From positions 1-44,004 of the forward strand of contig DRKQ01000067.1 in NCBI GenBank assembly GCA_011051685.1: 44,004 nt of DNA, written 5' to 3'. Source of the DNA: Gammaproteobacteria bacterium. GTDB lineage: Bacteria > Pseudomonadota > Gammaproteobacteria > SZUA-152. The position numbers and the translations under genes were made by a program. The notes beneath the pieces were generated by a model that had not been told where the DNA came from, did not search any database, and saw only the letters and a program-made list of their open reading frames with translations. The number at the start of each line of letters is the position of its first letter. The stretch's first letter is position 1. Shown piece by piece: positions 1 to 44,004 of the stretch.

Positions 1-99
1 CAGACAAAGTGGTACTCTATTTGATATGCCGTATGACTGCCGTATCTGTAATCCATGCCCCTCTCCAGGCTTTTCGGCACAGTATCGCAGCTAAAGCTG

Positions 100-115
100 A
101 CCGGCTAAAGCCGGT
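100..115. repeat. Perfect short hairpin in the left intergenic region
   Basis: ACCGGC, loop TAAA, GCCGGT form a perfect stem-loop. Hairpins of this kind occur at ends of IS200/IS605-type elements, but no transposase is visible, so this may be only a remnant or an unrelated structure. The rest of bases 1-139 shows no coding region I can support. Confidence 0.4.
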
Positions 116-139
116 GGTTTAAACCTTTATATTGGAAAA

Positions 140-300
140 TCAAAAGGCAAGTTAACGGGACAGCAGTGTTATCGCACATATAAAATGTCAAATACGGTGG
201 GGGCGCCTTTCCAGGTGCGAATCGCGCCTGGAAAGGCGCTCCCAGTCAAGGGAAAAAACCCTGTAGCAATTATTTTGTTTCACTCATTGCCAAAAGACTT
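140..300 (+). repeat. Dispersed intergenic repeat, copy A
   Basis: The core at 198-244 is a long imperfect palindrome (GGCGCCTTTCCAGG facing CCTGGAAAGGCGC). The left flank carries GGGACAGCAGTGTTATCG, and the right flank carries TGTAGCAATTATTTTG. Both the core and the right flank recur near 10030-10123 in the opposite orientation, and the core recurs at the window's right end. It fills most of the gap before the gene at 324. No coding sequence is seen here. Confidence 0.7.
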
Positions 301-323
301 ATAAGGTTGAAGGAAGTAGAATA

Positions 324-1727
324 ATGAAAATCTCATTCCATGGCGCCGACCGGCAGGTCACTGGCTCCTGTCATCTGATCGAATGCAATGGTAAGCGACT
401 CCTCATCGACTGCGGTCTTTACCAGGGCAGCCATGAAATGGCGGAGGACAATGCACAAGACTTCGGCTTTGCGGCAGAAAGCATCGACTACCTGTTGTTG
501 ACCCACGCCCACCTGGATCACTGTGGAAGGATCCCACTGTTGAAGAAGCGAGGTTTTCGCGGCGAGATCATTACCACCTCGGCTTCGCGTGAACTGGCAA
601 GGCTAATCATGCTGGATGCCGCGCACCTGCAGGAGGAAGAGGCTGAGTACCAGACCCGCAAGAATGCCCGCGCCCATGGCCGACACCGCAGTCAGGTAGC
701 AGTGGAGCCGCTGTATACGGTGCTTGATGCCCTCAACAGCATGGAAGATTTTGGCAGGGTGGCTAAATACCATGAGGCCGTGGATATTGCCCCCGGCATT
801 CGTGCAACCTATTTCGATGCCGGGCATATTCTGGGATCGGCGAGCATCTTTCTCGAACTCGAAGAAAAGGGACAGAAACGGCGGGTGCTGTTTTCCGGCG
901 ATCTGGGCTATAGCGGCCGGGTTATTTTGCGCAATCCCGATACCCCGCCCAAAACCGATATCCTCATCATGGAGACCACCTACGGGGATCGCCGGCACAA
1001 GCAGTTACAGCCCTCCATCGAAGAGCTTTTCGCGGGCATTGAAGATACCTTTCATCGTGGCGGTAATGTGATCATTCCCACCTTCGCCCTGGAGCGGGCG
1101 CAGGAAATCCTCTATTTCCTGCGCGATGGCGTGGCGCAAAACCGTCTGCCGGCCAGTACCCAGGTATTTCTGGATTCTCCCATGGCCATCTCCGCCACCG
1201 AGATCTTCAAGCGTCACCCCGAATGCTATGACATGGAAACCGCAGAGCTTTTCCGTTCAGGCAAGGATCCATTTTCCCTCCCCGGCCTGCATTTCACCCG
1301 CGAGACCGCACAGTCCATGGCGCTGAACAATATCGAAGGTGGCGCGGTGATCATGGCGGGATCCGGCATGTGCACCGGCGGCCGGGTGCGCCATCACCTC
1401 AAGCACAACCTGTGGCGTGATGACTCCAGCGTCATCTTTGTCGGTTATGCCGCACGCGGTACCCTGGCGCGGCGCATTATCGATGGTGCAAAGACCGTGC
1501 GCATCTTCGGTGAAGAAATCCCGGTGCGTGCCCGTATCTTTACCATCGGTGGCTTTTCCGCCCATGCCGACTGCGAAGAGCTCATGGCCTGGTACCGACA
1601 GGCCGGTGCACCAGAGCGGACCTATCTCGTCCATGGTGAGGAAGAGACCATGCAGACCTTTGCCAAAGGACTCACCGGTACCGAGGTGATTATGCCCCGG
1701 CTTGACGAGGCGTTCTCTCTCCTCTGA
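324..1727 (+). CDS. Beta-CASP metallo-beta-lactamase-fold RNA nuclease-like protein
   Basis: This 467-residue protein belongs to the MBL/beta-CASP family, whose members process RNA in the cytoplasm. The zinc motif HAHLDH is at residues 61-66, followed by CGRIP. Further metal ligands lie in GHILGSAS (near 168) and FSGDLG (near 191). The beta-CASP part holds SGMCTGGRVRHHL, and GGFSAHAD lies near the C-terminus. The length fits the family (about 450-470). The ATG follows an AAGGAAG-like ribosome binding site. It stands alone, upstream of the metal operon, with a repeat on its left. The exact RNA substrate cannot be deduced. Confidence 0.9.
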   Translation: MKISFHGADRQVTGSCHLIECNGKRLLIDCGLYQGSHEMAEDNAQDFGFAAESIDYLLLTHAHLDHCGRIPLLKKRGFRGEIITTSASRELARLIMLDAAHLQEEEAEYQTRKNARAHGRHRSQVAVEPLYTVLDALNSMEDFGRVAKYHEAVDIAPGIRATYFDAGHILGSASIFLELEEKGQKRRVLFSGDLGYSGRVILRNPDTPPKTDILIMETTYGDRRHKQLQPSIEELFAGIEDTFHRGGNVIIPTFALERAQEILYFLRDGVAQNRLPASTQVFLDSPMAISATEIFKRHPECYDMETAELFRSGKDPFSLPGLHFTRETAQSMALNNIEGGAVIMAGSGMCTGGRVRHHLKHNLWRDDSSVIFVGYAARGTLARRIIDGAKTVRIFGEEIPVRARIFTIGGFSAHADCEELMAWYRQAGAPERTYLVHGEEETMQTFAKGLTGTEVIMPRLDEAFSLL

Positions 1728-1803
1728 GGGGGACCACGGCCTGACATAGACGCCTGCCGGCAAGTTCTTCGCGCCCGCCTTCAGTTTTTTTTCTCCCCGC
1801 CTC

Positions 1804-1834
1804 TTGACCTGGAGTTTACTCCAGGCTGTAGGCT
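1804..1834 (+). promoter_or_regulatory. MerR-type promoter/operator 1
   Basis: The -35 is TTGACC (1804-1809) and the -10-like hexamer is TAGGCT (1829-1834), with a 19-base spacer. That overlong spacer is characteristic of MerR-family activated promoters. The spacer holds the dyad CTGGAGT-TT-ACTCCAG (1809-1824). From memory this core matches the ZntR operator of E. coli zntA. It lies 150 bases upstream of the operon that ends with a MerR gene at 8057. Confidence 0.7.
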
Positions 1835-1906
1835 GTTTCTATGAAACGTGTTTTTGCCGTCTTTTTGCCCAAAAGGCGAAAAAATGCAAAAAACTGTGAA
1901 AAAGAC

Positions 1907-1938
1907 TTGAACCTGGAGTGTACTCCAGTGAGTCAATA
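1907..1938 (+). promoter_or_regulatory. MerR-type promoter/operator 2
   Basis: A second dyad CTGGAGT-GT-ACTCCAG (1913-1928) follows TTGAAC (1907-1912), with a weak -10 candidate TCAATA (1933-1938) at 20 bases spacing, or GTCAAT at 19. The dyad arms are identical to those of operator 1, and the two centres are 104 bases apart. It lies just upstream of the ATG at 1983. Which of the two drives transcription is not clear. Confidence 0.6.
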
Positions 1939-1982
1939 CCCACAGCAACAAATCGACGAGCTACAAAATCAGGAGAGAACAG

Positions 1983-2807
1983 ATGAAATTATTGTCTTGG
2001 CCCACTCTGGCAGCCAGCGCACTACTCGCAACGACCAGCGGCAACGTCCTGGCCCATGACCCCGTCTTCGGCATTGGTCCCCACGTCTTATTCAAGGATG
2101 GTATTGAGACAGCGATAGAAGTTGCCCAGGAAAAGGCCGGCGAGGAGAAAGAATCCGAGCTGGCCCTGGAAATTGTTTATGGCATCACCGGCGATTGGGC
2201 GGCTGGTATTGATGTGCCCTATGCCAGAAAAGATGATGGTATGGATACCTCTCGCGGTCTGACCGATTTGCAGGTATTCACTAAGTACCGTTTTTGGCGT
2301 GAAGATTCCCTGGGTCTGCAGGAATCTGCGGCAGTGATGCTGGCTATCAATGGACAAAACGGAGACGAAAATGCCACACCAAAGCTGGGCAATGGAGCCA
2401 CCGATGCCATCCTAGGTCTGACATACGGCTACGAGAGTATCAAATGGTATCGCTGGGCCAGTGCCCGCTATATTTTGCCCGGCAAAAACGATGCCGGTTT
2501 CCAGAAAGGTAATAAATGGCTAGTGGACTTTGTGGCTGGTTGGCGTCCAAAAACACCCGAATATACCAAACCAGACACCGTATGGTTGCTGGAACTTAAT
2601 GGCGAGATTGCCGACAGGGCGGAACTTAACGGTATGTCACTGGCCAACAGCGGAGGCACCGAATGGTTCGTTGCACCCGGCATCTTCTGGACCACTCGTA
2701 ACTTCGCCATCAAGGCCGGTGTGCAACTGCCCATTGCCAGCGAATTGAATGGCACCCAGGACAAGTCTGACTATCGCGCCAAGATGTCCTTTGAGTGGCA
2801 TCTCTGA
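1983..2807 (+). CDS. Outer-membrane channel-like protein (transporter family)
   Basis: This 274-residue protein has a signal peptide ending at about residue 24 (NVLA/HDP). The rest alternates short aromatic/polar strands typical of a beta-barrel and ends in FEWHL. It resembles the 'MetA-pathway of phenol degradation' transporter-like outer membrane family, which is common beside metal-resistance genes. Motifs such as YGITGDWAAGIDVPY and a GLTDLQVFTKYRF strand fit that family. AGGAG precedes the ATG. It is the first gene of the operon behind the two MerR dyads and is a distant relative of the protein at 3196. The substrate is unknown; passage of metal or metal-ligand complexes is an inference. 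Confidence 0.65.
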   Translation: MKLLSWPTLAASALLATTSGNVLAHDPVFGIGPHVLFKDGIETAIEVAQEKAGEEKESELALEIVYGITGDWAAGIDVPYARKDDGMDTSRGLTDLQVFTKYRFWREDSLGLQESAAVMLAINGQNGDENATPKLGNGATDAILGLTYGYESIKWYRWASARYILPGKNDAGFQKGNKWLVDFVAGWRPKTPEYTKPDTVWLLELNGEIADRAELNGMSLANSGGTEWFVAPGIFWTTRNFAIKAGVQLPIASELNGTQDKSDYRAKMSFEWHL

Positions 2808-2853
2808 TTCAAGATTATCCCATTAATTCTTTTTAACAACAGGAGAACCCCAC

Positions 2854-3192
2854 ATGAAAATTACGAACCTCAAAAATATCCTCTTTAAAAGTACACGTCT
2901 GATACTGGCCAGCACACTCACTAGTGCCGCCCTGGTCTGGAGCAGCGCCAGTTTTGCCGGAGGCACTGAATACGACCTGCGTGTGGATGGCCTCGCCTGT
3001 CCCTTCTGTGCCTATGGTATCGAAAAGAAATTCACCAAAACCAAGGGGGTTGAGAGTGTCGAAGTCGATCTCAAGAACGGCCTGGTGATCGTTAAAACCG
3101 ATGAAAGCAAAACGTTTAAGGAAGAAGAACTGAAAACCATCGTACATGATGCCGGCTTCACCATGAAGAGCATGACCGAGAAGGCGCGCTAA
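2854..3192 (+). CDS. Secreted heavy-metal-associated (HMA) domain protein
   Basis: This 112-residue protein has a signal peptide to about residue 35 (ASFA/GG) and a single HMA ferredoxin-like fold. The metal-binding loop is LACPFCAYGIEK with Cys49 and Cys52. The CPFC variant replaces the usual MxCxxC but keeps both thiols. Strand and helix order follows MerP/CopZ, so a periplasmic soft-metal carrier analogous to MerP is likely. A good AGGAG site precedes the ATG. It lies between two channel-like genes and upstream of a MerT-like gene, which matches the MerP-MerT pairing of mercury operons. Confidence 0.8.
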   Translation: MKITNLKNILFKSTRLILASTLTSAALVWSSASFAGGTEYDLRVDGLACPFCAYGIEKKFTKTKGVESVEVDLKNGLVIVKTDESKTFKEEELKTIVHDAGFTMKSMTEKAR

Positions 3193-3195
3193 ATC

Positions 3196-4104
3196 ATGGC
3201 CAGGCGAACTGTAAATTGCTGCTTGGTTGGACTCAGTCCGCTGCTGTTCTTCGCGATAGGCAGTGCTGTGGCAGCACCCATCACTTTCAACACCGCTCTA
3301 CCGGTAGCCAAGGAAGAATTTCTTTTTCGTCAGCAATTCATCAACATGCAATCCGGTGACGATCCAAGTGGTGCACAGCGTGATCGTTCAGAGAATATGA
3401 GCGCCACCACGCTGGCCTATGGCATCAATAACCGCCTGGCCCTATTCGGTGTCTTGCCCTATCGGGACATCGATCTGTCAATGGACATGGGCTCCGGCAA
3501 AGTCAGTCGCAGCAACTCTGGGCTTGGTGATATCAGTGTATTTGCGCGTTACATCTTTCAGCAAAACAACCAGGCAGGACGTACGCTGCGCCTGGCTGCA
3601 TTCGCCGGCCTTAAGGCACCTACCGGTGAAGACGAGGCCAGCGATAGTATCGGCACACTTCCACCCCCGTTGCAACTCGGCAGCGGATCGTGGGATGCGT
3701 TCGGCGGCCTGGTGGTGACGCGGCAAACCCTAGACTACCAGCTTGATGCCCAATTGAGTTACCGCATCAACAATGAAGCCAATCATTTTGAAGCCGGCAA
3801 TGTACTGCGCCTGGATGCCTCATTGCAAAAGCGCATCTGGCCGCGAGAACTGGGTAGCGGTGTCCCGGGATTCGTTTATGCCGTGTTGGAATTGAATGCC
3901 ACCAGTCAGGAAAAAAACGCCCTCAATGGGACAAACGATAACAACTCCGGAGGTACACGCATTCTACTGGCGCCCGGCCTGCAATATGTGACGCGACGCT
4001 GGATCGCCGAGACTGCCGTACAATTTCCCGTGAGTCAAAACCTTAATGGTACAGCGCTGGAGCTGGACACCATTGCTCGCGCCGGGATCCGTTTTAATTT
4101 TTAG
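3196..4104 (+). CDS. Second outer-membrane channel-like protein
   Basis: This 302-residue protein has a signal peptide (about residues 1-27, ending SAVAA) and a predicted beta-barrel that ends in FNF, a terminal aromatic typical of outer membrane proteins. It has the same general pattern as the protein at 1983: a LAYGINNRLALFGVLPY strand, a GLGDISVFARY strand and a late APGLQYVTRRW strand. The ATG is only 3 bases after the HMA gene, so the two are probably translated together. Substrate unknown. Confidence 0.65.
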   Translation: MARRTVNCCLVGLSPLLFFAIGSAVAAPITFNTALPVAKEEFLFRQQFINMQSGDDPSGAQRDRSENMSATTLAYGINNRLALFGVLPYRDIDLSMDMGSGKVSRSNSGLGDISVFARYIFQQNNQAGRTLRLAAFAGLKAPTGEDEASDSIGTLPPPLQLGSGSWDAFGGLVVTRQTLDYQLDAQLSYRINNEANHFEAGNVLRLDASLQKRIWPRELGSGVPGFVYAVLELNATSQEKNALNGTNDNNSGGTRILLAPGLQYVTRRWIAETAVQFPVSQNLNGTALELDTIARAGIRFNF

Positions 4105-4136
4105 GTGTGCTTGCGAAGAGTGTACGAAGGTTTGTG

Positions 4137-4559
4137 ATGAACGATACAACACTGCAAAATACCTTTAACAAGATAACGGGTGACAAGCAAATCGGCATCA
4201 CCTGGCTAAGTCTGTTTGCTTCCAGCGGTACGCTCATCTGCTGTGCACTGCCTATCACCCTGGTGACCTTAGGTATGGGTGCCACTGTGGCTGCACTCAC
4301 CAGCAGTTTTCCGTTCTTGATTACCCTGAGTATGCACAAAATCTGGATATTCTCCGGCTCCGGCGCCATGTTGGCCTTGTCTGGCTGGCTCATGTACCGC
4401 CCCGGCCTCAGTTGCCCCACCGACCCCGAGTTGGGTCGCCTGTGTAACCGAGCGCAGGTTTGGAACCGACGCGTGTACTGGAGTTCAGTGGTCGTTTGGG
4501 GTATTGGCTTTTTTGCCGCCTATCTCGCCTTGCCGCTACGTATCTGGCTGGATGTGTGA
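4137..4559 (+). CDS. MerT-like inner-membrane metal transporter
   Basis: From the ATG at 4137 (AAGG 7 bases upstream, better than the in-frame GTG at 4107) this is 140 residues with three to four membrane segments. The first segment carries adjacent cysteines, LICCALPITLV (Cys35-Cys36), as in MerT. A second cysteine pair (Cys93, Cys103) sits in a polar loop, where MerT also has one. In MerT these pairs hand Hg(II) from MerP to the cytosol. No mercuric reductase is in the window, so the metal here may differ. It overlaps the next gene (ATGA). Confidence 0.75.
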   Translation: MNDTTLQNTFNKITGDKQIGITWLSLFASSGTLICCALPITLVTLGMGATVAALTSSFPFLITLSMHKIWIFSGSGAMLALSGWLMYRPGLSCPTDPELGRLCNRAQVWNRRVYWSSVVVWGIGFFAAYLALPLRIWLDV

Positions 4560-4843
4560 TGGCGATCAAGGTCGAAGTTTTTTCCTCCCCCGGTTGCAGC
4601 AAGTGCAGCCATGCCAAGTCCGTGTTGCAAAAACTGGCCGAAGAGATCGGCGGTGACGCCATTCAATGGCGTGAGGTGAATATCCTCGATGAACTGGATT
4701 ATGCCGTGGCATTGGGTGTGTTATCCACCCCGGCCATCGCAATCGATGGTGAGTTGGTGTTTGGCAGCTTGCCAACGGCAATCAAGTTGCGCACCGAACT
4801 GGAAAGACGGCTGTCACCCATGAGCGGATCATTACGAACATGA
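4559..4843 (+). CDS. Small thioredoxin-fold protein, CSKC
   Basis: This 94-residue, signal-less protein has active-site motif PGCSKC (Cys13, Cys16) after a beta strand and a probable cis-proline in STPAIAIDG. It is the minimal thioredoxin/glutaredoxin-like fold (thioredoxin family, TM0996/MTH895 type) and probably a cytoplasmic thiol-disulfide carrier. Its ATG overlaps the MerT-like stop, and its 3' end overlaps the CcdA-like gene. It is a clear paralogue of the protein at 7780. Inference: it delivers electrons to the CcdA-like protein or to metal-thiol adducts. Confidence 0.75.
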   Translation: MAIKVEVFSSPGCSKCSHAKSVLQKLAEEIGGDAIQWREVNILDELDYAVALGVLSTPAIAIDGELVFGSLPTAIKLRTELERRLSPMSGSLRT

Positions 4844-6153
4844 GTGCCTTATTATTGCTTGGCATGGCGACGCTATTGGGCACCTTGGCCTTTTTTGAGC
4901 CATGCACCATTGCCACGCATACCCTGTTCTCGGCACGCGCCCACCAGCAGCCAAAGACACAATGCTGCCAAAGCCTGCTCACCGTGTGGCTTGCGCGGTG
5001 TGTGTTAATCTGTGTCCTGCTGATAACCGCTGTCCTGCTTACCGAAGCGCCTACGTGGGGGAAATATACTCCCAGTATCATCCTGAGTATTCTGGCCACT
5101 GTTTACATCATTTCACGTTTTATCTATTTGCCCATCCCCCACCTTCACTTCTACCGCTTATTTCCAGGCTTTGATCGATTCCCTCAAGCTGTTCTTCTGG
5201 GGTTGACCTTACCAGCCTGCACCATTCCTCTGGTTATCGTTATTTCCGGTATCGCCATTAGTGTGGATTCTATCGTCTTGGCAGCAGTTTCAGGTCTGTT
5301 GTTCGCCACTCTGTTTACTTTACCCATGTTGTTTGCCTCGCTGCGCGGTATCCATGCCGATGGTGCCGACCTGTTACAACGCACAGCCAAGCTCAGCCCC
5401 TTTATTACCGCCATTCTTTTATACGGCCTTGCCTTGGCGCTAATGCCACCGATGATCGACGTTGACCCTGGCAATCTCAAAAACCTGCTTAGTGAAGCAA
5501 GTTTACTAGGCATTGGCGTGGGCTTTCTTGCCGGACTTGTATTTAGTTTCAATCCTGTATCCTTTGCCTCCATACCAGTAGTGTTGGCCTATGTAACACT
5601 TTCCAATAGTACGCAGCACGAGGAAAAACGCGCCCTCCAGCTGGCTAGTGCATTTGTGGCCGGCATGTTGATCACCCATACACTACTGGGTGGTATTGCC
5701 GCGCTAAGTGGCGATTGGGTGCAAAAGATCATGGGGCATGAATGGGACCTGTTCCTCGGGCCTGTTTTGATACTGCTTGGTCTGATGTGGCCCGGTTGGT
5801 TAAAAATACGCATACCCTGGCTGGCCATGCGTGGAAAAAAGGTCTCCGGTCCTTGGGGCGCATTTCTTCTTGGCATCCCTTTCTCGGTAGCCGTGTGCCC
5901 CTTTTGTACACCGGCCTTACTGGTCACACTCACTGCCAGCGCCGCCATCGGATCGGTTGCCTTCGGCGCCGGGATTTTACTGGCCTTTGCTATTGGACGC
6001 AGCATCCCCATTCTCATTGGCGCCTGGAGCATGGGTTGGTTGGAGTCGTTACGAATGCTTTCTCACCACCAAACGACCGTGGAGATAATCGCCGGACTTT
6101 CCTTGATTATGACGGGACTGTACTTGCTTGGTGAATACTCTTTCGTTCATTAA
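4840..6153 (+). CDS. Tandem CcdA-like (DsbD-type) membrane redox transporter
   Basis: This 437-residue polytopic protein looks like two fused CcdA units of about six membrane helices each. CcdA passes reducing equivalents across the inner membrane through one Cys in helix 1 and one in helix 4. Unit 1 (about 1-215) has both: FFEPC (Cys22) and LPAC (Cys127). Unit 2 (about 216-437) has FNPVSF where the first Cys should be (Val240) but keeps a double CPFC (Cys353, Cys356). The pair-loss suggests the second unit has changed role. It overlaps the upstream thioredoxin-fold gene by 4 bases. Confidence 0.7.
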   Translation: MSALLLLGMATLLGTLAFFEPCTIATHTLFSARAHQQPKTQCCQSLLTVWLARCVLICVLLITAVLLTEAPTWGKYTPSIILSILATVYIISRFIYLPIPHLHFYRLFPGFDRFPQAVLLGLTLPACTIPLVIVISGIAISVDSIVLAAVSGLLFATLFTLPMLFASLRGIHADGADLLQRTAKLSPFITAILLYGLALALMPPMIDVDPGNLKNLLSEASLLGIGVGFLAGLVFSFNPVSFASIPVVLAYVTLSNSTQHEEKRALQLASAFVAGMLITHTLLGGIAALSGDWVQKIMGHEWDLFLGPVLILLGLMWPGWLKIRIPWLAMRGKKVSGPWGAFLLGIPFSVAVCPFCTPALLVTLTASAAIGSVAFGAGILLAFAIGRSIPILIGAWSMGWLESLRMLSHHQTTVEIIAGLSLIMTGLYLLGEYSFVH

Positions 6154-6268
6154 AGTGGAGCTATTGTGAAAATAAACCATGAAAATAAAACATGCAGTTA
6201 TCAACTGTAGCAGTTTATTAAGAGACATAAATCAGAGCAAGTACACATAGCAAGACAAGGAATTGGAA

Positions 6269-6613
6269 ATGAAAAATAAATGGGTAATATGGACAATAAC
6301 CGGACTGGAAGTATTATTTGCACTGTGCGCAGGCAGTGTACTGGTCTACCGTGTTCTCGGTATTGCATTTGATTTTGGCTTATTTTCATACCGGGTGGCC
6401 AACATTGTTATTTCTCTCGTGTTGATTGTTTACATTATCAATGGCCTGTTTAAACGCTCTAAAAATATCCTAATCTGGGTTAGTGCCTTCTCCGCCTTTC
6501 ACCTTATTGAAGGTGTGATTATTGGCTTTTGGTTTAAGGTGGTTATTCACGCACTGATTTTGATTGTTGTTGGTATTTACTATCTACAGCATAAAAACAT
6601 AGAACTTAAATGA
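6269..6613 (+). CDS. Small four-helix membrane protein, unknown
   Basis: From the ATG at 6269 (AAGGA 7 bases upstream; an upstream TTG is less likely) this is 114 residues with about four hydrophobic helices, short charged loops and an ending rich in Lys and Glu. I do not recognise the family. No cysteines lie in a metal pair, and there is one Cys in the first helix. It lies 115 bases after the CcdA-like gene and is more AT-rich than its neighbours. A repeat copy separates it from the NHL gene, so operon continuity here is uncertain. Confidence 0.55.
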   Translation: MKNKWVIWTITGLEVLFALCAGSVLVYRVLGIAFDFGLFSYRVANIVISLVLIVYIINGLFKRSKNILIWVSAFSAFHLIEGVIIGFWFKVVIHALILIVVGIYYLQHKNIELK

Positions 6614-6634
6614 TCATTAACACGGAGCACTATT

Positions 6635-6770
6635 AGTCAGAATCCTGACACTGGTTTAACAGACACCGGTGAGAATTTGCCGCCTTGGAAGGGCGCTCCT
6701 ACACAGAGGAAATAAGCCTGTAGCCTTAATTCTGAGACGTTTAATAAGTATTCCTCTACCACGTTGTAAA
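6635..6770 (+). repeat. Dispersed intergenic repeat, divergent copy D
   Basis: TGGTTTAACAGACACCGG at about 6652 recurs nearly unchanged near 43877. CTTGGAAGGGCGCTCCTACA resembles half of the palindromic core. TGAGACGTTTAATAAGTAT (about 6732) recurs near 10215. It lies between the small membrane protein and the NHL gene. Confidence 0.6.
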
Positions 6771-6811
6771 AAACTAATTTGTAACTATTTTGTCAATTAT
6801 GAGATAAGAAA

Positions 6812-7780
6812 ATGAAATTATTGAAACGTATATTACTGACCCTCGTTACTATTATTGGCCTGTTACTGGTCACTGTTTATGCCGTGTGGATGCCCTCACC
6901 ACAGGAATCCGCCTACACTCTTGTTAAGACTTGGGGAAGCAAGGGAAATGCCCCCGGCCAGTTCAATGAACCTACGGGTATCGCTATTGCCGGCAATGAA
7001 CTCTTTGTCAGCGATGCGCGCAATACCCGCGTTCAAGTATTCGATCTTGATGGGAATTTCAAACACCTCTTTGGTGAAAAGGGCGACGGTCCCGGCCAGT
7101 TTAGCCGCCCGATGAATCTAACTGTCGCCAATGGCGAACTCTATGTCGCAGATTATTTTAATGATCGCATCCAGGTTTACGGGATCGATGGCACATTTAA
7201 ACGCAATATAGGCAAGTCTGGTTCGGAAGGTGGCGAGTTCAGTGCGCCGGGAGGTGTCGCTGTGGCGCCCAATGGCGATGTGTATGTTGCCGATTTTTAT
7301 AACCAGCGTGTCCAGCAATTACACGCCGACGGAAGTTTCGTGCGCCAGTGGGGAAAAACCCGGCAGGTGGGTGTGCTGGATGGCAAGCTGAATTATCCCA
7401 CAGATGTGGCCCTAGCAAAGGACGGAATGCTGTACATTGCAGACGGCTATAATGACCGGGTGTTGGCTATTGGCCCCGATGGTGAGCTGAAGCATAAATG
7501 GGGTGGGCCTTTTGCCATGAACATCTTCGGCCCCTTCAATGGCTGGTTCGCCACCGTCACCGGCATTAGTGTTGGCCCAAGCGGGAACGTCTTTGTTGCC
7601 GACTTCTACAACGACCGGGTACAGAAATTTACCCGGGATGGCCGCTTTCTCAATGCCTTTGGGATCAAGAGCACCGGCCCAACGCACACGGCAATTTCGG
7701 TCGTGGAAGCTGACGACGGCAGTGTTTTCGTGGCAGACTACGCCAATCACCAGATACAGAAGTGGCGCCCCGGACAATAA
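6812..7780 (+). CDS. Membrane-anchored NHL-repeat beta-propeller
   Basis: This 322-residue protein starts with a single hydrophobic segment (about residues 7-27) that could be a signal anchor. Five or six NHL repeats follow, marked by recurring G-x-GQF, VADxxNxRVQxF and PTGIA-type motifs; a six-bladed propeller outside the membrane is expected. NHL propellers often bind ligands or act as scaffolds. The stop overlaps the start of the next gene (TAATG), so it is translationally coupled to the CNKC thioredoxin-fold protein. Its role in metal or thiol chemistry is not known. Confidence 0.8.
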   Translation: MKLLKRILLTLVTIIGLLLVTVYAVWMPSPQESAYTLVKTWGSKGNAPGQFNEPTGIAIAGNELFVSDARNTRVQVFDLDGNFKHLFGEKGDGPGQFSRPMNLTVANGELYVADYFNDRIQVYGIDGTFKRNIGKSGSEGGEFSAPGGVAVAPNGDVYVADFYNQRVQQLHADGSFVRQWGKTRQVGVLDGKLNYPTDVALAKDGMLYIADGYNDRVLAIGPDGELKHKWGGPFAMNIFGPFNGWFATVTGISVGPSGNVFVADFYNDRVQKFTRDGRFLNAFGIKSTGPTHTAISVVEADDGSVFVADYANHQIQKWRPGQ

Positions 7781-8064
7781 TGCCCCAGAACCGACTGAGC
7801 ATCGAAATCTTCTCCGCACCCGGTTGCAATAAGTGCCGCAGGGCCTACCGTCTGGCGCAAGATGTCCTGCAAGAACTAGATAATCATGACATTGCCCTGC
7901 GCCTGGTGAATATTGTCGAGGAACTGGAATATGCGGTGGATCTGGGGATTCGCGCCACGCCCGGTATTGTTTTCAACGGTACGCTGGTGTTTACCGCCAT
8001 GCCCACGGAAGAGGCCCTGCGCAAGGCCATACTGACGCATTTAACGGGGGGCGAGCATGAGTGA
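7780..8064 (+). CDS. Second small thioredoxin-fold protein, CNKC
   Basis: This 94-residue protein is paralogous to the one at 4559, with PGCNKC (Cys16, Cys19), an EELEYAVDLGI helix and ATPGIVFNG containing the likely cis-proline. The chosen ATG overlaps the NHL stop, and its own end overlaps the MerR gene by 8 bases. It has no signal peptide and is probably a cytoplasmic thiol-disulfide carrier. Two copies in one operon suggest either two partner steps, matching the two CcdA units, or two substrates. Confidence 0.75.
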   Translation: MPQNRLSIEIFSAPGCNKCRRAYRLAQDVLQELDNHDIALRLVNIVEELEYAVDLGIRATPGIVFNGTLVFTAMPTEEALRKAILTHLTGGEHE

Positions 8065-8467
8065 GTATCGCATCGGCGACATCGGCAAGCTCCTGGGCCT
8101 GAGTGCAGACACCCTGCGCTATTACGAAAAATTCGGCCTGTTGAAAAACATTGGCCGCACGCCATCGGGAATCCGTGTCTATAGTGACAAGGACATTTCC
8201 ACCCTCAAATTCATTCTGCGCGCGCAAAAGATGAACTTTAGTCTGGCGGAGATCAAGGATCTGTTACAGATGCGCGAAGACCCGCACCATGCCCGCAGCG
8301 AGGTGCGTGAACTGAGTCATCGCAAGCTGGCAGAGATTGAAACCCACCTGCAGGATCTCACCACCCTGCGCAATGAACTCACCCTGCTGGTCAACCTGTG
8401 CACAGGCAGCGAAGACGGCTGCCCGATTATCGAGGGGATCGAGAATAATCCAGCGCAGGAAAAATAA
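8057..8467 (+). CDS. MerR-family metal-responsive regulator
   Basis: This 136-residue protein has an N-terminal winged helix (IGKLLGLSADTLRYYEKFGLL) and a dimerising coiled coil. Its C-terminal metal loop is LCTGSEDGCPII, with Cys115 and Cys122 spaced much as in CueR and the ZntR group. The position matching the metal-selective Ser77/Cys79 appears to be Arg80 in a DPHHARSEV stretch, so selectivity cannot be read from it. Being last in the operon, it probably autoregulates through the dyads at 1804 and 1907. The metal is uncertain. Confidence 0.85.
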   Translation: MSEYRIGDIGKLLGLSADTLRYYEKFGLLKNIGRTPSGIRVYSDKDISTLKFILRAQKMNFSLAEIKDLLQMREDPHHARSEVRELSHRKLAEIETHLQDLTTLRNELTLLVNLCTGSEDGCPIIEGIENNPAQEK

Positions 8468-8500
8468 GGGCTTTATACCTGAAAGGGCTCAATCACGGGC

Positions 8501-9115
8501 TCAACCCTCGTTCGCCATATTCCGCCTTTCCTGACCGGCATCCTTGATGATGTGCAGGCCGCCGCGCACCACTACCACGGTGATGATCAGGCCGATGATC
8601 AGGTCGGGCCAGCGCGTGTCCAGGGTCAACACCAGCAGGCCGCTGATGATCACTCCCAGATTGGCGATGACATCGTTCTTGGAAAATATCCAGCTGGCCC
8701 GCATATGTACTTCTCCCTCACGATGTTTGTGAATCAACACCAGGCAAATACTGTTGGCCACCAGGGCAATGGCGCCAACAATCAACATGAAACCCGGCTC
8801 CGGCTCACTGCCCAATAGCGCGCGGCGGATAATATCGGCCAGGACGCCGAGGCCCAGCAGAATCTGCAACAGGCCACTGATGTGTGCTGCCCTGGCCTTC
8901 ACGCCCATGGTCTTGCCCACGGCGTACAGGCCTATGGCATAGACCGAGGCGTCCGCCAGCATGTCCAGGGAATCGGCGATCAGCGCCGTGGAATCCGCCA
9001 GCACACCGGCAATGATCTCCGCAATGAACATGGCACCATTGATCAGCAGCAGGATGATCAGCGTCTTTGCCTGTTCCTTATCCGTAATTTCGATCTCGCA
9101 ACCACAATCAGACAT
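8501..9115 (-). CDS. Short CDF-type cation transporter
   Basis: This 204-residue protein starts at 9115 (MSDCGCEIEI), since that ATG overlaps the upstream stop by one base. It has six membrane helices and no long cytoplasmic C-terminal domain, matching the compact 'cation transporter' branch of cation diffusion facilitators. Metal-site residues are IADSLDMLAD in helix 2 and SKNDVIANLG in helix 5. The Cys-rich N-terminus (CGC) may pick up metal. It is coupled to the full-length CDF upstream and converges with the MerR gene. Confidence 0.75.
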   Translation of the reverse strand: MSDCGCEIEITDKEQAKTLIILLLINGAMFIAEIIAGVLADSTALIADSLDMLADASVYAIGLYAVGKTMGVKARAAHISGLLQILLGLGVLADIIRRALLGSEPEPGFMLIVGAIALVANSICLVLIHKHREGEVHMRASWIFSKNDVIANLGVIISGLLVLTLDTRWPDLIIGLIITVVVVRGGLHIIKDAGQERRNMANEG

Positions 9116-9999
9116 CAGGAAACATCCTCGCCACAATGGTTTGTTTCAAATTCCAGGGTTGAATGGCCGATGCCGAACTTCTCGAGTTCGTGCTTGATGG
9201 CCGTCTTGATGGTTTCGGTGTTGGCAAAGTCGTCGATAATCACATGGGCCTCCAGGGCATTCTGGTGTTCATCCAGTTGCCAGATGTGCACATGATGCAC
9301 ATTGCTCACGCCGTCCACAGCCTGCATGGCCCGGATCACCTCTTCCACCGTAAGATTCTCCGGCGTGCCCTGCATCAGGATATGAATGGTCGTTGGCAGC
9401 AGGGTGGCCGCCTGATACAGCACATAACCGGCAATGGCCAGGGTCATCACCGTATCGGTCCAGTACCAGCCATAGAGCAGAATCAGGCTGCCGGCAATGA
9501 CCACGCCTACCGAGGCCAGGGCATCGGAGACATTGTGCAAAAAAGCAGCGCGAATGTTCACGCTATCCTTGGACATGCTATAGGTCAGGGCTGCCGTGCC
9601 CACATCCACCGCCAGAGCCACGGTGGCCACCCAAACCACGGTCCAACCCTCGATTTCCTGAGGCGTGTATAGGCGCCATAGTGCCTCGTACACCAGATAG
9701 ATGCCAATGATCACCAGAGTCACCAGATTGATCAGGGCGGCAATCACCTCTGCCCGCTTGTAGCCGAAGGTCTTGAAGGCATCCGGCGGCTGGCGGCCGA
9801 TCCTGCGAGCCACCCAGGCGATGAGCAGGGAACTGGCATCACTGAAATTGTGCAGGGCATCGGCAATGAGCGACAGGCTGCTGGAGACAATGCCGCCAAT
9901 CACCTGCACCACGGTCAGCAGCATGTTGATGGCAATGGCCACCAGCAAGCGCCGGTCGCCCATGGCCTCAACATCGTGATGTGTATGCTCGTGGCTCAC
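9115..9999 (-). CDS. CDF-family zinc/cadmium/cobalt efflux protein
   Basis: This 294-residue CzcD/ZitB-like exporter moves divalent cations from the cytoplasm in exchange for protons. The His-rich start is SHEHTHHD. Helix 2 carries ADALHNFSDA and helix 5 carries FLHNVSDALASVG, the HxxxD pairs of the zinc site. A cytoplasmic alpha-beta domain with HHVHIWQLDEH follows. I chose the GTG at 9999 because a longer reading to 10134 runs through the palindromic repeat and promoter-like DNA. It lies downstream of the czc RND genes. Confidence 0.85.
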   Translation of the reverse strand: MSHEHTHHDVEAMGDRRLLVAIAINMLLTVVQVIGGIVSSSLSLIADALHNFSDASSLLIAWVARRIGRQPPDAFKTFGYKRAEVIAALINLVTLVIIGIYLVYEALWRLYTPQEIEGWTVVWVATVALAVDVGTAALTYSMSKDSVNIRAAFLHNVSDALASVGVVIAGSLILLYGWYWTDTVMTLAIAGYVLYQAATLLPTTIHILMQGTPENLTVEEVIRAMQAVDGVSNVHHVHIWQLDEHQNALEAHVIIDDFANTETIKTAIKHELEKFGIGHSTLEFETNHCGEDVS

Positions 10000-10014
10000 G
10001 ATTGATTCATCTGA

Positions 10015-10235
10015 AAAAACTTGGACACATATTAACCGTATCAAAATAATTGCTACAGAGCTCATTCCCCCGTGTGGGAGCGCCTTTCCAGGCGCGAATC
10101 GCGCCTGAAAAGGCGCTCCCACAGTATTTGGCATTAAATAAGTGCGCTATGGAATTAGCTTGCCTTCACTCACTGCCCCTTCAGGCATTGCCAAGGTGGC
10201 GAGTTAAACCGATTTTGAGACGCTTAATAAGTATC
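10015..10235 (-). repeat. Dispersed intergenic repeat, copy B (inverted)
   Basis: The core at 10073-10123 is a near-perfect palindrome (GGGAGCGCCTTTCCAGGCGC, spacer, then its complement). Read on the minus strand it shares a flank with copy A (TGTAGCAATTATTTTG). It shares a long stretch with the right-end copy, including GTCTCAAAATCGGTTTAA, CAGTGAGTGAAGGCAAG and CATAGCGCACTTAT. It occupies most of the 353-base gap between the CDF gene and the czcA-like gene. The remainder (10236-10352) includes GTCATCCCGGC, also seen at 25753, and no gene. Confidence 0.75.
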
Positions 10236-10352
10236 AATATCCGTCATCCCGGCAAATTTGAAGCTAATGGAGCAACATCCGCGATAACGATGACAAACAT
10301 GTTATCGCTCGATCATCCCTTGTTGTGTCCTCACGCGCAAGCATGAAAGATT

Positions 10353-13300
10353 TCATGATTCCACTTCTTCATAATGTGCCCGGGAAAAGAAGCCGTACAA
10401 GGCCGGGATGACAAACAACGTCAGCAATGTTGATGACACCAAGCCCCCCACCACTACGGTGGCCAGCGGTCGCTGTACCTCGGATCCCACTCCCGTGGAA
10501 AGCAACATGGGGATCAGCCCCAGGGCTGCGATGGAGGCGGTCATCAACACCGGGCGCAGGCGGGACAGGGCGCCACCGAATACTGCCTCCTCTGGCGCCA
10601 TGCCACTTTCACGACGCTGATTGATGGCGTTGACCATCACCACGCCATTGAGTACCGCCACGCCAAACAGGGCAATAAAGCCAATAGAACCTGGCACCGA
10701 CAGATATTGCCCCGACAAATACAGGGCCGCGATGCCACCAATGAGCGCCAGCGGCACATTGAGCATGATCAACAGCGCCTGGCCCACGGAATTGAAGGCA
10801 AAATAGAGCAATAGGAAAATCAGCCCCAGGGACAGCGGCACCACGATCATCAGCTTGGCCTGAGCGCGTTGCTGATTCTCGAACTGACCGCCAAACACCA
10901 CGGTATATCCGGGGGGCAAGTCCACTTCACTATCGATGCGTTGCTGTAACTCCGCCACCAGGCCACCCATGTCACGACCTTCCACATTGGCCTGGATTAC
11001 CACACGACGCTGCACATCGTCACGCCGGATCTGCGGTGGGCCGGATTCGATGGCCACCTGGGCCACATCGCCCAGTTTTACCCAGGCGCCATTGGGCGCC
11101 TGAAGGATCAGGTTGCGAATCGCCTCCACATTGTTGCGGTGGTTTTTTGCCAGACGCACATAGATGTCGTAACGCTCGTTACCATTGATCACCTGTCCGG
11201 CCTCACGTCCTCCGATGGCATCACTCACCAGGTCCATCACCTGTGCCACGGGGATACCATAGCGTGCCAGTACATCCCTGTCCGGGCGTACGGCCAGCTG
11301 CGCCTCGCCGCCGATCTGCTCCATTCCCACGCCACGGGTACCATCCACCTTGCGCACCAGGGCCTCGATGGCCTTGCCGGATTTGGTCAACTGGGCGAGG
11401 TCGGGGCCAAACAGCTTGATGGCCAGTTGTGCCTTCACACCGGAGAGTAGTTCATCCACACGCGTGGCAATGGGCTGCGAGAATGAGAACAACAATCCGG
11501 GGTGGCGGGACATTTTCTCTTCCATCAATGCCTGTAGGGATTTGCGGTCCTTTGCCGAGGTCCATTCCGAGACCGGCTTCATGCCCACGAAGATTTCCAC
11601 GTTGGATACCGGCTCGGGATCTCCCCCGATCTCGGCGCGCCCCACCCGGCTGGACACATACAGCACCTCGGGAAAAGTCATCAACTGCTGTTCCAGTTTT
11701 TGCGCTACTTCCAACGAGGTATCCAGACTGGCCGAAGGCGCCAGGGTGACACGGATATTCAAGGTGCCCTCCTCCAGTTCAGGCACAAATTCCGTACCCA
11801 GCAGGGGCACCAGCGCCAGGGAACCCACGAACAATGCCAGGGCGGTGCCCACCACCAGACGGCGTGTCTTCAGGGCCGCCTTCAGTAAGCGCCGGTAGAG
11901 CCTGTCCAGCGGCTTCATGACGAAGCTTTCTTTTTCCCGCACGCCGCGCTTGAACAAATAGGTGGCCAACGCAGGCACCACCACCAGGGCCACCAGCAAC
12001 GATGCCAGCATCGCCAGGACGATGGAAATGGCCATGGGCTGAAACAGCTTACCCTCCACGCCCTCTAACGCAAACAAGGGGGCAAAGACGATGATGATGA
12101 TAAACACCGCGAAGAACACCGGTCGTCCCACTTCCCTGGCCGATTCCTGAATGCGCAGCGCGATGCCATGGTCATCACTGGCAGCGTCGTAGGGGTGCTT
12201 GTCGCCGGGCGCCAGTTCCTGTTGGGCATGTTTGTGATGCAATCGGTCCGGTTTACTCAGATGGGTGAAGATGTGTTCCATCATCACCACTGAGCCATCC
12301 ACCATCATGCCGATGGCAATGGTCAGTCCTCCCAGCGACATCAGGTTGGCCGACACGCCCCATTGCGCCATCACCATTAGCGCCAGCAGGATGGAAATGG
12401 GTACCGAGATCAGCACCAGGAAGGTGGCGCGAACATTGAGCAGAAACAACATGAGAATAATCACGATCAACACAAAGGCTTCCAACAGCGCCGTGCTCAC
12501 TGTATTCACCGCTTTGTCCACCAGATCGGATTGATCGTACACCGGCTCGATGGTCACCCCTTCGGGCAAGGCCATTTGAATGGCCGGCAGACGTTCCTTG
12601 ATGCCGTCGATGGTGGCCTTGGTATTGGCACCCATGCGTTTGAGCACCACACCGGCCACGACTTCTCCCAGTGATTCCGGCTTGCCACTGGCATCACGCC
12701 GGGTCATGGTCACCGCACCTTGACGAATCTCCGGGCCAAAGGCCACGGTGGCCACATTGCTGACCCGTACTGGTACGCCATCCACATCCTTCAAGGGAAT
12801 GTTGCCGATATCACGCAGACCATCTTCACCACTGCGCAACCAACCCACGCCACGGATGATCAACTGTTCCTCGCCGCGATCCAGATACCAGCCACCGGCA
12901 TTGCGGTTATTAGCCTCGATGGCCTCGGCCACATCGTCGGATGTCAACTTGTAGGCCAGCAGACGCTGTGGATCCAGTTGTACCTGGTACTGGCGCACTT
13001 CACCACCAAAGGAGAGTACGTCGGTGACGCCGCCCACGGGCATCAACAGCAACTTGACCACCCAGTCATTCAGACTGCGCAGGGCAATGGCGTCATATTT
13101 CGAATGATCCTCAGCCAGCAGGATGTACTGGAACACCTGACCCAGACCGGAGGTATTGGGCCCCATGCCCGGTGTGCCGATGCCTTCGGGAATCTGTTCC
13201 TTGGCTGCCTGCAGGCGCTCAAAAACCAGTTGCCGGGCGAAATAGATGTCCGTGCCCTCCTTGAATACAACGGTGACCACGGACAGACCGGTCTTGGAAA

Positions 13301-13553
13301 TGGAGCGCACTTCTTCCACATCGGGCAAGGCATACATCACCGCCTCGATGGGAAAGGTGATCAACTGTTCCACTTCCTCCGCCGCCAGACCCTGGGCCTC
13401 GGTATTGATTTGCACCTGTACATTGGTGACGTCCGGAAAGGCGTCCAGATTCAGTTTGGGCAGCACCATGGCGCCACCCACCAGGGTGGCCAGCAGTGCC
13501 AGTACCACCAACAGGCGGTTTTCAACCCCAAGGTCGATGAGTTTATTCAACAT
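10353..13553 (-). CDS. CzcA-like heavy-metal RND efflux pump
   Basis: This 1066-residue inner-membrane proton antiporter of the HME-RND family is the pump of a tripartite complex. The N-terminal NLDAFPDVTNVQVQI matches CzcA/CusA. Two periplasmic porter domains alternate with twelve helices. The helix-4 motif is IAIGMMVDGSVVMMEH; the usual ending is VEN, so the final His is a deviation. The motif places it with divalent-type or broad HME pumps rather than CusA. A roughly 35-residue insert (HHKHAQQEL region) follows helix 4. It is last in czcCBA, 15 bases after the adaptor gene. Likely Zn/Cd/Co/Ni export. Confidence 0.9.
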   Translation of the reverse strand: MLNKLIDLGVENRLLVVLALLATLVGGAMVLPKLNLDAFPDVTNVQVQINTEAQGLAAEEVEQLITFPIEAVMYALPDVEEVRSISKTGLSVVTVVFKEGTDIYFARQLVFERLQAAKEQIPEGIGTPGMGPNTSGLGQVFQYILLAEDHSKYDAIALRSLNDWVVKLLLMPVGGVTDVLSFGGEVRQYQVQLDPQRLLAYKLTSDDVAEAIEANNRNAGGWYLDRGEEQLIIRGVGWLRSGEDGLRDIGNIPLKDVDGVPVRVSNVATVAFGPEIRQGAVTMTRRDASGKPESLGEVVAGVVLKRMGANTKATIDGIKERLPAIQMALPEGVTIEPVYDQSDLVDKAVNTVSTALLEAFVLIVIILMLFLLNVRATFLVLISVPISILLALMVMAQWGVSANLMSLGGLTIAIGMMVDGSVVMMEHIFTHLSKPDRLHHKHAQQELAPGDKHPYDAASDDHGIALRIQESAREVGRPVFFAVFIIIIVFAPLFALEGVEGKLFQPMAISIVLAMLASLLVALVVVPALATYLFKRGVREKESFVMKPLDRLYRRLLKAALKTRRLVVGTALALFVGSLALVPLLGTEFVPELEEGTLNIRVTLAPSASLDTSLEVAQKLEQQLMTFPEVLYVSSRVGRAEIGGDPEPVSNVEIFVGMKPVSEWTSAKDRKSLQALMEEKMSRHPGLLFSFSQPIATRVDELLSGVKAQLAIKLFGPDLAQLTKSGKAIEALVRKVDGTRGVGMEQIGGEAQLAVRPDRDVLARYGIPVAQVMDLVSDAIGGREAGQVINGNERYDIYVRLAKNHRNNVEAIRNLILQAPNGAWVKLGDVAQVAIESGPPQIRRDDVQRRVVIQANVEGRDMGGLVAELQQRIDSEVDLPPGYTVVFGGQFENQQRAQAKLMIVVPLSLGLIFLLLYFAFNSVGQALLIMLNVPLALIGGIAALYLSGQYLSVPGSIGFIALFGVAVLNGVVMVNAINQRRESGMAPEEAVFGGALSRLRPVLMTASIAALGLIPMLLSTGVGSEVQRPLATVVVGGLVSSTLLTLFVIPALYGFFSRAHYEEVES

Positions 13554-13567
13554 GGCTCATCTCCCTA

Positions 13568-14860
13568 TTAATGGTTATGTACTTCAAAACCGCTCTTGGC
13601 GATTTCGGATTGCACAAAGAAGGCGCCCTTGCTGACAATGGTGGTGCCTTCATCGATACCCTCGATGAGCAGGCGATTGCCCACAGTCTGCAACACCTCC
13701 ACTTCCCTGGGCTCGAAGCGTCCAGGTGCAACTTCCACAAACAATTGCCAGTCACCATCGGCGGAACGCATCACCGAACCCAGGGGTACTACGATGCCTT
13801 TCTGCTGCTGTTTTCCTTCGATGACCACGGAAACGAATTGGCCGGGATGCAGAAGGTCATCGGGATTCGCCACTTCCACATGCACCGCCAGTGTACGGGT
13901 GGTTTCATCCAGGGTATGACGGGCCTGGGTGACCTTGCCCGAGATCCAGCGTTCGCCCACTTGCACGTGCGCGTCTGCGCCCAGTGCGATGTTGGCAGCA
14001 TCTTCCGGAGTCAGGCGCGCCTCGACCCAGAGAGTGGATTCATCACTGATCTCGAACAACACACGTCCCGGCTCGATGATCTCACCAACGATAAAGTTAT
14101 CACTGATAACAGTGCCCTTTTGTGCCGCCAGCAGGGCAAATCGGCCTGTGGCCTTGCGCGCATCCCCGGTCTTCAACAAGGCATCGATGTGTGCCGGCGT
14201 CATGCCATAGGCACGTACCTTGGCGTAGGCTTGCTGATAGGCAATCTCTGCCGTGATGTAGCGTTTTTCAGACACCACCTTGCGGCCAAGTTTTTTCACC
14301 CGTCGTAATTCCACCGCCGCTCCCAGTAGATCACCCTGTGCCTCGGCCATCTCCACACTCGAAAGTGTGACCAGCACCTGTCCCTTGTTCACGTGATCCC
14401 CAAGTACAACATGGCGCTTGATTACCTGTGCAGGAATACGCGGTGTCACCTTGGTGGTGTGGTATGCATTGAGCACCACCTCGCCCGGTGCCGTGATGGC
14501 TTTGCCCAATATCTGGCGCTTTACCACCATGGTTTCGATGCCAGCCATACGTTGCTGTTCCACGCTCAGTTCAGCATCTGCAGCGGCTTCACCATGGCCA
14601 TGTCCCTCCTCTGCGTGTCCACCATGACCTTCTTCGTTATTATGGCCTGCTTCGTTATTATGGCCTGCTTCGTCGTGGCCATCCTCATCATGATCCTGCG
14701 CTTTCTCATCATGTTCATGAGGGGTGCTCTCGCTGCCTTGACTTTTTGTTTCGTGATCATGGCCTTGTTCTTCGGCAAACACACTGACAGGGCTGCTCAA
14801 ACTCAAACCCAGCAAAAGACAGGCCGCATATTTCAATACGATTGATGATGAATGTTTCAT
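13568..14860 (-). CDS. CzcB-like periplasmic adaptor with His-rich N-terminus
   Basis: This 430-residue membrane fusion protein links the RND pump to the outer-membrane channel. After the signal peptide (ending VFAEE) a roughly 60-residue His/Glu/Asp-rich stretch contains a tandem EAGHNN repeat and HGHGE, a probable divalent-metal sponge. Lipoyl/barrel-sandwich and beta-barrel domains follow (KVTPRIPAQVIKR, VGEIIEPGRVLFEI). The ATG overlaps the CzcC stop. Fits a Zn/Cd/Co adaptor. Confidence 0.9.
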   Translation of the reverse strand: MKHSSSIVLKYAACLLLGLSLSSPVSVFAEEQGHDHETKSQGSESTPHEHDEKAQDHDEDGHDEAGHNNEAGHNNEEGHGGHAEEGHGHGEAAADAELSVEQQRMAGIETMVVKRQILGKAITAPGEVVLNAYHTTKVTPRIPAQVIKRHVVLGDHVNKGQVLVTLSSVEMAEAQGDLLGAAVELRRVKKLGRKVVSEKRYITAEIAYQQAYAKVRAYGMTPAHIDALLKTGDARKATGRFALLAAQKGTVISDNFIVGEIIEPGRVLFEISDESTLWVEARLTPEDAANIALGADAHVQVGERWISGKVTQARHTLDETTRTLAVHVEVANPDDLLHPGQFVSVVIEGKQQQKGIVVPLGSVMRSADGDWQLFVEVAPGRFEPREVEVLQTVGNRLLIEGIDEGTTIVSKGAFFVQSEIAKSGFEVHNH

Positions 14861-16152
14861 TTTGATTCTCCAGAATTCGTTTCGATCTCGTCCTGCGCCA
14901 GTCCCAACCAGACCTCTATCAGGTTGGCGGCCGCCAACCAGGCAAATTGTGTGCGCCGGGTTTCTCCCAACAGCTGCGCCGCAGCCTCCTGGGTGTCGAT
15001 GTTTTGTTTGGCCTGAATGAGATAATCGGTGACACTCAATTCCCCGGCCTGCCAGAGCTGATCCAAGAGTTGCATTTGCTTACGCTGCGCCGGTGCACCA
15101 TTTTCTCGCCAACTGCGCCAGGCCTGGCGGGTATTTTCGAAGCGCTGAAATGCTCCCGATAACCGGGCCTGGGCGCGGCGATAGGCATTGCGATAGGCCT
15201 GTTCGGCTGCCAATGCCTCAAAGGATGCCGCACGTGCTTCGGAACTAAAGTTGTTGCGCACGAACAAGGGAATTTCCAGGCTCAGGCCGAACAGGTTTTC
15301 AGTGTCCTCCTTGCCAGCGCGAACCCCCAGAGTAGGATCGATGCTGCCAGCCTTTTTTGCCAGCCGGGTGCGCGCCCGTGCGGCATCCATCTGACTGCGT
15401 AACATGACCAAGGATGGCAGACGTTCAAACATGGCCGTATCTGTATCACTGACCCGAGCCAGGTGTACATCAGGCAATAGAGGCCAGCGCGGCTGTTTCA
15501 GGCCACTCACCGCCTGCAGCGCCACTTCTGCCTCCACCAGCGCGTTTTGAGCGGCGACCTGTGCCATGAGTGCCTCGCTGTAGGCAACCTGTGCCAGGGT
15601 AACGTCCAGCGCCTGTAGATCGCCCGCAGCCTGGCGTTGCCTGGCGGTATCCACCAGGGTCTGCATCAACTTAGTGCGATGCTTCGCCAACGAGAGAGTT
15701 TCCCGGGCAGTGGAAAAGTCCACCAGGGCTTCTAATGTTTCCAGGGTTGTCGCACGCCGGACTTCGTGAAAGTTCGCCTGGGCGGCCTGTTGCTCACGCC
15801 GGGCAATATCCTCCAGGGCGCCCTGTTTGTCACTCCAATCCAGGGTCTGACTGAGACCAATGCTACTAGTGCTGATGTCGGTGCGCTCTGTATCCAGTTC
15901 CAGCGAAGGGTTGTGTAATGGCCTTCCCGCCCCCTCAGTGCGAGCCCGTGCCGCATCTAGCGCCGCCCTTGCTTCCTGTATGGCAGGACTTTCACGCCAC
16001 ACGGCCTGGATAAATGCCGACAATTCTGAATCGATTGTGATGCTGGTCTCAGACGCTAAACGTCCTTGTGATGTGCTGCCACCGGCCATACCGGTAATGG
16101 GCAGAAGCAGGCAGACGCCAACCAGCGTAGGAAAAATACGTGTTAACAACAT
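14857..16152 (-). CDS. CzcC-like TolC-family outer membrane channel
   Basis: This 431-residue protein has a signal peptide (cut near GMAGG) and two TolC-type helical repeats. It forms the trimeric outer-membrane exit duct. Repeat signatures include ARAALDAARARTEGAGRPL and PSLELDTERTDISTS. It is followed by czcB with a 4-base overlap and preceded by a CzcI-like gene. Confidence 0.85.
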   Translation of the reverse strand: MLLTRIFPTLVGVCLLLPITGMAGGSTSQGRLASETSITIDSELSAFIQAVWRESPAIQEARAALDAARARTEGAGRPLHNPSLELDTERTDISTSSIGLSQTLDWSDKQGALEDIARREQQAAQANFHEVRRATTLETLEALVDFSTARETLSLAKHRTKLMQTLVDTARQRQAAGDLQALDVTLAQVAYSEALMAQVAAQNALVEAEVALQAVSGLKQPRWPLLPDVHLARVSDTDTAMFERLPSLVMLRSQMDAARARTRLAKKAGSIDPTLGVRAGKEDTENLFGLSLEIPLFVRNNFSSEARAASFEALAAEQAYRNAYRRAQARLSGAFQRFENTRQAWRSWRENGAPAQRKQMQLLDQLWQAGELSVTDYLIQAKQNIDTQEAAAQLLGETRRTQFAWLAAANLIEVWLGLAQDEIETNSGESK

Positions 16153-16222
16153 GATGATAATCCTTCAAAAATAAATACGAGCCGCCTCTCATGAACGTGG
16201 CAGCAAACACGGTTATGAAGGA

Positions 16223-16612
16223 TCAGGCTATGGGGGGACGCAGCAAAGGAGAAATAAACTGGAAAGGAACGGAGAGGTTATGAACAGACAGGAAATCCTG
16301 TGTAATGCCGACCTTTTTCAGCGGCACATTATAGAAAATGCCTACTAGGTGGGCCGAACCATGACTGCAGTGATCGTCCTGATGTCCGCCACTATTGGAA
16401 GGGCTATCGGAAGGACTATTGGCGTGACCATGCAGTTGGCCGTAATGATTGGCATGGTCTTCAGTATCGCCATGCAGCGCAGTCGCTGCGAGATTGATCA
16501 TCGTTGTTGCGTGGTCGAATTCACCTCCGAGTTCTGGATGTTTATCCCAGGCAAATGCCGATCCCGAACAGAGGTTGGCGAACAACAACAGAAATGTAAT
16601 GATTTTTTTCAT
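16223..16612 (-). CDS. CzcI-like small secreted protein
   Basis: This 129-residue protein (ATG at 16612, not the TTG further up) has a signal peptide ending SAFA/WDK. The middle is rich in His and Asp (HYGQLHGHANS, HQDDHCSHGSAH) with one Cys. The C-terminus is hydrophobic and ends PLLRPPIA. Small secreted proteins of this sort, such as CzcI, precede czcCBA in other bacteria and are thought to modulate it. Its terminal RPP resembles two other small secreted proteins in this window. Confidence 0.65.
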   Translation of the reverse strand: MKKIITFLLLFANLCSGSAFAWDKHPELGGEFDHATTMINLAATALHGDTEDHANHYGQLHGHANSPSDSPSNSGGHQDDHCSHGSAHLVGIFYNVPLKKVGITQDFLSVHNLSVPFQFISPLLRPPIA

Positions 16613-16709
16613 CAATGCCAATTCTCGTGGAAGTGTGGCCTTGCGTCAACCACCCATTCTCCCTGATATCGGCCCTTTGGCCACAAATCTTGATAATTTC
16701 CTCAAAAAA

Positions 16710-17045
16710 TCAACTACCCGGGGTTTCCCCAGGTTTGAATTTGTCGCGCGTCCTTATTCGGTAAAGTTCTTGGACTGGTGATACAGCAATTATGCCATCG
16801 CCCTCCACACCAACATGAGCGGCATCCATGATGGTCTCTACGATCTCATCAACCATCGTATCTTCGGTAAATATCTCCAGTCGGGCATGGGTAACCAGCC
16901 AACTATCGCTGTATAGGTCTGCGTATTCACCATAGCCTTTCACTTTGCTGATACTGAAACCCTGTACACCGATCTCCTGCAACCGTCGCTCAACCTTAGC
17001 ACAGGAGTCGCAGCGAAATATTGCCGTAACTTTTCTGTATGACAT
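16710..17045 (-). CDS. PII-NG type signalling protein
   Basis: This 111-residue protein has the PII ferredoxin-like fold: KVKGYGEY at the T-loop base, a short T-loop (ADLYSDSWL), VEGDGIIAVSPVQ (B-loop region) and YRIRT near the end. An unusual CDSC (Cys12, Cys15) lies in the first loop. The PII-NG group was defined by its genetic linkage to heavy-metal RND genes, which matches this position just after cusA. A strong GGGGAAGG site precedes the ATG. Likely a cytoplasmic trimer; whether it senses nucleotides, metal or both is unknown. Confidence 0.8.
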   Translation of the reverse strand: MSYRKVTAIFRCDSCAKVERRLQEIGVQGFSISKVKGYGEYADLYSDSWLVTHARLEIFTEDTMVDEIVETIMDAAHVGVEGDGIIAVSPVQELYRIRTRDKFKPGETPGS

Positions 17046-17072
17046 AACCTTCCCCTTATATGTATTCTGTAT

Positions 17073-20000
17073 TCAGCTTCGATGTATCCTTCGCTCCTGC
17101 CATTGCAATATCCATCCATAAATGACCGGTAGTACCAAAAGGCACAATAGCGTGGTTGTTACCATCCCTCCGACCATCGGGGCAGCAATACGCTGCATCA
17201 CTTCTGACCCAGTACCTCCACCAAACATTATTGGAAGCAGACCAGAAATAACAGCGACAGCAGTCATGGCTATTGGTCTGACACGTTCAGAGGTTCCCTC
17301 ATGTATCGCTGTAGTTATTTCATCGGAAGTCAAGGGCATGGCGGCAGCATGATGCTCACCATGATCCCTACCTTTACGAAGACGATGCTCAGCAACAGAT
17401 TGATTGATGAAGGTCAATACAAGCACACCTATTTCCGCCGCAACTCCGGCAAGAGCAATGAATCCCACGGCTACGGCGACGGAAATGTTGAACCCGTACC
17501 AGTAAACCACCCATATTCCACCTACCAATGCGAAGGGGATAGACAACATAACCACCACCGGTGCTGTCAGGTTGCGGAAATTGAAATACAACAACAAGAA
17601 GATTATCAGTAACGTCAATGGAATCACGATGCGCAATCGTTTTGCTGCGCGTTCCATGTACTCAAATTGTCCGGACCAGACTACCGTGTATCCGGGAGGC
17701 ATCTTTACCTGATCTTCCAAGACCTTCTTTGCGAGCTCCACATAACCGCCGATGTCTGATGTTTTTATGTCAACATAAATCCACGCATTTGGTCGTGCAT
17801 TCTCGCTTTTGATGACAGGAGCACCACGACGAAGAGTGATATCGGCAACCAGTGATAAGGGAATCTGTTCACCTTGCGGTGTAGGTATAAGCACACGCTT
17901 GAGCATTTCAGGATCGTCACGTAATTCACGAGGATAACGCAGGCTCACCGGGTATCGCTCTAGCCCTTCTACTGTTTGAGTAATACGCATACCGCCAACA
18001 GCAGACTTGATTACATCCTGGATATCACCAGTAGTTAGTCCATAACGTGCAGCTGCTTCGCGGTTTATGTCAAAATCCAGGAAATAGCCTCCCACTGCCC
18101 GGTCACCAAAGGCCGACAAGGTATCAGGAATGGTCTGCATGGCCCGTTCGATTTCCTCAGACAAACGTCCCAACACCTTGAGATCTGGGCCACTAACCTT
18201 GATACCAATTGGTGTTTTTATTCCTGTAGACAACATATCGATGCGTGTCTTTATGGGTAAAGTCCAGGCATTTGCCAGACCGGGAAATTTGATGGCGGCA
18301 TCCATTTCATCCATCAATGCCTTGTTGCTCTTGTTCGGGTCGGGCCATTGATTTCGTGGCTTAAGTCTGACTATGGTCTCAATCATTGCCAGTGGCGCAG
18401 AGTCAGTAGCTGTTTCTGCACGCCCCACCTTTCCAAATACTGACTCTACTTCGGGAAAGGTTTTAAGTATTTTGTCGGTTTGCTGCAAAAGCTCCTTGGC
18501 CTTGGTAATTGAAATACCGGGGAATGTTGTTGGCATATATAGAATATCCCCTTCGTCGAGAGGTGGCATAAACTCGCTTCCCAATCTCGAAAGTGGCCAT
18601 AGAGTAGCGACCAGCAACACCAACGCAAGCAATAGAGTCAACTTACGCCACCTCAAGGTGAGCGTAAGAGAAGGGGAATGAAAAAAATGCAGCAGACGAT
18701 TAATTGGGTTTCTGGATTCGGGCATAATCTTGCCCCGTATAAAATAACCCATCAACAGAGGTACAAGAGTGACTGCCAATAAAGCAGAGGCTGCCATTGC
18801 ATAGGTAGAAGTAAATGCCAGAGGTTTGAATAGACGACCTTCCTGTGCTTGAAGTGTAAAGATAGCCAGATATGATACGGTAATAATAAGCAGGGAGAAA
18901 AAAAGCGCAGGCCCAACCTCCTTGGATGCATCACTTATTGCACGCCATCGTTCTGCGCTATTTAGCTCGCCCCCCTTCCTTTTAACGGCATTTTCCAGAT
19001 GCTTATGAGCGTTTTCAATCATAACGATAGCACCATCAACCATGGCGCCGATGGTAATAGCAATACCACCCAGAGACATAATATTGGCATTCAGCCCCTG
19101 CCACTTCATAAGAATAAATGCCATTAGAATGCCAATAGGAAGGGTCACAATGGCCACAAGCGCTGAGCGTGCATGCAGTAAAAATATAATACATACCAAA
19201 CTGACAACAATAAATTCTTCGAATAATTTTTCCTTCAGATTATCAACAGCCCGTTCAATCAAGTCACCCCTGTCATAAGTTGTAACAATTTCAACGCCTT
19301 CTGGAAGACCCTTCTGCAATTCGTTGAGTTTTTCACGTACGCCTTCTATGGTAGCCAAGGCATTTTCGCCGAAGCGCATGATGACAATTCCTCCAGCGAC
19401 TTCTCCTTCACCATTAAGCTCTACAAGGCCACGGCGTAACTCCGGGCCAAGCTGGACATTGGCAATATCCCTCAAACGAATAGGCGTGCCATTAACATCG
19501 ACCCCAACTGGGATGTTATTGATATCATTTATATTTTTCAGATAACCCTTGGCACGGACCATGTATTCGGTTTCTGACATCTCCAGAAGACGACCACCCA
19601 CATCGTTATTTGAACGCTTGATCGCCATACGGACTTTTTGCAGAGGAATCTTGTAGGTAGCCAAGGCGTTCGGGTCAACCTCAATCTGATATTGCTTAAC
19701 ATAGCCACCGACGGATGCAACTTCTGCCACTCCATCCACCGTTTGTAACGGATAGCGCAGGTACCAGTCCTGCAATGATCTTAATTCTGCAAGATCATGT
19801 TTTCCTGATTTATCAACAAGTGCATATTCATAAACCCATCCCACACCTGTCGCATCCGGGCCCAACGAGGGTGTGACACCTTTTGGCAAACGTCCGCTTA
19901 CATAATTTATATATTCCAGCACTCGAGAACGTGCCCAATACATATCCGTCCCATCCTCGAAGATAATATAAACAAAGGAAAGTCCGAAAAATGAATAGCC

Positions 20001-20249
20001 ACGAACAACCTTGGCATAAGGAACGGACAGCATTGCCGTAGTTAATGGGTACGTAACCTGATCCTCTACGACTTGTGGCGCCTGTCCCGGATATTTTGTA
20101 AAAACAATAACCTGAACATCAGACAAATCAGGAATCGCATCCAAGGCAGTATTCTTGAGCGCGAACAATCCGGCTATAACAAGTAGAATTGTGGCAATGA
20201 AAACCAGAAAACGATTGTGCAAGGCTATGTCGATAACCGCCCTAATCAT
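17073..20249 (-). CDS. cusA: CusA-like copper/silver RND efflux pump
   Basis: This 1058-residue pump starts at MIRAVIDIALHNR (ATG at 20249, overlapping the cusB end by 8 bases). The helix-4 motif GAMVDGAIVMIENAHKHL matches CusA-type HME3 pumps. The three copper-binding methionines of CusA appear kept, in LYMPTTFPGI, LAMIET and DMLSTGIKTPIGIKVSG. It exports Cu(I)/Ag(I) from the periplasm or inner membrane. PII-NG follows 28 bases later. The gene is visibly more AT-rich than the neighbouring czcA-like gene, suggesting a different origin. Confidence 0.92.
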   Translation of the reverse strand: MIRAVIDIALHNRFLVFIATILLVIAGLFALKNTALDAIPDLSDVQVIVFTKYPGQAPQVVEDQVTYPLTTAMLSVPYAKVVRGYSFFGLSFVYIIFEDGTDMYWARSRVLEYINYVSGRLPKGVTPSLGPDATGVGWVYEYALVDKSGKHDLAELRSLQDWYLRYPLQTVDGVAEVASVGGYVKQYQIEVDPNALATYKIPLQKVRMAIKRSNNDVGGRLLEMSETEYMVRAKGYLKNINDINNIPVGVDVNGTPIRLRDIANVQLGPELRRGLVELNGEGEVAGGIVIMRFGENALATIEGVREKLNELQKGLPEGVEIVTTYDRGDLIERAVDNLKEKLFEEFIVVSLVCIIFLLHARSALVAIVTLPIGILMAFILMKWQGLNANIMSLGGIAITIGAMVDGAIVMIENAHKHLENAVKRKGGELNSAERWRAISDASKEVGPALFFSLLIITVSYLAIFTLQAQEGRLFKPLAFTSTYAMAASALLAVTLVPLLMGYFIRGKIMPESRNPINRLLHFFHSPSLTLTLRWRKLTLLLALVLLVATLWPLSRLGSEFMPPLDEGDILYMPTTFPGISITKAKELLQQTDKILKTFPEVESVFGKVGRAETATDSAPLAMIETIVRLKPRNQWPDPNKSNKALMDEMDAAIKFPGLANAWTLPIKTRIDMLSTGIKTPIGIKVSGPDLKVLGRLSEEIERAMQTIPDTLSAFGDRAVGGYFLDFDINREAAARYGLTTGDIQDVIKSAVGGMRITQTVEGLERYPVSLRYPRELRDDPEMLKRVLIPTPQGEQIPLSLVADITLRRGAPVIKSENARPNAWIYVDIKTSDIGGYVELAKKVLEDQVKMPPGYTVVWSGQFEYMERAAKRLRIVIPLTLLIIFLLLYFNFRNLTAPVVVMLSIPFALVGGIWVVYWYGFNISVAVAVGFIALAGVAAEIGVLVLTFINQSVAEHRLRKGRDHGEHHAAAMPLTSDEITTAIHEGTSERVRPIAMTAVAVISGLLPIMFGGGTGSEVMQRIAAPMVGGMVTTTLLCLLVLPVIYGWILQWQERRIHRS

Positions 20250-21726
20250 GATTCCGCACCTCCCCTTGATCTCGGGTATCCATATCAGCATTATTCATAT
20301 CACGATCAGGTGAGTGCTGACTCCCCACAGGCCTGGTGTCAGACTTTGTTGTCTCAAGCATTTTTGCCGTTGCCTCTCTCAACTTTGATTCAGAATCGAT
20401 AAGGAAAAGCGCCGATGACACGACCTCTTCACCTGCTTTTACGCCCTCAATAATCTGTGTCGCGCCATCACTGCTAACTCCTACCTTCACATCGCGAGGT
20501 TCGAATTTTCCGGGGCCTCTCACAATGAAAATCTGCTCGCGTGTTCCCGATCGCACGATCGACTCACTAGGTACTACTACGGCATCAATCTGACGACTGG
20601 CATGAATAGTGACTTCCGCGAACATGTCCGGCTTAAGTAATAAATCCTCGTTTGGAAATTCCAATCGTACCTTGATGGTCCGGGTCTTTGCTTCAGCGTA
20701 TGGGTAGATATAAGAAAGCTTTCCTTTGAAAGTCTTCCCGGGTATCCCTGCGAGCGTCATCTCAACAGGATCCCCTACCTTTACCCAGGGCAATTCGTAT
20801 TCGTAGATATTCGCAAAAACCCACACCCTTGAAAGATCCGCCAGCATGTATAATTGGGTTTTTGGCGTCACATATTGCCCCTCTCGAACACCTACCTTCA
20901 TTACTATTCCATTGAATGGCGAATGAATATGTAGATATTTTTTTATTTTCTTGGTTTTTTCAAGTTCACGAATCTGATGCTCTGCCATATCGAGTAACTC
21001 AAGTCTTTCGCGGGAAGTCTTTACGAGATCTATCGCACCCTGTCGAATATCCTCAAAGGGCGAGTCAGCCAAAACCTGCTGGTTTTTAAGTGCAAGAAGA
21101 TATTCCTCCTGACTAGATACAAGTTGTGGAGCATATATGCTTAACAAAATATCATCTTTTTTCACCAGAGACCCTGTCTTATCAACTCGTAACTTTTCTA
21201 TCCATCCTTCTGTTTTTGGATGAATACGTGAGAGTTTTTCTTCATTGTACGCAATGCGCCCAACAGCGCGAATATGCCTGCTCAGTGTGCGCTGTTTCGC
21301 GACTGCGGTTCTCACGCCAATGTTCTGCACCGTTACCGGATCAATTTTAACCGTACCAGCCGGCTCATCACTTTCCTCATCATCAGCATAAACGGGGATG
21401 TAATCCATACCCATAGAGTCTTTGGCTGGTACTGGTGACGTTATACTCGGGTTCATTGGATTACGGTAGAAAAGTACTTTTTTCTCTTTCGGCTTCTCCT
21501 CATCTGCATAAACAGGTATGTAATCCATACCCATGGAATCTTTTGTTGGTACAGGCGATGTAATGGTAGGATTCATAGGATTTCGATAATAGATAGGCTT
21601 GCGTTCGCCATCAGTAACGGCGACATCAAGATCCTCTTTGTTCATATTGGAAGCAAACCAATATCCACCACCAGCACCCGCGGTAACGGCTATTACGAAC
21701 GTTACAATCAATGCTTTATTATTCAT
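20242..21726 (-). CDS. cusB: CusB-like adaptor with tandem metal-binding modules
   Basis: This 494-residue membrane fusion protein has an N-terminal anchor or signal (about 8-25), then two nearly identical modules at residues 46-73 and 86-113. Each reads YYRNPMNP or FYRNPMNP through MGMDYIPVY. These are Met-containing variants of the CPMHP...CGM modules, and one copy is usual. Barrel-sandwich and adaptor domains follow (VDKTGSLVKKDDILLSIYAP). The end is acidic and Met/Asp-rich. The ATG overlaps the CusC stop (TAATG). It captures periplasmic Cu/Ag for CusA. Confidence 0.9.
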   Translation of the reverse strand: MNNKALIVTFVIAVTAGAGGGYWFASNMNKEDLDVAVTDGERKPIYYRNPMNPTITSPVPTKDSMGMDYIPVYADEEKPKEKKVLFYRNPMNPSITSPVPAKDSMGMDYIPVYADDEESDEPAGTVKIDPVTVQNIGVRTAVAKQRTLSRHIRAVGRIAYNEEKLSRIHPKTEGWIEKLRVDKTGSLVKKDDILLSIYAPQLVSSQEEYLLALKNQQVLADSPFEDIRQGAIDLVKTSRERLELLDMAEHQIRELEKTKKIKKYLHIHSPFNGIVMKVGVREGQYVTPKTQLYMLADLSRVWVFANIYEYELPWVKVGDPVEMTLAGIPGKTFKGKLSYIYPYAEAKTRTIKVRLEFPNEDLLLKPDMFAEVTIHASRQIDAVVVPSESIVRSGTREQIFIVRGPGKFEPRDVKVGVSSDGATQIIEGVKAGEEVVSSALFLIDSESKLREATAKMLETTKSDTRPVGSQHSPDRDMNNADMDTRDQGEVRNHD

Positions 21727-23063
21727 TAGTTCACCTCTATTTCATTCATCTGTATATTGCCGGATTCGTTGATATCAATATCCCGCCTTCCTATTGCCGT
21801 GGCCAATCCTGCCAAAGCCTGTTTTGCTTGAGAAAATGACTTCCAGTAGCCCGTTTCATAATTAAATAGAGTAATCTGTGCACGAATCAGGTTTAAAAAA
21901 TCAACTTTGTTAACCTGATATGCAGCAAGCATGGAAGCAACTGTTTGCCCAGCCTGAGGGATGATCCCTTGTTTAAAGAGCTGGCTCTTATCACGATATT
22001 GCTGATAATTCGCGAGTGCCTTAGACACTTGTGCTGATACCATGCCTTGTGCGTCATCCAGTTGATACCGAGTTTGCACAACCTGTCTGCTTCGCTGGTC
22101 CACCGTCTTGTCTTGCCGTGATCCAGCATACAAAGGAAGATTCATACTGATCTTAATAGATAAAAAATCGGCTCTTGTGGTACCATCCATATTTTGCCCA
22201 CCACGATATCCATAATTTGCACCCAGCATGAAATCTGGTGAATATGATTTTTGCGCAAATTTTAGACGTGCGCGTGCAGCATCAATCTTGTTTCTTCGGG
22301 CGGACAGGATGGGTCTGTTCTTCTCTGCCAACACCAAAAGTGCCGCCTCATTATTTATTTCTTTGAGTGACTCACTCACCTTGGATGGAAGTTTTATATC
22401 CTTATTACTTGGGTAATCAAGTAAGGTGTTAAGCCTGGCCATTTGTGATCGCCTCATTCCCTGCAATGTGATTGAGCGATCTCGCAATTTTGATAATTCA
22501 AGTTGCGCCAATAAAACATCCTGCTGCAATCCCTTTCCTACTTTATATTTTGTTTGTGCAACAGCAACAAACTGATGTAACAGCTTATCGTTTCTCTCTA
22601 CTATATCTATCGCCCGGTCTATAAAAAAAAGGTTCCACCATACCGTCTTAACATCTCGCACAAGTTTCAAGCGCATTTCCGCAACATCCCATTGGGCTGC
22701 AGCACTTTCATATTTAGCTGCAGATTCTCTCAATGAAAGTTTCCCGGGGAATGGGAGAATTTGGCTAAAACCGACTTGTATTTGAGTCATTCCTTCCTGT
22801 TTTAAATCAAAAGTGTCTAATGGAATATTCATCATATTCAGGGATAGCCTGGGATCAGGCAGCGAGCCCGCTTGTGGGGGTATTGCTGCAAGAGCTCTCG
22901 CGCGGGCCACCATTGACGCCAGCCCGGGATTATTCTCGAGGGCCTGAGTGACTGCCATTTCAATCTCGAGAACATCATTATTTACTTGACCCGCTTGTGT
23001 CTGGCTGACAGTGGCAGCAAGAAATAAAGCGATTGTCAGAGAAGGGATTTTCATCCGTATCAT
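21726..23063 (-). CDS. CusC-like TolC-family outer membrane channel
   Basis: This 445-residue TolC-family protein has a signal peptide (cut near TQAGQ), RARALAAIPPQAGSLPDP and two alpha-helical barrel repeats. It is the exit duct for the CusBA pump. AGAGGT precedes the ATG with good spacing. It is first of cusCBA and follows a small secreted protein gene about 195 bases upstream. Confidence 0.85.
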   Translation of the reverse strand: MIRMKIPSLTIALFLAATVSQTQAGQVNNDVLEIEMAVTQALENNPGLASMVARARALAAIPPQAGSLPDPRLSLNMMNIPLDTFDLKQEGMTQIQVGFSQILPFPGKLSLRESAAKYESAAAQWDVAEMRLKLVRDVKTVWWNLFFIDRAIDIVERNDKLLHQFVAVAQTKYKVGKGLQQDVLLAQLELSKLRDRSITLQGMRRSQMARLNTLLDYPSNKDIKLPSKVSESLKEINNEAALLVLAEKNRPILSARRNKIDAARARLKFAQKSYSPDFMLGANYGYRGGQNMDGTTRADFLSIKISMNLPLYAGSRQDKTVDQRSRQVVQTRYQLDDAQGMVSAQVSKALANYQQYRDKSQLFKQGIIPQAGQTVASMLAAYQVNKVDFLNLIRAQITLFNYETGYWKSFSQAKQALAGLATAIGRRDIDINESGNIQMNEIEVN

Positions 23064-23258
23064 TTTATTTACCTCTGTTTATGATTTGATGCTCGCAAGT
23101 TTTATGCAAAACAGTATCTTTACTGTGTTTGAGGGTCAGAGCTAAACTCTTTGGAGACTCAACTACAGAACGGCGTCCGGCACTAGTGAACCGGCAGTTC
23201 TGCAAACAGGCGGCAAGTAAGATTCTACTCGCACACACGTCCTTCGCAGGGAAAATTT

Positions 23259-23714
23259 TCAAGCGTGTCGGGGGGGGCGGTGTTCCGGAGTAGGATCGAT
23301 GCTATGAACAATAATGCGGGATATTAAGTGCTGCCTATGCTCATTCAACTTCACAAGTGAGCGAAGGATAGAAGTTACTGCCAACTGCAGAGAGCAGCTG
23401 CCACATTGGTTAACGTGTTGGCAACTCGTGTCACCAGACTTACCGTTAAAACAGTTATGTGATGCGTTACTCGGAGTCTGCTGAACAGCACTCATGTTGC
23501 TAGTATTTAGCACTCCTGTGTATCTCTTGCTATCGGTAGCACTACCGCCAGTCCCGGGAGAAACGGTAGCCGTCTGTTCGATGTTCGCAAGCTCTATAGG
23601 GGACACATGGATGGCCGCCATAGAAAGTGACTGCTGAATCGGCAGTATGACTGTTACCAGCATGACTGTTACCAGCATGGGAAGTGTACTGAGTTGTCGC
23701 CTGAGTGATGACAT
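23259..23714 (-). CDS. Small secreted Cys-containing protein upstream of cus
   Basis: This 151-residue protein has an N-terminal hydrophobic segment (MLVTVMLVTVILPI) with a direct duplication MLVTV-MLVTV. The Ser/Thr-rich middle carries a Cys cluster (SHNCFNGKSGDTSCQH, NQCGSCSL). It ends PEHRPPRHA. I do not recognise the family. It heads the cus operon as CzcI heads czc and shares the terminal RPP with the proteins at 16223 and 38582. The role may be metal sensing or pump modulation in the periplasm. Confidence 0.55.
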   Translation of the reverse strand: MSSLRRQLSTLPMLVTVMLVTVILPIQQSLSMAAIHVSPIELANIEQTATVSPGTGGSATDSKRYTGVLNTSNMSAVQQTPSNASHNCFNGKSGDTSCQHVNQCGSCSLQLAVTSILRSLVKLNEHRQHLISRIIVHSIDPTPEHRPPRHA

Positions 23715-24106
23715 AAGTGTCTAAATACTAGGCCTCTATCGCCAGGTTTGTCAATGATAGTCCAGGACTATCGATAGATGTCATTCACTGCAGAATCGAT
23801 AAAACCCTGCGCATCCTTAACTCGATCCCAACATTACAAAATTGTCATATTCGAGGTATAGAAAATGTTCATTTCTCGAATAAACTGATTGTATACTAGG
23901 CAAGGTTTTTGTCCTCTTCAACCACAATTCATCAGCCGGTAAAACGTGATCTGACTTGACGTCTCAAGGGTATAAACACTAGATTCTTTGCCCGAGAGCC
24001 TTTCTCAACTGCACTCAATCATACGGCGCTATGTAATCTGGCTTGCGTGATTCTGGATAAGGACACTGAACATAGATACTAATCACAGGTACAGGTATAG
24101 AAAAAT
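23715..24106. other. Divergent intergenic region, cus operon and cytochromes
   Basis: This 392-base AT-rich gap separates leftward cus genes from rightward cytochrome genes, so it should hold both promoters. It contains the CusR-like box at 23833-23848 and a CTATCGATAG palindrome at about 23768. No open frame I can support lies here. Confidence 0.6.
23833..23848. promoter_or_regulatory. CusR/CopR-like box
   Basis: ATTACAA-AA-TTGTCAT is a dyad with one mismatch. The E. coli CusR box, from memory, is ATGACAANNTTGTCAT, so this site differs at one position. It lies between the cus-type operon and the cytochrome genes. A copper-responsive two-component pair would be expected elsewhere in the genome, since none is encoded here. 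Confidence 0.55.
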
Positions 24107-24502
24107 ATGAATACACGACTCATCGCCTTTACTGTTCTTGCTGTAATCCTTCTGCTCGCTGGCAATCCTCACGTCAGCCTTGCCGCAGGAAAATATACGA
24201 TCAATAACCCGCCACGCGTACCCTACAAATATGCGTTGGGAATGAAGAAATACGGTGCCCTTTGTTCGCGCTGTCATGGTAAATGGGGAAATGGAACTCG
24301 GCAGGGCCCACCATTAATGCACGGATTTTACAAGCCCTCCCATCATGGCGACCCCGCATTTTACCGCGCTGCCTTGAAGGGTGTGCGCGCACATCATTGG
24401 CAATTTGGAAATATGCCACCAGTGCCCGGTGCCACACGAAAGGACATTGATGCCATTATTCCTTTTATTCGCTGGCTACAGCGAGAGAATGGAATCTATT
24501 GA
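24107..24502 (+). CDS. Monoheme cytochrome c with His-rich motif
   Basis: This 131-residue protein has a signal peptide to about residue 27 and one haem motif CSRCH (Cys53, Cys56, His57). After it come GPPLMHGFYKPSHHGD, GVRAHHW and FGNMPPVPG; the methionine in NMPP is the likely sixth haem ligand. It is paralogous to the lipoprotein at 25884, and the HH and HHW positions are shared. Periplasmic electron carrier. A second cytochrome gene follows 27 bases later. Confidence 0.85.
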   Translation: MNTRLIAFTVLAVILLLAGNPHVSLAAGKYTINNPPRVPYKYALGMKKYGALCSRCHGKWGNGTRQGPPLMHGFYKPSHHGDPAFYRAALKGVRAHHWQFGNMPPVPGATRKDIDAIIPFIRWLQRENGIY

Positions 24503-24529
24503 TATATCGAACAGTAGAGAAATCGCGAA

Positions 24530-24988
24530 ATGACAATTACACTAAAGTATCTGACCAACATTAGCCTGGCCCTGTGGCTTTTTATCCTGTTTGCTCCAAT
24601 TGGTGTACTCGCCAGCGACCAGGACCAGCAGCTTGCCCGGGGTGAAATGGTGTACCAGCGATTTTGCTCTTTATGCCATGGAAAGAATCTTGAGGGACAG
24701 AAAAACTGGCGAATACGCAAGGCAGATGGAAGGCTTCCTGCACCACCACACGATGAAACCGGGCATACCTGGCATCATGCGGACGAGCTACTCTTTGGCA
24801 TAATCAAGAAAGGACTTGTTCCTCCCTACGCGCCGCCCAATTACAAAAGTGATATGCCAGCGTGGGAAGGTACTTTGAGCGATGATGATATAATAGCCGT
24901 CATTGCCTACATAAAAAGCCGCTGGCCGAATGAAGCCCGAAAGATTCAATCCGAAATTAATGACGAAGCGTTAAGGCGCTCTAACTAG
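24530..24988 (+). CDS. Monoheme cytochrome c
   Basis: This 152-residue protein has a signal peptide (cleavage near LAS/DQD, about residue 29). The haem motif is CSLCH (Cys46, Cys49, His50), and the probable axial Met lies in KSDMPAW. It has the general pattern of class I c-type cytochromes (LSDDDIIAVIAYIKSRWP at the end). It is in an operon with the cytochrome at 24107 and the membrane protein at 25007. Confidence 0.85.
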   Translation: MTITLKYLTNISLALWLFILFAPIGVLASDQDQQLARGEMVYQRFCSLCHGKNLEGQKNWRIRKADGRLPAPPHDETGHTWHHADELLFGIIKKGLVPPYAPPNYKSDMPAWEGTLSDDDIIAVIAYIKSRWPNEARKIQSEINDEALRRSN

Positions 24989-25006
24989 ACAAAAGGGATC
25001 GCCAAT

Positions 25007-25675
25007 GTGAACCACTCTTCATTCCATTGGCGATTAATCTGGTTTTTCTTAATCGTCGCCATCATTACATTTGGCTACATTGCCCTTTCCAATAAAGGAT
25101 GGCTGGATTTTCTTGCCGATGGCACCGCAGTACGTCAATGGGTTAGAGAGCTTGGAGCCTGGGGTCCAGTAAGCATTATCGGCTTAATGACACTGGCCAT
25201 TGTTATGAGCCCCATCCCCAGCGCACCCATCGCATTGGCCGCAGGAGCGGTGTATGGTCACTATGAGGGTACAATCTATGTTGCCATTGGTTCAGAGACA
25301 GGGGCCATCATTGCCTTCCTGACTTCACGACTGCTTGGAGCCGATGCCCTGAAGGAAAAAGTCGATAATCATTACCTACAGCGTTTTCTAGATTCGCAAA
25401 ACGCGTTAATGGCAATAGTTTTCATCTCCCGTCTACTACCCTTCATTTCCTTTGATATGATTAGCTATGCCGCCGGCCTGACACCATTGAAATTCTGGCG
25501 TTTTGCCATTGCAACATTTGCCGGAATTCTCCCCGCAAGTTTCGTGCTTGCCCATTTTGGTAGTGAGTTAGCATCAAATGAAAACCAGCGTATAGGCCTG
25601 ACTATTTTGCTGTTGGGGCTGATACCGGCATTATTGATACTTGGTAAATGGTTCTCAAAAAGGCTAAGGACATGA
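25007..25675 (+). CDS. TVP38/TMEM64-family (VTT) membrane protein
   Basis: This 222-residue protein starts at GTG, with AAGGG 9 bases upstream. It has about five helices. The VTT signature region runs SAPIALAAGAVYGHYEG through FISRLLPFISFDMISYAAG. The family (DedA superfamily) is implicated in membrane lipid transport. Its place after two cytochromes, in a metal island, is common for TVP38 genes, but the function here is unknown. Confidence 0.85.
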   Translation: MNHSSFHWRLIWFFLIVAIITFGYIALSNKGWLDFLADGTAVRQWVRELGAWGPVSIIGLMTLAIVMSPIPSAPIALAAGAVYGHYEGTIYVAIGSETGAIIAFLTSRLLGADALKEKVDNHYLQRFLDSQNALMAIVFISRLLPFISFDMISYAAGLTPLKFWRFAIATFAGILPASFVLAHFGSELASNENQRIGLTILLLGLIPALLILGKWFSKRLRT

Positions 25676-25748
25676 CGCTGTTCAAGGGACTCTCTCACAA
25701 ATAGATGATAAAGGATCTCAGCTGTTCCATTAACTCCAGATTCGTCAT

Positions 25749-25780
25749 CCCGTCATCCCGGCCTTCGCCGGGATGACGGG
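25749..25780. repeat. 14-bp perfect inverted repeat
   Basis: CCCGTCATCCCGGC and GCCGGGATGACGGG flank a CTTC loop. Part of it (GTCATCCCGG) recurs near 10244, so it looks like a dispersed REP-type palindrome. It could also act as a convergent transcription barrier between the genes ending at 25675 and 25884. There is no T-run for a classical terminator. Confidence 0.7.
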
Positions 25781-25839
25781 AAAAACCACCAAAATTCATG
25801 TCTCCAATACCTCCATTCTAACAGCTGCGTTAAAATATA

Positions 25840-25880
25840 CAGTGAGTTAGTGGGACAGCAGTGATAGCGGTATATCTATT
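25840..25880 (+). repeat. Dispersed repeat fragment, copy E
   Basis: GTGGGACAGCAGTGATAGCGG resembles GGGACAGCAGTGTTATCG in copy A near 158. No palindromic core is present, so this is a fragment. Confidence 0.4.
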
Positions 25881-25883
25881 GAT

Positions 25884-26282
25884 TCATTGAATTCCGGCCG
25901 TGCGCTGTTCCTTGCGAATATAAGCGATAATATGCCCCGTCTCCTCAGGTGTGAGATTTGGTATTGGGGGCATGTCTCCAAAATCCCAATGATGCTTTTT
26001 AACACCATTCTTCACAGCCCAGTGAAAGCTGATATCAGCATGGTGGCCGGGCCGGTAGATATTGTGAACCAACGGTGGCCCATGATTTGTGCCGCGTGCA
26101 TCAGTCCCGTGACAACGTGAGCAGTTATCGGAAAACAAGACCTTGCCCTTTTGGGGATCTGCTACAAAATCCTTACCAGGCAGATGCTGCCTCTTGCGTA
26201 TCTCCTGTGGATCCAGGCTATCGCATGCTGCCAACAGGAAACCAACTAAGATCAAAATAATAACAGAGCAATTCTTACTCAT
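25884..26282 (-). CDS. Cytochrome c lipoprotein, paralogue of the 24107 protein
   Basis: From the ATG at 26282 (AGGGG 8 bases upstream) this is 132 residues. A lipobox LLAAC (Cys20) indicates membrane anchoring. The haem motif is CSRCH (Cys54, Cys57, His58). The stretch after it (GPPLVHNIYRPGHHAD, GVKKHHW, FGDMPPIPN) matches the cytochrome at 24107 closely. Last gene of the leftward block. The upstream gene overlaps or abuts it. Confidence 0.85.
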   Translation of the reverse strand: MSKNCSVIILILVGFLLAACDSLDPQEIRKRQHLPGKDFVADPQKGKVLFSDNCSRCHGTDARGTNHGPPLVHNIYRPGHHADISFHWAVKNGVKKHHWDFGDMPPIPNLTPEETGHIIAYIRKEQRTAGIQ

Positions 26283-26293
26283 ACATTGACCCC

Positions 26294-26677
26294 TCATTTT
26301 TTACGGTTTGCATAGATATCACTCGGGTTACTGCAGCAAGCTCCTCCCTTTGATTTTGCATTGGCTTGTGCATTTTCATCAAGGTATTGGTACCAACCAA
26401 CCTTAACTTTCTCCCACCAGTGCTCGCTAATGGGATTTCCCGTCTCCTCCAGCAGTTTCTGAACATCTGAAAATATGCATGCAGAAGCATCGTAACTTAT
26501 CCGCAGGTGCCTTGCCTTGACATCCAAATCTGCCGCATGAACAGCATCCGACTTCAGAAGTAAATCCAGTAATTCCCGCGGTTTTTCTGGGGCATCCTTC
26601 AGCCTCACTGAACGATGCACAACAAAGGCGTCGTTGTGAGTTTGACCCTTTCCCGAGTCGAGGTTTGCCTCATTCAT
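26294..26677 (-). CDS. Possible HMA-like protein of unknown function
   Basis: This 127-residue, signal-less protein has a middle section (AADLDVKARHLRISYDAS and the helix after it) that fits a beta-alpha-beta layout like an HMA domain but lacks the CxxC. The end carries GGACCSNP. I cannot name the family. It lies 21 bases after the FAD oxidoreductase and just before the cytochrome lipoprotein, which suggests co-expression. A metal-handling role is inference. Confidence 0.5.
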   Translation of the reverse strand: MNEANLDSGKGQTHNDAFVVHRSVRLKDAPEKPRELLDLLLKSDAVHAADLDVKARHLRISYDASACIFSDVQKLLEETGNPISEHWWEKVKVGWYQYLDENAQANAKSKGGACCSNPSDIYANRKK

Positions 26678-26698
26678 AACCGCATCCGAAAACCTTTA

Positions 26699-27880
26699 TT
26701 AGACTGAGTCATCAGCAGCGAGTCTACTACAACGACAGCGTACGTGGTTACAGGATTCATCTGCACATTCCAGTTCCTTATATTGACTTTTATATTGTGT
26801 TTTTGACCATGGCAGTGCCAAACGCTTCAAGGGCGATAACTTGTAAAAGTGGTGAAGAAATTCACGTGCATCTCCATTATGAGTTGCATAGCGCAGGAAC
26901 CAACGGTATCCCCAGTTGGGTATATGAGCATAAAATGTCCGGTTTACCACCGAGGCCAATAATTGCTGGCCTATGGCCCTTTGCCACTGAGCATTGTAGT
27001 CTGCTCCTTGTAACACACTCTGTGCCGCAAGAACGCCGGAGGTAATTGCATGACGCATACCGAAGCCCCACAAGGTATCCTGAAATCCAGCTTGCTCACC
27101 GGCAATGTAATTTCGTCCATGGATTGCGCTTCCAGGAATTCTGAAATTGCCAACCCCGCCATGTGGCCGGGGATTCCTCATGCGCAGCCCGACCAATTTC
27201 TCGAAAGCCGCAACGGTGCGCTGCACATAAACCTTCTTTTTTCTGAAGTCACTGAAAATGCAGCTCTTGACCGTTCCAAGTCCGTTCATAATAAGGAGAT
27301 AGGCATATCCTTTGGGCGCCAGCTTGTTGTCACAAATCACCCAAAATCCATTTTCCATATCGGTCTCAAAGTGAAAACCGACGGCCATAGCATCGGTTGC
27401 CCCTGGTCCAGTCGCCAGGATCCCCTGGCCATTGACCTGACGCAATCGACTGTTAAAGCGGACTTCAACTCCCAGCTCAAGAGCCTGATTTAACAATGCC
27501 GTATCGAGAGACCCAGGCCTGGGACCACGCTCGACCATATAAAAAAGCGGCTCACGACTCCTGATCTCGTACGCCTTTCCCCAGGCATCAAAAGCAGTCC
27601 CCTGGAGCCCTGGTATTTTGTCAAAATTGGTGCTGATGCCTTGCTCGTTCAGTACTGCCAGAGCATCCCTTTTTGTTGACCAATTTTCAATTCCCTGTAA
27701 ATCGCTTTTGAAGCGGTATCCAACACCGGCTTTTGCCTCATGCAAAATCACTTTCCTTCCTGCCTTGGCCAAGGTTATGGCGGCAGCCAGGCCCGCAGGT
27801 CCTGCTCCCGCTATTTGAATGTGCGTTCCGATAATGTCTCCATCGGAAACAGATGAGTTATTATTTTTGTCTACAGCCAT
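26699..27880 (-). CDS. FAD-dependent oxidoreductase with Cys-rich tail
   Basis: This 393-residue flavoprotein has an N-terminal Rossmann motif IAGAGPAGLAAA and LHEAK, resembling the geranylgeranyl reductase/monooxygenase-type FAD family (GEQAGFQDTLWGFGMRHA near the C-terminal FAD part). The last 25 residues hold CADESCNHVRCRCSR, four cysteines that are unusual for this family and may bind metal. No signal peptide. It lies 30 bases after the HD-GYP gene. The substrate is unknown. Confidence 0.7.
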   Translation of the reverse strand: MAVDKNNNSSVSDGDIIGTHIQIAGAGPAGLAAAITLAKAGRKVILHEAKAGVGYRFKSDLQGIENWSTKRDALAVLNEQGISTNFDKIPGLQGTAFDAWGKAYEIRSREPLFYMVERGPRPGSLDTALLNQALELGVEVRFNSRLRQVNGQGILATGPGATDAMAVGFHFETDMENGFWVICDNKLAPKGYAYLLIMNGLGTVKSCIFSDFRKKKVYVQRTVAAFEKLVGLRMRNPRPHGGVGNFRIPGSAIHGRNYIAGEQAGFQDTLWGFGMRHAITSGVLAAQSVLQGADYNAQWQRAIGQQLLASVVNRTFYAHIPNWGYRWFLRYATHNGDAREFLHHFYKLSPLKRLALPWSKTQYKSQYKELECADESCNHVRCRCSRLAADDSV

Positions 27881-27910
27881 TTGTGATTTTCTCTCTATCC
27901 TTGAAGTAAA

Positions 27911-28660
27911 TTATTGTTCCTTTGCCGTCAAAGTGCACTTCAACTCAACCATTTCCCGTAAGATGTCTTCTTCGGCAAGAAAGGCTTCCACAGCCTGGGG
28001 CTCAAATTGCTTACCACTCATTGCGATGATTTCCTCTTTCGCGATATCGAATGACTGTGCCTGCCGATAGGGTCTGTCTGAAGTGATTGCGTCCAATGTA
28101 TCAATGATTGCAAAAAGTCGGGCCCCCCATGGTATTTCTTCGCCCTTGAGTCCCTGTGGGTATCCACTACCATCCCAGCGTTCTTCATGACACAAAACAA
28201 TGCCAGCTGCTTCATTCATAAAAGGGATATTCTTTATTATCTCATAGCCTCTTTTCGGGTGACTGCGCATAATGCGCCATTCATCCTCGCTCAATGTATT
28301 CGGATTCAGCAAGATCATGTCCGGAATTGCGATTTTTCCAATATCGTGTAACAAGGAGCCCCAGTAAATCTGCCGTAAAACATCTTCATCCTGGTTAAAG
28401 CGCCGGGCCAGGACTTGTGTATGGCAGGCAACTCTTTGTGAATGCATCCCCGTTTCATGTTCTCTCGCATCAAGCGCCGCCGCCAGGGCCTCCACGAGTG
28501 AATACTGGATCTCTGACTTCTCTCGCTGAAAGCTCTTATGTGCCATGTATCCGAGATAACAGCCTTCACAGCAAAACGAATCTCCGTTATCCAACACATG
28601 TACACCAATTTCAATTGGCTTATCACACCAGAGACAGTTTTTATGCTGTTTGTTTTCCAT
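27911..28660 (-). CDS. HD-GYP phosphodiesterase-like protein with N-terminal metal site
   Basis: From ATG 28660 this is 249 residues. It starts with NCLWCDKP (Cys9, Cys12) and FCCEGC (Cys30, Cys31, Cys34), a TRASH/YHS-like Cys cluster similar to the N-terminus of some copper ATPases. An HD-GYP domain follows: LLHDIGK (HD), CHEERWDGSGYPQGLKGEEIP (GYP) and DTLDAITSDRPYR. HD-GYP proteins commonly cleave cyclic di-GMP, and the listed residues look intact. It may link metal status to c-di-GMP (inference). A longer start at 28699 is possible. Confidence 0.75.
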   Translation of the reverse strand: MENKQHKNCLWCDKPIEIGVHVLDNGDSFCCEGCYLGYMAHKSFQREKSEIQYSLVEALAAALDAREHETGMHSQRVACHTQVLARRFNQDEDVLRQIYWGSLLHDIGKIAIPDMILLNPNTLSEDEWRIMRSHPKRGYEIIKNIPFMNEAAGIVLCHEERWDGSGYPQGLKGEEIPWGARLFAIIDTLDAITSDRPYRQAQSFDIAKEEIIAMSGKQFEPQAVEAFLAEEDILREMVELKCTLTAKEQ

Positions 28661-28793
28661 ACCATGCCATACCATATAATTTGTCAGCGGAGGCCACATT
28701 AAGCAATTGCGGAAACTTACCCCGCGGGTCGGTTTGTAAGACTTTATAAAATGGTGCCAGCAATTCTTCCGCCTGTCTCTGTGCTTCCTGCAT
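28641..28793 (-). CDS. Possible 50-residue protein upstream of HD-GYP
   Basis: An ATG at 28793 opens a 50-residue frame that starts MQEAQRQAEELLAPFYKVLQ and ends MAWYGKQTA. It overlaps the HD-GYP start by about 20 bases, in a different frame. The composition looks amphipathic and protein-like. It fills the gap between the hydrolase gene and HD-GYP gene. The ribosome site is weak, so it may be coincidental. Confidence 0.4.
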   Translation of the reverse strand: MQEAQRQAEELLAPFYKVLQTDPRGKFPQLLNVASADKLYGMAWYGKQTA

Positions 28794-28831
28794 AATCTGC
28801 TAGCTCTCTATTACTAACTGATAGTGATTCG

Positions 28832-29983
28832 TTAAAAATTCTCTTCCTCCAGTTCCCTGTATACAAAGTTGGCATTACTGCGTTGGTTCAATTTATAGAG
28901 TCGGGTATTTTTCCAGTCATCAAATGTTGCCTGTTTGACGGCCTCAAACATATCAATATTATTGTTAACGGCCTCCAGCATGAGTTTACGTAAACGCTTT
29001 ATGTAAGACCGGGTTTCATGCACCATTGGAAAAGGACTGGTCTGCGCACTGCCATGACCGGGCACCATCAGGCTGGCATTGGAAAAACGCTCGAGTAACC
29101 AGTCCTGTGCCTCAATGGCCTCTCTGGAATTGCCATCACCCATAAAAGTAGTTCGCTGATTGAATGCCAGGTCAGACACCCACACCATATTATTTTTCTG
29201 GTCGTACAGTACGAGATCCCCCGCTGAATGTTGTCGTCCAACGTTATAGATTTGGAACACCTGTCCACCAGATTTCAGCGTATAACTGGAAAATCGCTTA
29301 GTATTGACAACAACATCCGGCGTAATCCCCTGAAACCCCTGCATATCGGCATCGATAAATGAACGGCGATAGTCCACTGAGCTGTCCATCTGATCAGAGT
29401 TGATATACTCGAGTGTTCCCTGGTGGGCGATAATGGTGACGCCACCGAGCTTGCGAAATGCCACGGCACCATAGGAATGATCGGGGTGATTATGGGTAAT
29501 GATGAGATATTTGATGGGCTTGTTGGTGATAGTGCGAATGGTGGCGATCATACGTTGTCCCAGTTTGGGTGTCCCCAAGGAATCTATCGCCACCACACCA
29601 TCCGGAGTGACTACAAAACCTGCATTACCATTCCAGCCACGGTTAAATTCATCGACTTCGGCGATATTGCCATACAGCATGTAGACGTTTTTCTTGAGCT
29701 GGAAAACCGGTAACGGCTGATCCCAGCCATCACTTTCCTTGAGCACGATATTGGGGATCTCCCGGGTGTCAATGGCGGTTTTGGGCAGATAGTAAAAACC
29801 GGGATCGGTACCAAAAGCATGGCGTTCTGATTTTTTCGCCGGTGCACCGGCAGCCAGCAGACTGCCCGCCCACAGTATCAGGGCCAGCAAGCATATGAGC
29901 CCGTGGAATCCTGTTTTTACTGTTCCCGTTCGACGCTTGGGAGATGAGAAACGATGCAGCCGATAGAGTGTTTGGCTGATCAT
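28832..29983 (-). CDS. SoxH-like secreted MBL-fold metallo-hydrolase
   Basis: This 383-residue protein (ATG at 29983; a GTG lies 9 bases earlier, abutting the ATPase stop) has a signal anchor near residues 28-44 (LICLLALILWAGSLLA). The MBL motif is THNHPDHSYG, with further ligands in NVGRQHSAGD and VPGHGSAQT. It resembles SoxH/quinoprotein-linked zinc hydrolases. A periplasmic zinc-dependent hydrolase with unknown substrate. It follows the copper ATPase directly. Confidence 0.8.
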   Translation of the reverse strand: MISQTLYRLHRFSSPKRRTGTVKTGFHGLICLLALILWAGSLLAAGAPAKKSERHAFGTDPGFYYLPKTAIDTREIPNIVLKESDGWDQPLPVFQLKKNVYMLYGNIAEVDEFNRGWNGNAGFVVTPDGVVAIDSLGTPKLGQRMIATIRTITNKPIKYLIITHNHPDHSYGAVAFRKLGGVTIIAHQGTLEYINSDQMDSSVDYRRSFIDADMQGFQGITPDVVVNTKRFSSYTLKSGGQVFQIYNVGRQHSAGDLVLYDQKNNMVWVSDLAFNQRTTFMGDGNSREAIEAQDWLLERFSNASLMVPGHGSAQTSPFPMVHETRSYIKRLRKLMLEAVNNNIDMFEAVKQATFDDWKNTRLYKLNQRSNANFVYRELEEENF

Positions 29984-29992
29984 CGCAGTCAC

Positions 29993-32677
29993 TCACAAAC
30001 GCGCGTTTCGCAGCCGCAGTGCATTGGTAATCACCGATACGGAACTGAAACTCATTGCGGCTGCGGCGATGATCGGTGATAACAGGATTCCGAAGAAGGG
30101 ATAAAGCACACCCGCTGCCACAGGCACACCCAGCGAATTGTAGATAAAGGCAAAGAACAGATTCTGGCGGATGTTGCGCATTGTGGCGCGTGACAAACGC
30201 CTTGCCCGCACGATACCGCGCAGGTCGCCTTTCACCAGGGTCACACCTGCACTCTCCATAGCAACATCGGTGCCGGTGCCCATGGCGATGCCTACGTGAG
30301 CCTGCGCAAGAGCCGGTGCATCATTGATGCCGTCACCAGCCATGGCCACGGTGCGGCCTTCCTGTTGCAATTGTTTAACAATGGAAGCCTTTTGTTCGGG
30401 CATGATTTCGGCATGTACCTCATCGATACCCAGCTTGCCTGCAACGGCGCTGGCCGTTTTCTGGCTATCTCCGGTCAGCATCACCACCCGTATGCCTTCT
30501 TTATGGAGCTGTTCGATGGCCTCCTGTGTGGTGCGCTTTATGGGATCCGCCACGCCAATGAGGCCGGCTACCTTGCCATCGATGGCCACAAACATTACGG
30601 TTTGTCCCTGCTCGCGCTGTGCATCGGCCTGGGCTGGTAAATCCTCGGGATCGATATTCAGGGACTCCAGTAGTTTGAGATTGCCCAAGGCCACCTGGTG
30701 GCCATCCACCGTGCCCTGCACCCCTTTTCCAGTGATGGACTGGAAGGCCTCGGTTGTGGTGAGATCAACTTTGCGCTCTTCGGCGCCACGCACAATGGCC
30801 TCGGCCAGAGGATGTTCACTGACCCGTTCCAGACTGGCGGCAAGTCGCAGCACCTGCTGTTCGTCGAAGCCTTCGTGGGCCGTCACCGCAACCAGTTGTG
30901 GCTTGCCTTCGGTGAGGGTGCCCGTCTTGTCCACCACCAGTGTGTCCACCTTTTCCATGATCTCCAGCGCCTCAGCGTTTTTAATCAATACACCCTCCAG
31001 CGCGCCGCGTCCGGTACCCACCATGATGGAGATGGGTGTCGCCAGCCCCAGGGCACAGGGACAGGCAATAATCAGTACAGCCACGGCATTAATGATGGCA
31101 TGGGCCAGACGGGGCTCCGGCCCCCAGAAGTACCATACGATAAAGGAAACAACGGCCACCGCCACCACTGCCGGCACAAAATAGCCTGCAACGGTATCGG
31201 CGAGTTGCTGGATTGGTGCGCGTGAGCGTTGCGCTTCTGCAACCATGTTGACGATTTGCGCCAACAAGGTGTCTGCACCCACCTTCTCGGCTTTCATCAA
31301 CAGAGTACCGGTACCATTAACAGTAGCGCCGATGACTTTGTCACCGGCCGTTTTTGCCACTGGTACGGGTTCTCCAGTGACCATGGATTCATCGATATTG
31401 CTCTCGCCCTCCACCACAACACCATCCACCGGTACCTTGTCTCCGGGACGGATGCGCAGGATATCCCCAGGCTTGACCTGTTCCAGCGGGATATCCTCCT
31501 CGGTACCATCGGCGCGCACAATGCGTGCCGTATTGGGTGCAAGGCCTAACAGCATCTTGATGGCTGCGTTGGTCTTTGAGCGGGCACGTAATTCCAGCAC
31601 CTGGCCAAGCAGCACCAGGGTCACGATCACTGCCGCCGCTTCAAAATAGACGGATACCAGGCCGTCTTCCTTGCGCATGGTTGGCGGGAATATTTCGGGA
31701 AATATCAAGGCAACCACACTATAGAGCCAGGCAACGGACACACCCAGACCAATCAGGGTGAACATGTTGAGATTCCATGTCATCACAGATTGCCAGCCTC
31801 GCACAAAGAAAGGCCAGCCCCCCCACAACACCACCGGTGTGGCCAACAGAAACTCGATCCACTGTACGGTGTGCATACTCAAGCCTTCGGGCAACCAACC
31901 CGGGGCGAGATCGGCAACCATGGCCAATATGAAAACGGGAATCGAGAGTACGGTGCCCACCCAGAATCGGCGAGTCATGTCGATCAGTTCTTCATTCTTT
32001 TCCTCCACGGCGACCTTTGTCGGCTCCAGGGCCATGCCGCACTTGGGACAGTTACCGGGATGATCCTGAATAATCTCCGGGTGCATGGGGCAGGTGTACT
32101 TCGTCTCCATGGGAATAACCGGCACACCCATGGGTTCCAGGGCCATGCCGCAAATGGGACAGGTACCCGGTCCTTCCTGAACGATCTCCGGATCCATGGG
32201 ACAGGTGTACAAGGCGGACTCGTCCACTGGATCATCTCTGGCCGGGGAAGGATGCAGATAGTGACAGGGATCTTCTTGGAACTTGTGCTGACAGTGCTCA
32301 CTGCAGAAATAATAGGTCTGTCCATGGGCCTCGGCGTGATACTCGGAATCCTCGGTGACATCCATACCGCAGACCGGATCTTTCAAACCTTCGCCTGGCA
32401 AATATTGCTCCGGATTCGCGACAAACTTATCCTTGCAGCTGGCACTGCAGAAATAAAAATCTTCATCCCCGTGTTTTGCATGATGGGGTGAGTCGGTGGT
32501 CACATCCATGCCGCACACCGGATCTTTCAGCGCTTCGGTTTTAACGTATTTGGAAGGATTTTCCACAAACTTGTTCAAACAACTATCACTGCAGAAATAG
32601 TATTGCGTCCCTTCGTGCTCAGCATGATGCGCTGAACTCTCCAATACATCCATCCCACAAACCGGATCCTTTGCCAT
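29993..32677 (-). CDS. Copper P1B-ATPase with three YHS and two CxxC modules
   Basis: This 894-residue ATPase starts at MAKDPVCGM. Three YHS domains (about 1-46, 50-96, 99-143) each carry DPVCGMDV and FCS..C. Two heavy-metal modules (about 157-184, 193-220) carry CPM and CxxCGM. The ATPase core has TGEP (434-437), CPC (539-541), DKTGT (Asp583), SEHP and [10 protein letters not shown]. The CPC helix fits Cu(I)/Ag(I) export to the periplasm. A Met-rich secreted protein precedes it, and a MerR gene with a matching promoter lies upstream. Confidence 0.92.
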
Positions 32678-32722
32678 TGTTATTCCCACATTTGGTTATT
32701 ATTAAGTGCCGATTATCAGGCA

Positions 32723-32742
32723 CGGCCTGGCTAAGCAGGCCG
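32723..32742 (-). other. Hairpin between Met-rich and ATPase genes
   Basis: CGGCCTG and CAGGCCG flank a 6-base loop. A smaller GTGCC...GGCAC stem lies at 32706-32723. There is no T-run, so it may be an mRNA-processing or attenuation structure that separates expression of the small secreted protein from that of the ATPase. Confidence 0.45.
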
Positions 32743-32756
32743 CGCCCATCTCATAT

Positions 32757-33200
32757 TTATTTCATACCCTCTTGCTTCATATCCATCATCATGGACTGTT
32801 GTTTCATCATTTGCTCCATCATGTTCTGCATCATGTCCATGCGTTTGGACATCATCTCCTGACGCTGTTCCATGTTCATGTTGCCGGGCATCTTTTCACT
32901 CATCATGCCCCTCATCTTGCCCATCATTTCCTGCATTTCCTTCATATGCTTTTGCATCAGCTCATGACGTTTGTTCATGTCCTTTGTCTTGTGGGCTTGT
33001 TCCATCATTTCTGACATGTTGTGCATACGGTTTTTCATCTCTTCCATGCGCATCATCCCCGCCCTGCCGCTCATGTCCATCATCTGACCTGGCATGCGGC
33101 CTCCCATGTTCATGTTGCTGGTACTCCCTGAATAGACAAGGGGAGCGGCCATCAGTGTCGATAGTACGAGGGATGCGCCCAAGAATGTTTTGATCTTCAT
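32757..33200 (-). CDS. Secreted methionine-rich protein
   Basis: This 147-residue protein has a signal peptide (cut near LVYSG, about residue 25). About 42 residues are Met by my count, so close to 29%, set in a helical Lys/Glu/Arg/Gln background with MxM and MM pairs. Such pairs bind Cu(I)/Ag(I). I do not recognise a named family. Ideal AAGGAGA site. First gene behind the MerR-type promoter at 33234-33264, so it is probably copper-induced and delivers or buffers periplasmic copper. Confidence 0.75.
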   Translation of the reverse strand: MKIKTFLGASLVLSTLMAAPLVYSGSTSNMNMGGRMPGQMMDMSGRAGMMRMEEMKNRMHNMSEMMEQAHKTKDMNKRHELMQKHMKEMQEMMGKMRGMMSEKMPGNMNMEQRQEMMSKRMDMMQNMMEQMMKQQSMMMDMKQEGMK

Positions 33201-33233
33201 TGTCAGTCTCCTTCTGGTTGAGGTTCTGCCTTG

Positions 33234-33264
33234 AGTTTAAACCTATGGGTTACACACAGGTCAA
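33234..33264 (-). promoter_or_regulatory. MerR-type promoter of the copper operon
   Basis: On the minus strand TTGACC (33259-33264) and TAAACT (33234-33239) are separated by 19 bases, with the imperfect dyad ACCTGTGTGT/ACCCATAGGT (8 of 10 positions paired) in the spacer. The overlong spacer is diagnostic of MerR-type activation. The -35 overlaps the stop codon of the MerR gene. It drives the Met-rich gene. Confidence 0.75.
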
Positions 33265-33683
33265 GGGTCCGGATCCACCTGGGTCACGGATTCGATAAGA
33301 TGGCATACTGAATCACCATCCGGCTCGCCATCGGGCATGGTTTCCCAGAGCGCAAGGGCGTGTTCCATTCGCTTTTGCAGCGCATTAAGGGCTTCCAGTT
33401 TCGCCTTGTTCTCTTTGACTCGTCGCTGCATGAGCTCACGAACACGGGGACAGGGCGAGGATCCACTCTTGGAATGATCAAGAATGTCCCCAATTTCAGC
33501 CAGGGTGAACCCCAGGCTCTGTGCCTGACGGATAAAGCGGAGACGGGTAACATCCGACTCGGAAAATAACTTGTAGCCATTGTGTGGATTTCGTTCAGGG
33601 CAGAGCATGCCACGCTGCACATAATGACGCACAGTGTCCGGAGTCACTCCAGCCCTGCCGGCCAATTCACTGACTGTAAACAT
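33261..33683 (-). CDS. MerR-family regulator of the copper operon
   Basis: This 140-residue protein has a winged helix (LAGRAGVTPDTVRHYVQRGML), a coiled coil and a Cys at the metal-selective position (SGSSPCPRVREL). A second Cys lies in DSVCHLIES. A Cys at that point is typical of divalent sensors such as ZntR, while the downstream genes look copper-related, so the metal is not settled. It lies 7 bases after the propeller gene and immediately before its own target promoter. Confidence 0.85.
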   Translation of the reverse strand: MFTVSELAGRAGVTPDTVRHYVQRGMLCPERNPHNGYKLFSESDVTRLRFIRQAQSLGFTLAEIGDILDHSKSGSSPCPRVRELMQRRVKENKAKLEALNALQKRMEHALALWETMPDGEPDGDSVCHLIESVTQVDPDP

Positions 33684-33690
33684 GGTTTTC

Positions 33691-34752
33691 CTATGGGTTG
33701 CTGCGCATCACCATCTGATGGGCCACACCTTTTTTGAGGTCGATTTCCCGCATGGGCCGCAGTGTCTCTGGTTCGAGCACCCAGATCTTGGGCAGTTTGC
33801 GGCTGGAAACATACAGTTTGTTCAGCCCCCGGATGTAGGCCAGGTGATAAGGTGCCGGCGCCAGGTCAGCCACTGTAATCCTGCCCGTCTGCAGGTCAAT
33901 CTTGCTGACTGTGTTTTCTCCCTTGCTGGCTACATAAAGCCAGCGGTTATCATCGGACAAATCAATACCATGAAGCTTCTTGCCCACCGTATAGGTATTG
34001 CCCACCTTGCCGGCAGCCCGGTCGATGACAGAAACCGTGCCACTGGCCTTGTTGGCAACGTACAGGAAGCGGTCATCGGCACTCATCACCATGTGCTCGG
34101 GTTCTTTGCCAACCCGAATTTTTCCGCTGATCGTCCACTTTCTGGTATCGATTTCTGACACCACCCCATTGCCGGCATTGCTGACGTAGAGCAAAGCGCC
34201 ATCCCGGGTAAACACAGCGTAATTGGGCCACAGGCCCGTTTGCAGGGTTTTTACCACCGCCATCTTCTCGAGATCGATAACAGAAATTCCCCCTGCACCG
34301 GAATGCACGGCAATGGCCAGCTTGCCATCGGGGGAGACCGCCGTGTGATGCGTCAGCCCGCGCACGTCGATGCGGTGCATCACATGACCATGTTTGGGAT
34401 GCACAATGGAAACATAACTGGGGCTTGCAGCTTGTGGGGACTTTTTCTTGCCCCCTGCATGGTGCGCGGCGTGTTCCGCCTCACTCATTTGTGCAGGTTT
34501 GGCAGGCCCCTTCTTTGTGGCATCGGCCGGTTGCATGCTGCCGGCGACCAGGAACTCCGTACCCGGACTGCTGGACAGTCCGTGGGCATTCTCCAGTTCA
34601 TCGATGCGGCCAGTGACAGTATCCGTGGTTAAATCAATGATTAGCAGATCGTTGGCCGTACCCATGGGGACATACATCAATGGCCCGGCATGCGACGTTA
34701 TAGAAGTAAGCAGGAAATATAACAATGACAACATCGTGGATCTTTTCATCAT
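33691..34752 (-). CDS. Secreted YVTN-type beta-propeller
   Basis: This 353-residue protein (ATG at 34752, or 34749 with better AGGTGA spacing) has a signal peptide (cut near SHA/GPL) and about six to seven YVTN/cytochrome d1-like blades, such as LYVSNAGNGVVSEIDT and LYVANKASGTVSVIDR. A His-rich insertion (EAEHAAHHAGGKKK) interrupts the first blades and could bind metal. Periplasmic. Its role in metal resistance is unknown, but it leads the copper operon. Confidence 0.75.
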   Translation of the reverse strand: MMKRSTMLSLLYFLLTSITSHAGPLMYVPMGTANDLLIIDLTTDTVTGRIDELENAHGLSSSPGTEFLVAGSMQPADATKKGPAKPAQMSEAEHAAHHAGGKKKSPQAASPSYVSIVHPKHGHVMHRIDVRGLTHHTAVSPDGKLAIAVHSGAGGISVIDLEKMAVVKTLQTGLWPNYAVFTRDGALLYVSNAGNGVVSEIDTRKWTISGKIRVGKEPEHMVMSADDRFLYVANKASGTVSVIDRAAGKVGNTYTVGKKLHGIDLSDDNRWLYVASKGENTVSKIDLQTGRITVADLAPAPYHLAYIRGLNKLYVSSRKLPKIWVLEPETLRPMREIDLKKGVAHQMVMRSNP

Positions 34753-34790
34753 GCATCACCTGCTTTGCCAATTGATATCGTCAGCAGTAT

Positions 34791-34821
34791 AACAAAAAAT
34801 GGGTACTTCCATGTACCCATT
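34791..34821 (-). terminator. Intrinsic terminator after the cytochrome-porin at 34854
   Basis: AATGGGTAC and GTACCCATT form a perfect 9-bp stem with a 6-base loop. On the minus strand it is followed by TTTTTTGTT. It ends transcription of the gene at 34854 before the propeller gene. Confidence 0.85.
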
Positions 34822-34853
34822 GTTTGTGCTGCTTTTAGTTGTATTGCTATGTT

Positions 34854-36428
34854 TTAGAATGCCATATCAACCCCGAACGCCAGTATGTTTTCCAGATTGG
34901 AGGCAGGATGTTCCTGGCCGGAGAAGCCCGCAACCGCACCACTCGTATCCGGCAATGTGGATGAAGAGCTGATATTGATATGAGCCCTCGTGTACAGGCC
35001 AATATTGGGACTTGGGTAGTATTTTAAGATGGGGCTGATCATTTGCACGGACGCATTGATATCATCATTGGTTGAAGTAACCACTGCAGCGGGCAACCGT
35101 TTCAAGCCACCGGCATCCATCTGGTCATAACGCACACCGAACATCCAGTTGGGATGAAAGCGCCAATCGGCCTCCACGGAAACACCCGTCGCCGTATCTT
35201 CCCACTGCGAGGTACTCGCCATGGTGGTCATCATACCGCCCAGGTTGTTCCAGGTGGGGCTGTCAATGCTGTCTTGTGTAATTGCCATATAGACATCCAC
35301 CGTTTCCCACTGCGCCCGTGCCCCAATGCCCACCCGGGTGATATCCGTCGCTTTGTCTGCATATTGCACGTTACCGCTCATCAACAAGGTCGAGCGTGCT
35401 GCTTCAGGTGCGTTGTACCAGAAGCCGGAGACCTGGGCATCTGCACCAGCCACCTGGAATTCATAGCGCAACATGGCGTAAACATCGGTACGCTGATCCC
35501 CAGTGCCATCAGCCTTTTCATTCAGTGCAAAACCCACTTGATACAACAGCGGGCTGTCGTCGCCACCAGGACGCCCATGTACCGAGATGCCGGTTTGTAC
35601 TGGCGCGTTGTACAAGGTTGGCGCAAAGGGCAACAGCGCGAAACCTTCACCAAGGGTATCGGCATCCGTACCCGCCGTACCGGCAGGAGCGCTTGCTGTA
35701 CTCATGCCAAACAACTTGCTCGAAAATGCATAAGGCAAGAGCGGAATCCGTTGGATCGCCGGGGGATAGGTATCCGTGTCGGCAATAGGCAGGATCGGAT
35801 TCAACTGCTGGCGATGGGTCGGAAATGAAAACAGGAAAGAAGGATCGAAGCGACCCACCTTCACATTGGCAGCACCCTGTACGCCACCGATATTGCTGAA
35901 TTGCATCATCGTGCGTTCAAATTTCACCGATGCCTCGGAACCCCCTTCCATGGTGTTGTATTCGGATTCCATGAAATAGCTGATGTTCTTGGTCACGGTG
36001 CCGCCAAAGAAGAAATTGACAATCTTGGGCACCTCGATGGACAGGCGATCATCAACGCCTCCACCCGGCTCATTCTTGAATGATGCCTTCTGAATATCAC
36101 CGCGCAGGCGCACAGCCATCATGTTCGATAATTTATCCAGCGTCACCGGTCCCTGGGCGCCATCCAGTACAATCTTTGCTGTTTCGCCACCATCGGTCGT
36201 GCCCGGGAACTGATAACCATTGGCCAGAAATTTCTGGCCGAAAGGTGCCAGTCGCGGCACATTGGTGTGGCACAAGGCGCAATTGGACTGGAATTTACGC
36301 GCAAACGCCGGAATCGCCTCTGCTGAGCCTATATCGATCAAAAACATACTGACACCTACTACCGGCAACAGTAGTAATAATGCCGCCTTGTGGAGAAACT
36401 CGGCCCCCTTCATACTGTGCTTCTTCAT
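34854..36428 (-). CDS. Fused monoheme cytochrome-porin (Cyc2-like architecture), divergent
   Basis: From ATG 36428 (GGGGGT site upstream) this is 524 residues. A signal peptide is followed by AIPAFARKFQSNCALCH, with haem Cys50, Cys53 and His54, and PFGQKFLANGY. The remaining roughly 440 residues look like outer-membrane beta strands and end in DMAF. A short N-terminal cytochrome fused to a porin matches Cyc2, which takes electrons from extracellular Fe(II). Whether this protein oxidises iron, copper or something else cannot be read. It is related to the protein at 36975. Confidence 0.7.
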   Translation of the reverse strand: MKKHSMKGAEFLHKAALLLLLPVVGVSMFLIDIGSAEAIPAFARKFQSNCALCHTNVPRLAPFGQKFLANGYQFPGTTDGGETAKIVLDGAQGPVTLDKLSNMMAVRLRGDIQKASFKNEPGGGVDDRLSIEVPKIVNFFFGGTVTKNISYFMESEYNTMEGGSEASVKFERTMMQFSNIGGVQGAANVKVGRFDPSFLFSFPTHRQQLNPILPIADTDTYPPAIQRIPLLPYAFSSKLFGMSTASAPAGTAGTDADTLGEGFALLPFAPTLYNAPVQTGISVHGRPGGDDSPLLYQVGFALNEKADGTGDQRTDVYAMLRYEFQVAGADAQVSGFWYNAPEAARSTLLMSGNVQYADKATDITRVGIGARAQWETVDVYMAITQDSIDSPTWNNLGGMMTTMASTSQWEDTATGVSVEADWRFHPNWMFGVRYDQMDAGGLKRLPAAVVTSTNDDINASVQMISPILKYYPSPNIGLYTRAHINISSSSTLPDTSGAVAGFSGQEHPASNLENILAFGVDMAF

Positions 36429-36974
36429 TACATCACCCCCAGATTGATTTAGACTATCGACCACAAGGAACCTGTTATCACTAACCTTATCTCCCGACAC
36501 CTCCGCGGCTGACTTAGTGTTAACAGATCCTAGTACAAACAAACCTTAAGATACATTGCAAGGCAAAATGTTGCATCCCTGCCTGCATCTGTGCAGTCAC
36601 AACGATCTATGGTTAACGATATATAGCCAATGCTTTAAGCAAATACAAGTATATCCGCATGTTATGTTTTAATTTATCCACCAACATTGCGAAAATGCGT
36701 ATAAATGTGAACCAGCGCAAAATCTGAAAAGCGCACAGAATTTATACATCTTCATTCGTTAAACGCCGATGCTACCCACAAGGCAGGCCATCCTTACAAA
36801 CCCATGAGATAGCGGATTTCAGCGCTTTTGTCATAGAGCTCTCAATCTCTATTAATCTCTATATTTCCTTTTTCCAAAATGATAACCCATTGTCATCACA
36901 TGCAAGAAAGTGCAAAAAATGCCCGGCCAGGATGACCGGGCACCCTCCTCTTTCTAAACGCTGATATTGTTGAT
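36429..36974. other. 546-base intergenic region between two cytochrome-porins
   Basis: It holds the promoter region of the gene starting at 36428 and the terminator of the gene ending at 36975. AT-rich. A half-palindrome AAAATGATAA...TTGTCATCAC near 36877 resembles a CusR box but has the wrong spacing. No gene seen. Confidence 0.6.
36914..36942 (-). terminator. Intrinsic terminator after the cytochrome-porin at 36975
   Basis: TGCCCGG and CCGGGCA form a 7-bp stem with a 9-base loop, followed on the minus strand by TTTTTT. It lies 33 bases beyond the stop codon. Confidence 0.85.
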
Positions 36975-38414
36975 TTAGAAGCCGACAATCAAATTGAGCT
37001 CGGACACAGTGGTGTCCAGGTCGCCACCAAACTTAACGTATTTGAAACCAAGACGCTTGTTGGGTGCGAGCAGGTAATCCAACCCCACAGTGATTGCCGT
37101 ACCTTTGATACGCGCAGTAAAGCTATCCATCGTGTCACTATCGCCATTCATATCGGTAGACGTGGTCATTTCCATCATGGTCATGCCTGCATAATCAGCA
37201 GATACATAACCGAGCTGGCCGGACAAATGACGCATCACTTCCATTTCCACCAACATACCGAAAGATGTGTTGTCGTCATCCATGGCCATGTTATAGACAT
37301 TCATTTGCGACATAGAATCGGATTTAGGCGCTACGGCATAACTTAGATAGATACCCGTCGCCATACCTGCGATTTCGCCCTGTGCCTGGAAGTCCAGTGT
37401 AGAGGCATTGGCATCCATACTGACTAAGGTGCCGCCGTCCATGTATTCGTAACTACCGCGATAAAGCTGCACACCCATGCCCATGTTCCAGCCCGCAATG
37501 GTAGGCGTCCAGGCCGCACGAATGTAATTTGCAAACGAAGGCTCCTCAATATGATCCAGCGATTGGGTCGCAATAAACGGAGAATAGTAAACAAAGTACT
37601 CGCTGGTCTGGGCAGTGACACCAAAGCCGGTGGCGGCGCCGGCCATATCCATATTCATATTGGCTGCCATCATGCTAGCCATCATGGGTGTCATCCCGGC
37701 TTTTTCGAAGGCTGCTGCAACAACTTCTTCGGACATAAACTGGCCCATCATGGTCGCACCATGTTCCATATGCAGACCGATAGCACCCATGGCGTTCTGG
37801 CCAGTGGTAGCCACATTCATGCCCATGGCGCCCGTACTCAGCAATTCATAACCATAGGCAGGGCCCGCCATGGATGTGCTGTAGATATGCGCCCCCACAT
37901 TGGTGCCATCAAAATCGAACACAGAATTCCACTTCAGATTACCCATTTGGGCAAACCCCGCTCCGCCTTCGGCCTCCACTTCACCACCCGCGCTGTCCAT
38001 GGCGCCTTCAAAGGGCATTTCCATGATAAAGCCGGAGTTTTCACCGATGCGGCCGCCGAAATAAAGAGAGACCGCCGCTGGGAAACCAATAGCCTTCTCG
38101 CCATCGCTTTTAACATATGCGGCATTGGCCAGAATGGCGGCATTCACCACACCCGGCAAATCCAGGCCGTCTCCCTTAACACTCTCCTGGGTTCCCCCCA
38201 TGGTGTAACCCTGAGCCTTGAACATGCGGCCAAAGGAATTCAGGGTGGGAAAATGCTGGGAATGACAACTGGTACACGGCTGTGATGTTTGCCGCGCAAA
38301 TGCGGGAATCGCCTCTGCCGTCCCCATGTCAACCAGGAACGCGCTAATTGCTACAACTGGCAACATAAGCATTGTTGCCAGACGATGAGATATCTTCGCA
38401 CTTATTTTCTTCAT
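36975..38414 (-). CDS. Cyc2-like fused cytochrome-porin with Met-rich segment
   Basis: This 479-residue protein has a signal peptide (about 1-35), then FARQTSQPCTSCHSQHFP with haem Cys47, Cys50 and His51, and LNSFGRMFKAQGY. That pattern is very like Cyc2 (FARQTG..C..CH..FP.L..FGR.FK..GY). A beta-barrel of about 400 residues follows and ends LNLIVGF. Unusually, residues 197-257 contain about fifteen Met, including MTPMMASMMAANMNMDM. The segment could bind Cu(I). A GAGGT site precedes the ATG. Outer-membrane electron uptake is likely; the donor is unknown. Confidence 0.75.
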   Translation of the reverse strand: MKKISAKISHRLATMLMLPVVAISAFLVDMGTAEAIPAFARQTSQPCTSCHSQHFPTLNSFGRMFKAQGYTMGGTQESVKGDGLDLPGVVNAAILANAAYVKSDGEKAIGFPAAVSLYFGGRIGENSGFIMEMPFEGAMDSAGGEVEAEGGAGFAQMGNLKWNSVFDFDGTNVGAHIYSTSMAGPAYGYELLSTGAMGMNVATTGQNAMGAIGLHMEHGATMMGQFMSEEVVAAAFEKAGMTPMMASMMAANMNMDMAGAATGFGVTAQTSEYFVYYSPFIATQSLDHIEEPSFANYIRAAWTPTIAGWNMGMGVQLYRGSYEYMDGGTLVSMDANASTLDFQAQGEIAGMATGIYLSYAVAPKSDSMSQMNVYNMAMDDDNTSFGMLVEMEVMRHLSGQLGYVSADYAGMTMMEMTTSTDMNGDSDTMDSFTARIKGTAITVGLDYLLAPNKRLGFKYVKFGGDLDTTVSELNLIVGF

Positions 38415-38581
38415 TTTTTACCTCTAAGCTATTAAATATTCGGCCGCTCCCCCATGTGAATGGGCAAGCCAAACCTTACCCCTGCTCTATCAGCAGAGAT
38501 TAAAAGTCACTCAAATGAAAAGGGTATGCTTGCTATGCAGCCGCCATTGCGGATACGCAGAAAGACACACCATGGAAGTGC

Positions 38582-39013
38582 TTAGGCGGTAGGTGGTCTG
38601 AGCAGGAGGTCGATATCGACACTATAAGGGGGATAACTTATTCGAAAACTGATATTGCCAGAGGGAATAAAACCAGAAATGAATTGAATAGGGCTAGGCG
38701 CGCCAACAATCGATCTACACTGGCAGATAAAACACTTCCCCATATGCCCGTTTCTCTTTCCACACTGGCTAAACCATTTGGCTTTATCTTGAGAAGGCGG
38801 ATGGCTCTGCGCCCTAAACGTATCCGAACCAAGCGTATGATTAAACTTTTCTGGTGAAACACCAAAGTCTGGTGAAACACCCAAGAAAGAAGCTGGAGAA
38901 TGCTGGGAAGAATTACTATGGATATATCGAGCCGCAAAAGCTTGCGAAAGAGGCAGCGTGGAAACCTGCAAAACAAGAACAGCCAGCAAGAACAGCTTTA
39001 CGAATCTAAACAT
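38582..39013 (-). CDS. Small secreted protein with terminal RPP
   Basis: This 143-residue protein has a signal peptide (cut near QAFA/ARY) and a low-complexity middle with a short repeat (GVSPDFGVSPE). A cysteine cluster (SQCGKRNG, GKCFICQCRS) follows, and the C-terminus ends LLLRPPTA. Same general plan as the proteins at 16223 and 23259. It lies beside the cytochrome-porins. Unknown function; a metal-binding role is likely from the Cys cluster. Confidence 0.55.
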   Translation of the reverse strand: MFRFVKLFLLAVLVLQVSTLPLSQAFAARYIHSNSSQHSPASFLGVSPDFGVSPEKFNHTLGSDTFRAQSHPPSQDKAKWFSQCGKRNGHMGKCFICQCRSIVGAPSPIQFISGFIPSGNISFRISYPPYSVDIDLLLRPPTA

Positions 39014-39257
39014 GGATGCGGATTATGACTTAACATAAACGCCAGATAAAATTTGAATTCTGATATGCTTATTAAATTATCTGCTAAAAAAACCGGCATG
39101 ACAGCCTGGTAACGTTTCTATAGCCTTGTATTCATTCTGTTTTTGTTCAGGCTTTTCTCCTGAGGAAATGGACAACGGATACTGTGAAGAGCACGGAAAA
39201 AGGCCTATAGTTTGCTGTGCAACCTACCAAGCATACTCAATACGGGAAACAGCATAT

Positions 39258-40346
39258 ATGCGCTATCTGATATTCAGCATCACCTTGTTTGGCCTTGCCT
39301 TTTTTCCGCAAATCGCGGCATCGTCCTCTCCTGCCGGCAAGGCGCCGCAAAAGGCCGAATTCTTCGGCGGCATCAATACCGAGTATCCCAGCTGGTTCAA
39401 GGAGAGCTTTCTCGACTTCCCTGAAGACCTGGCCGAGGCAACCGCGGCGGGCAAGCGCCTGGTAATCTTTTTTCATCAGGACGGCTGCCCCTACTGCAAT
39501 GCCCTGGTGGAACGGAACTTCTCCCAGAAAGAGATCGCCGAAAAGGCGCAAAAGAATTTCGATATTATCGCCATCAACATGTGGGGAGACCGCCCCATCA
39601 CCTACCTCGATGGCAAACAATACACGGAAAAGTCCTTCGCCCTGAAGCTCAAGGTACAATTCACGCCGACGGTGATCTTTTTCGACGAACAGGGCAAGGT
39701 GGCATTGCGCATCAATGGCTACCACTCACCCCAGCGTTTCAGCCTGGATCTTGACTATGTGGCCCAGCACAAGGAAAAGGAGCTCCCGTACCGGGAATTT
39801 ATCCGCGCCAACGCCCCGGCCACCCGCACCAACAAGAATCTCAACCCCGAACCCTTCTTCAGCAAGCCGCCCCATGATTTTTCTGCCAAACTGGGCAAGC
39901 GTCCCATCGCGGTATTCTTCGAGCAGAAGGATTGCCCCAATTGTGACCTGTTGCACCAGAAGATTCTGCCCGACCGGGAATTACAAGCCATTATCAAGCA
40001 ATTTGATAATGTGCAATTGGACATGTGGTCGAAGACCCCTTTGATCACCTTCGAGGGTAAAAAAATGACGGCCCGTGACTGGGCAAAAAAACTCAAAGTG
40101 GAATACGCCCCATCCATCGTGCTGTTCAACCCGCAGGGCAAGGAAGTTATTCGCACCGAGGCCTTCTTCAAGGTCTTCCACACCCAAGGGGTGTTCAACT
40201 ACGTGCTCAGCGAGGGCTATAAACGGGAACCCAGCTTTCAGCGCTATCTCACGGAATATGCAGACCACTTCCGCGAGCAAGGCAAGGCCGTGGATATCTG
40301 GCGCTTTGCGGACGAAAAGCTGGGTGAGCGCAAGCCCGGGGAATAA
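39258..40346 (+). CDS. SoxW-like protein with two thioredoxin domains
   Basis: This 362-residue protein (ATG 39258; an upstream extension to 39126 looks non-coding) has a signal peptide (about 1-22). Two thioredoxin-fold domains follow, with CPYC (Cys77, Cys80) and CPNC (Cys226, Cys229). Each domain has a cis-proline stretch (FTPTVIFF, YAPSIVLF). SoxW-type thioredoxins keep periplasmic thiols reduced; the double-domain form is less usual. No CcdA partner is adjacent, but the doubled CcdA at 4840 is in the same island. Confidence 0.8.
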   Translation: MRYLIFSITLFGLAFFPQIAASSSPAGKAPQKAEFFGGINTEYPSWFKESFLDFPEDLAEATAAGKRLVIFFHQDGCPYCNALVERNFSQKEIAEKAQKNFDIIAINMWGDRPITYLDGKQYTEKSFALKLKVQFTPTVIFFDEQGKVALRINGYHSPQRFSLDLDYVAQHKEKELPYREFIRANAPATRTNKNLNPEPFFSKPPHDFSAKLGKRPIAVFFEQKDCPNCDLLHQKILPDRELQAIIKQFDNVQLDMWSKTPLITFEGKKMTARDWAKKLKVEYAPSIVLFNPQGKEVIRTEAFFKVFHTQGVFNYVLSEGYKREPSFQRYLTEYADHFREQGKAVDIWRFADEKLGERKPGE

Positions 40347-40369
40347 ATCCCGCGGACTTGCGTGATAAC

Positions 40370-40425
40370 CGGTTAGTTACGTGGGGCGTTAGTGAAGCGT
40401 TAGTTAGAAGCGTTAGTTACGTGAG
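40370..40425. repeat. Short direct repeats at a gene end
   Basis: The unit GCGTTAGT occurs three times and GTTAGTTACGTG twice. They overlap the 3' end of the Sel1 gene and probably arose by slippage. Confidence 0.6.
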
Positions 40426-41147
40426 GCCAGGCTGACTTTCTTCTTCAGACGTGCGGCCTTGGCCTGTGCCTTGCGCAACTCGCTGGCGCTGAGCGCCGCC
40501 TTGAGCACCTCCCGCTTGGTGACTGCCGGTGCAAAACCCTGGGTGGCGGCCACGTCAAACCAGGCATAGGCGCTCACCAGATCCCGCTCCACCCCCTGAC
40601 CGTTCTCATACAACCAGGCCAGATTGTTTTGCGCCTGCACGTGACCCTGCCTGGCGGCCTGCTGATACCACTTCGCTGCCTGCTGGTAATTTTTCTGGAT
40701 ACCGCGCCCTTCTTCCATCATCACCGCCAGGTCGTATTGCGCCGCGCTCACGCCCTGTTTGGCAGCGCGCAAAAACCAACGCACCGCCTCGCGGTAGTTT
40801 TGTGGCACGCCGGTACCGGCATCGTAGGAAACCGCCAGATTGTACTGGGCATAGGGATCACCCTGCTCCGCACTCTGTCGATAAAAGGCCACGGACTTGG
40901 CCAGGTCCTGTGGAACGCCCTTACCCAGTTCATACATCATGCCCAGCAGGTTTTTTGCGGCTGGATCCCCCTTGTCGGCCAAAGGCAACGCGAAATTGTA
41001 GGCGGTCTTGTAATCCCCCGCATTGTAAGCGGCCAGGCCCCGCGCCAGCGACTCATCCTCTTCCGCCCCATGGACCATCGCCGTCGCACCGATAAACAAA
41101 CCGAATATCCACACAACTGGCCAGGCGGCCATTGGCTGTAAACGCAT
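40413..41147 (-). CDS. Secreted Sel1-repeat protein
   Basis: This 244-residue protein has a signal peptide (cut near VHGAE) and about five Sel1 units (AKNLLGMMYELGKGV, AQYNLAVSYDAGTGV, AQYDLAVMMEEGRGI, AQNNLAWLYENGQGV). Sel1 proteins are protein-interaction scaffolds in the periplasm. The end is Lys/Ala-rich. A GGGAGGGAG site precedes the ATG. No link to metal functions is evident. Confidence 0.9.
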   Translation of the reverse strand: MRLQPMAAWPVVWIFGLFIGATAMVHGAEEDESLARGLAAYNAGDYKTAYNFALPLADKGDPAAKNLLGMMYELGKGVPQDLAKSVAFYRQSAEQGDPYAQYNLAVSYDAGTGVPQNYREAVRWFLRAAKQGVSAAQYDLAVMMEEGRGIQKNYQQAAKWYQQAARQGHVQAQNNLAWLYENGQGVERDLVSAYAWFDVAATQGFAPAVTKREVLKAALSASELRKAQAKAARLKKKVSLASRN

Positions 41148-41305
41148 TTTTCTCCCTCCCCCGGTGAACCATAATAATTCTCGATTGTAGCGGCGCGCTC
41201 CAGCTTTTCAAATCCGCAATGCTGCTGACAAGACATCTGTATATCAGCGACACACATTGCCCCGCCGCTTCCTGTTTTCCCGCTTGCTGGCTTACACTAC
41301 GGCCG

Positions 41306-42082
41306 ATGAAACTCATCGACACCCACGCCCACCTAGATCTCCCCGTTTTTGACGAGGATCGCGCAGCCATTCTGGCCCACTGCCAGAAACTGGGCATCAC
41401 CCGCATCGTGGTGCCGGGCATCCAGACAGGCAGCTGGCCGCGGCTGCGGGAAGTCTGTGCCGCCCATCCCGGCCTGTATCCCGCCTATGGCCTGCACCCC
41501 GTATACCTGGCACAGCATGGGGCAGACGATGTGACCAGTCTTGCCTCCACCATACTACAGCACCGTCCCATCGCCGTGGGCGAGATCGGCCTGGATTTCT
41601 ACCTCCCGGAGCTGGACCGCCAGCGCCAGCAGGCGCTGTTCGACGCCCAGCTGGCAGTGGCCGCCGAGGCCAGACTGCCCGTGCTGCTGCACGTGCGCAA
41701 GGCACACGACGCGGTACTCCACGCCCTGCGCAAGACCCCCGTGGCGGGCGGCATCTGCCACGCCTTCAACGGCAGCCTGCAACAGGCGGAACAATATCTG
41801 GCCCTGGGTTTCAAGCTGGGCTTTGGCGGCATGCTCACCTATGAACGCGCGCGCAGGCTCCATCGCCTGGCCCAACAATTGCCGTTGGAGGCCATGGTGC
41901 TGGAGACCGACGCCCCGGACATGACCGTGGCCAGCCACCACGGCGAGCGCAACAGCCCGGAATACCTGCCGGAATGCCTGCAGGCCCTGGCCACCCTGCG
42001 CGACGAAGACCCCGCCGTGGTAGCGGCGCAGACCACCGCCAATGCCGAGACCGTACTGGATTTCAGCGGGGTGGCGGCATGA
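41306..42082 (+). CDS. TatD-family metal-dependent hydrolase
   Basis: This 258-residue TIM-barrel hydrolase starts at MKLIDTHAHLDLP (metal His). Further ligands are GEIGLDF (Glu), LHVRKAH, HAFNG and ETDAPD. TatD proteins are Mg-dependent nucleases. The stop overlaps the TcdA start (ATGA). Strongly GC-rich, unlike the island. Confidence 0.9.
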   Translation: MKLIDTHAHLDLPVFDEDRAAILAHCQKLGITRIVVPGIQTGSWPRLREVCAAHPGLYPAYGLHPVYLAQHGADDVTSLASTILQHRPIAVGEIGLDFYLPELDRQRQQALFDAQLAVAAEARLPVLLHVRKAHDAVLHALRKTPVAGGICHAFNGSLQQAEQYLALGFKLGFGGMLTYERARRLHRLAQQLPLEAMVLETDAPDMTVASHHGERNSPEYLPECLQALATLRDEDPAVVAAQTTANAETVLDFSGVAA

Positions 42083-42900
42083 AGGCCGACGACGACTTCG
42101 CCCAGCGCTTTGGCGGCATCCAGCGCCTCTATGGCACGGCGGGCGCAGTGGTAATTCGCCAACTGCACGTCTGCGTGGTGGGCCTCGGCGGCGTGGGTTC
42201 CTGGGCGGTGGAGGCCCTGGCCCGCAGCGGCGTGGGCAAACTCACCCTGATCGATTACGACACCGTGAGCAAGGGCAACATCAACCGCCAACTACCCGCC
42301 CTGGATGACACCCTCGAGGAAAAAAAATCCACCGTGCTGCAACGGCGCATCGCCGGCATCAATCCGCATTGTGAATGTTCCATCATCGACGATTTTCTCA
42401 CCGTGCAGAACATGGCGGATTATCTGTCCGTGGAGCGCGGCTACGACTACGTCATCGACGCCATCGACAGCATCAAATTCAAGGCGGCGATGATCTACCA
42501 TTGCCGGCGCAACAAGATCCCCATTATCACCACCGGCGGCGCCGGCGGGCTCACCGATCCGCAGGCCATCCACGTGAAGGACCTGTCCCGCACCTACAAC
42601 GACCCACTGGCCGCCAAGGTGCGCGCGCGGCTGCGCAATGACTACAACTTCCCGCGCAATGCCAAGCGCAGCTTCCGCATCGAATGCATATTCTCAAGCC
42701 AGCAACCGGTGTACCCCCGGGAGGACGGTAGCGTCAGCCACGCCAAGCCCGGCATTCACGGCATCTCCCTGGACTGCTCCATGGGCTATGGCTCGGCCAC
42801 CATGGTCACCGCCAGCTTCGGCCTTGCCGCCGCCGCGCGGGTCATCAACAAGACCCTGGAAAAGGCCCGCAAGGCCACAATAAAATTAGCAGGCCGTTGA
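42079..42900 (+). CDS. tcdA: TcdA, tRNA threonylcarbamoyladenosine dehydratase
   Basis: This 273-residue E1-like enzyme converts t6A to cyclic t6A in tRNAs. Motifs are VVGLGGVGSWAVEALARSGVG (nucleotide loop), LIDYDTV and NINRQ, with ITTGGAGG and GSATMVTASFG later. Length and motifs fit CsdL/TcdA. Coupled to tatD. A housekeeping gene. Confidence 0.92.
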   Translation: MKADDDFAQRFGGIQRLYGTAGAVVIRQLHVCVVGLGGVGSWAVEALARSGVGKLTLIDYDTVSKGNINRQLPALDDTLEEKKSTVLQRRIAGINPHCECSIIDDFLTVQNMADYLSVERGYDYVIDAIDSIKFKAAMIYHCRRNKIPIITTGGAGGLTDPQAIHVKDLSRTYNDPLAAKVRARLRNDYNFPRNAKRSFRIECIFSSQQPVYPREDGSVSHAKPGIHGISLDCSMGYGSATMVTASFGLAAAARVINKTLEKARKATIKLAGR

Positions 42901-42935
42901 AAATATTCCCGTGTCGCCGTGCCAAGGACAAAATT

Positions 42936-42960
42936 GTGGGAGCGGCCTTCCGGCCGCGAA
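42936..42960. repeat. Short palindrome related to the dispersed repeat core
   Basis: GTGGGAGCGGCCTTCCGGCC, with stem GCGGCC/GGCCGC at 42942-42957, resembles the repeat core with a shorter loop. It lies between TcdA and the next gene. Confidence 0.55.
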
Positions 42961-43007
42961 TCAAGGGCGTTATAGTACGGATTCGTATTTGGTAACAGGA
43001 GTCCGCG

Positions 43008-43850
43008 GTGCAGCTCAGCCCACAAGCCTTTCTCGATGCAGAACACAAAAGCGTCACCCTGCTGGGTATGTCCGGCGTGGGCAAGACCCGTCTGGCCTCC
43101 ATCCTGCGCCAGAGCGACTGGTTTCATTATTCAGGCGACTATCGCATCGGCACCCATTACCTGGACGAGGCCATCCTCGATAACATCAAGTTGCAGGCCA
43201 TGCAGGTACCCTTCCTGCGCGACCTTCTGCAGTCGGATTCCATCTACATCTGCAACAACATCACCGCGGATCATCTCAAGCCCGTGTCCAGTTTCATGGG
43301 CAAGCTGGGCAATCCGGAGCAGGATGGCCTGCCCCTGGATGAATTCAAGCGCCGCCAGCGTCTGCACCGGGATGCGGAAATTTGTGCCATGAACGACGTG
43401 CCCGCCTTTGTCCAGAAGGCACATACTATTTATGGTTATAAGCACTTCATCAACGATGCCGGCGGCAGCGTCTGCGAGCTCGACGACCCCAGGGTGATCG
43501 AGCATCTCGCGGAGCACACGCTGATCCTCTACATCCAGGCCACCAAGGAAGACGAGGCGAATCTCATCCAGCGCGCCGAGAGCGACCCCAAGCCCCTGTA
43601 CTACCGCGAGGCCTTTCTTGATGAGCAATTGGGAATCTACATGGCCGAGCGAGAACTCGATTACATTGCACTTATCGACCCGGACGACTTCGTGCGCTGG
43701 GTCTTTCCGCGCCTGTTTCATGCGCGTATCCCGCGCTACGAGGCCATTGCAGAACAATACGGCTACACCATCAGCACGGCCGAACTGGCGCAGGTGAACA
43801 GCGAGGCGGACTTCGTCAGCCTGGTGGCCAGGGCCATTGAGCGTAAATAA
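43008..43850 (+). CDS. P-loop ATPase of unknown function
   Basis: This 280-residue protein starts at GTG after AGGAG. The Walker A motif is GMSGVGKT (residues 20-27). The rest has kinase-like features (DYRIGTHYLDE and a lid-like IQATKEDEANLIQRA region). The family may be a conserved gammaproteobacterial ATPase, but I cannot name it. No metal link is visible. Confidence 0.75.
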   Translation: MQLSPQAFLDAEHKSVTLLGMSGVGKTRLASILRQSDWFHYSGDYRIGTHYLDEAILDNIKLQAMQVPFLRDLLQSDSIYICNNITADHLKPVSSFMGKLGNPEQDGLPLDEFKRRQRLHRDAEICAMNDVPAFVQKAHTIYGYKHFINDAGGSVCELDDPRVIEHLAEHTLILYIQATKEDEANLIQRAESDPKPLYYREAFLDEQLGIYMAERELDYIALIDPDDFVRWVFPRLFHARIPRYEAIAEQYGYTISTAELAQVNSEADFVSLVARAIERK

Positions 43851-43859
43851 AACGTTAAC

Positions 43860-44004
43860 ATTAAGGGTCTCAAAATTGGTTTAACAGACATCGGTGAGAA
43901 TTAGTCACATTGGGCGTTCCTGAAACGTCAGTGAGTGAAGGCAAGTTATCACATAGCGCACTTATACAATGTCAAACTCGGTGGGAGCGCCTTTCCAGGC
44001 GCGA
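43860..44004 (+). repeat. Dispersed intergenic repeat, copy C, truncated by window end
   Basis: GGTCTCAAAATTGGTTTAAC, CAGTGAGTGAAGGCAAG and CATAGCGCACTTATACAATG match copy B read on the minus strand. The palindromic core starts at 43981 and is cut by the end of the window. It lies in the same orientation as copy A. Confidence 0.7.

What the first reader, a model, noticed from the sequence alone, without database searches (positions are those of the whole stretch)
1983..8467. Operon joining a MerT-like importer, two thioredoxin-fold proteins and a doubled CcdA
Ten rightward genes combine outer-membrane channels, a MerP-like carrier, a MerT-like transporter, two CxxC thioredoxin-fold proteins, a tandem CcdA-like protein, an NHL propeller and a terminal MerR. 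Several overlap by a few bases. No reductase such as MerA is visible, so electron transfer through thiols across the inner membrane may substitute for it. I know of no named system with this composition. A repeat copy and a gap between 6154 and 6811 could split it into two transcripts.
Basis: partly seen in the sequence, partly recalled or inferred. Interest (0 to 1): 0.85.

Follow-up and report, generated by a model that had tools for sequence, protein, structure and literature searches.

The report
MerR-controlled soft-metal thiol operon
This is a conserved but apparently undescribed set of bacterial genes, switched on by its own metal sensor, that probably moves a sulfur-loving metal such as mercury, copper or silver between pairs of sulfur atoms on carrier and membrane proteins, often beside ordinary metal-resistance genes.

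Summary
In detail: ten rightward genes at 1983-8467 encode two PF13557 outer-membrane proteins, an HMA (MerP-like) protein, a MerT-like protein below Pfam cut-off, two CxxC thioredoxin-fold proteins, a CcdA-related membrane protein (Ccd2), an orphan membrane protein, an NHL propeller and MerR. It is not a one-off: 131 loci encode Ccd2. In the 80 kept, Trx lies directly upstream of ccd2 in 74 of 74 scorable loci and MerR downstream in 52 of 65. An operator CTGGAGT-NN-ACTCCAG lies upstream in 59 of 67 scorable loci (control 1 of 67). The sensor keeps two loop cysteines (60 of 60) but mostly has Arg/Lys where CueR has Ser77 (55 of 60). Ccd2 genomes are enriched for MerA (19 of 24 against 54 of 345), so replacement of MerA is not supported. 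'Doubled CcdA' is only half supported: the C half is CcdA-like but lacks both canonical CcdA cysteines and carries an invariant CPFC; the N half is not demonstrably CcdA. Best reading: a two-thiol soft-metal module with Trx1-Ccd2 as core. Whether Ccd2 exports the ion (ArsG-like) or electrons (DsbD-like) is open; no ligand is shown.

The parts
1804..1834 (+). MerR-type promoter: -35 TTGACC (1804-1809), 19-bp spacer overlapping operator CTGGAGTTTACTCCAG (1809-1824), -10 TAGGCT (1829-1834)
   Evidence: Exact operator match, mean 0.12 expected in shuffles at up to 2 mismatches. Same architecture at 67 sites in 59 of 67 loci; E. coli zntA carries the same operator core. A 19-20 bp spacer is typical of MerR promoters (passages of PMC9909328).
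1913..1928 (+). Second operator CTGGAGTGTACTCCAG, 104 bp after the first, without a recognisable -10 in the promoter position
   Evidence: Exact match. 15 of 67 loci have a promoter-type site followed 59-97 bp later by a site of this second type, 12 of them at 59-67 bp.
1983..2807 (+). omp1, outer-membrane protein, PF13557
   Evidence: 31.6 bits (cut-off 22); found in 20 of 80 loci and in L124.
2854..3192 (+). MerP-like HMA protein with N-terminal signal-like stretch and CPFC
   Evidence: PF00403 48.8 bits; CxxC in 47 of 47 aligned MerP-like rows, window included.
3196..4104 (+). omp2, outer-membrane protein, PF13557
   Evidence: 46.4 bits; found in relatives.
4137..4559 (+). MerT-like inner-membrane protein, CC in first helix and a Cys pair in the loop
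   Evidence: PF02411 17.8 bits, below the 32.9 cut-off; the four cysteines align with those of two canonical MerT and are kept in 34-35 of 35 rows.
4559..4843 (+). Trx1, small thioredoxin-fold protein without evident signal peptide, CSKC and cis-Pro motif (STPAI)
   Evidence: PF13192 43.1 bits; a Trx gene directly precedes ccd2 in 74 of 74 scorable loci.
4840..6153 (+). Ccd2, 437-aa membrane protein: N half with conserved EPC/PAC, C half CcdA-related with invariant CPFC
   Evidence: PF02683 61.2 bits in C half; PDB 5vkv E 8e-6; Cys conservation in 78 proteins, window included; models.
6263..6613 (+). Orphan 116-aa membrane protein between ccd2 and nhl; probably not part of the conserved system
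   Evidence: No Pfam or NCBIfam match; no tblastn match at E up to 0.01 in the 94 relative loci searched, L023-L110 without L001-L022 and L123-L128.
6812..7780 (+). NHL propeller with N-terminal membrane-anchor-like stretch
   Evidence: PF01436 129 bits; in 5 of 80 loci and in L024, L025, L124, L128.
7780..8064 (+). Trx2, second small CxxC (CNKC) thioredoxin-fold protein
   Evidence: PF13192 40.1 bits; a second Trx lies next to merR in L025, L027, L028 and, as a partial match, L029.
8057..8467 (+). MerR-family sensor, loop C-x6-C, Arg at the CueR Ser77 position
   Evidence: PF09278/PF13411; no NCBIfam equivalog reaches its cut-off; loop and position-77 survey of 60 homologues.

Best explanation
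A soft-metal (two-coordinate, thiophilic cation: Hg(II)/organomercury, Cu(I), Ag(I) or Au(I)) handling operon. (1) The MerR protein senses the ion with two loop cysteines and activates the long-spacer promoter in front of omp1 [promoter and conserved residues shown; ligand inferred]. (2) Omp1/Omp2, the MerP-like and the MerT-like protein form an outer-membrane/periplasm/inner-membrane arm that passes the ion from thiol pair to thiol pair, as MerP-MerT do, optionally to MerA encoded elsewhere [cysteine pairs shown; transport inferred]. (3) The core, cytosolic Trx1 plus membrane Ccd2, takes the thiol-bound ion from cytosolic thiols (Trx1 CxxC) and moves it out through Ccd2, whose C half has lost the CcdA redox cysteines and instead carries an invariant intramembrane CPFC [residues shown; export inferred by analogy with ArsE/ArsG]. 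NHL and Trx2 are accessory.
For: Conserved unit. Own regulon: operator in 59 of 67 loci, control 1 of 67, 0 sites in 271,003 downstream bases; of 13 distinct sites (up to 1 mismatch) in six genomes, 10 lie at copies of this operon, 2 on contig C244, probably the front of the C82 copy, and 1 elsewhere. Sensor: two loop Cys 60 of 60, Arg/Lys at position 77 in 55 of 60; a review gives that residue as the main determinant of +1/+2 selectivity (passages of PMC9909328). Metal context: MerA in 19 of 24 ccd2 genomes against 54 of 345 (p 1e-10), still so within CzcA-positive genomes (19 of 24 against 43 of 189, p 9e-8); clustered neighbours in the 80 loci include RND pumps in 17, MerA in 14, canonical MerT in 10, CDF in 9 (RND named by eye). 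Core self-sufficient: 20 of 59 loci with over 3 kb upstream show no merT-like or HMA-protein hit at all. C half: V240 (76 of 78) stands at the first CcdA Cys and F355 (77 of 78) at the second, C353 and C356 are 78 of 78. The ArsG model is the top NCBIfam match of the window protein and is matched by 31 of 31 homologues, though below cut-off for the window protein.
Against: No ligand or phenotype evidence. ArsG score is 57.9 against a cut-off of 200. The N half keeps PC at a helix break (C22 77 of 78) and C127 (78 of 78), which could be a working redox pair, favouring an electron relay. Importing by MerT-like and exporting by Ccd2 in one operon would be futile unless the arms act on different species. 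Enrichment with CzcA-type RND (24 of 24 against 189 of 345) shows that these are metal-rich genomes in general, and no correction for phylogeny was made. The single-CcdA relatives sit beside copper genes and arsenite-oxidase-like genes as well as mer. A CcdA pair with DsbA and DsrE on Arthrobacter plasmids was ascribed to sulfur metabolism (passages of PMC6305408).
Confidence: 0.4

Rival explanations
1. Electron relay: cytosolic Trx1 reduces Ccd2, which sends electrons to the periplasm to keep the MerP-like CxxC, MerT-like cysteines or an NHL partner reduced (DsbD/CcdA-like). No ion passes through Ccd2.
For: C half matches DsbD_TM and CcdA 5vkv by sequence; the whole model matches 5vkv (prob 1.00, TM 0.55 by target, E 0.056; matched range not shown); N half keeps C22 and C127; Trx partner adjacent in 74 of 74; MerP-like CxxC proteins in 34 of 59 loci with over 3 kb upstream (anywhere in the locus).
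Against: Both canonical CcdA cysteine positions of the C half are V and F; 20 of 59 loci show no HMA or merT-like hit as acceptor. My queries would not have found an unrelated periplasmic Trx, so its absence is not claimed.
Confidence: 0.3
2. Hg(II) is reduced by thiols through Trx/Ccd2 in place of MerA.
For: No MerA seen in the window ORF lists (which lists 150 aa and more); 5 of 24 ccd2 genomes lack MerA over cut-off.
Against: MerA is enriched, not depleted, with ccd2; MerA lies near the core in several loci; two MerA in this genome.
Confidence: 0.05
3. Thiol system for sulfur metabolism or cytochrome c maturation (SoxVW/CcsX-like) recruited into a metal island.
For: Several hosts carry names that I know as sulfur oxidisers (Thiogranum, Thiobacillus, Sedimenticola; record titles); a two-CcdA, DsbA, DsrE cluster on Arthrobacter plasmids was ascribed to sulfur compounds (passages of PMC6305408); DsrE-like genes lie near some copies.
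Against: MerR-type regulator and operator of its own; MerT/MerP-like partners with all cysteines; metal-resistance neighbours.
Confidence: 0.08
4. Patchwork: independent cassettes (OMP-MerPT-like; Trx-Ccd2-MerR; NHL-Trx2) in a metal island, no joint mechanism.
For: Only 29 of 59 loci with over 3 kb upstream have a merT-like gene; nhl is in 5 of 80 loci; in L026 the arms are on opposite strands.
Against: The same operator fronts both arms: two sites between the divergent arms in L026, one before trx1 in C82; nearly full sets recur in L025/L031 (one locus) and L124.
Confidence: 0.15

Closest known systems
mer operon (MerR-MerT-MerP-MerA)
   Same: MerP-like HMA CxxC, MerT-like CC plus loop Cys pair, MerR-family control; canonical MerT over 60 bits or MerA over 300 bits in 17 of 80 loci.
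   Different: MerT-like below the PF02411 cut-off; no merA in the unit; sensor mostly lacks the third Cys of Hg-MerR; adds OMPs, Trx, Ccd2, NHL. In the passages I saw of a survey of mer operons (PMC3466566; 272 by its table) no CcdA or Trx gene is tabulated.
ArsE-ArsF-ArsG (Chen, Zhang and Rosen 2019; only its citation and one sentence seen in PMC9144182; the rest recalled)
   Same: Small CxxC Trx-like proteins of the MTH895/ArsE type and a CcdA-fold permease; ArsG is the top NCBIfam model for window Ccd2.
   Different: Below both cut-offs (ArsG 57.9 of 200; ArsE-type 37.3 of 62); extra N half; MerT/MerP/OMP partners; MerR-type operator.
CcdA/DsbD membrane electron transporters
   Same: C-half family (5vkv, PF02683).
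   Different: Both canonical cysteine positions replaced in the C half; CPFC instead; extra N half.
MerR-Trx-CcdA cassettes on plasmids of Cupriavidus, Paraburkholderia, Nitrobacter, Afipia, Variovorax (annotated, unnamed)
   Same: MerR, Trx, CcdA; NPV and CPxC in the two aligned; in Nitrobacter and Afipia MerT and a MerP-like protein follow; mer operon next door in Cupriavidus and Paraburkholderia.
   Different: Single CcdA of about 230 aa without the N half; regulator has Cys at position 77 and a longer loop in the three checked.
Actinobacterial 'mercury transporter' TrxA and CcdA proteins (Table 4 of PMC12195606, passages)
   Same: Trx-like and CcdA-like proteins named in a Hg-resistance context.
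   Different: Sequences not compared here.

Membership tests
mer operon | merA in the unit | tested here: not met
   No merA in the window ORF lists; two MerA over cut-off elsewhere in the genome.
MerT (PF02411) | Score over curated cut-off | tested here: not met
   17.8 against 32.9 bits.
MerT (PF02411) | CC in first helix and Cys pair in cytoplasmic loop (motif plan recalled) | tested here: met
   34-35 of 35 rows; aligned with two canonical MerT from these genomes.
Hg-MerR | Third ligand Cys from the other protomer (Cys82 of Tn501, PMC9909328) | tested here: not met
   Arg in window; R 40, K 15, C 5 of 60 homologues.
CueR/ZntR/CadR equivalogs | NCBIfam equivalog cut-off | tested here: not met
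   Best is PRK09514 117.5 of 143.
ZntR-type operator | CTGGAGT-NN-ACTCCAG in a 19-20 bp spacer | tested here: met
   Window; E. coli zntA carries the same core.
ArsG (NF040495) | Curated cut-off 200 bits | tested here: not met
   57.9 bits for the window protein.
ArsG (NF040495) | Efflux of aromatic arsenicals | not testable with these tools
   Needs an assay.
CcdA/DsbD | Sequence family | tested here: met
   C half only: PF02683 61.2 bits of 27.1; 5vkv E 8e-6.
CcdA/DsbD | Redox cysteines in helices 1 and 4 | tested here: not met
   C half V240 and F355 by alignment to 5vkv. N half has C22 and C127, but its CcdA membership is unproven.
Tandem CcdA | Both halves homologous | tested here: inconclusive
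   hhalign N versus C half prob 16, E 0.0016 over 85 columns; N-half fold match to 5vkv prob 0.25.

The most novel reading that the evidence does not exclude
A further kind of soft-metal detoxification besides reduction (MerA) and P-type/RND efflux: an ion carried on a cytosolic CxxC thioredoxin-fold chaperone into a two-part CcdA-derived membrane protein with a CPFC site, commanded by a MerR subclass with Arg/Lys in place of the third ligand and by a two-operator promoter, and joinable to a MerP/MerT/OMP arm.
Probability: 0.25. Interest if true: 0.8.

Novelty: new variant of a known kind. Interest (0 to 1): 0.6.

Why it matters
It would define an unnamed, widespread metal-response module (131 loci in one scan), give many 'CcdA', 'thioredoxin family' and 'MerR' annotations a function outside cytochrome maturation, and offer a sensor with an unusual ligand set for the +1/+2 selectivity question in MerR proteins. 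The operator makes the regulon directly testable with a reporter.

Tried and rejected
Replacement of MerA: rejected on co-occurrence. Tandem CcdA as a firm statement: withdrawn after the N-half model. I first took N238 as the replaced CcdA cysteine; the alignment to 5vkv places V240 there. An ars link: Acr3 shows no association across genomes (9 of 24 against 122 of 345, p 0.83), although ars genes lie in 8 of 80 loci. Selenoprotein and arsEFG paper searches brought nothing on this composition. Not done: correction for relatedness, a search for MerC/MerF/MerE as other Hg importers, the metagenome and viral collections.

Limits of the counts. Set aside before counting: 6 of 80 with too little upstream sequence for the Trx count, 15 of 80 for the MerR count, 13 of 80 for the operator count; 3 of 80 gave no near-full-length Ccd2 and 3 no Trx row, and 20 of 80 no MerR for the alignments. 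MERA tblastn hits over 60 bits may include other disulfide reductases; one search uses 300 bits. The MerA search scored only the best 4 candidates per genome.
Full report
What is in the window. Ten + strand genes fill 1983-8467. Their families are given in the observation check and parts. The MerT-like protein fails the MerT cut-off but keeps the MerT cysteine plan: CC in the first helix and a pair in the loop, aligned with two canonical MerT proteins and kept in 34-35 of 35 rows. The MerP-like proteins keep CxxC in 47 of 47 rows. Trx1 and its homologues have C[GST]KC in 76 of 78 rows; the other two (L065, L095) lack their N-terminus.

It is a conserved unit. In the 57 genomes, full-length Ccd2 at 60% identity or more occurs in 6 (own included), with two copies in G019; the own genome also has a frame-broken copy on contig C82. 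tblastn maps show the same partners around these copies. The genome-contig scan found 131 loci encoding a relative, of which the best 80 were kept, mostly gammaproteobacterial MAGs by record title. Trx lies directly upstream of ccd2 in 74 of 74 loci with over 400 bp upstream; MerR lies downstream in 52 of 65 with over 1500 bp downstream; a merT-like gene is in 29 of 59 and a MerP-like gene in 34 of 59 loci with over 3 kb upstream, counted anywhere in the locus. In 20 of these 59 no merT-like or HMA hit was found at all. A single-contig genome of another family carries two operators, omp1, merP-like, merT-like, merP-like, omp2, nhl, an HMA protein, trx1, ccd2 and merR in a row (L124), nearly the window's set. 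So trx1-ccd2, usually with merR, is the core and the rest an optional arm. The orphan ORF 6263-6613 has no counterpart in the loci searched.

It has its own regulon. Two exact copies of CTGGAGT-NN-ACTCCAG lie at 1809 and 1913. The first sits between TTGACC and TAGGCT, 19 bp apart. In six genomes with the operon, 13 distinct sites with up to 1 mismatch were found. Ten lie at a copy of it and two on contig C244, which ends inside an omp1 gene and probably is the front of the C82 copy (contigs not joined); one (G024 C14) does not. In 67 loci with at least 1.2 kb upstream, 59 have a site with up to 2 mismatches within 6 kb upstream of ccd2, against 1 of 67 for the complement-only control, and none in 271,003 bases downstream. 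At 67 promoter-type sites the -35 reads TTGAC (61) or TTGAT (6) with one exception at the second base, and the -10 has T in 63, A in 67 and final T in 66 of 67. A second type of site lacking the -10 follows the promoter-type site in 15 loci, at 59-67 bp in 12 of them; two more loci have the reverse order and two have two promoter-type sites. The E. coli zntA promoter has the same operator core, so DNA recognition looks ZntR-like while the ligand site does not.

The sensor. In 60 MerR proteins from the loci both loop cysteines are invariant, the loop is C-x6-C in 54, and the position of CueR Ser77 holds Arg in 40, Lys in 15 and Cys in 5 (the five are L055, L070, L083, L090, L108). In E. coli ZntR the alignment places Cys79 in an insertion next to that column, so for ZntR the equivalence is not clean; the Hg-MerR and plasmid regulators do have Cys in it. 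A review gives this residue as the main determinant of +1/+2 selectivity and shows the same loop spacing in CadR, Cys112-Cys119 (passages of PMC9909328). A two-Cys sensor without a third thiol points to a two-coordinate ion; this is inference.

Ccd2. The C half is CcdA-like by Pfam and by PDB sequence (5vkv, E 8e-6). The whole model (pLDDT 78.5, pTM 0.52) matches 5vkv with prob 1.00 and TM 0.55 by target, but only at E 0.056 and rank 7, behind MFS-type transporters with TM 0.19-0.25; no match reached E 0.001 and the matched range was not shown. The alignment to 5vkv puts V240 and F355 on the two canonical cysteines, while C353 and C356 (CPFC) are 78 of 78. Two plasmid single-CcdA relatives show the same NPV and CPxC. 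The N half carries C22 (77 of 78) and C127 (78 of 78) at predicted helix breaks, but neither hhalign (prob 16) nor Foldseek proves it to be CcdA. ArsG is the top NCBIfam model of the window protein, 57.9 of 200 bits, and is matched by 31 of 31 homologues (per-homologue ranks not shown).

Metal context. In the same 369 genomes of the class, ccd2 (E up to 1e-60; 19 full length, 5 truncated or single-domain) occurs in 24, MerA over cut-off in 73. Overlap 19 of 24 against 54 of 345 (p 1e-10); for the full-length ones 15 of 19. Acr3 shows none (9 of 24 against 122 of 345). CzcA-type RND shows 24 of 24 against 189 of 345. Within RND-positive genomes MerA still stands out, 19 of 24 against 43 of 189. 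G102 and G260 have MerA but no PF02411 match; G102 has the merT-like gene, so the MerT-like arm might feed MerA there. Canonical mer hits (over 60 bits) lie in 19 of 80 loci, 14 of 31 with over 5 kb on both sides; with MerA over 300 or MerT over 60 bits, 17 of 80. Clustering of all neighbours in the 80 loci gave an RND pump in 17 (named by eye), MerA in 14, canonical MerT in 10, CDF in 9, Acr3 in 7. On plasmids the single-CcdA cassette lies beside merRTPA in Cupriavidus and Paraburkholderia, with MerT and a MerP-like protein in Nitrobacter and Afipia, and beside CueR and copper ATPases in Variovorax.

How it most likely works. I commit to a soft-metal thiol module with Trx1-Ccd2 as the moving part and the MerP/MerT/OMP arm as an add-on. 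Export through Ccd2 is slightly preferred to an electron relay, because the core often occurs without a recognised MerP-like acceptor (20 of 59 loci; for example L123) and the C half has lost both CcdA cysteines. Export, ligand and direction are all inferred.

What is known. Paper searches for MerT/CcdA/thioredoxin/MerR combinations showed no description of this composition in their listings or in the passages I read; the library holds open-licence papers only and listings were capped, so this is not proof of absence. Precedents are the plasmid cassettes, ArsEFG (recalled beyond one sentence and a citation in PMC9144182), 'mercury transporter' TrxA/CcdA entries in actinobacteria (PMC12195606, passages), and a CcdA/DsbA/DsrE cluster ascribed to sulfur metabolism in Arthrobacter (PMC6305408, passages). 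Of PMC8261052 I saw passages from its reference list only.

Noticed in passing
window 197-244 and 10074-10121: 48-nt repeat with inverted arms (GGGCGCCTTTCCAGG...CCTGGAAAGGCGC), 94% identical, flanking the operon and the two CDF genes.
   Followed up: no
L024 (G000:C82) 4513-6255: Sister copy of trx1-ccd2-merR in the same genome, with ccd2 split over several frames, beside merA-merP-merT and ars genes.
   Followed up: partly
window 1913-1928 and e.g. L060, L069, L107: Second operator of another flank type (GAACCTGGAGT..ACTCCAGG.TGTCA), in most tandem cases about six helical turns after the promoter operator; unusual for MerR systems as far as I recall.
   Followed up: partly
L031, L037, L044, L067 and others: An MBL-fold protein lies in 12 of 80 ccd2 loci, often just after ccd2; the window copy has none there.
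   Followed up: no
L121 and L122, Variovorax plasmids: MerR-Trx-CcdA followed by a GDCCVxC (seleno)protein next to CueR and copper ATPases.
   Followed up: no
window 8501-23063: Two CDF genes and two RND efflux sets on the minus strand directly after the operon, read from ORF translations; one search confirms the RND pump at 17088-20249.
   Followed up: no
window 29993-32689: P-type ATPase with three N-terminal YHS-like repeats (FCS..C motifs) and two CPM-type repeats, read from the ORF translation.
   Followed up: no
window 39126-40346: Protein with two thioredoxin-like halves (CPYC and CPNC motifs), read from the ORF translation.
   Followed up: no
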